From: a virus
Virus record (IMG/VR): IMGVR_UViG_3300042375_000563
Location: 1-42,902 of that record
DNA: 42,902 bases
Reading direction: 5' to 3' (one strand)
Shown here: positions 1 to 42,902 of the stretch, piece after piece
Position numbering within the stretch: position 1 is the first letter of the stretch
Layout of the letters: each line of letters starts with the position of its first letter
The notes under the pieces: model-generated
Seen by the model: only the letters and a program-made list of their open reading frames with translations
Told to the model about the DNA's origin: nothing
Databases searched by the model: none
Made by a program: the position numbers and the translations under genes

Positions 1-656
1 CGCCGAGCGTGAGACTGCCGCTAGTAGTGACGGTGCCGGTCAGCGTCAGGCCGCTAACCGTGCCGGTGCCGCTGACGCTGGTAACGGTGCCACCGCCGCC
101 GCTCGTGGCGTCGATAGTGATGCTACCAGCGCCGTTGGTGATGGTGATGCCTGAACCGGCGGTCAGCGTGGTCTTAGTCAGCGTGTTGCCGCTAGTGTTC
201 CCAATCAGCAGTTGCCCGTCCGTGTAGCTGGTCTGGCCTGTGCCGCCGTTAACGACAGCCACAGTGCCGGTCACGTTTGCCGCTGTTCCGGTCGTGTTCT
301 GGTTTAGCGTCGGCACGTCCGCCGCAACAATGGCGCGGAATGTTGGAGCGCCCGCGACGCCATTCGGAGCCGCAAGGAATGTGTTCGCCGTCTGCGAGGC
401 AAAGTCGCTCGGCGTAACCGCGAGCGTGCCGCCGAGCGTGAGACTGCCGCTAGTAGTGACGGTGCCGGTCAGCGTCAGGCCGCTAACCGTGCCGGTGCCG
501 CTGACGCTGGTAACGGTGCCACCGCCGCCGCTCGTGGCGTCGATAGTGATGCTACCGGGGCCGTTGGTGATCGTGATGCCCGAACCTGCCGTCAGCGTCG
601 CCTTGGCCAGCGTGTTGCCCGTCGTGTTGCCGACTAGCAGTTGCCCGTCCGTGTAG
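1..656 (-). repeat. 429-bp in-frame repeat in the tail fibre gene
   Basis: The stretch from base 1 to about 230 recurs almost base for base at 430 to 656, a spacing of 429 bp or 143 codons. Both copies encode the segment ending in VSGLTLTGTVTTSGSLTLG. The left copy is cut by the window edge. Confidence 0.85.
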
Positions 657-2089
657 CTGGTCTGGCCCGTGCCGCCGTTTGCCACGGGCAGCGTGCCAGA
701 CACTTGCGATGTCAGTGAGACACCCGACAGCGTACCGCCGAGCGTGAGACTGCCGCTGCTGGTGACGGTGCCGGTCAGCGTGATGCCGTTGACCGTACCC
801 GTGCCGCCGACAGACGTGACGGTGCCGACACCTTTGCCGTTAAATGTCGCCCAGTCAGTGCTGGTCAGGTAGCCGCTAACGAGCGCGGTCGCCGCTGCCA
901 TGCTGATCGCTGGCGTTGAGCCGCCGCTCGACACGACGGGCGCGGTGCCGGTGACGCTGGTCACAGTGCCTGTGGTCGGCGTTGTCCATGTCGGAGCACC
1001 TGCCCCGGCGGATGTGAGCACTTGGCCAGACGTTCCCGCTGTGTTTACCGCGTAAGCCGTCCCAGTGCCGTAAGCCACGCCGCCCGCTGTTGGGGTGGCA
1101 GTGCTATTGGTGCCGCCGTTGGCAACGGGCAGCGTGCCGGACACTTGCGATGTCAGTGAGACGCCCGACAGCGTACCGCCGAGCGTGAGACTGCCGCTGC
1201 TGGTGACGGTGCCGGTCAGCGTGATGCCGTTGACCGTACCCGTGCCGCCGACAGACGTGACGGTGCCGACACCTTTGCCGTTAAATGTCGCCCAGTCAGT
1301 GCTGGTCAGGTAGCCGCTAACGAGCGCGGTCGCCGCTGCCATGCTGATCGCTGGCGTTGAGCCGCCGCTCGACACGACGGGCGCGGTGCCGGTGACGCTG
1401 GTCACAGTGCCTGTGGTCGGCGTTGTCCATGTCGGAGCACCTGCCCCGGCGGATGTGAGCACTTGGCCAGACGTTCCCGCTGTGTTTACCGCGTAAGCCG
1501 TCCCAGTGCCGTAAGCCACGCCGCCCGCTGTTGGGGTGGCAGTGCTATTGGTGCCGCCGTTGGCAACGGGCAGCGTGCCGGACACTTGCGAAGTAAGCGA
1601 CACGCCCGACAGCGTACCGCCGAGCGTGAGACTGCCGCTGCTGGTGACGGTGCCGGTCAGCGTGATGCCGTTGACTGTACCAGTGCCGCCGACAGACGTT
1701 ACGGTGCCAGTGAACTGATCCGTGGCGTTAATCGTGATCGCGCCCGCGCCGTTGGTGATGGTGATGCCTGAACCGGCGGTCAGCGTGGACAGCGAATACT
1801 GCGTGCCAGTACCGATAAGAATCTGCCCGGCGCCCGGAGCAGAACTAAGCCCAGTGCCCCCATTGGCGATGGTTATGGCGCCAGAAAGCGCACTCACAGC
1901 GATGTTGCCGCCGGTAATTGACACCGCGTTGGAATTTTGCAGCGCCATCGAACCGAAGCTGAAGGTCGACGTGGTCAACTGGCTCAGAGCGATGCGGTAG
2001 TTTTCATTCCCGAAGACGGCCGGGAATTCAACGTTGCCGCCGACGGCGCCAACCCAAGGCTGCATATCTGAGATTTTAATGTCAGACAC
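1..2089 (-). CDS. Tail fibre-like repetitive protein, C-terminus cut by the window edge
   Basis: An open frame starts at a GTG (2089) that directly follows the TGA of the preceding gene, with AGGAG just upstream, and stays open to base 1, so at least 696 residues are present. After a unique N-terminal segment (about 75 residues) the protein is almost entirely Gly/Thr/Ser/Val-rich beta-type repeats, with recurrent GTVTSVGGTGTV, GITLTGTVTSSGSL and VANGGTNSTATPTAG motifs. Such chains are typical of the shafts of phage tail fibres that contact the host surface; this is family knowledge, not proof of function. It is the last visible gene of the leftward late operon, after the head-tail adaptor, where an adhesin is expected. 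The receptor-binding C-terminus lies outside the window. Long repeats inside the gene are annotated separately. Confidence 0.78.
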   Translation of the reverse strand, partial: MSDIKISDMQPWVGAVGGNVEFPAVFGNENYRIALSQLTTSTFSFGSMALQNSNAVSITGGNIAVSALSGAITIANGGTGLSSAPGAGQILIGTGTQYSLSTLTAGSGITITNGAGAITINATDQFTGTVTSVGGTGTVNGITLTGTVTSSGSLTLGGTLSGVSLTSQVSGTLPVANGGTNSTATPTAGGVAYGTGTAYAVNTAGTSGQVLTSAGAGAPTWTTPTTGTVTSVTGTAPVVSSGGSTPAISMAAATALVSGYLTSTDWATFNGKGVGTVTSVGGTGTVNGITLTGTVTSSGSLTLGGTLSGVSLTSQVSGTLPVANGGTNSTATPTAGGVAYGTGTAYAVNTAGTSGQVLTSAGAGAPTWTTPTTGTVTSVTGTAPVVSSGGSTPAISMAAATALVSGYLTSTDWATFNGKGVGTVTSVGGTGTVNGITLTGTVTSSGSLTLGGTLSGVSLTSQVSGTLPVANGGTGQTSYTDGQLLVGNTTGNTLAKATLTAGSGITITNGPGSITIDATSGGGGTVTSVSGTGTVSGLTLTGTVTTSGSLTLGGTLAVTPSDFASQTANTFLAAPNGVAGAPTFRAIVAADVPTLNQNTTGTAANVTGTVAVVNGGTGQTSYTDGQLLIGNTSGNTLTKTTLTAGSGITITNGAGSITIDATSGGGGTVTSVSGTGTVSGLTLTGTVTTSGSLTLG
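669..1714 (-). repeat. 441-bp in-frame tandem repeat in the tail fibre gene
   Basis: The motif CACTTGCG occurs at 701, 1142 and 1583, exactly 441 bp (147 codons) apart. The first two units are near-identical over their whole length and the third is partial. The high DNA identity, not only protein identity, points to recent duplication or recombination within the fibre shaft. Confidence 0.88.
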
Positions 2090-2443
2090 TCAACTCTCCT
2101 GAACGATAGGCTGGTCGTCTTGAGTGACAATGCGCTGAATGCCGTTTTCGTCAAGAACGTAAGTGGTGGGATTGAAGTCTGGGCGCGGATTCCGCACAGG
2201 CACCGGATCCGGCCGCAACAGCAGACGGCTGTAATAGGGCTGCGGAACGTCATCGCAGGACGCGCAAACGTAGAGCTTCAGGCCCACCGGAGTCGAGCCG
2301 CCGCGGTAGTCTTTCTTCTCCCGGAGGTGCGTGTGCTGCACGAGGAATCCGCAGCCATCGCAGATTGCAATGGCGCGCGGGTTCTGTGCGTCAAATTCTG
2401 GTGCCGTGCGCCGCTTGCGACCGCGTCCAAATCCGTACTGCAT
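2090..2443 (-). CDS. Conserved phage protein with a four-cysteine zinc-ribbon pattern
   Basis: 117 residues. Two CxxC pairs (C28/C31 and C60/C63) frame a central segment, the spacing of a zinc ribbon. The N-terminus is basic (GRGRKRR), and the C-terminal third is Pro/Asp-rich with PDPVPVRNPRPDF. It lies between the gp4-like adaptor, which ends at the same base where this gene begins, and the tail fibre, whose GTG follows its TGA directly. Proteins of this look recur next to connector genes in many environmental phages, but I know of no assigned function. Its place suggests a small virion or tail-assembly part. Zinc binding is inferred from the cysteine spacing. Confidence 0.72.
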   Translation of the reverse strand: MQYGFGRGRKRRTAPEFDAQNPRAIAICDGCGFLVQHTHLREKKDYRGGSTPVGLKLYVCASCDDVPQPYYSRLLLRPDPVPVRNPRPDFNPTTYVLDENGIQRIVTQDDQPIVQES

Positions 2444-3129
2444 CAGTAGCCTCCGGTCGGATCAATGGTGATACGAAGCGGGACGCGCTCACGATCTTCA
2501 GCGGCAGCCCTGTCATAGGCGCCATCGGAGAGGGTCTGCAGGAACTCAAGGCGATCAGGTGCGAACTTGACGGAGAGCTTAGCAGCCAGACCAGAGGCGA
2601 TTGCCTCCATCCAGCGGTTAGGGGCGTCCATACTGTCCGTGAAGGCGCCAGCGTCTTCTTGGATTTTCATGCGGTGATAGAAGAGTGTGACGCCGGCAGA
2701 TTCCGGAGCCTGCCAGATGTAGATTCGAGGCGTGATCGTGCGCTGAAAATAATATTGGAACGGGCGCTGACCAAGCTGACTCTTGTTCGGAATAGCGTCG
2801 TATTCGGCCCGGCTGATTGGCGACATCATCAGGTCGGTGTTGATGCCGCCAGACGTAGTGCGCGTGTAAACCTGAAGGAGGGATACTGTGCGGGGTTCCA
2901 GATCGTAATAGAGCGTGCCCGGGGTGAGCGTAATCGACATCAGGTCAACAGCCCACAGGTTCGGACCGTTGTTTGACCAGTCGGAGAACATGTAGTTGAT
3001 TGAGCGGCGGGCGCTGTCGATGTCGTTGGAAGACAGCGACGATGGGTCCCGCCCTACGCGCTCGTAGGCTTCCGTGATAATGTCGATCTGTTCGGTCGTG
3101 CCGAAATTATATGTTCCAGAAGTGGTCAT
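2443..3129 (-). CDS. Head-tail adaptor, P22 gp4-like tail accessory factor
   Basis: 228 residues. The N-terminal part (about 10-55) has the helical pattern seen in P22 gp4-type adaptors (IITEAYERVGRDP, then a second helix ending in MFSDWSNNGPNLW). A beta-rich middle follows (ITLTPGTLYYDL, then PISRAEYDAIPNK), and a helical C-terminus (WMEAIASGLAAKLSVKFAP). In P22 this protein binds under the portal ring and closes the packaged head. The call rests on overall pattern, length, and company with a P22-type portal. The start overlaps the stop of the upstream gene by four bases (ATGA), as is usual in this operon. Confidence 0.68.
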   Translation of the reverse strand: MTTSGTYNFGTTEQIDIITEAYERVGRDPSSLSSNDIDSARRSINYMFSDWSNNGPNLWAVDLMSITLTPGTLYYDLEPRTVSLLQVYTRTTSGGINTDLMMSPISRAEYDAIPNKSQLGQRPFQYYFQRTITPRIYIWQAPESAGVTLFYHRMKIQEDAGAFTDSMDAPNRWMEAIASGLAAKLSVKFAPDRLEFLQTLSDGAYDRAAAEDRERVPLRITIDPTGGY

Positions 3130-3365
3130 CTGAATCTCGCCGCCTTCTTAGCGATGGCCTTAGGCTGGGCGACAAACTGCTTTCCTGCCTTTTGGCCTTC
3201 GCGCTTAGCTTTAGTCGTAGCAGCATATTCGGCTGGCGTCATCGATTTAATCGCGGCCTGCGGCAGGTAGCGCTCGCCAGTCTTGCTCGACGGCTTGCCG
3301 GACTTCGTTGTCCACTTCTGATTGCCCCAGTCCTTGAGGGACTGCTGAGGCTTCCTAATCGGCAT
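3126..3365 (-). CDS. Small basic conserved phage protein (DUF5872-like)
   Basis: 79 residues from the ATG at 3365; a GTG at 3371 is a less likely start. The sequence has the hallmark SLKDWGNQKWTTKSGKPSS, then GERYLPQAAI, MTPAEYAATT and a Lys/Arg-rich C-terminus. I recognise this pattern from a small family that is widespread in aquatic phages (I believe DUF5872); no function is established to my knowledge. It is strongly basic, so a nucleic-acid-associated or packaged role is possible. The stop overlaps the start of the adaptor gene, and its own start overlaps the end of the gene before it. Confidence 0.72.
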   Translation of the reverse strand: MPIRKPQQSLKDWGNQKWTTKSGKPSSKTGERYLPQAAIKSMTPAEYAATTKAKREGQKAGKQFVAQPKAIAKKAARFR

Positions 3366-3543
3366 ATCCACCGCCTTTGGCTTTATACTCCTTGGCCAAA
3401 AGCTGCGCCTTGCGCGCGGACCACTGTCCCGCTTTCGTGCCGTGAGTCTCGCGGCCTTTGATGCTGTTGAACAGGCGCTCGCGAAGACCGGGCTTGGTAT
3501 AGTTACCAGCCTCGTTCACTCGCGATTCCTTGCGCCCGCGCAT
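3355..3543 (-). CDS. Small basic conserved phage protein (YTKPGLRERLFNSIK type)
   Basis: 62 residues. It contains the conserved run RVNEAGNYTKPGLRERLFN and, further on, GQWSARKAQLLAKEYKAKGG, a pattern that recurs in small proteins of many marine and freshwater phages. Function is unknown. The predicted protein is helical and strongly basic. The ATG at 3543 shares one base with the TAA of the upstream gene (TAATG), which indicates translational coupling. It is the second of a run of four very short genes between the capsid region and the head-tail adaptor. Confidence 0.72.
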   Translation of the reverse strand: MRGRKESRVNEAGNYTKPGLRERLFNSIKGRETHGTKAGQWSARKAQLLAKEYKAKGGGYAD

Positions 3544-3737
3544 TACTTGCCTTTGCCTTTCCGCCTTACAAACGGGGCGGGGGCACGGGAGGGAATCAGG
3601 GTGGGTGCAGGAGGCGCTTCAGCCTTAAAGCCAAGCATGTCCTGCAACTGGTCTTCAGTGAGAACATCCCACTCGGCAGCGTTCATAGCCACTTCCTGAC
3701 GTTCACCCTTGGCGTTCTGGTATGCGCGAGTGATCAT
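3543..3737 (-). CDS. Small conserved phage protein
   Basis: 64 residues. The N-terminal half has a short strand (MITRAYQNAKGE) followed by an acidic helical part (NAAEWDVLTEDQLQDMLGF). The C-terminal half is Pro/Ala-rich and ends in a basic RRKGKGK tail. It starts 11 bases after the preceding structural gene, with a GAGAGG-type ribosome site, and ends in a TAATG overlap with the next gene. I do not recognise a named family. Context makes it part of the head or connector gene set. Confidence 0.62.
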   Translation of the reverse strand: MITRAYQNAKGERQEVAMNAAEWDVLTEDQLQDMLGFKAEAPPAPTLIPSRAPAPFVRRKGKGK

Positions 3738-3748
3738 GATAAATCCTC

Positions 3749-4153
3749 TCAGTTGTAGTATTTCGTCATTTCAAGGACAATCGTATAGGTGTCACCCGCG
3801 GCCTGATCGGCGGTGCTCAGGAGGATATTTCCAGTTTTGCCGGCGCCTGAAGTGTTTTGTAGCCCGCCAAAGTTTGAGAAATCGAACGTAAACTGATTGT
3901 TCGGTGCGCTGGCAAAGAAGATCACGTCCGTCGTGGCGTCCCAGAACAGGCGGAATTCCATAGCGTGACACGCCGTGTGGATCTTCTGAACGCTAACGCC
4001 AGTGCAAGCCTGACCTTGGGCGTTAACCGCGAGGTTGGCAACGTTGACCTTGGTCACGAGCGACTCACCTGTGCCGTCCGAAACGTTTGTCAGCAAAATG
4101 ATGGCTGTCGTGTTGTTGTCGACCATTGTCTGCGAGGTGACTGCATCGGCCAT
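3749..4153 (-). CDS. Conserved virion structural protein, function unknown
   Basis: 134 residues, beta-rich, with SDGTGESLVTKVNV near the N-terminus, IHTACHAMEFRLFWDA in the middle, and FGGLQNTSGAGKTG followed by DTYTIVLEMTKYY at the end. This arrangement matches a type of small structural protein often found between capsid and connector genes in environmental phages; I cannot assign a precise role. A head decoration or head-tail joining protein would fit the size and fold. Its ATG overlaps the TAA of the tiny gene upstream by one base. Confidence 0.65.
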   Translation of the reverse strand: MADAVTSQTMVDNNTTAIILLTNVSDGTGESLVTKVNVANLAVNAQGQACTGVSVQKIHTACHAMEFRLFWDATTDVIFFASAPNNQFTFDFSNFGGLQNTSGAGKTGNILLSTADQAAGDTYTIVLEMTKYYN

Positions 4154-4332
4154 TATTTCATTCCTTTGAGAGTCATGGCAAAGCGAGCGCGTTGGCCCAG
4201 CTTACCGGGTGCTTTTGCAGCAGCTTCGAGCTTCTTAGCCGGGATAGGCTCGCCAGCCTTTGCCCCGAGTTGCTTGCGGAGGGCGCCGGGCTTTTTGATA
4301 GCCTCGGCGATAAAATTCTTTTTACCGCGCAT
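4153..4332 (-). CDS. 59-residue basic phage protein (small gene between two conserved genes)
   Basis: An ATG at 4332 opens a 59-residue frame that ends in a TAATG overlap with the next gene. The product is strongly basic and helical, with FIAEAIKKPGALRKQLG, then PIPAKKLEAAAK and a C-terminal GQRARFAMTLKGMK. This ending (ARFAMTLKG) recurs in small proteins of many phages, often beside the same neighbours, so the gene is very likely real despite its size. No function is known to me. With the three other small basic genes nearby it may form a set of packaged or assembly-related peptides. Confidence 0.75.
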   Translation of the reverse strand: MRGKKNFIAEAIKKPGALRKQLGAKAGEPIPAKKLEAAAKAPGKLGQRARFAMTLKGMK

Positions 4333-4333
4333 A

Positions 4334-4579
4334 TCAGCAATTCCATTTTTTGCGGGCGAGGCGCAACCGGGATTCCGGGTCCTTCGCCGCTTTAGGGAAC
4401 ATCTTCATTTGGCCAGCGGATCGGGCGCAAAAGCTATCGCGGCGGGCGCCGCCTTCGGGCTGAGGGCGCTTGAGGTTGCTGCCGGTGGCTGAGTTGTAAG
4501 CCTTCCGGCCAGCCTCGCTGAGGCCACCCTTGGGGTTCTTATGTTCAGCCTTGAACTGAAAATCTTTTTTAGCGCGCAT
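4334..4579 (-). CDS. Small basic conserved phage protein (DUF6321-like)
   Basis: 81 residues from the ATG at 4579, which has GGAG six bases upstream. An open frame extends back to 4621, but that extension would translate a stable hairpin, so the shorter start is preferred. The protein shows the family signature KNPKGGLSEAGRKAYNSATG, then a conserved ARRDSFCARSAG and a C-terminal ARKKWNC. I recognise this from small phage proteins grouped, I believe, as DUF6321; function unknown. Two cysteines are conserved in the family pattern. It begins the run of four minute basic genes. Confidence 0.75.
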   Translation of the reverse strand: MRAKKDFQFKAEHKNPKGGLSEAGRKAYNSATGSNLKRPQPEGGARRDSFCARSAGQMKMFPKAAKDPESRLRLARKKWNC

Positions 4580-4597
4580 CTCGGTCTCCATATAACT

Positions 4598-4619
4598 GGG
4601 GCGACCCGAAGGCCGCCCC
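4598..4619 (-). other. Perfect-type cUUCGg hairpin after the 221-residue gene
   Basis: In the transcribed direction a 9-bp G+C-rich stem (one G-U pair) carries the extra-stable C(UUCG)G tetraloop. It lies six bases after the TAA of the upstream gene and ends 19 bases before the next start. There is no T-run, so it is more likely an mRNA-stabilising or processing element, or a partial attenuator, than a full terminator. Confidence 0.7.
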
Positions 4620-4624
4620 AATCA

Positions 4625-5290
4625 TTAGGCTTGAGTAACGCCGTACAGACCAGTCTGCGTGTCGTCGTCCAAGACAAAGACCCAGAGAGTCAGGCGTTTG
4701 GAGGCGTCAGCGGCGTCCGGAACCGAGTAGGTGCCGCGAACGTCACCAGTCGTGGTTGTAGCCGGGCTGGTAGCAACAGCCGCCACGAACGTGCCGGTCG
4801 TCACAAAGGCGCCGTTCCACGCGGTCAGCACGTAGTTACGGCTGTTCGCAAGGATGGGGAGGCCGAAAACGTCACCAGTGCCAACGAAGAAATCGGTGGC
4901 TGCAGCAGAAGCCGCGATGCTGGTAATCGTCTTAAAAGCCTTCTTGCCGGCAACGGCAGTCGCGCCATTCAACGTGATCGCCTCTGACATCGGAATGCCA
5001 TAGGTGTCAGTGCCAGTCACGGTCAGAACAGCAGTGGCGGCGCCAGCAGCGTCGACGATGACGTTCCGGGGAACATCAAGAGTGACGGTGCCGCTTGAAG
5101 CCAGAGCGCCGTTCAGCAGGGCAGCGCCGGCACCAGCCAGCGTCTGCTGAGCGCAGATGCCGTCAGCGTCCAGTGCAACCGGGACGATATCATAGACGTT
5201 GATCGGCGACATAGAGACGCCGGGCAGACTTGCAGTGCCGTTGTTGGCGAAATTCCTACCAGCCCGAACGCCGTCAGAGAAATGAGTCAT
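4625..5290 (-). CDS. Virion structural protein downstream of the major capsid gene
   Basis: 221 residues, Ala/Thr/Val-rich and almost Cys-free, with a beta-strand pattern throughout (GTVTLDVPRNVIVDAAG, AVLTVTGTDTYGIPMS, RLTLWVFVLDDD). The N-terminus GVRAGRNFANNGTASLPG and the position immediately after the major capsid gene suggest a capsid-decorating or head-fibre protein, an inference from context only. UUCG hairpins stand on both sides of the gene. A ribosome site (GGAGAAAC) precedes the ATG at 5290. Confidence 0.6.
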   Translation of the reverse strand: MTHFSDGVRAGRNFANNGTASLPGVSMSPINVYDIVPVALDADGICAQQTLAGAGAALLNGALASSGTVTLDVPRNVIVDAAGAATAVLTVTGTDTYGIPMSEAITLNGATAVAGKKAFKTITSIAASAAATDFFVGTGDVFGLPILANSRNYVLTAWNGAFVTTGTFVAAVATSPATTTTGDVRGTYSVPDAADASKRLTLWVFVLDDDTQTGLYGVTQA

Positions 5291-5309
5291 GATGTTTCTC
5301 CATAGCTAA

Positions 5310-5331
5310 GGGTGGGGCCGAAGCCCCACCC
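5310..5331 (-). other. Perfect 9-bp cUUCGg hairpin after the major capsid gene
   Basis: Read on the minus strand, GGGTGGGGC and GCCCCACCC pair fully around a TTCG loop closed by C-G. It lies seven bases after the capsid stop codon and 20 bases before the next start. As with the similar hairpin at 4598, no T-run follows. It could protect the 3' end of the abundant capsid message or lower downstream expression. Confidence 0.75.
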
Positions 5332-5338
5332 CCGGGAT

Positions 5339-6244
5339 TTACGAAGCGCCCTGCGAACCCCAGCCTGCGCGGAAGTTCGAGCAGCCGAACGAGTAACGCT
5401 CAATGGCTTTCGCCTTGAGGTTGTCGGTGTCGAAGTCCGTGTAGACATCGGTTTCAAGGGTTTCACGCTCGTAGTACTTGAAGCCATTCGGAGCGTCGGT
5501 CAGCAGGAACCAGCCGTTCGTGTCGGTCAGGAACATGTTAACGCGATGACCCTGCGGAACCGCCGAGTTGTTGTAGATCGCGTTAATGTCGTTGTTCGCC
5601 GTGTCGACGCGGAACTGCGACTGGAGCAGGCGGGTAGCCGTCCACTGCAGTTCTGCCGGAACAACCAGCTTCGTCGGCTTCGTCATGATGCGGAGGCCCG
5701 CAGCATCACGGAAGCGCTGAACACCAACGATAGCATCCTGAAGCGAGGTTTCGTTCAGGTCTGCTTGAATCGTGAAGGTGTTCGCAACGGTGCCGTTGTC
5801 GATGGGGTGAGCCGTCGAGAACAGCGGCTGACCATCGCCAATCGGGAAGTTTGCCGAGAAGCCGTTGTTGAGAACGGATGCTCCAAGAACTTCCTTGGTC
5901 TGTTCCATCGACTGACGAAGAGCCTTCGCCTGCAGCGGGAACGACGACTTGTACAGGTTGTCCTTGATCGCCTGACGGGTGATGATGAAACCAATGCTGG
6001 TGTAACGATTCACGTAGTTCGTTACGAAGCGCTGGCCCATTTCGCCGTAAGCGGTCGAGGCGCCTTCTGCCTTGATCTGAGCCAAGCCGAGCAGCTTGAC
6101 TTCGACTTCGATTTCAACGGCCTTATCGGACGTGTGCTTCTCGAAGATCTCCGACCACTGGCCCGGATACATCGGATAGTCGCCAAATACGGCGGCCAAA
6201 CCGGGCCGGAGCAGATCGCGGATTGCGGTGGTATTAATAGCCAT
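5339..6244 (-). CDS. Major capsid protein
   Basis: 301 residues. The sequence has the features of HK97-fold major head proteins of the phage Mu gpT type: an N-terminal arm (RPGLAAVFGDYPMYPGQWSEIF), a central part with GQRFVTNYVNRYTSIGFIITRQAI, and the motif GQPLFSTAHPIDNG followed by a P-domain-like stretch (KPTKLVVPAELQWTATRLL). The C-terminal part has VYTDFDTDNLKAKAIERYSFG. It builds the icosahedral shell around the scaffold. The start has GGGAG nine bases upstream. It lies in its own transcription unit with the 198- and 221-residue structural genes, behind a terminator and a new promoter, as expected for the most abundant virion protein. Confidence 0.85.
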   Translation of the reverse strand: MAINTTAIRDLLRPGLAAVFGDYPMYPGQWSEIFEKHTSDKAVEIEVEVKLLGLAQIKAEGASTAYGEMGQRFVTNYVNRYTSIGFIITRQAIKDNLYKSSFPLQAKALRQSMEQTKEVLGASVLNNGFSANFPIGDGQPLFSTAHPIDNGTVANTFTIQADLNETSLQDAIVGVQRFRDAAGLRIMTKPTKLVVPAELQWTATRLLQSQFRVDTANNDINAIYNNSAVPQGHRVNMFLTDTNGWFLLTDAPNGFKYYERETLETDVYTDFDTDNLKAKAIERYSFGCSNFRAGWGSQGAS

Positions 6245-6269
6245 TTTTCAAATCTCCCTGCTGGACCGA

Positions 6270-6866
6270 TTAGATACCAGTCACACCAGCCCGATAGGAC
6301 TGATTGTTCATGATAACGTGCCAGTTAGCGAAGGCCCCAATAACGTTACCCGGAGTCGGGTCCAGCTGCAGGATCTTCAGGTTCAACGTTGAGGTGTCGG
6401 CTTCCGTCGCGTTGTTCAGCGAGACAGCAGACGTACCCGTAGCGGTGGAACCGGCGGTGTACAGGAAGTTCGCGTTCAGGCCGCGATCAGCAAGAGCCAG
6501 CGGGGTGCCCGCAGTGCCAGTGCCGCTCGTTTCCTGAATGGTGAACACGGTGTTGAAATCATCGATGACGAGAGCTTCAACGCTCGAACCTGTCTGAACG
6601 CCGGGATTGCCGGGCCAGTAGTTCTCAAAACGGACGCGACCGGTGCTGTCAATGAACTTGACACCCCAGAAAACGCCAGTGATGGTCGAGCCAGCAACGC
6701 CGACGCCGAGGGTGCCGTCAGCGAGAACCCCAACGGGATCACCACGGAAGATCGCGGTCGCGTACACGTTAGCGATTTGATAAGGATTGGTCGCGCCAGT
6801 CCAAGCAGAGCCATCCAGCTTCTTGACGGGGACAAGCCCCTGAGGCGCATTGGTACCGTAAGCCAT
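6270..6866 (-). CDS. Virion structural protein upstream of the major capsid gene
   Basis: 198 residues, Gly/Thr/Ala-rich with a beta-sheet pattern and one aromatic-rich central part (GVFWGVKFIDSTGRVRFENYWPG). The N-terminal MAYGTNAPQGLVPVKKLDG and the C-terminal WHVIMNNQSYRAG match a type of protein that commonly precedes the capsid gene in environmental phages. No biochemical function is known to me; a capsid stabilising or decoration protein is a fair guess. It is the first gene after the capsid-unit promoter and its long leader, so it should be made in large amounts. Confidence 0.62.
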   Translation of the reverse strand: MAYGTNAPQGLVPVKKLDGSAWTGATNPYQIANVYATAIFRGDPVGVLADGTLGVGVAGSTITGVFWGVKFIDSTGRVRFENYWPGNPGVQTGSSVEALVIDDFNTVFTIQETSGTGTAGTPLALADRGLNANFLYTAGSTATGTSAVSLNNATEADTSTLNLKILQLDPTPGNVIGAFANWHVIMNNQSYRAGVTGI

Positions 6867-6904
6867 ACGGAATCTCCATGCTAAAGTTAAAAGGTGGGTT
6901 TCTG

Positions 6905-7003
6905 CCGGTACGTAACGGCCATCGATTCTTACTACGATACGTGACGTAGCCTCGGTGCGAGTCTGCCATACTCAGGGACCACGGTACGTTACGTGGCGTC
7001 GGT
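6905..7003 (-). promoter_or_regulatory. Leader of the capsid transcription unit with TACGT repeats
   Basis: Two 22-bp direct repeats sharing 18 positions (6935-6956 and 6982-7003) and a shorter related sequence (6905-6920) all carry TACGT[ATG]ACG. Bases 6910-6917 (ACGTAACG) are complementary to 6987-6994, so the leader RNA could close into a long-range stem. The repeats lie between the promoter and the first gene. Operator, antitermination site or RNA structure are all possible. Confidence 0.45.
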
Positions 7004-7010
7004 AGGGCGT

Positions 7011-7039
7011 AAATTATGCCTAAACAAAACGACTGTCAA
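7011..7039 (-). promoter_or_regulatory. Probable sigma70-type promoter for the capsid genes
   Basis: On the minus strand a consensus TTGACA (7039-7034) is followed after 17 bases by TAATTT, or after 15 bases by CATAAT. It lies ten bases beyond the T-run of a terminator and about 145 bases before the 198-residue structural gene. The pairing of terminator and promoter would make the capsid genes a separate, strongly expressed unit. Confidence 0.6.
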
Positions 7040-7048
7040 CACAGTTTA

Positions 7049-7085
7049 TAAAAAAAGGCCCCCGCCCAGTTTCCCGAGCGAGGGC
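7049..7085 (-). terminator. Rho-independent terminator after the head-assembly genes
   Basis: On the minus strand GCCCTCGC (7085-7078) pairs with GCGGGGGC (7065-7058) across a 12-base loop, followed by a run of seven T. It lies 40 bases after the stop of the 159-residue gene and directly before the capsid promoter. Confidence 0.8.
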
Positions 7086-7125
7086 AGTTGCCACAGTGAT
7101 AGTAGGACACACCGTGGACCGGAGC

Positions 7126-7605
7126 TTAATCCTTGAACGAGGTAACGCGCTCAAACGCCACGCCGCTGTCTTTGTCTTCAAAGCGAGGCAGGTTCGGGTC
7201 GTTCTGCCCAGTCCATGCCACGTCCTGCAGAGTCTCAATATTTTCAAAGTCACGGTCGCGAATGCGCTCTTCAACATCGCGAGTTGAGCACTCGCAGAGC
7301 ATCAGGCCACCACGGCGGATTACCATGGTCTCCGTGCCTTCATAGCCCGGAAGCGGCGGCGGCACCATCTCTGGATGACGACTGGCTGGAACAGGCTGCC
7401 AACCGCGGATCATGCGGTCGGTCATGTTGTCGGGATCTGGCTCGTTCAGAGTCGATTCGCGAACCCAAGCATAGGTCATGCCGGAAGGAATCTTATCCTT
7501 CGGAACATACAGCTTGGAATTGAAGTGAGTTTCAGGACGCTTGCGCAGTCCTGTTTCACGGGATTCGGCGGCGCGTGTCGTGCTAATGCGTGAAGAACGA
7601 GCCAT
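7126..7605 (-). CDS. Conserved phage protein between scaffold and capsid genes
   Basis: 159 residues, hydrophilic, with an Arg/Ser-rich N-terminus, then KDKIPSGMTYAWVRESTLNEPD and GWQPVPASRHPEM, and a segment VIRRGGLMLCECSTRDVEERI with two nearby cysteines. Proteins of this form are often found between scaffold and capsid genes of podovirus-like phages, but no role is established. The gene starts two bases after the scaffold stop, with its ribosome site (AAGGGAG) inside the end of the scaffold gene, so the two are made together. It is the last gene before the terminator. Confidence 0.62.
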   Translation of the reverse strand: MARSSRISTTRAAESRETGLRKRPETHFNSKLYVPKDKIPSGMTYAWVRESTLNEPDPDNMTDRMIRGWQPVPASRHPEMVPPPLPGYEGTETMVIRRGGLMLCECSTRDVEERIRDRDFENIETLQDVAWTGQNDPNLPRFEDKDSGVAFERVTSFKD

Positions 7606-7607
7606 TG

Positions 7608-8645
7608 TTATGCTCCCTTACCTGATTTTGTCATGTGAATAGCGTAGTATTTTTCGGCCTCAAGATCCGTCATGCGCGACCCGTTTGGGTTGCGGTAGGC
7701 GCCCGACTGCCCCATCTGACGTGCCATTTGGCGCTGATCAGCGGAAAGCCTGACCATCTTTGAGGTCTTGGTGGGCTGCCCCGGAGCAGAACGCTGAACG
7801 GGCGCAACAGTCGAATCACGGCTCATTGGCGGTGCCTTCTTGGATGGGGTTGATGGCGCTGAGAACGCGTCAGGGAATTCCCGGCGCATGTGCCGATCAA
7901 TTTCCGTGAAGTACTCAACGCCGCCGATCTCGTCGTTACGATCCTCAGCGCGAAAGCGACGTTCTACGCGACGTGCGTAGGTGGTGGCCTCTTCGTGCAT
8001 TTCGGAATCAAAGTCCTCAGACTTAGGTTGGAACCAAGTGTTCTTCTGGATCCATCCTGCGGTACGAGGCTCCAACGATACCTGCTGGCGCTGCTGCTCT
8101 GCCGGGGCCGCTTGCTGAACAGGAGCGGGCCGAGCGGCCTTGTCCTGCTGCTCACGCTCCCAGTTAGTCACCGCTTCAAGGTCGTTCATTGTTTTGGTGA
8201 ACTGATATTGAAGATCGTCGATCTTCTCATTGTCCATCATAGAACGAGCTTCTGCGAGCTTCTGCTTCAGGTCCATTGCGGTGACGTTCAGGTTATTCCT
8301 GTAGTGCGTCATCATGGCCTGCTCAGACTGCTCACGCAGGTGCGATTCCTTCTGCAGGCGCACTTCCGCTTCCTGAGCGCGCCTTTCTGCATCGGCTGCC
8401 TTACGCGCTAATTCAGTAATGCGCTTATCAGCCGTGTGACGACGCTTGGGAGGCTCCTCTTCTTCAGGCTCCTCCTGCTCGGCAACCTCTTCGGGCTCTT
8501 CGAGTTGCTCTTCCTCGGCATCTTCAGACTCTTCGTCATCCTCAATCCGTTGCCCGAGATCGTCTTCTGTGATCTCAATATCAACGTCTTCGAGCCTGCT
8601 CTCGTCGTCGTATGGAATATCTTGCACTTCTGGGTCGTTAGACAT
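7608..8645 (-). CDS. Capsid scaffolding protein
   Basis: 345 residues. Residues 9-66 are extremely acidic (long Glu/Asp runs). A long predicted coiled coil rich in Ala, Glu, Gln and Arg follows (about 72-170), then a Gln/Pro-rich linker and a basic C-terminus with KMVRLSADQRQMARQMG. An acidic N-terminus, helical centre and basic C-terminal capsid-binding part is the usual build of phage scaffolds, which fill the procapsid and leave or are degraded before packaging. It lies between portal and capsid genes, as scaffolds do. AAGGAG stands six bases before the ATG. I see no protease domain in it. Confidence 0.72.
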   Translation of the reverse strand: MSNDPEVQDIPYDDESRLEDVDIEITEDDLGQRIEDDEESEDAEEEQLEEPEEVAEQEEPEEEEPPKRRHTADKRITELARKAADAERRAQEAEVRLQKESHLREQSEQAMMTHYRNNLNVTAMDLKQKLAEARSMMDNEKIDDLQYQFTKTMNDLEAVTNWEREQQDKAARPAPVQQAAPAEQQRQQVSLEPRTAGWIQKNTWFQPKSEDFDSEMHEEATTYARRVERRFRAEDRNDEIGGVEYFTEIDRHMRREFPDAFSAPSTPSKKAPPMSRDSTVAPVQRSAPGQPTKTSKMVRLSADQRQMARQMGQSGAYRNPNGSRMTDLEAEKYYAIHMTKSGKGA

Positions 8646-8655
8646 GCTCTACTCC

Positions 8656-9114
8656 TTAAAAGTTTCCAGCAAACTTACCGGACATAACGTCTTCCGGTCC
8701 GCTAATTACGGCCATCACACGGTCATCAGGCAGCAAAGCCATTGCGACACCGCGATAGGAAACCATCGTCGATTCGTAGCGCGGGATCAGGATCCAGTCG
8801 CCGACCTTGCACCAAGGGCCGGAGCGCTCGAACTTTTCGCCCTGATAGGCTTCCGGTCCAACAGCGCACACCAACGCAGACACCGAAGAATACTTGTCTT
8901 CAGCGCGCACTGTGTCCGGCAGATACAGCGTGACTTCCGTCCCGTCATCCTGCTTGATCGTCTTTAGCTCTTCTGGACGAACGTAGATCTTAACCGCCAC
9001 GAGATACCCTGCGGGCCGCATATCAAACGGACGGTCCGTCATGAAGGTGAACTCGTCGTCAATCAGCTTCTTGGCCAGAGCCTCTTCGTGCGGCTCGATG
9101 TTGCTCATACTCAT
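8656..9114 (-). CDS. GroES-like (Cpn10-fold) protein in the head-assembly cluster
   Basis: 152 residues. After a helical N-terminus (about 1-30) the rest follows the pattern of co-chaperonin GroES: AGYLVAVKIYV at the first strand, LPDTVRAEDKYSSVSALVCAVG, then CKVGDWILIPRYESTMV and a final DDRVMAVISGPEDV. The stretch between (EAYQGEKFERSGPW) would correspond to the mobile loop or an insertion. Phage co-chaperonins such as T4 gp31 and various cyanophage GroES help the host GroEL fold the capsid protein, and the position beside scaffold and capsid fits this. The fold is inferred from sequence pattern only. The ATG overlaps the previous stop (TAATG). Confidence 0.62.
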   Translation of the reverse strand: MSMSNIEPHEEALAKKLIDDEFTFMTDRPFDMRPAGYLVAVKIYVRPEELKTIKQDDGTEVTLYLPDTVRAEDKYSSVSALVCAVGPEAYQGEKFERSGPWCKVGDWILIPRYESTMVSYRGVAMALLPDDRVMAVISGPEDVMSGKFAGNF

Positions 9115-9395
9115 TAGTACATACTCCCTCTTTTTATTTCCGGTTTTTTATCTTCGTCTGGCTGCAGCATACGCTTGTACTCTTCGTTGATGGCTCCAAT
9201 CGCAGCCGTATAGGCGCGCACCAACGCATTACCCTCCAGAACCTGAAGGGCAATCTCTTCAGCCGTCAGCGCGGGGATGTGCTTGTCCCCATACGTTGAC
9301 GGCCTAAACCGGACATTTAAAGTGTATTCGCTGGCGCGGTCGCGCAGTTCCACTATGCGCTCAACTGCGCGGCGACCGAGTTCCTCGGCTGACAT
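9114..9395 (-). CDS. Small conserved phage protein in the head cluster
   Basis: 93 residues, mostly helical and charged. An N-terminal helix (SAEELGRRAVERIVELRDRA) leads to a short beta part (YTLNVRFRPSTYGDKHIP), then a helical stretch (TAEEIALQVLEGNALVRAYTAA) and a basic end. GGAGAGAG lies five bases before the ATG. The stop is shared with the start of the GroES-like gene, so both are translated together. I do not recognise the family. Confidence 0.6.
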   Translation of the reverse strand: MSAEELGRRAVERIVELRDRASEYTLNVRFRPSTYGDKHIPALTAEEIALQVLEGNALVRAYTAAIGAINEEYKRMLQPDEDKKPEIKRGSMY

Positions 9396-9470
9396 TCACT
9401 CTCTCCGGTAGTTTTTATAACTTCTTTTTTGCAGCGGTATGTTCTTTGACCACCTTCTGCGGAATTATTA
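9396..9470 (-). other. Short gap with a start-less coding-like stretch
   Basis: Between the Lys-Gly-Gly protein and the next gene, the minus strand reads IPQKVVKEHTAAKKKL then a stop, with no ATG, GTG or TTG ahead of it. It may be the remnant of a gene end or chance. The rest holds only the ribosome site for the 93-residue gene. Confidence 0.3.
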
Positions 9471-11198
9471 TTAGCCTCGTATCTTGTTCATAGCATGGGT
9501 GATGTTGCCCTCTGGCGTCATCATGCCCTTGCGGACCTTAGCAGCGCCGCCCTGAGCCTTCTTGATAGGCGCCTGACCCTTGCGCGTCTTTCCAGCGCCG
9601 CCGGCTGCATAGCCCATAGGATCGCCGCCGCCAGCCATCTGACGCGTTACCTTCGACGACTCCATGTCCATCGAACGCGCAGCCATTGGGCCACCGTTCA
9701 TTTTCTTGGCGGGCTTCATTGGCTTACCAATCGCTATCATGACAGCGAGGCCGCTCTTGGGAGGAGCCTTGGCCTTGCCACCCTTGGCATAGCCTCCGAG
9801 CGCCATCTCTAAATTGCTCGCTGCGCTTGAAGGGTTGTAATTCTTTTTTGCCTTAGCACGCTTGGTTTCCGCCGCCGCTTTGTTTGCCAGCCGCGCTCTT
9901 TCTGCTCCGCCAGCGCCAGCATTAGCGGCTTCAAAAAATGCATCGATACCGCCAAGACCGCGGTCAATAGCGCTTTTAGCCTTAGAGAGCGCGGGCGCGG
10001 CATTTTGAAATCCCATCCGGCCCGGCGCAGCAGCTGCACGAGGCGCTGGTGCAGCCGCACGAGGTGCCGGCGCAGCCTCACGAGGCGCTGGTGCAGCCTT
10101 ACGAGCCTCAGGCGCAGCCGCACGAGGTGCTGGCGCGGCCTCACGAGGTGCCGGCGCAGCCGCAGCCGGACGAGCCGCAGGCGTCTCACCCTTTAACTGG
10201 GTGCCGTAGCTGCCGCCGTTCCAAGAGAACGTTTTATCGCCGCGCTCTCTAGCCGCTCCAAACGCCTGATTAAACGACTGCTTCTTCGGAGCCGTTTCTT
10301 CCATTTCGCGCTTTTGCGTGGCTGCAAGGTTGCGAGCCTGCATCACCTTCGTTTCAAGATCATCTTTTACGGCAGGACGCATGGACCGGGTCATTGACTC
10401 CAGCCCTTCCATGTCGACGCTAACAGGTTTGACTTTGCCGCCCTTCCTCATGCCGCCCATCTCAGTGGCCAGCTTACGCGCGGTGTCAGACGCCGTCTGA
10501 ACCTTGCCGCCGTTTTTAAATTGCCTGCCATAACCAACACCAATCGAGCGACCGGGGCCTTTGCCGAAAGATGCGCGACCCTCGCCGACATCGACTGTCG
10601 GACCGGTATAACCAGCCGTACTACGGATTCCCAGCGGAGGAGCGCGCTTCACGGTTGGACGCGGAGCAACTGGAGCATAGGGAACGCTGCCACTACCGCC
10701 GCCTGCCTGCATACCGGAACCCATAGATTCGCCCGCGTTGCTTCCCATTGGCGGCATATTATAGCTTACGTTCTGGGGGATATATCTATTACCGGTGACC
10801 TTGATTTCATTCTCTCCAACGTTGCCGCCGTCAGCGTACCTGCCGGCCTTACCGCCCTTGGCCATCTTCATCTTGCGCATCTCAGCGCCTTCCATCTTCG
10901 ACATGCGATTGCCGCTATCAACCGCATCGCGGGCCGACGGCATCTTCTTCTTCTTGTCCAGCATGTCCATGAAGCGGCTTTCGTCGGCCTCCATCTTCGA
11001 CATGCGGTTTCCCGAAGCGACGCTGTCACCCGGCATTGGCATCTTCTTCACTGCGCCACCAACCTTATAGGTCGGGATCGGACGGGCGTTTGCGCGCTGC
11101 TGAAGCGCCTTCGCACCGTTCGGCTGGTTCGGCATGGGCTCAGCAACCGCCGAGCCGAAAATCGCACGGGCCTTGGCGCGCAGGTCAGTATTCTTCAT
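9471..11198 (-). CDS. Large low-complexity protein with many Lys-Gly-Gly motifs, probably virion-associated
   Basis: 575 residues, strongly basic, with little predicted fold. Short KGG or NGG motifs recur along the chain (YKVGGAVKK, MAKGGKAGRYADGG, FKNGGKVQ, MRKGGKVKP, YAKGGKAKA, MNGGPMA, AQGGAAKVRKG). Residues around 340-400 form an Ala/Pro/Arg repeat of PAPREAA and PAPRAAA units. The segments PGDSVASGNRMSKME and SARDAVDSGNRMSKME are an internal duplication. The gene follows the portal gene with an ATGA overlap and a GGAGG ribosome site. I do not recognise the function. Similar Gly-Gly motifs are found in two other probable virion proteins here, so a disordered DNA- or capsid-associated protein is possible. 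Confidence 0.6.
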   Translation of the reverse strand: MKNTDLRAKARAIFGSAVAEPMPNQPNGAKALQQRANARPIPTYKVGGAVKKMPMPGDSVASGNRMSKMEADESRFMDMLDKKKKMPSARDAVDSGNRMSKMEGAEMRKMKMAKGGKAGRYADGGNVGENEIKVTGNRYIPQNVSYNMPPMGSNAGESMGSGMQAGGGSGSVPYAPVAPRPTVKRAPPLGIRSTAGYTGPTVDVGEGRASFGKGPGRSIGVGYGRQFKNGGKVQTASDTARKLATEMGGMRKGGKVKPVSVDMEGLESMTRSMRPAVKDDLETKVMQARNLAATQKREMEETAPKKQSFNQAFGAARERGDKTFSWNGGSYGTQLKGETPAARPAAAAPAPREAAPAPRAAAPEARKAAPAPREAAPAPRAAAPAPRAAAAPGRMGFQNAAPALSKAKSAIDRGLGGIDAFFEAANAGAGGAERARLANKAAAETKRAKAKKNYNPSSAASNLEMALGGYAKGGKAKAPPKSGLAVMIAIGKPMKPAKKMNGGPMAARSMDMESSKVTRQMAGGGDPMGYAAGGAGKTRKGQAPIKKAQGGAAKVRKGMMTPEGNITHAMNKIRG

Positions 11199-13543
11199 TG
11201 AAAACCTCCAATGTTCCGCATGGCTTCTGACTGCAGCTTCATTGCGGCAATCTTTTCTCGTGATGTACGGTTTGCTGCGTCAGTCTGCGCTTCCATCTGC
11301 GCTTTTGCAATCTCAACTTCAGCGTCGCGCCGGCTGTCAGCATCCCGGAGCTGCAGCTTCTGCATCTCAACCTGCGCCATCTGATCAACTTCAGGCTGCG
11401 GCTTATACGATGGCGCCAACTGCTGCATGGCCTTCGCCACCATGACCGCAATCTGGTTTTCCATTTCCGGCGGCATCGGCATACCCGGAGGCGGTAGCGG
11501 CTGGCCAATCATCTGCTCGACCTGCTGGCGCATCTTCAGCGCCAAGTGCTCATTGATGTGCGCCTGAAGCGCCGGATTGTCCTGCGCAATCGGCGCGTGT
11601 GCCGCGATGTGCGCGTCGTGATCCTGATACGCGCCAGCAATCAACGGCATGCCCACAATCGCGTTCTGATTCTCCGTCAGCGGATCCAGCGGCATTGGCT
11701 TCGCGCGCTCAGGCGCCAACAGCAATTCAATCTTCTCATCAGGAACGCCCATCTCGACATACATCTGCCGATACGCTTCCCGCAGATTGTGCTGGTCCGG
11801 CTGCTGCGTCGCAAACCGCAGCAACGCCTCAGCCCGCATCATCCGCTGAGCCGACGACGAAATGTTCGGATCTGATACCGGGATAACGTCGATGTTGTTC
11901 GAGAAATCCTCACGCATGATCGCAGCCATGCCGCCGCGGACCGGGAACGGATACGGCTCATCGGGCAGGTATTTACCAAACAGGCCGGCAATCAACTTCA
12001 GTTCGCGACTGAACGCCCTGTGGCACCGCTTCAGGGTCGCCGACTGCAATCGGGTCGCAGCCTCCATCAGCGCCACCGTCGTGCCTACCGGCGCATCCTG
12101 ACGCCCCTCACCAACGGCTATCTCAGCGGTGTTTGCCAGATTCCGTGCGCCCTCATACGTCTCCTGCAGCAACTGCAGCGACACCTGCGATGGCTCCTTG
12201 TAGGGCATCGTCATAATCGCGTTCTGAATTGGCAGCCCGCCCGTGTCTATTTCGCGGAACTCCGTCGGGCCGATCCCGATGTTGTTATCGTCCAGCCGCA
12301 TACCCTTGACGCGCAAGCCGCCCGGGAAGTTATTCAGCGTGCCGGCGTCAATCAACTGACGGCGGATCGACGTTGCCGTCTTCGCCGAGTTCCCCAGCAA
12401 GTGCGCATAGCCCAGACCGTAGAACCCAACGCCCGGCATGAACTTATAGTGCGTGAACAGATCCTTGCGCTGAAACGTCGGGTCCGCCTCGTCGTAATTG
12501 CGATAGATCGACAGAACCTTCCGCGCACCCTCTTCAATCGTCACGATATACGGCAACGGTATTCCGTCATCGTTCTCAAACCCCGAGAGGTTCAAATCCG
12601 CGTACACCTCGTAAATCTTATACTCTTCGGTTCCCTCAGCGCCCGGCTCTACGCCCTGAACGCCGTCAACCTGCGCCTGAATCGGCGTCTGCTCGCTGCC
12701 GTCGTCCTGCGGATCACCCACATCAACGTCCCGGTAAACCTTGGCCAACTGCGCCAGACGGAAATTCCGGCGCGTCATCGACGTTATGTGGCAGAACCGC
12801 GGCGAGGTCGCCAAATCCGTCGTGCCATACGACGCAATAAAATTATCCGGCAGCACAAAGCGACTTACCGGACGACCCAACAGCCGATCCTGATACGTCT
12901 TCTTAAACGTCGAACCCACCAGCGGCAGCCAGAACAGCATCTGGTCAAATTCTTCGTAGAACTCCGGCGCCAATTCCGTCAGATACAGGTTCATGAACTG
13001 CTGAACCCGCGACGCCTGCGCATCCAACTGCTCGTTCGCAACGCCAATCACCTGCGTCTTCACTGGACCCGCCGCCGGCAGCAACTCGCCAGCGGCCACA
13101 GCCTGCCAACGAATTACAGCTTCCGCCATCAGCGGGTCATACACACCGCATGCGCCCTTGAACGGCATCGTGCGCTCTTCAATCTTCAGACCCATGAGCT
13201 TAATGCCCTCGGTCATCGTCGCTTCCCAGTCGCCTCGCGACTGACGGTCTTCCTCGACGCCGCTCAGCAGCATCTCGCCCAGCGCATTCATGTCCATGTC
13301 GTCCATGTACAGCGCTAAGTTCGCGTCAAACGCAGCCTCCTCCGGGAGATCCTCCTGAGGCTCAAAATCAATCTCGACCCCGCCGTCGTCCATCTCCGTG
13401 AATTCGGCGCCGTCCAACATCGCAGGACCAGCGTCCTCGATCTCGATGTCAGCGCCCTCCGACGGCATGTCCAATTCAATGCCGCCAATACCCTCAAACG
13501 CAGGGCGGAGCGTGTCTTCTATTGTGGTCGGTCTGCGAGCCAT
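11195..13543 (-). CDS. Portal protein (P22-type)
   Basis: 782 residues, close to the length of large P22-type portals. An acidic N-terminal tail (about 20-75) leads into the core: RGDWEATMTEGIKLMGLKIEE, then FKGACGVYDPLMAEAVIRWQA and LPLVGSTFKKTYQDRL, and a stem/wing region with VLPDNFIASYGTTDLA. The C-terminal 120 residues are Gln/Met/Ala-rich, with a Pro-rich hinge (PLPPPGMPMPPEME) and a long coiled coil, like the barrel of P22 portal. Twelve copies would form the ring through which terminase pumps DNA. The gene lies eight bases after terL with a GGTAGGA ribosome site. The C-terminal end overlaps the next start by four bases. Confidence 0.86.
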   Translation of the reverse strand: MARRPTTIEDTLRPAFEGIGGIELDMPSEGADIEIEDAGPAMLDGAEFTEMDDGGVEIDFEPQEDLPEEAAFDANLALYMDDMDMNALGEMLLSGVEEDRQSRGDWEATMTEGIKLMGLKIEERTMPFKGACGVYDPLMAEAVIRWQAVAAGELLPAAGPVKTQVIGVANEQLDAQASRVQQFMNLYLTELAPEFYEEFDQMLFWLPLVGSTFKKTYQDRLLGRPVSRFVLPDNFIASYGTTDLATSPRFCHITSMTRRNFRLAQLAKVYRDVDVGDPQDDGSEQTPIQAQVDGVQGVEPGAEGTEEYKIYEVYADLNLSGFENDDGIPLPYIVTIEEGARKVLSIYRNYDEADPTFQRKDLFTHYKFMPGVGFYGLGYAHLLGNSAKTATSIRRQLIDAGTLNNFPGGLRVKGMRLDDNNIGIGPTEFREIDTGGLPIQNAIMTMPYKEPSQVSLQLLQETYEGARNLANTAEIAVGEGRQDAPVGTTVALMEAATRLQSATLKRCHRAFSRELKLIAGLFGKYLPDEPYPFPVRGGMAAIMREDFSNNIDVIPVSDPNISSSAQRMMRAEALLRFATQQPDQHNLREAYRQMYVEMGVPDEKIELLLAPERAKPMPLDPLTENQNAIVGMPLIAGAYQDHDAHIAAHAPIAQDNPALQAHINEHLALKMRQQVEQMIGQPLPPPGMPMPPEMENQIAVMVAKAMQQLAPSYKPQPEVDQMAQVEMQKLQLRDADSRRDAEVEIAKAQMEAQTDAANRTSREKIAAMKLQSEAMRNIGGFQ

Positions 13544-13551
13544 GATCGTTC

Positions 13552-15087
13552 CTACCAGTAAAACTCAACACGCTCAAGCGGCGTATCATACTTCGCTTCA
13601 TACGGATCCTCCGTATTCTGAACCCAGCCCGATTGTTTAATCCGCAAAAACGCCATCGTCATCGTATCAACCCAGTCCCGCGAATCCGCCGCGGGAAACT
13701 TCACGCACTGCTCCATAAAATCCTGCGCCCACGGACGCAACTGATCCTGCGAATTCTTCATCGTCGGCAGCCACACCCTGCCGTTCTCAATCAGATCCGT
13801 CACCAGCCGAACCCGCGCAATCTTGTCGCCAAACTTATCCGGATTAAACGGCGTCGCCACAATCCCAGCACGACCCAGATCCTGTATCAGCATCTGACCA
13901 TTCGCCTTTGCCTCAACCAACACCGTGTCCGGCGCCCGCTCCCGTGATGGCTTGATCGGTAGCTTGTAGTTATCGTCCCGATAGTCCGTCGCCATACGCT
14001 GACACATCCGGCGCAGCACAGGCCACTCCGCACGATCCCGCCACGCACTCAACAGAATAATATTCGGAATCCCCGTGTCGTCGTCAAACACACCCCACGT
14101 CGTCGACGCACTAAACGCCGATGTCTTGTTCGCCGTCAGCGCCGTGTCCCATGCCTGCAGAACATACTTCACCTTCGGCGGCTCAGGCGACCGCCACCAC
14201 TTAAACCACTTCTGATCAATGATCCCACCGTCATCAACGACCGGGTTCTGCTGATACAACGACGACCAAATGCGACTCGTCGTGGAAGGCTGGCGGCGGA
14301 TATTCTCGAGTTCCTCTTCCGGGAACTGCTCCGGCCACAGTGCATCCCCGGGCTTGCGCCCCAGAATGTCCTTATCCACCGCCAGCGCGGGCAAAATCAC
14401 CCGCTCCCACTTCTCACCCTGACCGTCACGCTCAGCCTGATCCAAGCGACCCATGTGGTCGCCCAAATGCCAACGCGTGCCAATCAGAACAATCGGCGTG
14501 TCCTTGTTCTTACGACGCGTAAAAAAATCAGCGCCGTACCAAGCCCATAATTTATTCCGCTCACTCTCCGATTCCGCCGCCTGAATCCCCGAAAGCAAAT
14601 CGTCCCCAATCAATATGTCCCCACGACGACCCGTCACGTTCGCACCAACCGCCGTCGCGTGATAACCACCCGCCTCCGTCGTCATCCACTCCCCAGCCGC
14701 CGTCTTGTCCGGATTAATCCCAACACCCGGAAACAGCCGGCGGTGCTCATCGCCCTTGATGACGTTGCGAACCTTCAAACCAAACGAATCCGATAACTCC
14801 TGCTTGTGCGTACTAAAGATCACGTTCTTCGTCGGGTTCTTCGCCAAATAATACGCCGGGAAATAGTGCGATGCCGCAAACGACTTCCCATGACCCGGTG
14901 GCATGCTGATCATCAACCGCTTGATCTCGCCACGCGCAACCGCGTCCAGCTTATCACACACCAACTTCAAATGCGGCGGCGGCACCAGCCCGCTCACATA
15001 CTCAACATACTTCGCAAACGATGCCATCGCCTCCTCGCGGCGAACCAACTCCAGCAGCAAGTCCTCAAACTGCAGATCGTCGCTCAC
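13552..15087 (-). CDS. terL: Terminase large subunit
   Basis: 511 residues, the usual size. The N-terminal ATPase shows Walker A MPPGHGKS (62-69), Walker B ILIGDD (158-163) and a motif III-like IVLIGTRWH (199-207). The C-terminal RNase H-like nuclease shows QAWDTA (D314), VEAKANG (E392) and DWVDTMTMAF (D471/D474), which match the metal-binding acidic residues of terminase nucleases. The enzyme docks on the portal, pumps DNA into the procapsid and cuts the concatemer. The start is a GTG that overlaps the terS stop (GTGA). All key residues are present. Sequence alone does not tell me whether it is a headful or site-specific cutter. Confidence 0.95.
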   Translation of the reverse strand: MSDDLQFEDLLLELVRREEAMASFAKYVEYVSGLVPPPHLKLVCDKLDAVARGEIKRLMISMPPGHGKSFAASHYFPAYYLAKNPTKNVIFSTHKQELSDSFGLKVRNVIKGDEHRRLFPGVGINPDKTAAGEWMTTEAGGYHATAVGANVTGRRGDILIGDDLLSGIQAAESESERNKLWAWYGADFFTRRKNKDTPIVLIGTRWHLGDHMGRLDQAERDGQGEKWERVILPALAVDKDILGRKPGDALWPEQFPEEELENIRRQPSTTSRIWSSLYQQNPVVDDGGIIDQKWFKWWRSPEPPKVKYVLQAWDTALTANKTSAFSASTTWGVFDDDTGIPNIILLSAWRDRAEWPVLRRMCQRMATDYRDDNYKLPIKPSRERAPDTVLVEAKANGQMLIQDLGRAGIVATPFNPDKFGDKIARVRLVTDLIENGRVWLPTMKNSQDQLRPWAQDFMEQCVKFPAADSRDWVDTMTMAFLRIKQSGWVQNTEDPYEAKYDTPLERVEFYW

Positions 15088-15590
15088 TCTCCCAGAACCT
15101 CGCGGTTCACACTCGCCTCAATCACATTCACCGGCCTCGCCCGATCCGCAACCATCGCCCGCAACGTCGCCAAATCTAACTCCTTCGCACTCACCGTGTG
15201 ATTCACATTCACCGTCTGATCCAACATCCCCAGCAACTGCGCCTGCGCCTTCACAGCGTTAATCGCACTCGGATACGCACCCGCACCCATCGCCGCCTGA
15301 ACCACAGCCTGTAACTCGTCCAAAAACAAATCACGCGTGTAATCACGACGCTCCGTCAAAAACCCCTCTGACTCAGCCTCCATAATCAAACGCTGAACCT
15401 CAGGCCGAGCCAACTGCCGAGACGCAACCACAGACATGTTCAACTCAGGACTCGTAATCCCAGCCCGGACGCACGCAATCTCAGCAGCATTCGCCTTCTT
15501 TAATCCACGCTGCTCAGCATACACGCGCGCAAAAATAACGTCCCGCTCAGCAGGCGTCACCGTCGCTAATGCACCCAGTTCGTCAAACAT
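15084..15590 (-). CDS. terS: Terminase small subunit
   Basis: 168 residues from the ATG at 15590, which has AGGGG nine bases upstream. A GTG at 15596 is in frame but too near the ribosome site. The N-terminal part (about 1-65) is a helical DNA-binding-type domain (VTPAERDVIFARVYAEQRGLKKANAAEIACVRAG), followed by a long helical oligomerisation part (RDLFLDELQAVVQAAMGAG) and a C-terminal tail. It recognises the packaging site and delivers DNA to TerL. The call rests on size, helical layout, and overlap with terL. It is the first gene of the leftward late operon. Confidence 0.75.
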   Translation of the reverse strand: MFDELGALATVTPAERDVIFARVYAEQRGLKKANAAEIACVRAGITSPELNMSVVASRQLARPEVQRLIMEAESEGFLTERRDYTRDLFLDELQAVVQAAMGAGAYPSAINAVKAQAQLLGMLDQTVNVNHTVSAKELDLATLRAMVADRARPVNVIEASVNREVLGE

Positions 15591-15606
15591 AATCACACAC
15601 CCCTGT

Positions 15607-15635
15607 AATGTCAGCTAACATAATCAACCTGTCAA
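15607..15635 (-). promoter_or_regulatory. Possible promoter of the terminase operon
   Basis: On the minus strand a consensus TTGACA (15635-15630) lies 40 bases before the terS start; 17 bases on, GACATT is a weak -10 match (3 of 6). The perfect -35, the position and the same hexamer at other unit starts argue for it, while the poor -10 argues against. A phage activator could make up for it. Confidence 0.35.
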
Positions 15636-15914
15636 GCCGGAGCAATAAAATAAACATAATGGAACCGCCGATAAAAACAAAGGGGGGTCTTTTAGGGGGT
15701 AGGGGTGTTTAATAAAGGGGATGAAATTCTGAGGAAAATTTAAGGGAGAGTGGGTATATATGTATGAGAGGCGGGGCCTCGCCGGGCAAAGTGGGTGGGT
15801 GGGGGTCGCTGGTAGCCGCCGGACGGGCTGGGGCTGGCGATCCGGCCCGGGCAATGATGATGCATCGCCGACAACGTATGCGCAGCGTTACGGGCTGGCT
15901 GCTGACGTTTCTTG
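15636..15914. other. Divergent intergenic region, no gene seen
   Basis: This stretch separates the leftward late operon from the rightward early genes. It holds A/G-rich tracts on the plus strand (around 15670-15770), an alternating TATATATG and a G+C-rich part with GGCGGGGCCTCGCC. No frame with a ribosome site is seen on either strand. Confidence 0.5.
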
Positions 15915-15943
15915 TTGACACTACGGTTGACGGGCCTTAATGG
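15915..15943 (+). promoter_or_regulatory. Possible early promoter, TTGACA-17-TAATGG
   Basis: A consensus TTGACA at 15915-15920 is followed after 17 bases by TAATGG. The form TTGACA-17-TAAT is the same as in the capsid promoter on the other strand at 7039. It is 47 bases upstream of the first rightward gene. The -10 hexamer is weak. Confidence 0.42.
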
Positions 15944-15990
15944 CGATGAGGCGGCACCGAGCCGCACCGAGTGGAAAAGGAACCGAGAAA

Positions 15991-16245
15991 ATGAATACGA
16001 ACATCACCCCGCACGTTGCGCTGACGATCCTCACCCCCGACACGGTGGCTGAATGCTGGAACGGCGTGTTCAGCTTTGGCAATCTGTACGAAGCCCTTTG
16101 GTCTTGCGTCCCGGCTTACACGGCACCCTCGCCCGAGGAAAGCGAAGAACCTTGCTACGGCATGGATTGCGTCGCCGACTTCTGGGGCCGCTTCACGCCC
16201 GAGCAGCAGGCCAAGCTTAACGAGCTCGCCGAGCTCAACGCCTGA
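15991..16245 (+). CDS. Small early protein, function unknown
   Basis: 84 residues from the ATG at 15991, which has AAGGA nine bases upstream; an earlier in-frame ATG lacks such a site. The product is acidic with LTILTPDTVAECWNGVFSFG, three cysteines and a helical C-terminus (TPEQQAKLNELAELNA). It is the first gene after the divergent promoter region, where phages keep host-takeover genes. I do not recognise the family. A tetraloop hairpin follows it. Confidence 0.6.
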   Translation: MNTNITPHVALTILTPDTVAECWNGVFSFGNLYEALWSCVPAYTAPSPEESEEPCYGMDCVADFWGRFTPEQQAKLNELAELNA

Positions 16246-16251
16246 TCAACC

Positions 16252-16271
16252 GGGGCGGCTCAGGTCGCCCC
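16252..16271 (+). other. Hairpin with TCAG loop between early genes
   Basis: GGGGCGGC pairs with GTCGCCCC (one G-U pair) around TCAG, six bases after the first early gene. No T-run follows. Its stem is close to that of the UUCG hairpin at 4598. Confidence 0.6.
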
Positions 16272-16294
16272 ACATCATCGAAGGGAACCACACC

Positions 16295-16492
16295 ATGAAC
16301 GCAACACTCACCCTGACCGAAGAACAGCTTGAGATCATGCTCCAAGCATTGAACGCCCGCGATTGCCAACTGCGTTACCGCACCGCGCCGGGCGACGCGC
16401 GCCGGTCGGCTTTACCCATCATCGAAGGCATACACAGAAGGGCTGCCGACGCGCTTACCGCGATCTATGCCGCTCGCCGCAACGCCGCCTGA
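16295..16492 (+). CDS. Small early protein, function unknown
   Basis: 65 residues from the ATG at 16295, preceded by AAGGGAACCACACC. It is helical: NATLTLTEEQLEIMLQALNARDCQ, then an Arg-rich turn and IIEGIHRRAADALTAIYAARR. No family recognised. The leader ending ACCACACC-ATG resembles those of the next two genes, so the three early genes seem to share a leader design, each after a hairpin or gap. Confidence 0.58.
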   Translation: MNATLTLTEEQLEIMLQALNARDCQLRYRTAPGDARRSALPIIEGIHRRAADALTAIYAARRNAA

Positions 16493-16514
16493 TTCAGAGA
16501 GAGGAACCAACACC

Positions 16515-16724
16515 ATGACACGCAAGGACTACATCCTAATCGCCGACGCGATCCGCCAGTTGCTGGCCGACATTGACCGGGAGCCGGCTGGCATGCGCGA
16601 GGTGTTAACCGGGGAGCGTATCGGCGTCCGTAGCGTGGCGCTGCGGCTGGCCGACCAGTTGCGGCAAGACAACCCCCGATTTGACCGCACCCGGTTTATC
16701 GAGGCTTGCGGGCTGACAGCCTAA
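16515..16724 (+). CDS. Small early protein, function unknown
   Basis: 69 residues from the ATG at 16515, with AGAGAGGAACCAACACC ahead; the frame is open further back but without a ribosome site. The sequence TRKDYILIADAIRQLLADID, then GVRSVALRLADQLRQDNPRFD and RFIEACGL, is of a kind often seen in small genes of alphaproteobacterial phages and plasmids. Predicted helical. Function unknown. Confidence 0.62.
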   Translation: MTRKDYILIADAIRQLLADIDREPAGMREVLTGERIGVRSVALRLADQLRQDNPRFDRTRFIEACGLTA

Positions 16725-16731
16725 TCACACC

Positions 16732-16753
16732 GGGGGAGGCTTAGGCTTCCCCC
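16732..16753 (+). other. Hairpin with TTAG loop after the third early gene
   Basis: GGGGGAGGC pairs with GCTTCCCCC (one G-U pair) around TTAG, eight bases after the stop codon. No T-run follows. It is the second tetraloop hairpin of this type among the early genes. Confidence 0.6.
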
Positions 16754-16758
16754 ACACC

Positions 16759-16848
16759 TTAACCCGTTTGGTTAAAGCCACACAGAGAAACGAACCATAG
16801 GCAATCTTAACCCTTTCGGTTAAGCCTAAAGAGGAAAACGAACCATGA
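16759..16848 (+). repeat. Duplicated hairpin-plus-ribosome-site leader
   Basis: Two 42-base copies (16759-16800 and 16807-16848) each hold a TTAACC...GGTTAA hairpin, a purine-rich ribosome site and ACGAACCAT. The second copy leads to the ATG of the 96-residue gene; the first ends in CCATAG with no gene after it. It looks like the leader of a lost or replaced gene. Confidence 0.6.
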
Positions 16849-17135
16849 CCCACTACATCGGCACGATCTATTTTCTGGGCAGCTATCGCCCCCTCTACGT
16901 CGAGGGAGCCACGGCGGAAGCTGTGTTTCTGCAAATGGAGCGCCGCGCCCGTGAAGCCCCGCCAGAGGCCCTAGAACGGCTGCTAGAGCTTCGCTTGAGG
17001 TACAACCCTCGCTACACCTCGCAAAGCATCGAGCATGGTTCCTACGGGGCCTGTGTGCGCATGGCCGACGCGCCAGCCCTGCCACCGGCTCTATGGGACT
17101 CCATGCCCCCATGCCCCGGCCTGATCTATAACTGA
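16845..17135 (+). CDS. Small early protein, function unknown
   Basis: 96 residues. An N-terminal beta part (HYIGTIYFLGSYRPLYVEGA) is followed by a helical Arg/Glu-rich centre (QMERRAREAPPEALERLLELRLRYNP) and a Pro-rich end. GAGGAAAACGAACC precedes the ATG, directly after the duplicated leader. A strong terminator follows the gene, so it closes the first early unit. No family recognised. Confidence 0.58.
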   Translation: MTHYIGTIYFLGSYRPLYVEGATAEAVFLQMERRAREAPPEALERLLELRLRYNPRYTSQSIEHGSYGACVRMADAPALPPALWDSMPPCPGLIYN

Positions 17136-17156
17136 TCCCACCCCCACCCCGCACCT

Positions 17157-17186
17157 AGCCCGCCCTAACCCGGCGGGCTTTTCTTT
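17157..17186 (+). terminator. Rho-independent terminator closing the first early unit
   Basis: AGCCCGCC (17157-17164) pairs with GGCGGGCT (17172-17179) around a 7-base loop, followed by TTTTCTTT. It lies 21 bases after the stop of the 96-residue gene. Confidence 0.82.
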
Positions 17187-17862
17187 GCCCGCTCCCGGCC
17201 CGCCAGAGGCACCGCACAGAGCCGCCAGCGCCTGTTTGGCACCCAGGGCCGCCCCTAGCGCCCGGACGCGCTGAGAGAGCCTTAAACCCGGCCATGCACC
17301 CGGCGCATATCTCCCGGCACAGAGCCTATCCGCCTGCCCAATTTACAGCGGCGGTTTAACGCTGAGCCTATCTGTGATGAAACAGAGCAAGCGCTTGAAA
17401 ACAAAAGCGGAATCGTTGTTTTGAAACAGGTTTTGCCATTTTGAAACACCCCCTGTTTCAGTTTAAGTCATTGAAAACCTTCCCCTTTCTTATATATATC
17501 TATATATGAAACAGAAATATAATATATATATCCCCCTAGTTTTTTAGTGTGTTAGTTGAGTAATACACTTATATATATCTCTATATAGGGCTGTATATTT
17601 TCGCATTCTGTTTCACTTTGCCGAATCGGCTTTTGTTTTCATATACATAGGTATGAAACACCCCCTGTTTCACCCTGTTTCACCCCTAGCAATATCAATG
17701 ACTTAGATGAAACACCCTGAAACACTTTTGGTTCATTTCCGGGTTTTTGGCGCGTCCGATTATTACATTTCGGTAATGTGCTGATTTTAGTTTGTGCGGT
17801 CGTAAAATGCGTTTATGGCTGTGTGACGGTTTAACGGAAACCGACAGCGATAGGGGTTTAAT
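17187..17862. other. Long non-coding region, G+C-rich then AT-rich
   Basis: No gene is seen on either strand. Bases 17187-17370 are G+C-rich without clear structure. From about 17380 to 17790 the sequence becomes strongly AT-rich, with TATATATAT tracts near 17490-17580, and holds the repeats annotated separately. Small inverted repeats stand near 17759-17776 (ATTAC...GTAAT) and 17827-17843 (CGGTTT AACGG AAACCG) just before the next gene. Confidence 0.6.
17378..17724. repeat. Cluster of eleven TGAAACA sites; candidate replication origin or operator
   Basis: The 7-mer TGAAACA occurs on the plus strand at 17378, 17422, 17442, 17507, 17654, 17708 and 17718, and inverted (TGTTTCA) at 17454, 17609, 17666 and 17676. 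Two exact 19-bp inverted repeats TGAAACA-CCCCC-TGTTTCA occur at 17442-17460 and 17654-17672 and flank the most AT-rich part. Iterons around an AT-rich unwinding zone are the usual form of a replication origin; multiple operators for a regulator are the alternative. A terminator precedes it and replication genes follow downstream. Confidence 0.65.
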
Positions 17863-18060
17863 ATGTTTGCTGTTTACGATACGACGAACGCGACCCGCCG
17901 CAGCTTTCGCGCGGCATTTGCGACGTTTGAGGAGGCTTGCGGCTATGTCGAGGCGCTGCATCCGATTTGCTTTGAACGGGACGCGGATCATCCGGGCTGC
18001 GCTGATGCGTATATGCCGGGCGGGATGATCTATGTGATCGAAGCGGAAGTGGCAGCATGA
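17863..18060 (+). CDS. Small conserved phage protein
   Basis: 65 residues, starting MFAVYDTTNATRRSFRAAFA, then a helical FEEACGYVEALHP and a C-terminal strand GGMIYVIEAEV. AGGGG lies just ahead of the ATG. It is the first gene after the putative origin. Its stop overlaps the next start (ATGA). A small alpha/beta protein of unknown role. Confidence 0.6.
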   Translation: MFAVYDTTNATRRSFRAAFATFEEACGYVEALHPICFERDADHPGCADAYMPGGMIYVIEAEVAA

Positions 18061-18794
18061 GCGCGCGGAAACGTCCGATTTGCGGCTACGTCATTTACGA
18101 CGGGCCATCCGCTATTGACGGCGAGCGGATCATTGCGGTTGTTACTGGCATCCGGGGCAGTCGCAACACGAAGACCGGCAAAATGGTTCAGACGTATATC
18201 ATCCGCCCGGATATGCATCCGGTTGATGCGGTGCAGACTGGCGCGGACAAATCGATTTGTGGCGACTGTGTGCATCGCGGCGATGGCACCGGCAATGGTC
18301 GGTCTTGTTATGTGACGCTGATTCACGGGCCTGCGAGCGTCTATAAATCCTACGCGCGCGGCATCTATCCGCTGGCATCGCCTGAGGCGGTTGCGGACGT
18401 TGTCGCGGGTAAGATGGTGCGGCTTGGAACCTATGGCGATCCGGCGGCTGTCCCCATTGCCGTTTGGGAGGCGCTGATTTCGAAAGCGGCGGGATGGACA
18501 GGCTACACGCACCAATGGCGGACGGCGGCGGCGGGCTGGTCGCGGCTTGTGATGGCGAGCGCTGACACACTGGCGGATGCGAAAGCGGCATGGCTGCGCG
18601 GCTATCGCACGTTCCGGGTAGGACAGTCGGCCACGAAGGGGCGCGAGATCAATTGCCCGGCGAGTGAAGAGGCTGGCAAGCGGACGCAATGCGCGGCTTG
18701 CCGGTTGTGCATGGGAGCCACGAGCGGCTCGCCGGTATCGATACAGATAGAGCCGCATGGGGCAGGCGCGAAGCATTATAAGGTGGCAGCATGA
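18057..18794 (+). CDS. Conserved Cys-rich phage protein (DUF7227-like)
   Basis: 245 residues. Characteristic stretches are YDGPSAIDGERIIAVVTGIRG, KTGKMVQTYIIRPDMHPVDAV, CGDCVHRG (C68/C71) with SCYV (C84), and RLGTYGDPAAVP, then TGYTHQW and the C-terminal NCPASEEAGKRTQCAACRLC with four cysteines. I recognise this from a protein family common in phages and some bacterial genomes (I believe DUF7227), with no known function. The cysteine clusters suggest metal or Fe-S binding. It is the largest gene of this small-gene stretch. It overlaps its neighbours on both sides by four bases, so it is part of one translationally coupled operon. Confidence 0.72.
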   Translation: MSARKRPICGYVIYDGPSAIDGERIIAVVTGIRGSRNTKTGKMVQTYIIRPDMHPVDAVQTGADKSICGDCVHRGDGTGNGRSCYVTLIHGPASVYKSYARGIYPLASPEAVADVVAGKMVRLGTYGDPAAVPIAVWEALISKAAGWTGYTHQWRTAAAGWSRLVMASADTLADAKAAWLRGYRTFRVGQSATKGREINCPASEEAGKRTQCAACRLCMGATSGSPVSIQIEPHGAGAKHYKVAA

Positions 18795-19048
18795 TGATCA
18801 GCGTCGATGATGTTTTGCGCGAGGCGGCGGGATCGCTGGGCTATGCGGCGGACGCGCTGGAAGCACCGGCTGGCTCGCATATGCGGGATGTATCGCGCGA
18901 CCTGAAGACGGCGCGGGATATTGTGCACCTGATGCTGGCGGTTTTGGAAACGATTGTTTCAGTAGAGTGCCGGGGCGCTTCGGCTGAGGCGATGAGGCTG
19001 CGGCTGATAGTGTCCGCGTTGATTAAGCAAACGAAAGGGGAAGAATGA
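18791..19048 (+). CDS. Small helical protein, function unknown
   Basis: 85 residues (84 if the second ATG of the pair is used), helical throughout: SVDDVLREAAGSLGYAADALEA, then RDVSRDLKTARDIVHLMLAVLETIV and EAMRLRLIVSALIKQ. It overlaps the stop of the previous gene and the start of the next. No family recognised. Confidence 0.58.
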   Translation: MMISVDDVLREAAGSLGYAADALEAPAGSHMRDVSRDLKTARDIVHLMLAVLETIVSVECRGASAEAMRLRLIVSALIKQTKGEE

Positions 19049-19317
19049 TGACTAACGAGAAATACAACGGCTGGACGAATTACGCGACATGGCGCGTCAA
19101 TCTGGAGATGTTCGATGGTGGCGATTTTGCCAGCGACAACGACCTAGACGCCTATGACCTTGGCGATTCGCTGCGGGAGATGGCTTACGACACGCTGTCG
19201 GCGAACGGCTCCGGGCTTGTGCTGGATTATGCGCTTGCTTTTCTGAGCGACGTCAATTGGCCGGAGATTGCGCGGCACATGATTGAGGATTACCGGGAAG
19301 TGGAGGCTGACGCATGA
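19045..19317 (+). CDS. Conserved phage protein (NGWTNYATWRVNLE type)
   Basis: 90 residues, acidic. The N-terminal YNGWTNYATWRVNLEMFDG is a signature seen in small proteins of many phages and plasmids (I believe DUF7249); the function is unknown. The remainder is helical (LGDSLREMAYDTLSANG, then a C-terminal WPEIARHMIEDYREVEADA). GGGGAAG precedes the ATG pair. Four-base overlaps join it to both neighbours. Confidence 0.68.
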   Translation: MMTNEKYNGWTNYATWRVNLEMFDGGDFASDNDLDAYDLGDSLREMAYDTLSANGSGLVLDYALAFLSDVNWPEIARHMIEDYREVEADA

Positions 19318-19550
19318 GCGGGGATGTAACGCGCGCCGATTGGCTGGCGGGGATACGGGGCGGGCGCACTGACTGGACGGGGCTGGCCGAGAGGCGGCGC
19401 TTGCAGGCTGTCAAGGAGGCCAATGAGGCCGGGGTGCGCTACCTGATGGCGCGGGCTGAACGTGACGCGGCTGCGGCCCGGACGCGCGAGGCGCTGGCAG
19501 AATGGGCGCGGCTGTTTGCGAAAGTTTGCGAAGAAGAAGGGAAAATCTGA
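19314..19550 (+). CDS. Small charged helical protein, function unknown
   Basis: 78 residues. TRADWLAGIRGGRTDWTGLAER is followed by a long Ala/Arg/Glu helix (about 30-75), likely a coiled coil. The start overlaps the previous stop (ATGA) and the stop shares one base with the next start (TGATG). No family recognised; it is probably translated with its neighbours. Confidence 0.55.
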   Translation: MSGDVTRADWLAGIRGGRTDWTGLAERRRLQAVKEANEAGVRYLMARAERDAAAARTREALAEWARLFAKVCEEEGKI

Positions 19551-19903
19551 TGGGCTATCGCAGTGATTTGTTGTTCGCGTTTTACCCGGTTAAGCCGGGG
19601 GATGCGTCGGTTTCGTCATGGGTAGAGCAGCACTGGCCGAAGGACTGGTGCGAGATCGAGGACGCCGATGGCATGGTGCTTGTCCGGTATAGCGATGTTA
19701 AGTGGTATGCGGACTATGCATTCGTTCAGGCGGCTGTTGTCGCTACGGTTGCGTTCGACGTTGCGTTTTCCACGGACGAGGAGGGCGCTACGGCGCATTG
19801 GGAGATGATCAGGATCGGCGAGGAGGACGAGGACGTAGAGCGCGACGGTTCAGGTCGCCACGATTACCGCATGAGCCTTCGCCGCGAAATCGTGGTGAAT
19901 TGA
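19550..19903 (+). CDS. Conserved small phage protein (MGYRSDLL type)
   Basis: 117 residues from the ATG at 19550, in the TGATG overlap; an upstream in-frame ATG would give a long overlap with the previous gene. The N-terminus MGYRSDLLFAFYPVKPGD recalls a group of small phage proteins starting GYRSD, of unknown role. The centre is beta-rich (MVLVRYSDVKWYADYAFVQAAVVATVAFDVAF), and the end has a very acidic stretch (GEEDEDVERDG). Confidence 0.62.
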   Translation: MGYRSDLLFAFYPVKPGDASVSSWVEQHWPKDWCEIEDADGMVLVRYSDVKWYADYAFVQAAVVATVAFDVAFSTDEEGATAHWEMIRIGEEDEDVERDGSGRHDYRMSLRREIVVN

Positions 19904-19904
19904 G

Positions 19905-20018
19905 ATGGGCTGTTTGTTATTGATCGTCGCGCTTGCCATTGGCTACGCTGCCGCCGGGGTGGCTGGCATGGTGGTTGCGCTGTTGATCCTGATCGTTTTG
20001 ATGATGTTCGCGTCATGA
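19905..20018 (+). CDS. 37-residue membrane peptide
   Basis: An ATG one base after the previous stop codon opens a 37-residue frame that is almost wholly hydrophobic (CLLLIVALAIGYAAAGVAG, then MVVALLILIVLMMF), enough for one long or two short membrane helices. The stop overlaps the next ATG (ATGA). It is the first of three tightly packed membrane peptides. A holin-like or other membrane-acting role is possible; no family can be assigned. Confidence 0.5.
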   Translation: MGCLLLIVALAIGYAAAGVAGMVVALLILIVLMMFAS

Positions 20019-20158
20019 AGCGGCACCTCACGGTAACGGAGATGATCCAGCGCCAGCAGCGCCTTAACCGCATGGCGCAGCGCGCGGCTGGCATGATGGC
20101 CTGTCTGTGGCTGCTGTCTGTGGCTACGATGATCGCGGGCTGGATACTGACATGGTGA
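20015..20158 (+). CDS. 47-residue membrane peptide
   Basis: Starts in an ATGA overlap. A basic N-terminal helix (MKRHLTVTEMIQRQQRLNRMAQR) is followed by one membrane helix (MMACLWLLSVATMIAGWILTW) at the C-terminus, so the basic part would lie in the cytoplasm. The next gene begins seven bases before its end. Basic amphipathic helix plus single membrane span is seen in small phage lysis or exclusion proteins, but this one is not recognised. Confidence 0.5.
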   Translation: MKRHLTVTEMIQRQQRLNRMAQRAAGMMACLWLLSVATMIAGWILTW

Positions 20159-20277
20159 GCCGCGACCCCAACCGCAGCGGCAAGCGCCGCTTTACCGGCA
20201 TAGGGGCGCTGGCGGCCCTGCTGTTAGTCCTCGCCATCGCTTTCGCGCCGTGGCTATCCGCCATCCCGTACAGATAG
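20152..20277 (+). CDS. 41-residue membrane peptide
   Basis: Opens inside the end of the previous gene. A basic N-terminus (SRDPNRSGKRRFTG) leads to one membrane helix (IGALAALLLVLAIAFAPWLSAI). The stop TAG runs into TAGGAGACTGACCC-ATG, so its end supplies the ribosome site of the next gene. Third of the nested membrane peptides; role unknown. Confidence 0.5.
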   Translation: MVSRDPNRSGKRRFTGIGALAALLLVLAIAFAPWLSAIPYR

Positions 20278-20288
20278 GAGACTGACCC

Positions 20289-20387
20289 ATGACTGATCTG
20301 GAGAAATTGAAGGCCGAACTCGACGCCGCCATTGCCGCCTACCTCGCCACCCTCGCAGCGCAAACTAAGGAGCATAACAATGACTGA
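20289..20387 (+). CDS. 32-residue member of the tandem Ala-rich gene array
   Basis: The product starts MTDLEKLKAELDAAIAAYLA and ends with the array's common AAQTKE segment. AGGAG lies eight bases ahead of the ATG. The stop overlaps the next start by eight bases (ATGACTGA). It is the shortest intact member and looks like the conserved ends with almost no middle. Confidence 0.52.
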   Translation: MTDLEKLKAELDAAIAAYLATLAAQTKEHNND

Positions 20388-20547
20388 ATTAGAGAAACTG
20401 AAGGCTGCACGGGATGCCGCACTCGCAGCCCACTACGCCGCAACCATCGCCGCCGCCGCCGCCCGCGACGCCTCCGCCGCTTACGACGCCGCCATTGCCG
20501 CCTACCTCACCGCCCTCGCAGCGCAAGAGAAGGAGACCGACCAATGA
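20380..20547 (+). CDS. 55-residue member of the tandem Ala-rich gene array
   Basis: N-terminus MTELEKLKAARDAALAAHYA, a middle of almost pure Ala/Asp helix, then AAIAAYLTALAAQEKETDQ at the end, nearly the same as the end of the previous gene. AAGGAG in the previous gene's end serves as ribosome site. A single long helix is predicted, probably a coiled coil or helix bundle; function unknown. Confidence 0.58.
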   Translation: MTELEKLKAARDAALAAHYAATIAAAAARDASAAYDAAIAAYLTALAAQEKETDQ

Positions 20548-20732
20548 CTGAGATTGAGAGATTGACCGCCGCTCGGGACGCCGCATTGGACGCCGCATAC
20601 GCCGCCATAGACGCCGCATACGCCGCATGGGACGCCGCCATAGACGCCGCCAATGCTGACCGGGACGCCGACGCCAACAAGGTTTATAACGCCGCCATTG
20701 CAGCGCAAACTAAGGAGCAGACCGATGACTGA
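20544..20732 (+). CDS. 62-residue member of the tandem Ala-rich gene array, with DAAYAA repeats
   Basis: Starts MTEIERLTAARDAALDAAYA and continues in imperfect repeats of (I/W)DAAYAA and DAAIDAA, ending AAIAAQTKEQTDD. Start and stop lie in the common junction sequence. Like its neighbours it should be one long Ala-rich helix. Confidence 0.58.
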   Translation: MTEIERLTAARDAALDAAYAAIDAAYAAWDAAIDAANADRDADANKVYNAAIAAQTKEQTDD

Positions 20733-20763
20733 GATCGGGAGACTGCGCGGGAAAGAAGTGTGA
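20725..20763 (+). pseudogene. 12-codon remnant of an array gene
   Basis: The usual junction is followed by ATGACTGAGATCGGGAGACT, which codes MTEIGRLRGKEV and then a stop. It keeps the array's N-terminus and little more. The stop overlaps the ATG of the next gene (TGATG), so it may still act as a leader peptide that couples translation. Confidence 0.5.
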
Positions 20764-20963
20764 TGGCGACAGATTTTGAAATATGGCAGTGCGGCCACAA
20801 GGTCGCGTCGTCAACTAACGAAGGCCATGCTCGGCACTATGCGCTTATGTATTCCATGGATGGCGGCGTGACAGAACTGAAGCGCAAAGATGGCCGCAAG
20901 CGAACTATACTAGTCAGATATGCCAATTTCGTAGCGCAAGCTAAGGAGCAGACCAATGACTGA
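20763..20963 (+). CDS. 66-residue protein fused to the array's common C-terminus
   Basis: The N-terminal 50 residues (starting MATDFEIWQCGHKVASSTNE, later YSMDGGVTELKRKDGRKRTILVR) are unrelated to the Ala-rich helices and look like a small alpha/beta fold, yet the end AQAKEQTND is the same as in the array genes. This suggests that an unrelated gene was placed between two junction copies. An earlier in-frame GTG adds one residue. Function unknown. Confidence 0.58.
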   Translation: MATDFEIWQCGHKVASSTNEGHARHYALMYSMDGGVTELKRKDGRKRTILVRYANFVAQAKEQTND

Positions 20964-21156
20964 GACAGAGAGATTGAAGGTAGCGGCGCGTGATATGCTG
21001 AGGGCGGAAGGCGAGCGCCGGGCAACGGCTGCGATTGTGGCGGACTTGCGGGCGATGAGTGCGCTTTATAGCACCGGGCTACCGAGCGTTTTAGCGGCCC
21101 GCTATGAAACTGGCGAACACCTCGCAGCGAAAGAACAGGAAACCCCCAATGAGTAA
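20956..21156 (+). CDS. 66-residue last member of the array
   Basis: Begins MTETERLKVAARDMLRAEGE, related to the other array N-termini, continues with ATAAIVADLRAMSALYSTG, and ends LAAKEQETPNE, a diverged form of the common C-terminus. AAGGAG lies in the previous gene's end. The helix is less Ala-rich and more varied than in the other members. Confidence 0.58.
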   Translation: MTETERLKVAARDMLRAEGERRATAAIVADLRAMSALYSTGLPSVLAARYETGEHLAAKEQETPNE

Positions 21157-21161
21157 TTCAC

Positions 21162-21410
21162 ATGGCCAAGCGCATCATGGACTACGAGATCGACCCGCTA
21201 TTCAGGACGCCGGGGTTGCCTCGCATCCTGCAATTGCGACAGATCAGGGAGCAGACCTACATGACCCCCGGCGAGCGGCGCGAATTGAAGCGGCTGGAGG
21301 AGACGCAGCAGACGATGGAGTTTTTGTTTCATCGTCACAAGCGCGTGTCCGCGAGGCGGAAGCAGAAGACGCAGCCCAGCTCGCAGGACGGCAGTTATAC
21401 TGGGTCATGA
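21162..21410 (+). CDS. Small basic protein, function unknown
   Basis: 82 residues with PLFRTPGLPRILQLRQIREQ, then MTPGERRELKRLEETQQTMEFLF and a very basic, probably disordered C-terminus (HRHKRVSARRKQKTQ). It may bind nucleic acid. The stop overlaps the ATG of the HTH gene by four bases, so the two are coupled. No family recognised. Confidence 0.58.
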   Translation: MAKRIMDYEIDPLFRTPGLPRILQLRQIREQTYMTPGERRELKRLEETQQTMEFLFHRHKRVSARRKQKTQPSSQDGSYTGS

Positions 21411-21727
21411 TAGCTGACGCCTATTTGACTGGAAAACAGACGATGAGAGAACTTGCGATTGAAAATGGCATCTCGGTGTTCACCGTGCGCGATTACGTTC
21501 ATTCGCGCCGAGCTACATTCGCATTGGATCACCAGAAGCGACCGCTTGGAACGCGCCGGAACCGTGACCATGAGCCATCGCTCGTTCAGGGTGCGTATGG
21601 AACCGGAGGCTCCATGACGGATGACTCTGTGCGTAGGGCTACGCGAGAACTTGAGCGTAAAATTGTGGCCGGGTTGGCGAAGCGGGGGTTTGCACCTCTG
21701 CCATTTAACAGGGAAGACGCCGCATGA
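21407..21727 (+). CDS. Helix-turn-helix DNA-binding protein
   Basis: 106 residues from the ATG at 21407 (ATGA overlap with the previous stop). Residues about 13-35 (MRELAIENGISVFTVRDYV) form a typical helix-turn-helix, with the turn Gly at the expected place. The rest is basic and Arg-rich (HQKRPLGTRRNRDHE), ending in a second helical part (VRRATRELERKIVAGLAKRG). It is the only clear HTH regulator-type protein in the early region, so a role in gene control, perhaps on the TGAAACA sites, is a possible inference. The family is not clear. Confidence 0.6.
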   Translation: MIADAYLTGKQTMRELAIENGISVFTVRDYVHSRRATFALDHQKRPLGTRRNRDHEPSLVQGAYGTGGSMTDDSVRRATRELERKIVAGLAKRGFAPLPFNREDAA

Positions 21728-21966
21728 TGACCGCAAGCGCGAAATACGAGAGCGAAGATCTGAACGTGTCGTTTATCTGCCAGATGGAGCGGAACGACTA
21801 TGGTGTCAGTAGCTCACCAACATGGTGGGAACCTGTGCTGGACACCGTTGAGGTTGACGAGCTTGAGATGCTGGGCGTGTCAGTGGATCCTAAGGCGCTG
21901 CCGAGGGACTTGCTGGCGGCGATACTGAATCTTTCAGACGGATTGGAATGGGAAGGGGACTTGTGA
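21724..21966 (+). CDS. Small acidic protein, function unknown
   Basis: 80 residues, strongly acidic, with SEDLNVSFICQMERNDYG, then WWEPVLDTVEVDELEMLG and a helical end (LPRDLLAAILNLSDGLEWEGD). The start overlaps the previous stop and the stop shares a base with the next start. No family recognised; small acidic early proteins sometimes inhibit host proteins, but nothing here shows this. Confidence 0.55.
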   Translation: MMTASAKYESEDLNVSFICQMERNDYGVSSSPTWWEPVLDTVEVDELEMLGVSVDPKALPRDLLAAILNLSDGLEWEGDL

Positions 21967-22271
21967 TGAAACACCATGAATTCACACTGCGCTTTGGGAT
22001 CAGGGCCAAGGATGAGGCCGATGCGTGGGTGCAGTTGGGCGACCTGCTGGAGTCGCTTACGCGGGGTCAGTTGATCGAGGCGATGCACTTGGAGAGGTCG
22101 AGCGACCTGACGGGGCGTGATGCCGTTCGAGCGTTTCAGGTTCTGGGTCATCTGGTCAAGGCTGTCGACGAATGCGGCGAGTCCATCATGACAGCGCAGT
22201 TGAACGATGCGATTATGCAGGCGTCCGATTTGCTGCGCGAGACAGAGATTAGGACGGCTAGAGATGACTGA
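21966..22271 (+). CDS. Small helical protein, function unknown
   Basis: 101 residues from the ATG at 21966 in the TGATG overlap. MKHHEFTLRFGIRAKDEAD gives a strand and turn, followed by helices (AWVQLGDLLESLTRGQLIEAM, then GHLVKAVDECGESIMTAQLNDAIMQA). The N-terminal HEFTLRFGI...DADAW pattern is of a kind seen in small phage proteins. It ends inside the next gene (eight-base overlap). Confidence 0.55.
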   Translation: MKHHEFTLRFGIRAKDEADAWVQLGDLLESLTRGQLIEAMHLERSSDLTGRDAVRAFQVLGHLVKAVDECGESIMTAQLNDAIMQASDLLRETEIRTARDD

Positions 22272-22446
22272 GCATGAAGTGATCGCGGCTGCGGCTGCGG
22301 CGTTTGAGAGGCGCGACCGTATTGCTGCCGAGATGGAGGCGGTTGACGCGGAGATCGGCGGGCTGCTGAAGGAATATACGCAGGCCAAGAGGATGTGGGG
22401 GTTCACGCCGCTGATGCTGCGTCGCGCTGTTGCTGCGAGGCTGTAA
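22264..22446 (+). CDS. 60-residue helical protein
   Basis: Starts at the ATG at 22264 inside the end of the previous gene. MTEHEVIAAAAAAFERRDRI and EMEAVDAEIGGLLKEYTQAK form a long charged helix, then GFTPLMLRRAVAARL. The N-terminal MTE recalls the array genes, but the rest is unrelated. Function unknown. Confidence 0.55.
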   Translation: MTEHEVIAAAAAAFERRDRIAAEMEAVDAEIGGLLKEYTQAKRMWGFTPLMLRRAVAARL

Positions 22447-22449
22447 TAG

Positions 22450-22788
22450 ATGACAATGCGGTATCTGAACCGGCACGATGACAGAGGGACGCTGCCGTTT
22501 GAGGTAGTAGAGCCTGTCAGCGGCAGAGAAACGCTCATCCGGGAGATGTCTTGCGACCGGGAGAAGGGCTGGAAGCCGACCATGATTATGGGCCACTGCA
22601 TTAACGAATCAGATCAGCGTTGGGAAATATCTTCGGATACTGAGGTGCTGGCGTTTCGGATACGGCTGGACAAATACGGACGCTGGAAGGACGCTGCCGG
22701 GAAGGTCTATGAGCCGGCTGAAAATCCCGTTCGTTTCCATAGGTTTAGCTTTGTCGGCGGGGTTTATATCGCTGACGGCGATGAATAA
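22450..22788 (+). CDS. Hypothetical phage protein
   Basis: 112 residues with alternating strands: MRYLNRHDDRGTLPFEVVEP, then WKPTMIMGHCINESDQRW and a C-terminal NPVRFHRFSFVGGVYIADGD. It begins three bases after the previous stop; a second ATG two codons on is possible. A gap of 90 bases follows before the primase genes, so it closes this set of small genes. No family recognised. Confidence 0.58.
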   Translation: MTMRYLNRHDDRGTLPFEVVEPVSGRETLIREMSCDREKGWKPTMIMGHCINESDQRWEISSDTEVLAFRIRLDKYGRWKDAAGKVYEPAENPVRFHRFSFVGGVYIADGDE

Positions 22789-22878
22789 TTTTTCTGCCGG
22801 GCTTGCAAGTTTAATTTGAAACTGTAGCATTGACGGTTCCTGCGTTTGACGGCGCAGTAATAAGGGGATACTATTTAA

Positions 22879-23271
22879 ATGACCGGGAACTGTGGCGCTG
22901 TCCAAGGCTTGCCTAAAAACCACAGGAGCAGTGGGGCGCAGTCGTCCCCGCGACCACCCGCTGCATCCGTCAATGCCCGGTCATATTCCATTCGTGACAT
23001 CAAGGATCGCCTGAGCGCGTCTCACATCGAGGCGTTGTGCCGGGACTGGTTGCCGGGAGGCAAGCGGCAGGGCGGTTGGTATTTGGCTTGTGCACCGTGG
23101 CGCGAAGACCGCAACCCCTCGCTGGGCGTATCGTTCAGCACCGGGCGTTGGCAGGACTTCGCGACGGGCGAGAAGGGCGACATGATTGATCTATCGATGA
23201 AGCTGTTTGGCGATAGCCTGCAAGACACGCTCAAGGGATTTGCTGAAATGCTTGGGCTGTCCCATGCGTAA
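22879..23271 (+). CDS. Primase N-terminal (zinc-finger-like) domain protein
   Basis: 130 residues. After a disordered Ser/Pro-rich N-terminus (about 1-35), the part from about 38 on (SIRDIKDRLSASHIEALCRDWLPGGKRQG) leads to WYLACAPWREDRNPSLGVSF and TGRWQDFATGEKGDMIDL. This follows the layout of the CHC2-type primase domain (CPFHxxxxPS, then the GxxGD motif), but most zinc ligands are missing: only one Cys remains in the first pair, and the second pair is replaced by DFATGE. It overlaps the TOPRIM gene by eight bases, and the two together would make a whole primase-helicase. AAGGGG lies 11 bases ahead of the ATG. Confidence 0.68.
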   Translation: MTGNCGAVQGLPKNHRSSGAQSSPRPPAASVNARSYSIRDIKDRLSASHIEALCRDWLPGGKRQGGWYLACAPWREDRNPSLGVSFSTGRWQDFATGEKGDMIDLSMKLFGDSLQDTLKGFAEMLGLSHA

Positions 23272-25678
23272 GGTGGATCTGCGCGCGCTCGTGCCGGAAG
23301 ACGTTACCGACCAGCCGGCTATTGTCACGCCTATGCCTGAGCCTGTGGCGGTGCCGTCCTCGTTGATCAGGTCAATGGGCGGCGAACCGGACACCATGTG
23401 GGTATACCGCATGGCAGACGGCGGCGCGTTCGGCGCGGTGGCGCGGTGGAACCCTCCGACTGGCCGCAAGGAGATCAGGCCGATCATCTGGGACGGGACG
23501 AAGTTTCTGACCGCTGGGTTCGGTAAGTCGCGCCCGCTATATAACGGCGACTTACTGGCGGCTTCACCCGCCGCGCCCGTGCTGATCGTCGAGGGCGAGA
23601 AGGCTGCCGATGGTGCAGCGCAATATGTGCCTGAGGGCTGGGTTATTACGACATGGCAGGGCGGCGCGAAGGCTGTCGAGCAGACGGACTGGAGCCTGTT
23701 GGCTGGGCATGCCTGCGTAGTGTGGCCGGACAACGACACGCCGGGCATTGAGGCTGCGCTTGATATTCAGAGGATACTGGGTGAGCATCGCGTGGCGGTG
23801 TCGATTGTGTCTCTGAGCCCTGTGTTCTCGGACGGATGGGATCTGGGCGACGCGCTGCCTGCGAAGGTGAAGTCGCAGAACGTGACGGAGATCCTGCGGC
23901 GCGAGTTGAAGCGGGCGGCGGTGCCTGAGATGATTGTTGAGAACCTGCAGCCAGAAGATCGGGCTGATCTCGACGAGGAGACGGCTCGCGAATGGCGCCC
24001 GCTGGGGCATGATCACAACAAATATATGCTGATGTTGCAGAACCAGCAGCAGGTGATTGTATTCGAGCCAGACCGGCTGATGAGCCAGAAGGGTTGCTTG
24101 AACGTCTATGGCGACATCAACCACTGGGGGCGTCTTCAAGGTAAGGACGATGGCAAGGGCATTGACTGGCTACAGTCGGGCGTAATGCTGATGGAGCAGT
24201 GCCACAAGGTTGGGGTGTATGATCCGACCCGACTGCGGGGCCGGGGCATCTGGCTGGACAAGGACAGTAAGGATGACCCAAGGGCCATACTTAATTCTGG
24301 GAATAAACTCTTGGTCAGCAGACCAGACATGGAGACGCGGGAAATCTCGCACGTTCGACTTAAGAGCGGCTGGATATATGAGAAGGGCCGCGACCTGATC
24401 TTGAACGTCGACAATTTCGATGGCCGCGCGACGGACGATGATGGCCGCATGATCCGCGAACTGTGTGGCAGGGTGCGGTGGGATGCGCCTGTCTATGGCG
24501 ACTTGCTGGCGGGGTGGATTGCGACGGCTGTGGTGTGCGGCGGACTGGACTGGCGAACCCACGCATGGGTCACGGGCAATCAGGGCTCCGGGAAATCGAC
24601 AGTGGTGAACACGGTGGCCGGCGCCTGCCTTGGGGATCTGGCTATCTATCCGCTGGGGGCAACGACTGAGGCCGGCATTCGGCAGGTGGTGCAGAACGAC
24701 GCTATGCCCGTGGTGTTCGACGAAGCGGAAGGCGATGACAAAGAGAACAAGATGGCTGCTGCGGCGCGACGCAAGGCTGTGCTTGACCTGATGAGGCAGG
24801 CGTCCAGCGAGGGTCGAGGTCGCATCCTGAAGGGCTCGGCGAACCATCAGGCCCGGGCGTTTACCATGCGGTCGTCGTTCCTGATGTCGTCGATTGGTGT
24901 TGGCCTCAAGGAAGCTGCCGACCTGACGCGAACGGCGGTGCTGACGATCAAACCGCTGGACTCTTTCACGTATGAGGAGCGACAGCAGAAGGAGTCGGAG
25001 TTCAAGGACTTCGTGGCGCTTGCCGCGTCGATACCTAGAGATATGCCGCAGCGCCTGCTGGGTCGCCAGTTGCACAACCTGTTTACGCTGCGCCACAACA
25101 TCTTGGTCTTCAAGGAGACCATTGCCACGGTGCTGGCTAACCGCCGCATCGGCGACCAGCTAGGCACGTTGATGGCCGGGTGTCACAGCCTCTACAGCAC
25201 AAACCGCTTGGACATGGCGCAGTGCGAGAAGTATCTGAACAGCATCAACCTAGATGAGTTTCTGCAGGTTAAAGCGGAACGTGAGGACAAGGTCTTGCTC
25301 GACCATATCGTGCAGACGCCAATTCGGGTTGAGACCATGCACGGGGTTCAGGATCGAACCATCGGCGAGCTCATGGTGATCTGCTTTGAGTTGGATGAGG
25401 ACGCGGATGTGCGGATGAAAACCGCGGATGACACGCTGGCTCGGCACGGGCTGAAGGTTGAATACGAATATGGCACGCCGACAGGTGTTTGGATTGGTCA
25501 GAGCATCTCCGGGATGAACAAGATCATGCAGACATCGGTTTACTACGAAGGCTGGGCTGGGGTTTTGTTGCGCCATCCGCATGCGAAGAAGGGCCAGAAC
25601 GCAGTGCGCTTCAAGGGAACCATGTCGCGGGCAATTTTTCTACCAAAACAGGAGTGGCCAGTAGGGTTATGGGGATAA
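23264..25678 (+). CDS. Replicative primase-helicase (TOPRIM plus P-loop ATPase)
   Basis: 804 residues from the ATG at 23264; the frame is open further back but would overlap the previous gene. A TOPRIM domain is clear: VLIVEGEKAADG (E110) and VVWPDNDTPGIEAA (D156/D158). A long linker follows, then a helicase-type ATPase with Walker A GNQGSGKST (438-446), Walker B PVVFDEAEGD (482-491), and a downstream stretch with SSEGRGRILKGSANHQ. The C-terminal 250 residues are helical. It would synthesise primers and unwind DNA at the phage fork. The zinc-finger-like part is in the separate gene just upstream. Without a phage DNA polymerase in view, host polymerase may be used. Confidence 0.82.
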   Translation: MRKVDLRALVPEDVTDQPAIVTPMPEPVAVPSSLIRSMGGEPDTMWVYRMADGGAFGAVARWNPPTGRKEIRPIIWDGTKFLTAGFGKSRPLYNGDLLAASPAAPVLIVEGEKAADGAAQYVPEGWVITTWQGGAKAVEQTDWSLLAGHACVVWPDNDTPGIEAALDIQRILGEHRVAVSIVSLSPVFSDGWDLGDALPAKVKSQNVTEILRRELKRAAVPEMIVENLQPEDRADLDEETAREWRPLGHDHNKYMLMLQNQQQVIVFEPDRLMSQKGCLNVYGDINHWGRLQGKDDGKGIDWLQSGVMLMEQCHKVGVYDPTRLRGRGIWLDKDSKDDPRAILNSGNKLLVSRPDMETREISHVRLKSGWIYEKGRDLILNVDNFDGRATDDDGRMIRELCGRVRWDAPVYGDLLAGWIATAVVCGGLDWRTHAWVTGNQGSGKSTVVNTVAGACLGDLAIYPLGATTEAGIRQVVQNDAMPVVFDEAEGDDKENKMAAAARRKAVLDLMRQASSEGRGRILKGSANHQARAFTMRSSFLMSSIGVGLKEAADLTRTAVLTIKPLDSFTYEERQQKESEFKDFVALAASIPRDMPQRLLGRQLHNLFTLRHNILVFKETIATVLANRRIGDQLGTLMAGCHSLYSTNRLDMAQCEKYLNSINLDEFLQVKAEREDKVLLDHIVQTPIRVETMHGVQDRTIGELMVICFELDEDADVRMKTADDTLARHGLKVEYEYGTPTGVWIGQSISGMNKIMQTSVYYEGWAGVLLRHPHAKKGQNAVRFKGTMSRAIFLPKQEWPVGLWG

Positions 25679-25842
25679 TTAAGAAAACGAGCAGCGTCGA
25701 CATGGCGCGCAAGATGGTGCGCGAGTGGCCTGACGCAACGCTGATGGAGCGGGATCCATTTGAGTTGACATATACCTACGGCGTAAGCCGGTCGGAGGCT
25801 GACAAGATAATCAAAGACGAACGCTATCGCCGTAATTTATAA
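25669..25842 (+). CDS. 57-residue protein following the primase-helicase gene
   Basis: Starts at the ATG at 25669, within the last codons of the primase-helicase gene. MGIIKKTSSVDMARKMVREW is followed by MERDPFELTYTYGVSRSEAD, whose helix-turn-helix-like YGVSRSEADKIIKDE could bind DNA. It is probably translated together with the helicase. The family is not recognised. Confidence 0.52.
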   Translation: MGIIKKTSSVDMARKMVREWPDATLMERDPFELTYTYGVSRSEADKIIKDERYRRNL

Positions 25843-25892
25843 GTTGAATGCGCCGATAGAACGAGTAAGATATTAAAAAACCGGAGGACAAA

Positions 25893-26120
25893 ATGACGTT
25901 TAAGATTGAAGATGATTTCGCAATTCCCGCTGAGCGACAGCCGCGCACTCGTCGCTCGAAGTATCCGTGGTCCGAGTTGGAAGTGGGACAGAGTTTCTTT
26001 GTCGAAGGCGCGTTATTGCGTTCGATGGGCAGCACCGCATCGCATGCCGGTCGGCGCTCGAAGAAGAAGTTTCTCGTTCGCGCAGCCGATGGCGGCGTTC
26101 GTGTGTGGCGTTTGGAATAG
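25893..26120 (+). CDS. Conserved small phage protein (DUF7303-like)
   Basis: 75 residues with a strong GGAGG ribosome site. RRSKYPWSELEVGQSFFVEG in the first half and KKKFLVRAADGGVRVWRLE at the end give a small beta-type fold. The pattern SKYPW..L..GQSFF and ...GGVRVWR recurs in small proteins beside replication genes of many phages (I believe DUF7303). Function unknown. Confidence 0.65.
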   Translation: MTFKIEDDFAIPAERQPRTRRSKYPWSELEVGQSFFVEGALLRSMGSTASHAGRRSKKKFLVRAADGGVRVWRLE

Positions 26121-26140
26121 TCTCAGGAAAGGGAATTAAC

Positions 26141-26317
26141 ATGAAGAAACTAATTATTGCCGCCGCAATCGCAGCCGGCGCAGCCGCTCCAGCCTACGCC
26201 TTGACTCACTATTTGGTCGCGGATTGGTTCGCTAACAACGGCCACTTCTGCCGATACGACAACGGCACAGTGATGAACGTGGGCTACCGAACCTGCCCGC
26301 TGAGCATTCAAGGCTGA
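26141..26317 (+). CDS. Small exported protein with a signal peptide
   Basis: 58 residues. The N-terminus MKKLIIAAAIAAGAAAPAYA is a classical Sec signal peptide with cleavage expected after AYA. The mature part of about 38 residues holds two cysteines (GHFCRYDNG and YRTCPLS) that could form a disulphide in the periplasm. GGAAAGGG stands ahead of the ATG. An exported peptide in an early region could act on the cell envelope, for example in superinfection exclusion; this is inference. It lies among genes of unknown role before the SF2 helicase. Confidence 0.65.
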   Translation: MKKLIIAAAIAAGAAAPAYALTHYLVADWFANNGHFCRYDNGTVMNVGYRTCPLSIQG

Positions 26318-26329
26318 ATAAACCCAGCC

Positions 26330-26866
26330 ATGAGCAGCCAAAACATCCCGTTGCATCAATACGTCTGGGTTTCTAGCGCAATGATCCGGCGAGACCGGGA
26401 TGGCTGGGAACCTGCCGTCTGGTTCGCCGTTCGCAGTGACCCGGGAAGAGCTTGGGGTTGTCACGTTATGCTAGAGTGCGGCGCCGTTTATCGCGGCATC
26501 CCTCCTCATGCAATTTCGTTCAGCCCCCAGCCTTCCCAGCTTGGCTGGTCGTTGAAGGAGGCTCAGGTCTGGGATTGTTACGGTCATGACTTTGATGTGG
26601 TGCGATATACGTATCTGTCGGATCTGACGGCGCGGTATGACGGCACGGAGAAAAAGGGGCGGTATCTGTTTACCGCTTGCCCGCGTGACGATGGCTTCAG
26701 CGCCGAGCCAGAGCAGAGCAAAGAGTTCATGTTCATGCGGACACAAGGTGATCGCCTGCTGATCAGGCCCACGAACATGCTGCTTTTTGAGGAGCGTAGC
26801 TTTACCGAGGACACTGGCTGGCCGACCAATCTGGCTACCGCAAACATGGTATGGAGGTGTGAGTGA
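26330..26866 (+). CDS. Hypothetical phage protein
   Basis: 178 residues, rich in aromatic residues: IPLHQYVWVSSAMIRRDRDG, GRAWGCHVMLECGAVYRGIPP, WSLKEAQVWDCYGHDFDVV and MRTQGDRLLIRPTNMLLFEE. Four cysteines, no obvious known motif; predicted alpha/beta. It is followed at once by a membrane-peptide gene whose ATG shares a base with its stop. The family is not recognised. Confidence 0.6.
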   Translation: MSSQNIPLHQYVWVSSAMIRRDRDGWEPAVWFAVRSDPGRAWGCHVMLECGAVYRGIPPHAISFSPQPSQLGWSLKEAQVWDCYGHDFDVVRYTYLSDLTARYDGTEKKGRYLFTACPRDDGFSAEPEQSKEFMFMRTQGDRLLIRPTNMLLFEERSFTEDTGWPTNLATANMVWRCE

Positions 26867-27036
26867 TGGCGACTATTTTGATATTCGTTTTGACCGCGAT
26901 TATTTTTGTATTGTTCTATCTCTACATCCTTGTTCGCCGGGAACTGGAATGTCTGCGAGCCGAGTGTGAGATGATGTTCCACCGCGACCGGAAAACCGGA
27001 CGCATCGCTAAGGGAATGCGCGAACAGCGCGACTGA
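26866..27036 (+). CDS. 56-residue single-span membrane protein
   Basis: The ATG at 26866 shares one base with the previous stop (TGATG). Residues 3-23 (TILIFVLTAIIFVLFYLYIL) form one membrane helix, followed by a charged, partly coiled C-terminal part (RRELECLRAECEMMFHRDRK) of about 33 residues. A membrane anchor plus charged helix is the layout of inner-membrane spanins and of some antiholins, but the part is short for a spanin. No endolysin is nearby. Confidence 0.55.
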   Translation: MATILIFVLTAIIFVLFYLYILVRRELECLRAECEMMFHRDRKTGRIAKGMREQRD

Positions 27037-27112
27037 CTTGGGTGCGTCCGGAAGTAGCGCTCTCCCCTCCCGCTGGCAGACCGGGCCAAGGTGTCTGCCA
27101 CTATGAGGACAT

Positions 27113-28606
27113 ATGATACAGCTTCGAGATTACCAAGAATCCGCCGTGCAGGCGGTGCGCGATAGCTTTCGCGCCGGCCACAAGCACACCCTGCTGGTGA
27201 GTCCCACCGGCTCAGGGAAGACGGTTATCTTTTCATATATCGCCGCCGGCATGGCGGGTAACAACAAGCGCATCCTGATCGTGGCCCACCGCCGCGAACT
27301 GCTGAAGCAGATCAGCGCTGCGCTGAAGAGTGTCGGTGTCGCGCATGCCGTGATGGCTGGCGGATACAGGGGCGTGCCGACAGCGAACGTCGTCGTGGCC
27401 TCTGTATTCACGCTGGTCAAGAGAATGAAGGGCATCAAGCCGTTCGACCTGATCATCGGCGACGAGGCGCACCACTTCACGGCGCTGTCCAGTTGGGGCA
27501 AGGTGGTTGCTGGGTTCCCAACAGCCCGATTGCTGGGCGTCACGGCCACGCCTGAGCGCCTCGACGGCAAGGGCATGGGGCAGATGTTTGAGGACATGGT
27601 GATGGGCCCCACCGTGGCCGAGCTCACCGCGCAAGGCTTCTTGTCTCAGGCTATCGTATATGCGCCGAGCGTTCCGGATCTGGGCGGCGTCGGCACGCGC
27701 ATGGGTGACTTCGCGCAGAAGCAACTGGAAGAGGCGATGGACAAGTCCGTCATCACCGGCAGCGCAGTGAAGCACTACGCGAAGCATGCCCCCGGCAAGA
27801 AGGCGATTGCGTTCTGCGTGGGCGTTAAGCACGCCATCGAGGTCGCGAAGGACTTCCGAGAAGCAGGGTTCGCGGCGAGCCATATCGACGGCGGCATGGA
27901 TGAGGCGGCGCGGGACGGTGTCTTGCAAGCCTTTGAGGATGGCCGGGTGCAGGTGCTGACCAGTTGCGACCTAGTGAGCGAAGGCTTCGACCTCCCCGCG
28001 GTAGAGGTGGCCATCCTGCTGCGCCCGACGAAGTCTGTGGGCCTTTACCTACAACAATGCGGGCGCGCGATCAGGCCCCACCCTGACAAAGAGAGGACGA
28101 TCATTCTGGATCACGCCGGCAACACGGCGCGGCACGGGTTCATCGACGATGACCGCGACTGGACGCTGGCTGACGGCTTCGTTCGGAAGCGCGGCGAGAA
28201 TGATGACAAGCCGCAGACCGTGAGGACATGCACCGCCTGCTTCGCCATGCACAAGCCGAGCCCCGTGTGCCCGGTGTGCGGCAATGTCTATCCCGTGACA
28301 CCGCGGACTGTGATGCACGTTGACGGTGATCTGGTGATGATGGGCCGTCAAGACGGCGTAGACCTGAGCACCCCAGAGGGCATGCTGCAAAACAAGTATA
28401 GGGTGCTGACCAGCGTCGCGCGCAAGCGAGGATATAAGAACCCGACGCACTGGGCGTTCAATGTTCTCTGCGGGCAGGAGGCTGCGCGCATTGCGAAAAA
28501 GGTGGGGGTGAGGAACTCCCCGACCACTAACGGTTTAACGACGGAAGAGAGGGCTGTGATATGGCAGATGACAGCGGGCCAGAGCCAGAATACGAAGCGG
28601 TCTTGA
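27113..28606 (+). CDS. Superfamily 2 DNA/RNA helicase with a C-terminal zinc ribbon
   Basis: 497 residues. Motif Q and I: LRDYQESAVQAVRD and SPTGSGKTVIF (GSGKT 33-37); motif II DEAH (117-120); motif III TATP (144-147). The second RecA domain has GKKAIAFCVGVKHAIEVA, TSCDLVSEGFDLPAVEVAILLRP (motif V) and QQCGRAIRPHPDK (motif VI). A zinc-ribbon-like CTACFAMHKPSPVCPVCG follows near residue 380. It is the DEAH-type helicase often carried by phages with YqaJ/RecT recombination genes, likely acting at forks or in recombination. GAGGA precedes the ATG. All motifs are intact. Confidence 0.9.
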   Translation: MIQLRDYQESAVQAVRDSFRAGHKHTLLVSPTGSGKTVIFSYIAAGMAGNNKRILIVAHRRELLKQISAALKSVGVAHAVMAGGYRGVPTANVVVASVFTLVKRMKGIKPFDLIIGDEAHHFTALSSWGKVVAGFPTARLLGVTATPERLDGKGMGQMFEDMVMGPTVAELTAQGFLSQAIVYAPSVPDLGGVGTRMGDFAQKQLEEAMDKSVITGSAVKHYAKHAPGKKAIAFCVGVKHAIEVAKDFREAGFAASHIDGGMDEAARDGVLQAFEDGRVQVLTSCDLVSEGFDLPAVEVAILLRPTKSVGLYLQQCGRAIRPHPDKERTIILDHAGNTARHGFIDDDRDWTLADGFVRKRGENDDKPQTVRTCTACFAMHKPSPVCPVCGNVYPVTPRTVMHVDGDLVMMGRQDGVDLSTPEGMLQNKYRVLTSVARKRGYKNPTHWAFNVLCGQEAARIAKKVGVRNSPTTNGLTTEERAVIWQMTAGQSQNTKRS

Positions 28607-28785
28607 TCCCGCTGTCGCTGATAAGGGCGCTATCGGCTGGGCTGCTGACGGCGCTGGAAGAATGGCAAGAAGAGCGCGGCATCGAGCAGATGGACGCGGA
28701 CAGGTGTGTCGTTGCCATGATTGCCTCCGTCGAGGCGGCGATGGAAGTCGTTAGTTACAAGGCTCCGAAGGCAACGATCCAATGA
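28561..28785 (+). CDS. Small acidic protein overlapping the helicase end
   Basis: 74 residues, acidic, mainly helical: SLIRALSAGLLTALEEWQEE and QMDADRCVVAMIASVEAAME. It begins 46 bases before the end of the helicase gene and its stop overlaps the nuclease gene (ATGA), so it lies within a coupled run of genes. No family recognised. Confidence 0.55.
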   Translation: MADDSGPEPEYEAVLIPLSLIRALSAGLLTALEEWQEERGIEQMDADRCVVAMIASVEAAMEVVSYKAPKATIQ

Positions 28786-29102
28786 GTGAGGCAGTTCTCC
28801 AGCAAGAGATCCGCCTTGCTCTGGGCCAGCGCCAAGACATCATGCTGTTCCGCATCAACGTCGGGAAGTTCCGCCCGATAGACGGTGGCGCCCGCGTGAT
28901 TCAGTCGGCGCCAGAGGGGACGCCTGATCTGCTGGGGGTGATGATGCCCGGGCGAGCCATAGCAATTGAGGTAAAAGCCCACCGTGGCAAACAGCGCGTC
29001 GTGCAGGTTGCGTGGCAGAACGCATGGGAAAAGCGGGGCGGCATATATATTTTAGCCCACTCCCTCGAAGACGTTTACAAGGGGCTTGACATAACTCCGT
29101 AG
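28782..29102 (+). CDS. VRR-NUC domain nuclease
   Basis: 106 residues, the size of stand-alone phage VRR-NUC proteins. EAVLQQEIRLALG holds the N-terminal Glu; GTPDLLGVMMPGRAIAIEVKAHRGKQ holds the PD-(D/E)xK core (D49, E63 and K65); VQVAWQNAWEKRGGIYIL is the following helix and strand. Such enzymes cut branched DNA structures and stand beside helicases in phage replication operons. This one lies between an SF2 helicase and a YqaJ exonuclease and may resolve recombination intermediates. All predicted catalytic residues are present. Confidence 0.88.
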   Translation: MSEAVLQQEIRLALGQRQDIMLFRINVGKFRPIDGGARVIQSAPEGTPDLLGVMMPGRAIAIEVKAHRGKQRVVQVAWQNAWEKRGGIYILAHSLEDVYKGLDITP

Positions 29103-29115
29103 ACAGTCGTATGCC
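29086..29115 (+). promoter_or_regulatory. Possible promoter for the recombination genes
   Basis: A consensus TTGACA (29086-29091) inside the end of the nuclease gene is followed after 18 bases by TATGCC. It stands 34 bases ahead of the exonuclease start, which has its own strong GGAGG site, in the only sizeable gap of this operon. Confidence 0.35.
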
Positions 29116-29148
29116 TTTAGCCCCACAACAACAGCACAGGAGGTATAC

Positions 29149-30087
29149 ATGGGAGTAGTATCTGTACGTGACCAGATTCACTGGCACGAAATTCGATCCA
29201 AACACATAGGCGCCAGCGATATTTCTGCGCTGTTCGGGATGTCCCCGTTTACAACGCAATGGCAGCTATGGATGGAGAAGTCTGGCAAGCTGCCGCCGGA
29301 AGATCTGTCGGGCAATAAGGCCGTCCAAGCCGGCACGTTCCTTGAAAGCGGCATCGCTAACTGGGCGTCGCACCGCTGGGACATGGCCATCGAGAAGGTG
29401 ACGGATTACTACACAGCAGATGACTGCGCCGGCATGGGCGCATCGCTGGACTTCAAGACTGACGGCAATCACCCTGTCGAGATCAAGTGGTCGGCCTATG
29501 GCAACGGCTGGGAGTACGACGGAGAGATTATCACCAGCGCGCCGGACAACTACATTCTACAGGTTCAGCACCAGATGGCCTGCACGGGCGCTGAGCATGG
29601 CTGGCTGATCGCGCTGCTCCGTAACGAACCGCGGCGCATGAAGATCCCTCGCAGCGGAGAAATAATTTCGGCAATTAAATCTCATGTCATCACGTTCTGG
29701 GATAGCGTTCGTGACGGCGAAGAGCCGCCGGTCGACTTCGATAAGGACGGCGAGGCCGTCGTGCGCCTGCTGGACTTCGTGCCCATGTCGGAGGTGACGC
29801 TGGGGACAGAGCATGCCGGTCTGTTCAAGGCGTATCAGGAGAACGCCGCGATTGAGAAGGAGGCTAAGGCCAAGAAGGATGCCGCGAAGACCGAGCTTCT
29901 GACTCTCAGCATTGAGGCGATGAAGAAGATGAACACATCGCAGGAGAAGGGCGTCGTTAAATGCGGCGACCACAAACTCTCGATCAGCACCATCAAGGCG
30001 TCGGTCGGCACGGAGATCACCCCGGATATGGTCGGGGGCTTCTATGGCGCCCGGTCCGGCTACAAGAAAGTGACGGTATCGAAATGA
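29149..30087 (+). CDS. YqaJ-family phage exonuclease (lambda Exo-like)
   Basis: 312 residues. HWHEIRSKHIGASDISALFG at the N-terminus is the usual first motif, AGTFLESGIANWA holds the motif with E66, and GMGASLDFKTDGNHPVEIKW holds the catalytic D101 and E111-x-K113. QVQHQMACTGAEHGWLIAL is the last conserved motif. The C-terminal third is a charged coiled coil (about 225-275). The enzyme degrades one strand at double-strand ends and leaves tails for the annealing protein encoded two genes on. Ribosome site AGGAGG. Fully conserved and very probably active. Confidence 0.9.
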   Translation: MGVVSVRDQIHWHEIRSKHIGASDISALFGMSPFTTQWQLWMEKSGKLPPEDLSGNKAVQAGTFLESGIANWASHRWDMAIEKVTDYYTADDCAGMGASLDFKTDGNHPVEIKWSAYGNGWEYDGEIITSAPDNYILQVQHQMACTGAEHGWLIALLRNEPRRMKIPRSGEIISAIKSHVITFWDSVRDGEEPPVDFDKDGEAVVRLLDFVPMSEVTLGTEHAGLFKAYQENAAIEKEAKAKKDAAKTELLTLSIEAMKKMNTSQEKGVVKCGDHKLSISTIKASVGTEITPDMVGGFYGARSGYKKVTVSK

Positions 30088-30251
30088 AGAAAGAAGATGT
30101 GATGATGCGGGTGAACCGTGAACTGCTAGGCAAGCTACGCTCAGTGGCTGGGCGGCACCCTCTCAAGCCAACCCTGCGCGCCACTGTTGAGCGCGCGATT
30201 GAACTCATGATTGAAGATCTAGAAGAGGAACAGAACAATGGAAACAAGTAA
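30084..30251 (+). CDS. Small ribbon-helix-helix-like protein
   Basis: 55 residues from the ATG at 30084 (ATGA overlap). A short strand (EDVMMRVNREL) is followed by two helices (LGKLRSVAGRHP, then TLRATVERAIELMIEDLEEE), the layout of ribbon-helix-helix DNA-binding proteins. The stop overlaps the recT start. It could control this recombination operon, or be an accessory protein; this is inference from the pattern alone. Confidence 0.55.
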   Translation: MKKEDVMMRVNRELLGKLRSVAGRHPLKPTLRATVERAIELMIEDLEEEQNNGNK

Positions 30252-31278
30252 CCTGCCAGCCAAGCCGATGGATCGGTTCAAGCAGGAGCTCGCCATGCGC
30301 GAAAGCCACCTGCGCAGCCTGCTTCCGCAGGCGATGACCGTCGATAAGTTTCAGGGCGTCGTCGTTGCTGCTGTGGCCGACAACATGGACCTGCTGGAGT
30401 GCGACCGCGGCTCGCTGCTGAAGGCGTGCCTGAGCGCCGCTGAGCTTGGCCTGAGCCTCAATAAGAGCATGGGTGAGGCGGACATCTTGAAGGTGTGGGA
30501 CGGGCGTCTGAAGAAGAACGTGGCGCAGTTTCGCCCGCGCTACAAGGGTCTGATGAAGCTGGCCATGCAGTCGGGCGAAGTGCTGAAGATTGAGAGCCGG
30601 CTGGTTCACGCGAACGATGTGTTCGAGGTTGTAGAAGGTCTGGACTCCAGCATCGTCCACAAGCACGGCCTGTCCAATCGTGGCGAGATGATCGGCGCCT
30701 ACTGCGTGTGGAAGCTGAAGAACGGCGAGACCCAGTTCGAGGTGATGAACAAGGAGCAGATCCTTTCCATCCGCGAACGCTCATCGGCCAAGACAAAGGA
30801 CGGCACAGTCGTCGGGCCGTGGAAGACGGACGAAGCCGAGATGTGGCGCAAGACCGTGGTTCGTCGGGCCAGCAAGTACATGCCGCTCTCGACCGAAGCG
30901 CAGCGCGCCGTGGCCGTGGACAATCAGGCGGAAGGCGTGATCGAAGGCGATGACTACGCGGGCGGCGGAGTTGACATCACTGACTTCGACGATGTGCCAG
31001 CTGCTGAAGAGCAGGTGCAGAGCCTGAAAGAGAAGCTGGCTGCCCAGACAACGGCACCACCGCGCCAGAAGAAGGCGCTCCACATCGACGTTCTAGAGCC
31101 TCAGGAAGAAGGCGACATGGTCGATTGGGATGAATGGTGCGAGGCCGCATACGACATCGTTGCGAAGCTGACACCGGAAGAGCGCGGCGAGTGGCAGGAA
31201 CTGCACAACGGCTATCTCGACGAAGCCGAACTGATGGCACCGCGCGGCGCCTTGAAGCTGCGCAAACTGTTTAACTGA
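30238..31278 (+). CDS. recT: RecT-family single-strand annealing protein
   Basis: 346 residues. The RecT pattern is clear: LRSLLPQAMTVDKFQGVVVA, CDRGSLLKACLSAAELGLSL, AQFRPRYKGLMKLAMQSGEV and ENGETQF-type strand, then WKTDEAEMWRKTVVRRASKYMPLS. The C-terminal part (about 245-346) is acidic and less conserved. RecT coats the single strands left by the exonuclease and anneals them, giving phage recombination and repair or circularisation of ends. It stands in the usual set with YqaJ before it and an SSB after it. GAGGAAC lies ahead of the ATG. Confidence 0.92.
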   Translation: METSNLPAKPMDRFKQELAMRESHLRSLLPQAMTVDKFQGVVVAAVADNMDLLECDRGSLLKACLSAAELGLSLNKSMGEADILKVWDGRLKKNVAQFRPRYKGLMKLAMQSGEVLKIESRLVHANDVFEVVEGLDSSIVHKHGLSNRGEMIGAYCVWKLKNGETQFEVMNKEQILSIRERSSAKTKDGTVVGPWKTDEAEMWRKTVVRRASKYMPLSTEAQRAVAVDNQAEGVIEGDDYAGGGVDITDFDDVPAAEEQVQSLKEKLAAQTTAPPRQKKALHIDVLEPQEEGDMVDWDEWCEAAYDIVAKLTPEERGEWQELHNGYLDEAELMAPRGALKLRKLFN

Positions 31279-31289
31279 GGAGAGAAGAC

Positions 31290-31580
31290 ATGGGTAAGAA
31301 ATACGATCTGGTCGTTAAGGTTGGCGAATATACGGACGGACAGGGCCAGACCAAAGGCCGCTTCAAGAACGTCGGTGTCGTGATGGATAACGGGAAGGGC
31401 CCATTCATCCTGCTTGAGCGCACGTTTAATCCCGCTGGCGTCGGCGGCAACGAGAGCCGGGAGAGCATCATCATCTCGATGTATGAGCCGAAGGAGGGCG
31501 GTGCGCAGGCATCGACGCCGCGCCAATCTTCGGGTCAGAATCCCCGACCGCGCGACCTCGACGACGACGTTCCGTTCTGA
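31290..31580 (+). CDS. ssb: Single-stranded DNA-binding protein with the DDDVPF tail
   Basis: 96 residues. The N-terminal 65 residues are strand-rich (KKYDLVVKVGEYTDGQGQTK, RFKNVGVVMDNGKGPFILLE, SIIISMYEP) and would make a small OB-type fold. A disordered Pro/Gln/Ser-rich linker leads to a C-terminal DLDDDVPF, nearly the same as the acidic tip by which bacterial SSB recruits partners. It is shorter than E. coli SSB, but it stands just after recT, the usual place for a phage SSB. GAGGAGAG is the ribosome site. It is the last gene of the rightward half. Confidence 0.75.
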   Translation: MGKKYDLVVKVGEYTDGQGQTKGRFKNVGVVMDNGKGPFILLERTFNPAGVGGNESRESIIISMYEPKEGGAQASTPRQSSGQNPRPRDLDDDVPF

Positions 31581-31588
31581 GTGATGAA

Positions 31589-31614
31589 GCAGGCGACCTT
31601 ATCGGGTCGCCTGC
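31589..31614. terminator. Bidirectional hairpin between converging genes
   Basis: GCAGGCGACC (31589-31598) pairs fully with GGTCGCCTGC (31605-31614) around TTATCG, nine bases after the ssb stop. On the minus strand the TAA stop of the 2159-residue gene is in the loop, and the stem codes its last residues. No T-run is present on either side, so termination strength is uncertain. Confidence 0.6.
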
Positions 31615-34600
31615 TCCACCTGATTATAGATGCGGTTGAAGCGCACGAACTCACCGTCAATGCGCTCCCGAAGAACCTCAAGGCGCTCCGCTTTCGCGCC
31701 TTCATCCATGTCCAAGCCCTGAATGCGCTTGCGTTCTTTGTTCAGCGCAAGAACCGCAGAGCGGGCGCTGGTCAAAGCGGTTTGAATGCGAGGGCTGGTT
31801 TCTACCGGGAACTTCTCCCTAAGCGCCAGCCTCTCAGTCCCCGTCAAATCTTTCATCTGCTGGTTCACGACGCGCGCCTGCTCTTCGCGCTCGTAATACT
31901 CCCCAACATTCCTGCCTTTGCTCGGTTGACCAGCAAGACGGCGAACCACGGGGGCTGATCCAAGTTCACCCTCGGTCCCTGTTCGATAGAGAGACTTGGC
32001 GAGATTGCTGACACCGCCAAAAGAGAACTCTAGGAGGTATTCAAAACTCTCAGGGGGAGTGTTGAGGTTACCCTTCACCTTGCCCTCTCCGCCGCTGATG
32101 TCGTTCAGCAACTGGGCCAGTTCCTTGTAACCTTCCCATGTGTTGAAACGAGCCACGGAGGCGTAGGACTGCCCCTTGTCGAACGGCTCATTGTAGATCG
32201 GCTTGCCCATAAAGTTCTCGTTGAGCATGAGTTCAACGAACGGCTTGAGCATGGTCGGCGTTGCGGCCCGGGCAACGGAACTTGGAATATTGCCGGCGCC
32301 AAATTGCATTGGGGAGAAGTTGCCAAGCGCAGCGGTCACAATGTCGATACCGGCGGCACCAAGATCGTCACCACGGCGGGCGGCGTCCATCGTGCGGGTT
32401 GCTAGATACGGGAAGAAGCCGAAGCCATAGGGCATAGGGATCTTCACGTAAGTCTTGCCGTCAACCGGGTTCATGATGATAAGGTTGCGCTCTTTCTCGT
32501 AGTCCGGGATCTTGTCCCAGAAGAGCTTGCCATCATCGTCTTCGTCAGACATGGAGGCATTAGCAGCCGCGAGCGTGGCAGCCGTGGCTATCATGCCGAG
32601 TAGCGCAGCCTGCGTCGAGGACAGCTTGCCGGTCTTGAACGGGTTGTTCGACAGAGCGCGGGCCGTGCGGACGCTGCCCTGAATGCCGGCATTGAAGAAC
32701 GCGTAGAGCGCGTTCAGCATAGCACCAGCTTCGCCGCGCCGGTTGAAGTCCACGGTCGCCTCACGCGAGATCATGGCCGCCTGCTCGCGGGTCATGTCGA
32801 CATCAATCGCGGCGCGATAAGCGGCGAAGCGGATACCGTTCTCGAAGATGGCGTTGGTGCTTTCCAGAGCCCCGACCATAGCGCGGAAGCCCTTGCTTGT
32901 AGGCGACCATACGGCGTCAATGGCCTGCTTGGCGGTGCGGGCATCTTTCAGGTCTTGCAAGCTGTCGTTGACCGTCTTCAGGTCTTTCTGGATTTGAGCG
33001 GCAGCCTCCTGCGGCGTCTCGCGCTGCGCCCATGACACCGATCCGCCGTCCAGCTTGAACTGTTCGTACTGTTTGCGCAGTGCAGGATCTCCTCCCTCAC
33101 GGCCATACTCGAACGCGGCAATAGTGCGGAACGCTTTCTTGTCCCTAACGTTCTTGCCGAAAGCCTTGGCCAAACCGGGCGCGTCAGCCGCAAGGTTCAT
33201 CGCCGCAGACTGCAGATCGCGGAAGATGTTTGGCACAAAGAAGTCAGGGTTCGCCGTTGTGAACGAGCGCGACAGCAGGCGCGTTGCCTTGTTTGAAAGC
33301 TGCAAGAGCACCCCCATCTGGGGCGCATTCAGGTTCTTCGCGGCCTTCGCCAGCAGCGGATCGTTGATGCGCAGGTAGAACGTCTCTCCGCCGCGCTTCA
33401 CGATCATGAAGTTGTCATCCTTGGGGGACGGACGTTGAATGTTTCCATTCCGGTCGCGCGGCGGGTTCTTATAGCTAAACACTTTCCACGAATCGGATGG
33501 GTTATCGATAAAGAAATTCATCAACTTTTGGCCGACGCGATTACGCTCTCCACGGACAACAGAGGTGCCAACGTCGGAGATGAAGGTGCCGAGCGGGGAG
33601 AACGGCAGACCGCTACGCCCGCGCGCTTCGTACCACTCTCGGGTGCTGACGCCGAAGCCAGTGCCGCCATAGCCCATCGAGTCCTCGAAGTTCTCGGCAG
33701 GCTGAGTCAGGTCCTCGTCGACGACGGATCCCTTCATCGGGACGTAGTCAGGTTCCTCTTCAAGCAGCTTTTCACCGGCAGCGCGCGACACGAGGCCGGC
33801 CTTGATGTTGTTTTCCATCCGCTCTTTGTTGGCGCGGTTGAATAGCTCACCAATGCGCTCAAGGGCGGGAGAGTAATCTTGGCCAGCAAAACCATTAAGG
33901 ATGTCGTTTGCCTGCTCCGTTGTGATACCAGAGCCCGCCGTAGGGATCTTGCCTTCTTCGTATGCCTGCTCAATGGCGGCATCAATCTCGTCCTCGGTCG
34001 CCTCGGTCGCCTCCATCTTAGTGCGGATTTCATTCTCCACTTTGGCTTGCAGGCGCGCGTTACGCGCAGGCGCAGCACGGGCATAGAGGTAGCCGTCAAC
34101 CGTAGCTAGATTAAGCCCAGCCTCCTTCATGATCTTCTGAATGGGCAGGAAGTAATCCCGGTCGAACTTCTGCATGAGCTCGCCGGCACGGCTATCGAAC
34201 TTACGGGCAGCCTCGTAAAAGCCCTCAACGCCCGCGCGCAACTGGCCAAGGCTCTGCACAACGCGCAGGCGCTCGAAGCGATCAACCAGCTTGCGGGCAA
34301 AGCCTTGCGGGCGCGTCTCTTTAGGCAACGTGATGCGAGGTTGCGGCGCTGATGGCGGCTGCTGCGGCGGTGAGGGGGTCGCCCCTGACGGCGGAGGAGG
34401 GGCGCGTCCACGCGTTTGCGCGCCACGAGCAAACAAAGTCCCCTGCGCCGGCCCCTGTTTGCCGGAAGGAGGCCCACCCATGATCGCCCTGTAGTCGGCC
34501 TCAGTGGCTTCAAACAGCGGGTTAACGATCTCGATAAGGCGACTGAAAGCAGACGTGTCACCATCAGGGATGCCAAGCAAAGCCTTGAACATCATAACAA

Positions 34601-37600
34601 ACCGCTGGAACAGGTTCTGTCCCGGCCCGACATCGATGCCACGCAGGTACTCCTGCGCATTATCGTTGGTCATACCCCATGTCAGAAACTCGTCGGGGTC
34701 CACGAGCGCGTTGGTGCGCCGTTCACGTATAGACTGCTCGAACTCAGTGAGTTTAGCTCCGGACTTCACACGCTGATTAAAGTGCCTAACGAAAGCGCCA
34801 TACAGATCGTTCAAGTCGCTGACGAACTTTTTCATCTTCGGGGTGACGTTGCGCCCCCTCTTGGCCGCAAGAACGAACGCAGCCGATACAGCGTGCAGCG
34901 CCTCGTGGAGAACGATTTCCGAAGTGTTGCCCGCGCTGTTTTCGCCCGTCGTGGGAGACCGCAGGTATACTTCAATCGTATTGCCATCAAGGTCAGTGAC
35001 GACCGCCCCATACGAACTGCCATAGGCGACTCTCGTCGGAGCGGGGTCCCCCTGTTGAACAATGTTCAGTTTGACCTTGAGCCCAGCGCGCTTAACCTCG
35101 TCCAGAAGCGCAGAGATGCGCCCCGCCAAGTACATGTCGTACTGGCTGAACTTGTTATCGAAGTTGGCAAAAATCTCTTCGAGCAGATCTGGAAGTGTGC
35201 CGTTCCGATATTTGTCGATGTCCATACGAACACCGCCCACGAGCCCGCCGGGTTCCACGCTGGACAGTAAATCTCCCTGATCGCGGCTGGCGTCAAACAT
35301 GCCGCCTTCCTGCTGATCGAAGGATTCCTGATTGCCACGCCGCATCTGCGACTGCTGCAAGCGCGCCTGCATTTCGGCACGCTGGCGTTCGGTCATGCCG
35401 CTCTGCGTGGGCTGAGTAGCCTCTAGTCCAAGAGAGCCTTCTTGGGTCCCCGGAGCAGTGCCCGCAGGTTGTTCGCGGTCCGCTTGGCCTTGGCGCGCGT
35501 CTCCGGGTGCAGCCGCTTGTCCACGGACGCCCGGTTCAGCAAAGCTATCTTCGATATTGGTGACAGGGCCATCAGGGAACTCCTCTTGTCCAGCGTCATA
35601 TTCCGAATAATCACGCGCTTCGGCCATGACTTCTTCAAACTGCGCGTTTACATAATCGACAATGCCCTGCGCCGGGTCGCCGTCATAGCCAATCTGCTCG
35701 GCAATGGCGCGCATGTCGCCGTCGGTCAATTCAACGCCAAGGTTGTTTGCCTCAATGGACACGGACTGCATCGTTGCTTCGAGCCCGTCATCCTCCTGAG
35801 TTTCCTGCTCATAAGCAGCCCCAGTGGTCGGATCGTACAGCGGCGCATTTCTGTTAATCAGATCAGCAAGAGCTTCAGGGTCAAGTCGTCCGTATGAATC
35901 GACTGAATCGCCGAACGCGCCCCAGTCAGAGCCTTGGATTGACGCAGCCAAATCCGCAAAGTCTTTAAGCTTTTCGTCGATCTGGCGGCGGTTCTGAGTA
36001 ACCTTTCCATCTGGGCCACGCGTCAGTTTCTCTTTGCCAAACATGCGACGAAGATCTGCGCGGCTATTCAGCCAATCGGGATCGACACCGTAATTGACGG
36101 CGCTCTCAAAACTGTAGCGGTCTTGGCCCTTCTTAAAGGTCTTCGCGATCTGGGCGATGCGCGCCTGCATCGTGGTCGCAGCCTTAGGAGGACGCGGCGC
36201 TCGGGTGCGAAGTGGCTTGGCGGGCGCGGGCGCGGGCGCGGCAACGACGGCGCCCTCTGGCGTAGGCGCTTCTCGGACTATGGCGACTGGGATTTTTTTA
36301 TAACCGAGCCTAGCTAGGGCATCCATACGGTGGCGCCCCTCCTGTCCGTCATTCCCCGACAGGTCAATCCAAGGGATTTCTTGCAAGCCGTTTTCAGCAA
36401 TGTCCCGCACAAGTTTATCTGTAATACCGGGGCGTTGGGCTTCGGGACTCGGCCTGCCCGTCGCTTGGTGATATTCTTCGGGCGTCATGTAGGCGATGCG
36501 CCGGCCTCTAGCTTCGTGACGCGCAATGCTTTCTGATGCCCCGGGTATCTTCACGGGTGCAGCCACAGGCTCCACGTCGGGCGCGGACGCAGGCGCAGCA
36601 TCAGGCGTGGACGCGGCGGTTGTCGCCCCCTGCCTACGAGCAAACTCGGCCTCAATTTCAGGGCCAAAGTTCGCCCCATACTGTTGAAACTCAAGATCTT
36701 CAGGCGTGTTGCCACGGCCTTCGCCGGCAACGTAGCGATCAACGTAAGTCTCTGGCGTCAACCCAGCGGTCGTTGCCTCCCCCGAAGGCGGTGGCGTAGC
36801 GGTCGTCGTTTCCCCCGAAGGCGGTGGCGTAGCTGCCCCCTGTGATGCCTCCCATTCGTCGCGAGGAACAGACCGAAGGCTGCCATCTGGGCTTTCAATG
36901 ATTACCTGATCATCTTCGATGATAACAGTATCTTCAGTATCCGCGCCGGCAGGGATGTCGGTCTCAGGAGGAACGCCGAAAGGCGTGGCCGGGACGACGG
37001 GCTCAGGCTCAGGCTCCACAGTCGGAGGCGGCGGTGGCGGTGGTGGCGGTGGCTCTGTTCCCGGCGCAGCTTCCGGCCCGCGCAGCCCGCTAATAGCGCC
37101 TGCTCCGCCACCCATCGTACCGCCAAGGATCAGACCAGCAGCCGCGCGACCACCCAGACCTTCCGTCAATGCAACGTTCGGGTCAATAGCCTGCGCGCCG
37201 ATGTTCTCGGCAATGCCCTGACCAGTTTCCTGAACGATCTCGGTGCCGCCTTCACGCACGAGACCCTCGCCTGCACCCCTGACAAGACCGCGGCGCACAC
37301 CACCGGTCAACAGCGCGGCTTCAATTCCAAGCGGGCCTGTAACGGCGGCAATCGGGGCGGCAATCGCAGCGGCACGGCGGGCGGCGGAAATAGCGGCAGT
37401 GTTGCGCGCCTCTTCCGGTGTCGCCCCTTCCGCGAGGGCAGCCTGATATGCACCCGAGCGCGCCAATACTTCCTGCGGCATCTGGCTTACGCGGTCATAC
37501 GTGGACTGCGCAGCATCGCCGGAAACGATAGCCGATTCGCCAGCGGCAGCACCCGCCAGAGCGCCGCGCTTTACTGCCTGCTGACCAATCAGGCGCCCAG

Positions 37601-38078
37601 CCAGAGCGCGACCGGCGAGGCCAGCGCCACCTGTGCCGATCATGGCCGGGAGGGTCTGAGCGACGCCAGCGGCCAGCGACAGGGGATCTGTCAGTAGCTC
37701 TTTGGCCTGCTGCCCAAAGCCGGAGAGAATGCCTTCCTCTTCAGCCTTCGCCACGCGCTCTGCCTGCTGGCGTTGGCGTTCGCGGAATGCCGCAGTCTGG
37801 AGCTCCTCGCCAAACTCTTCGACCGACTTACCAGCGCGAGTGGAAACGTTGTCCATGTCGCCGGTCGCGAGGCCGAAAAGCTGGCCGGGAAGCGAGACAA
37901 TCTGGCCGGCGCCGCGGACGAGAGCACCGCCTACGTCACGGATGACGGAGGTTTCCGCCTTTGGAATGCTCGCGGCATTTGCCTGCACGTATGCGATGGC
38001 ATCCTGTTGGGTCGCCCCTTCAGGTGCCTCCACCTCATACATCGTTCCATCTGGGGATCTAACGCGGAACCTAGCCAT
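31599..38078 (-). CDS. Giant polyvalent virion (ejection-type) protein with metallopeptidase motif and LPD38-like region
   Basis: 2159 residues. After a short N-terminal domain come Ala/Gly-rich, membrane-prone helices (about 130-335) and a Pro-rich linker (343-360). Residues 550-605 look ParB-like (DIAENGLQEIPWI, EGRHRMDALARLGYKKIPVAI). At 1054-1066 EIVLHEALHAVSA carries HEALH, a zinc-metallopeptidase HExxH motif, with DPDEFLTWGMTN (about 1127-1138) a possible third ligand. From about 1250 to the end lies a long helical region; TTANPDFFVPNIFRDLQSAA (1608-1627) recalls the LPD38 domain of phage polyvalent proteins. Such proteins are carried in the head and injected with the DNA. Murein or host-protein cleavage by the peptidase is inference. 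Confidence 0.78.
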   Translation of the reverse strand: MARFRVRSPDGTMYEVEAPEGATQQDAIAYVQANAASIPKAETSVIRDVGGALVRGAGQIVSLPGQLFGLATGDMDNVSTRAGKSVEEFGEELQTAAFRERQRQQAERVAKAEEEGILSGFGQQAKELLTDPLSLAAGVAQTLPAMIGTGGAGLAGRALAGRLIGQQAVKRGALAGAAAGESAIVSGDAAQSTYDRVSQMPQEVLARSGAYQAALAEGATPEEARNTAAISAARRAAAIAAPIAAVTGPLGIEAALLTGGVRRGLVRGAGEGLVREGGTEIVQETGQGIAENIGAQAIDPNVALTEGLGGRAAAGLILGGTMGGGAGAISGLRGPEAAPGTEPPPPPPPPPPTVEPEPEPVVPATPFGVPPETDIPAGADTEDTVIIEDDQVIIESPDGSLRSVPRDEWEASQGAATPPPSGETTTATPPPSGEATTAGLTPETYVDRYVAGEGRGNTPEDLEFQQYGANFGPEIEAEFARRQGATTAASTPDAAPASAPDVEPVAAPVKIPGASESIARHEARGRRIAYMTPEEYHQATGRPSPEAQRPGITDKLVRDIAENGLQEIPWIDLSGNDGQEGRHRMDALARLGYKKIPVAIVREAPTPEGAVVAAPAPAPAKPLRTRAPRPPKAATTMQARIAQIAKTFKKGQDRYSFESAVNYGVDPDWLNSRADLRRMFGKEKLTRGPDGKVTQNRRQIDEKLKDFADLAASIQGSDWGAFGDSVDSYGRLDPEALADLINRNAPLYDPTTGAAYEQETQEDDGLEATMQSVSIEANNLGVELTDGDMRAIAEQIGYDGDPAQGIVDYVNAQFEEVMAEARDYSEYDAGQEEFPDGPVTNIEDSFAEPGVRGQAAAPGDARQGQADREQPAGTAPGTQEGSLGLEATQPTQSGMTERQRAEMQARLQQSQMRRGNQESFDQQEGGMFDASRDQGDLLSSVEPGGLVGGVRMDIDKYRNGTLPDLLEEIFANFDNKFSQYDMYLAGRISALLDEVKRAGLKVKLNIVQQGDPAPTRVAYGSSYGAVVTDLDGNTIEVYLRSPTTGENSAGNTSEIVLHEALHAVSAAFVLAAKRGRNVTPKMKKFVSDLNDLYGAFVRHFNQRVKSGAKLTEFEQSIRERRTNALVDPDEFLTWGMTNDNAQEYLRGIDVGPGQNLFQRFVMMFKALLGIPDGDTSAFSRLIEIVNPLFEATEADYRAIMGGPPSGKQGPAQGTLFARGAQTRGRAPPPPSGATPSPPQQPPSAPQPRITLPKETRPQGFARKLVDRFERLRVVQSLGQLRAGVEGFYEAARKFDSRAGELMQKFDRDYFLPIQKIMKEAGLNLATVDGYLYARAAPARNARLQAKVENEIRTKMEATEATEDEIDAAIEQAYEEGKIPTAGSGITTEQANDILNGFAGQDYSPALERIGELFNRANKERMENNIKAGLVSRAAGEKLLEEEPDYVPMKGSVVDEDLTQPAENFEDSMGYGGTGFGVSTREWYEARGRSGLPFSPLGTFISDVGTSVVRGERNRVGQKLMNFFIDNPSDSWKVFSYKNPPRDRNGNIQRPSPKDDNFMIVKRGGETFYLRINDPLLAKAAKNLNAPQMGVLLQLSNKATRLLSRSFTTANPDFFVPNIFRDLQSAAMNLAADAPGLAKAFGKNVRDKKAFRTIAAFEYGREGGDPALRKQYEQFKLDGGSVSWAQRETPQEAAAQIQKDLKTVNDSLQDLKDARTAKQAIDAVWSPTSKGFRAMVGALESTNAIFENGIRFAAYRAAIDVDMTREQAAMISREATVDFNRRGEAGAMLNALYAFFNAGIQGSVRTARALSNNPFKTGKLSSTQAALLGMIATAATLAAANASMSDEDDDGKLFWDKIPDYEKERNLIIMNPVDGKTYVKIPMPYGFGFFPYLATRTMDAARRGDDLGAAGIDIVTAALGNFSPMQFGAGNIPSSVARAATPTMLKPFVELMLNENFMGKPIYNEPFDKGQSYASVARFNTWEGYKELAQLLNDISGGEGKVKGNLNTPPESFEYLLEFSFGGVSNLAKSLYRTGTEGELGSAPVVRRLAGQPSKGRNVGEYYEREEQARVVNQQMKDLTGTERLALREKFPVETSPRIQTALTSARSAVLALNKERKRIQGLDMDEGAKAERLEVLRERIDGEFVRFNRIYNQVEQATR

Positions 38079-38092
38079 GCTCAGACCCTATA

Positions 38093-39427
38093 TTAAAATT
38101 TCGTGGCCGACCACCCTTTGCCGCTTGGAGCAGCCGGCTTCGCAGCGGCGCGCTTACCAAGCGCCTCGCCTTGAAACGGATATGGCGTCGATCCATAGCG
38201 TTTAAACAATGCCGACGATGCCTGTACTGCGCGAGCGCGGGAGGCGTTCCGCTTGCTAGCAATTTCAGAGGAAATATTTTCCTTCTTGCCACCCTCACTC
38301 TTTAGAGCGTCAATATATTCAGCGTCAGCCGCGGCGTAATCTTCAACAAGTTTTTCTAAGTTGGTTTCATAAGCGCGCTTTTCAACGTCAACTTCCGGTT
38401 TGTCACGCCTGTTTGCTTCTTCTATTCTGGCAGCATTCAAAGCCCTCTCCATCGCCAACTGCTCAGGCGCAGATTTAGCTTTGAATTCAGCAAGTTCAGC
38501 ATTCGCAAGCGCATTCTTAACCGTGGCATCCGCAGTTGCTGCATCCACGCCGCTTTTTAGCAGATTATTGCGCATAGTTATTGCCCGCTGCTGCATGGCG
38601 CTTTGCGTATCAATTAAGTTTGAGGCGCCTTCCCGAGCTTTCTCGGTGAGTTCATACCGCTTCAGCGCCGTTTCGTCACGCGCTTCGCCCAGCGCCTCAA
38701 CACCCGCAATGTTCTCACGGCGTGACCGTTCATAGTTCTGAAATCCGGCCCGCAACCCACGCGACAGAACCGCGCCGAAATTCTCACCCCGACGACCCTC
38801 CTCTGTCGCTGCGGCGCCGCCAGCCAGCAGAGCCTCCCACGGCGAGCGCGCCTTGGATTCCTGCAGCAATTCTTCGCGGCGTCCGAGACGCTCTTCTCTT
38901 TTCGCCAACGCGGCCAGCATTTCCTCAGGGGCTGCTGCGCCCTCTTCGGCTAGTGCGCGCTGCTCTAACTCCCGGACAACATCTTTTTGCGTATCGAATC
39001 TTACCTTATCAGCCATAGATACCGGCTGCTTATTTGCGGCGGCACCAGACATGGCGGTCTGCATTTCGACGAGTTGCGCCTTCGCGGCCTCCAGCATCGG
39101 GCGGAATCTTGACGGACGTGGCGTTGCCGCCGCAGGCTGCGGCTCAGCTTCTTGCGCTGGCATCGCTTCAGCCTGAGGCTGAGCAGGCGCAACGGGCTTC
39201 GGAGCGACCAACGGTTCCGGCTGCATCTGAGCAGGTGTGGCAGCCGTCAGGACACGCGGCTGCGGCATCAGAGCGCTGGCAATCGCTCCCTGAGGGGCTT
39301 CACCTGCAGCCGGCGCCCCGGCAATTATCTGACTTATGAGCGCCTCACGGGTCAGGCCATTCGCCCGGCCAGACTGAATCAATTTCTCAGCGGCGGCTCG
39401 GGCCATTTCGTAAGTCATTGCAGCCAT
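38093..39427 (-). CDS. Coiled-coil protein, probable internal/ejection protein
   Basis: 444 residues. An N-terminal helical part (TYEMARAAAEKLIQSGRAN) and an Ala/Pro/Gln-rich linker (about 50-105) precede a long charged coiled coil (about 120-400) with RELEQRALAEEGAAAPEEML and KREERLGRREELLQESKA. The segment RGENFGAVLSRGLRAGFQNY is Gly-rich. The C-terminus is basic (GKRAAAKPAAPSGKGWSATKF). Placed between a giant polyvalent protein and a gp7-like protein, and helical like P22 gp16 and gp20, it is best read as an internal virion protein. Start and stop are coupled to the neighbour (TGATG). Confidence 0.58.
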   Translation of the reverse strand: MAAMTYEMARAAAEKLIQSGRANGLTREALISQIIAGAPAAGEAPQGAIASALMPQPRVLTAATPAQMQPEPLVAPKPVAPAQPQAEAMPAQEAEPQPAAATPRPSRFRPMLEAAKAQLVEMQTAMSGAAANKQPVSMADKVRFDTQKDVVRELEQRALAEEGAAAPEEMLAALAKREERLGRREELLQESKARSPWEALLAGGAAATEEGRRGENFGAVLSRGLRAGFQNYERSRRENIAGVEALGEARDETALKRYELTEKAREGASNLIDTQSAMQQRAITMRNNLLKSGVDAATADATVKNALANAELAEFKAKSAPEQLAMERALNAARIEEANRRDKPEVDVEKRAYETNLEKLVEDYAAADAEYIDALKSEGGKKENISSEIASKRNASRARAVQASSALFKRYGSTPYPFQGEALGKRAAAKPAAPSGKGWSATKF

Positions 39428-40398
39428 CAGCGTACATCCTTCAGCCAGCCGAGCCCGTGCATCGGGTGCTTGATGTTGCGCTTGCCGTCCTTGACGGGGC
39501 TCTCAATCGCGCCACCCTCTTTCTTGAATACGCCGCTAAGCCAGCCGGTTTTCCCGAATGCGCCGCTTGACCCAAGGGCGCCAGCAATCGTCGCCGCCGT
39601 GCCCAGAGCCGAGCCGAAGCCAGACGTACCGGGCTCAGTGCGAATAGCCGTCCCAGCACCTGCCGGCGACGGAACTCCGCCGATACCAGCGAACTGCTGT
39701 ACCTGCGTAAGCGGATAGTCGCGCTGGCGTTGAAAGTCTTCGTAACGCAGATCAGCCGAACGCTGGCCTAGTTCCTGACGCTTCTCACCAATGGACTCAA
39801 GACCAGCCAGTTCGCGGAACCGCTGCTGCTGCGCACTCTCGCCAAGCGCGCCGTATTGCTTCGCACCTTCAAGAGCGCGCCCGGCCTCGGTGCCATACAG
39901 ATCAGCCCCGGTCTTATAGGCGTCGGCCATCGCCTCCATTTGTTTGTTCAGAGTCTGGGCCTGCGTATCCCGGATAGCCCGCTGATTAAATTCAGCGCTG
40001 CGCGAACCGCCAAATGTACCGCCGCCGATAAAGGTGCGATTGATCTGGGGTAGAATGTTCTCAGACAGATTCCTCGCCGCGGCGGTGCCAATCCCAGAAA
40101 CGACGTTCTGGATATATGGGTTCATGTACCGCTGGGCCATGCCCGGATCGGTGAACGAGCCCGTCCCGCGATTGATCGCCTGAGTGGCAGCGTCCACATA
40201 GGGCTGATACGAGCCCATTGTTTGCCTATAGAGGTCGAACGCCTGCTCTTGCTCCTGCTGGAATGGAGCAATGCGAGGCTTGTCATAAGCCTGATATGGG
40301 CCTGAGGTGGCGGCTGAGGCCCGGCCCAAGAGGTCCTTGGCGTACTGGGTGTACCACTCGGGCAGGATGTTCTGCGTCTGGGTAGTTGTCGTTGCCAT
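39427..40398 (-). CDS. Internal virion protein of the gp7/ejection type
   Basis: 323 residues. The N-terminus NILPEWYTQYAKDLLGRASA, then IAPFQQEQEQAFDLYRQTMG, YMNPYIQNVVSGIGTAAARN and FIGGGTFGGSRSAEFNQRAI form a pattern that recurs in internal or injected proteins of many podovirus-like phages. The C-terminal part has a Gly/Ala-rich stretch (about 245-285) and KKEGGAIESPVKDGKRNIKH. Like P22 gp7 it would be ejected with DNA to build a channel; family knowledge, not shown here. It overlaps both neighbours by one base. Confidence 0.65.
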   Translation of the reverse strand: MATTTTQTQNILPEWYTQYAKDLLGRASAATSGPYQAYDKPRIAPFQQEQEQAFDLYRQTMGSYQPYVDAATQAINRGTGSFTDPGMAQRYMNPYIQNVVSGIGTAAARNLSENILPQINRTFIGGGTFGGSRSAEFNQRAIRDTQAQTLNKQMEAMADAYKTGADLYGTEAGRALEGAKQYGALGESAQQQRFRELAGLESIGEKRQELGQRSADLRYEDFQRQRDYPLTQVQQFAGIGGVPSPAGAGTAIRTEPGTSGFGSALGTAATIAGALGSSGAFGKTGWLSGVFKKEGGAIESPVKDGKRNIKHPMHGLGWLKDVR

Positions 40399-42902
40399 TA
40401 CACTGCACCTCCGACGGCCTTCAGCATCTCTTGAATGCCACGCTGAGGCTTCGCAATCTTTTTCACGTTCTTACGCCCCGCGCCCCTGCGCACCATTTGG
40501 CGCATTCGGTCAAGGCGTCGAACACCTTCGTCAGTCGATCCGTCGCCAAGGTCGGCAACATCTTGCGCACTCCAGACGTACTCGCCGTCGGAAAGCCAAG
40601 CAGGGATCTTGTCCTCTTGCCCACTGCCAATACCCTTAACAGGACCCGGACCCGCATGCCCTCCGCCCTTACGATAAGCTATCAGGTGACTTACCATATC
40701 GTCGTCCACTTCGCCACCCTCCGCCATGTTAGGCCCATCGGTCTCAGTGTTCTCTCCCACAAACTGACCCGATTCGTTTATGTAGTATCTCTGGTAACCC
40801 GGGTTCATTCTTTCAGCGTCAGCCAGCGTGTATGCGGCGCCGGGTGTCGATGTTGTTGTATTCTTGATACCGTAAAAGTTTCCAGCTTCGCCCTGCTCAT
40901 ATTCGTCATAACCCGGCGACATGCGGCGAGCATCCTCCAGCGTAAGCGGCTGCGGCACGCTCCTTGTGTTTGTACCGATAAACTGACCTGTCGGGCTCTG
41001 AGAATAACTCTGATAGCCGGGACGTATCCTCTGAGCATCTGCCAGCGTAAACGGAGTGCCGGGTGTCGACGTTGTTGTATTCTTTATGCCGTAAAAGTTT
41101 CCAGCCTCATCCTGCTCAAAGTCGTCATAGCTCAAGCCCTGACCACGGACTTCCGCAAGTGTCAGCGGACGGCTGGTCTGCGTAGTGTTTGTCCCGATAA
41201 ACTGACCTGCCGGGTTCTGCGAGTAGCTCTGGAAGCCGGGGCGCAATCTTTGAGCGTCGGCTATGGTGTACGGAGCACCCGGCGTCGACGTTGTTGTGTT
41301 CTTTATGCCGTAAAAGTTACCAGCTTCATCCTGTTCGTAGTCGTCATAGCCCAAGCCCTGACCACGGATCTCCTCCAGCGTCAGCGGACGGCCCGTCTGC
41401 GTAGTGCGCGTGCCGATAAACTGGCCCGTTGGGCTCTGTGAGTAACTCTGATAACCCGGGTTCAATCTTTCAGCGTCGGCCAGCGTGTACGGAGTGCCCG
41501 GCGTAGACGTTGTTGTGTTGCTGATACCGAACCAATTACCGGCGTCATCCTGTTCGTAGTCAGCAAAACCGGGGTTCTGCGCACGGACTTCGGCCAGCGT
41601 CAGCGGACGACCCGTCTGCGTAGTGCGCGTGCCGATAAACTGGCCCGTTGGGCTCTGTGAGTAACTCTGATAACCCGGGTTCAATCTTTCAGCGTCGGCC
41701 AGCGTGTACGGAGTGCCCGGCGTAGACGTTGTCGTGTTCTTGATACCAAACCATTTACCTGAGGTGTCCTGCTCATAGTCGTCAAAGCCGGGGTTCAGTG
41801 CGCGAACCTGCTCAAGCGTCGGCGCTGCCCCTGAAGAACCTGCGCGCTTGCCTACCCACTGGCCAGCCGCATTTTTTTCATAAGACGTATAGTTAGGGAA
41901 TTTTGCCTTAACCTGCTCAAGACTCATGCCGGGTGCACCCGGAATTTCTTCGGTCTTTGAGCCAAAATACTCGCCAGCCGCGTTCAACTCGTAGGCTTCG
42001 TAGCCGGGGTTTAGAGCCTGATAGTCAGCAAGAGTCGGATTGAACGTCCCGCCCGCTTTTGCGCGCTGGTTAGCTGCAGGTGTATCACTCCCAGTGTAAT
42101 CCGGATTAAACGTGCCAAACCAGCGGCCCTGAGCGTCCTGACGGATTTCAGTATAGCCCGGATAAGCGGCCTGCACGTCAGCAGCGGTTAGCGGAGCGCT
42201 GCTAGTACCAGTCGTTGCGGCGGGAGTTGGGGTAGGGGTCGCGGTTGCTGCGCCGCCAATACCAGTAGTTGCGCCTCCAGTGTTGTTGCCAAAAAACAGC
42301 AACTCGCCGCTCTTCTGGCCGTAGGTAAACGGATCGTCTTCATACGTGTTGCGTGTTCGAGTAAGTCGCGGCACGGTATAACCGGTCCCAATCCCCGCAG
42401 TTAAATCTCCGTCATCATCACCGCCGCCATTGACGACATCTGCCGCCAAACTAAGAAGTGGGCTAAGGCCGGAAATCTTCTTTAAAGTTGAAAGAATTTT
42501 TTTCTTTGTAGATGGCTTATCTTCGCTCTCGCCAAGCATCTCTTCAACCGGAGTAATGTCGGCAATAGGCGGAACAAGGTTTGTAGGTTCGCGAACACCC
42601 GTAACTACAGTTTCAGGATCGGGAAGTTTTAAAATTTCGTCTACAGAAATGTTTGAGATGCCAGACCCGACGTTCAATAGATTACGAATTCTGTTCGCTT
42701 CAACCCTAGTCTCAGGAGTGCCGAGGTCTAGAATTTCATCTAGAGAGGTGGTCCCAATACCCGACGCAAGATTTAATTTCTCACGAATTCTGTTCGCTTC
42801 AACCCTAGTCTCAGGAGTGCCGAGGTCTAGAATTTCATCTAGAGAGGTGGTCCCAATACCCGACGCAAGATTTAATTTCTCACGAATTCTGTTCGCTTCA
42901 AC
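40398..42902 (-). CDS. Repeat protein of the virion module (PGY repeats), N-terminus cut by the window edge
   Basis: The frame is open from the stop at 40398 to the right edge, at least 834 residues; a TTG at 42677 is only an internal codon. From the N-terminal side: three 33-residue repeats (visible part), a linker with a Lys-rich helix and Gly/Asp run, then 13 repeats of 34 to 39 residues with the core LNPGYxxYxQxxxGxFxG. The C-terminal 109 residues hold GGEVDDDMVSHLIAYRKGGG, IPAWLSDGEYVWSAQDVADLG and a basic end. The IPAxLSDGEYV segment is common at the end of phage virion proteins. Function unknown; an adsorption or tail-linked role is a guess. It is coupled to the gp7-like gene by TAATG. 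Confidence 0.7.
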   Translation of the reverse strand, partial: VEANRIREKLNLASGIGTTSLDEILDLGTPETRVEANRIREKLNLASGIGTTSLDEILDLGTPETRVEANRIRNLLNVGSGISNISVDEILKLPDPETVVTGVREPTNLVPPIADITPVEEMLGESEDKPSTKKKILSTLKKISGLSPLLSLAADVVNGGGDDDGDLTAGIGTGYTVPRLTRTRNTYEDDPFTYGQKSGELLFFGNNTGGATTGIGGAATATPTPTPAATTGTSSAPLTAADVQAAYPGYTEIRQDAQGRWFGTFNPDYTGSDTPAANQRAKAGGTFNPTLADYQALNPGYEAYELNAAGEYFGSKTEEIPGAPGMSLEQVKAKFPNYTSYEKNAAGQWVGKRAGSSGAAPTLEQVRALNPGFDDYEQDTSGKWFGIKNTTTSTPGTPYTLADAERLNPGYQSYSQSPTGQFIGTRTTQTGRPLTLAEVRAQNPGFADYEQDDAGNWFGISNTTTSTPGTPYTLADAERLNPGYQSYSQSPTGQFIGTRTTQTGRPLTLEEIRGQGLGYDDYEQDEAGNFYGIKNTTTSTPGAPYTIADAQRLRPGFQSYSQNPAGQFIGTNTTQTSRPLTLAEVRGQGLSYDDFEQDEAGNFYGIKNTTTSTPGTPFTLADAQRIRPGYQSYSQSPTGQFIGTNTRSVPQPLTLEDARRMSPGYDEYEQGEAGNFYGIKNTTTSTPGAAYTLADAERMNPGYQRYYINESGQFVGENTETDGPNMAEGGEVDDDMVSHLIAYRKGGGHAGPGPVKGIGSGQEDKIPAWLSDGEYVWSAQDVADLGDGSTDEGVRRLDRMRQMVRRGAGRKNVKKIAKPQRGIQEMLKAVGGAV
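40728..42191 (-). repeat. Thirteen in-frame PGY repeats, partly as 219-bp DNA repeats
   Basis: Thirteen units of about 34-39 codons occur in a row. In the central part two types alternate, one ending TTTSTPGxP (38) and one ending TTQTGRP or similar (35), giving a 73-codon double unit. At 41451 and 41670 the DNA of neighbouring double units is nearly the same over the full 219 bp. Confidence 0.88.
42606..42902 (-). repeat. 99-bp tandem repeat at the right window edge
   Basis: Two base-for-base identical 99-bp units (42804-42902 and 42705-42803) are followed by a diverged third (42606-42704). Each codes 33 residues with VEANRIREKLNLASGIG and TTSLDEILDLGTPETR. The array runs past the window edge, so the copy number is unknown. 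Confidence 0.92.

Follow-up and report, generated by a model that had tools for sequence, protein, structure and literature searches.

The question raised by this locus is why a dense cluster of identical heptamers lies in a non-coding region of a phage genome, and which protein, if any, reads it. The window, by which we mean the whole stretch of DNA analysed, is one IMG/VR phage record of 42,902 bases. It contains 15 copies of TGAAACA (3.6 are expected from shuffles), 11 of which fall within positions 17378-17724, seven of them direct (starting at 17378, 17422, 17442, 17507, 17654, 17708 and 17718) and four inverted (TGTTTCA at 17454, 17609, 17666 and 17676). These strands and positions agree with the initial annotation, and its estimate that chance predicts almost no such sites was borne out: when the 347-base region was shuffled 2000 times with its dinucleotide composition preserved, TGAAACA reached at most two copies (mean 0.09), and no 7-mer with at least three different letters exceeded five. 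The two inverted repeats of the form TGAAACA-CCCCC-TGTTTCA that it reported are both exact, the 19-base sequence TGAAACACCCCCTGTTTCA occurring only at 17442-17460 and 17654-17672.

The sites are arranged in two blocks. The left one (17378-17513) comprises 17378+, 17422+, 17442+, 17454-, and 17507+, and the right one (17609-17735) comprises 17609-, 17654+, 17666-, 17676-, 17708+, 17718+ and a one-mismatch copy, TGGTTCA, at about 17729. Between the inner, mutually inverted iterons 17507(+) and 17609(-) lies a site-free core (17514-17608) with an AT content of 73%, compared to 65% for the array region and 42% for the genome, which we regard as a putative DNA unwinding element. The locus therefore combines a repeat cluster far above chance with an adjoining AT-rich region, as in iteron origins. 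No DnaA box (TTATNCACA) occurs in the window. The right end of the array holds two of the four exact matches to the IHF consensus (WATCARNNNNTTR) found in the window, one on the plus strand at 17693-17705, which is a possible accessory site, and one adjoining the array on the minus strand at 17774-17786; elements of the form TCAnnnnCTTRG, which resemble these matches, adjoin the heptamers in four relatives (L003, L005, L006 and L014).

The same features could be read in another way, namely as a multi-site operator through which a repressor or activator of the phage would control the rightward early operon, with no origin involved. Operators, too, typically contain several heptamers and inverted pairs, and the array is located upstream of the replication operon and behind a terminator-like hairpin (17157-17179, plus strand, from a consensus scan only) that closes a small upstream operon. 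The hairpin is indeed present where a terminator had been reported, but terminator-like matches are no commoner in the window than in shuffles. Moreover, no sigma-70-like promoter was found in or beside the array, and rightward ORFs are already present to the left of it (15940-17135). The HTH protein near 21407 (ORF 21104-21727), suggested earlier as the binder, is without a homologue in all 26 related contigs compared; it is an unlikely binder, because the arrays are general.

Relatives gathered via the terminase and via the primase-helicase allow the array to be followed beyond the window. In nearly all of those with sequence at the syntenic place, an AT-rich island with a heptamer cluster is found there, about 3-4 kb from the terminase. 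The expectation that the same 7-mer would recur holds for the cluster and its locus, but the word itself differs by lineage: TGAAACA in the window, L003, L005 and L024; TGAAACG mixed with TGTCACA in L006, L007 and L014; TAAAACR/TCATACR (TMAWACR) in L016, L020 and L127; TGTCACR in L029, L034, L050 and others; and TGTAACA in L069, L077, L083, L087 and L092. In L081 and L090 the AT island is present, with no clear word. Judging by these sequences, the array appears to be a fixed device with a lineage-dependent recognition word. A second recurrent word, approximately GGCGGATTTCTGCGGGTTT, is found amid the heptamers of TGTAACA/TGTGACG relatives (L064, L069, L083, L087) and is absent from the window.

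An alignment-based scan extended this comparison to phages whose primase-helicases are only 25-35% identical, and in many of them the best heptamer cluster starts right 3' of the primase-helicase gene. The words have drifted further, to CGTAAGA in 12 copies (L155, L157, L160, L191), CGTAACA (L145, L150, L153, L154), CCTAACA (L163, L170), TCTTACA (L147), TGTAACA (L183), GTCAACA (L190) and more. Two cultured phages belong to this set: Bdellovibrio phage phi1422 carries 11 copies of GGTAACA in a 337-base gap 3' of a putative primase, at 14.0-14.3 kb, and Acinetobacter phage Acjo_20 carries nine copies of TGTAACA immediately 5' of the primase-helicase gene, at 3.1-3.4 kb. In a blind scan of 64 primase-helicase loci, non-redundant at 80% identity, two-strand clusters of exactly repeated heptamers were detected in half (32), with a score that is uncorrected for the number of 7-mers but whose threshold of 7, once corrected, still has a margin of about three orders of magnitude; among the other 32, without detectable array, several loci are incomplete, and the scan needs exact repeats. 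Fourteen of the 32 arrays lie between -100 and +700 bases of the primase-helicase stop codon, where 1.6 are expected. In the window the array does not adjoin the gene but lies 5.5 kb upstream of it, so that the placement of the origin directly behind the gene, as in SaPIbov1 Rep and Cch, is seen in these 14 distant relatives and not in the window.

The layout of the arrays is more constant than their words. In 34 arrays the site-free gap has a median of 104.5 bp centre to centre (interquartile range 93-109), compared to 68 bp expected for random placement (combined P 5e-16), its edge sites are mutually inverted in 27, and its AT content is 63%, versus 56% in the remaining array and 46% in the genome; the gap of the window, from iteron 17507 to iteron 17609, is not significant alone (P 0.10). 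A 6+6 arrangement of sites is seen in several arrays. As to full mirror symmetry, the test reaches significance in phi1422 (P 0.001) and some others, but the overall signal is weak (Fisher P 0.0013), and we do not claim strict symmetry, the value for the window being P 0.61. An empty, AT-rich core of about 104 bp is unusual for operators, and in the distant relatives the array follows the stop codon of the primase-helicase. We therefore consider the operator reading unlikely. Of the two possibilities raised by the initial annotation, the iteron origin is well supported by the conserved cluster, the drifting motif and a primase-helicase of the self-loading initiator type, while the operator is the weaker. 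The origin reading also withstands two of the refuting conditions that the annotation named, since relatives do carry clusters and the skew minimum does not lie elsewhere.

The putative initiator is encoded by ORF 23264-25678 (plus strand), which matches no Pfam family at the usual thresholds. It is preceded by, and overlaps with, an ORF for the CHC2 zinc-finger subunit or domain of the primase (22879-23271, plus strand; PF01807, 1.8e-07). In a structure predicted from 64 sequences (mean pLDDT 86), residues 25-219 match a T7 gp4-like TOPRIM primase domain (Z 13.7), and residues 244-804 align with the AAA+ helicase Cch of SCCmec (5dgk; Z 15.1 over 420 residues); according to Foldseek, the helicase part also matches SaPIbov1 Rep (8tch, E 1.6e-7). 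The predicted model thus places the window protein within the Cch/Rep helicase fold; no match to Pfam DUF927 was found at E<=1, a missed sequence match that is compatible with membership in that family. The C-terminal domain (residues 673-804; 25280-25678, plus strand), folded alone, has a pLDDT of 95.8 and gives no Foldseek matches at E<=0.001. When chains were realigned by VIA, its best match was SaPIbov1 Rep 453-558, with a weak Z of 5.4, followed by other winged-helix DNA binders. This predicted fold suggests a winged-helix-like domain, which we propose as the reader of the iterons.

A natural exchange bears on this proposal. Over the larger part of the replication operon, genomes G002 (word TGAAACR) and G012/G013 (TAAAACR/TCATACR) share 90-100% identity, but the value is only 74% for the primase-helicase and 58% and 71-74% for two small ORFs 3' of it; a third small ORF, upstream of the primase-helicase, is missing, and genes near the origin island differ as well. 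Within the primase-helicase, residues 1-220 keep 90-100% identity and the remainder, its C-terminal three quarters, only 40-90%, with a sharp breakpoint at residue ~220, where the TOPRIM domain gives way to the helicase part, in the pair L014 and L115 (G002 and G013). The drop indicates that recombination replaced the helicase part together with the two small ORFs behind it. In the origin, the flanks of the sites align, and all five alignable sites have lost the G at position 2. Since the word changes, the layout stays and the primase-helicase changes along, the latter is probably the word reader. Whereas the initial annotation recognised no initiator among known families, the primase-helicase is recognisable as one by its fold and by this covariation.

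Mantel tests within the clade, with P values uncorrected for the number of domains, point to the same part of the protein: the distance between C-terminal domains correlates with the distance between words (r 0.37, P 0.008; partial on TOPRIM 0.36, P 0.004), while the AAA+ domain shows no correlation (0.20, P 0.14). The middle domain (residues 240-372) comes near the C-terminal value (r 0.35, P 0.018), but it probably does not read the word, since G002 and L006 have a word in common and are only 50-65% identical there; their C-terminal domains are 85-98% identical. In the segment NKIMQTSVYYEGWA (residues 752-765; 25517-25558, plus strand), residues 753, 757 and 761 vary with the motif class. 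The seven TGAAAC phages compared all have K-T-Y at these positions, whereas the three TMAWAC phages have R-A-H or R-S-H and the TGTCAC phages R-T-F. Judged from the alignment, these are candidates for specificity residues, no more.

The covariation alone does not single out the primase-helicase, because the small ORFs p25489 and p25893 were swapped along with it in one recombination block. The locus could thus be an origin whose binder is a small co-inherited DNA-binding protein that recruits the helicase, such as the product of ORF 25489-25842, whose identity is 58% between G002 and G013 and 95% between G002 and L006, and the last ~57 residues of which look HTH-like by eye. However, homologues of this ORF turned up in closer relatives only, whereas arrays accompany primase-helicases at 25-35% identity, and the primase-helicase has its own predicted winged-helix domain, with SaPIbov1 Rep as the nearest structure. 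A scan of viral contigs with the small ORF 3' of the primase-helicase found no relatives. We regard such a binder as improbable, somewhat more so than an operator. Finally, a partition centromere or a packaging (pac/cos) site is the least probable reading: TGAAACA is half of the bacterial parS palindrome TGTTTCACGTGAAACA, and in the window clade about 2 kb separate the island from the terminase genes, but the 16-bp palindrome was not found in the window, no ParA/ParB pair was seen in a non-exhaustive scan of proteins, the heptamer drifts to words unlike parS (CGTAAGA, CCTAACA, GTCTGCA), and in distant relatives the array follows the primase-helicase rather than the terminase.

We consider it likely that the cluster is a theta-type iteron origin, the heptamers of which are read by the phage primase-helicase. 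Computation shows the array, its conservation and its conserved core, a protein fold of the initiator type, and a motif that changes jointly with the protein. In the mechanism we propose, primase-helicase subunits, together with the CHC2 zinc-finger protein, would bind TGAAACA through the C-terminal winged-helix domain and assemble as helicase rings on both iteron blocks; the rings would melt the AT-rich core of about 100 bp, and the primase-helicase would load itself onto the single strands and prime synthesis, after which a host DNA polymerase would copy the genome. A search of the window and six related records for DNA polymerases of the A, B and Pol III-alpha families found none; hence the phages probably use a host polymerase and need a helicase-loading route. 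Binding, melting, ring loading, fork direction and the use of the host polymerase are what we infer here, and the step with two hexamers is drawn by analogy, because mirror symmetry is significant in some arrays only. It is tempting, if rather speculative, to consider a large class of origins in tailed phages that has so far escaped recognition. In such origins about 6+6 heptamers round a core of ~100 bp would seat two rings of a TOPRIM-fused initiator resembling Cch and SaPI Rep; the recognition code would be readable, with residues ~753-761 of the winged helix choosing the bases at heptamer positions 2-4, and the domain and the word would move together by recombination.

Among known systems, the closest kin by predicted protein fold appears to be the Rep-ori of SaPI (SaPIbov1 Rep) and Cch/Cch2 of SCCmec, which share with the modelled window protein the helicase fold and the C-terminal domain. 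SaPI Rep-ori also has multiple short iterons, as in the window phage, and an origin directly behind the gene, as in its distant relatives. On the other hand, the helicase here is fused to a T7-like TOPRIM primase and theirs to an archaeo-eukaryotic one, the window-type primase-helicase resides in full tailed phages and matches no Pfam DUF927, and the origin of the window clade lies about 5 kb upstream of the gene. Phage P4 is similar in repeat style. Its annotated 8-bp type I repeats TGTTCACC resemble TGTTTCA/TGTTACA in look, and the six repeats of ori1 (three, one flipped, a 43-bp step, then two) are like half-arrays such as that of L163; ori1-like spacing occurs in some relatives, while any likeness in the window may be due to chance, and P4, unlike the window phage, divides its sites between ori1 and crr. 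The P4 alpha protein is likewise a primase-helicase with TOPRIM, yet it is a D5-family member (D5_N, Pox_D5, DUF5906) whose alignment with the window family is confined to the surroundings of Walker A (hhalign probability 10%, 33 columns); the window protein has no D5_N or Pox_D5 match, and we reject kinship by sequence. In iteron plasmids and lambda O-type origins the iterons also adjoin an AT-rich region, but their initiators recruit the host helicase DnaB, whereas the candidate initiator described here is itself the helicase. What sets the window system apart is that tailed phages here have a TOPRIM primase fused to a Cch/Rep-like helicase, that the origin is displaced in the window clade and that the heptamers drift.

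The origins of most environmental phages are unknown, and a simple rule for finding them follows from these data: a heptamer array on both strands should adjoin a gene of this primase-helicase family or be linked to one. The rule works in at least one cultured phage, phi1422, in whose genome paper we found no mention of an origin. Because heptamer and protein drift together in nature, matched pairs are already at hand with which origin recognition by an initiator could be measured, and the drift also offers candidate mutually orthogonal replicons.

The GC skew, proposed as a check, gives a cumulative minimum at 17740, by the array. In five further contigs of the window clade the minimum lies in or at the island, and each of the 14 contigs examined shows an upward step of the skew at the array; the window ORFs on either side of the array point the same way. 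In phi1422, however, the minimum falls at a transcription switch, 8 kb from the array. We therefore count the skew as weak support and not as proof of an origin, since it is confounded with transcription.

No close relatives of the window at the DNA level were found among 50,697 phage records. The record is probably incomplete, because close relatives reach 51-59 kb, two of them with end overlaps: G002 (L098-L100) and G011 (L110-L112), of 54,968 and 59,488 bases, both have overlaps of exactly 123 bases, which probably reflects the k-mer of the assembler where contigs are circular. L214, a contig assigned by binning to Sphingomonadales bacterium UBA6174, encodes a 55%-identical TOPRIM stretch of the primase-helicase, a similarity that possibly hints at this host group, although we claim no host. 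ORF 18057-18794, a homologue of which lies between the array and the primase-helicase in many relatives, has a match to phrog_2554 that is confined to the C-terminal half of the latter (positions 286-520 of 529). The region 20210-20740 consists of alanine-rich, repeat-laden small ORFs with 11 ACGCCGC and eight CGGCGTC, and like repeats occur in L003 and L127. On the minus strand, ORF 31599-38078 encodes an apparently multidomain virion-type protein of 2159 amino acids, with a stretch that by eye looks like a ParB-like nuclease, and ORF 40398-42677 is strongly repetitive, with repeats of TLADAERLNPGYQSYSQSPTGQFIG. The left end of the record (1-2000) is also rich in repeats.
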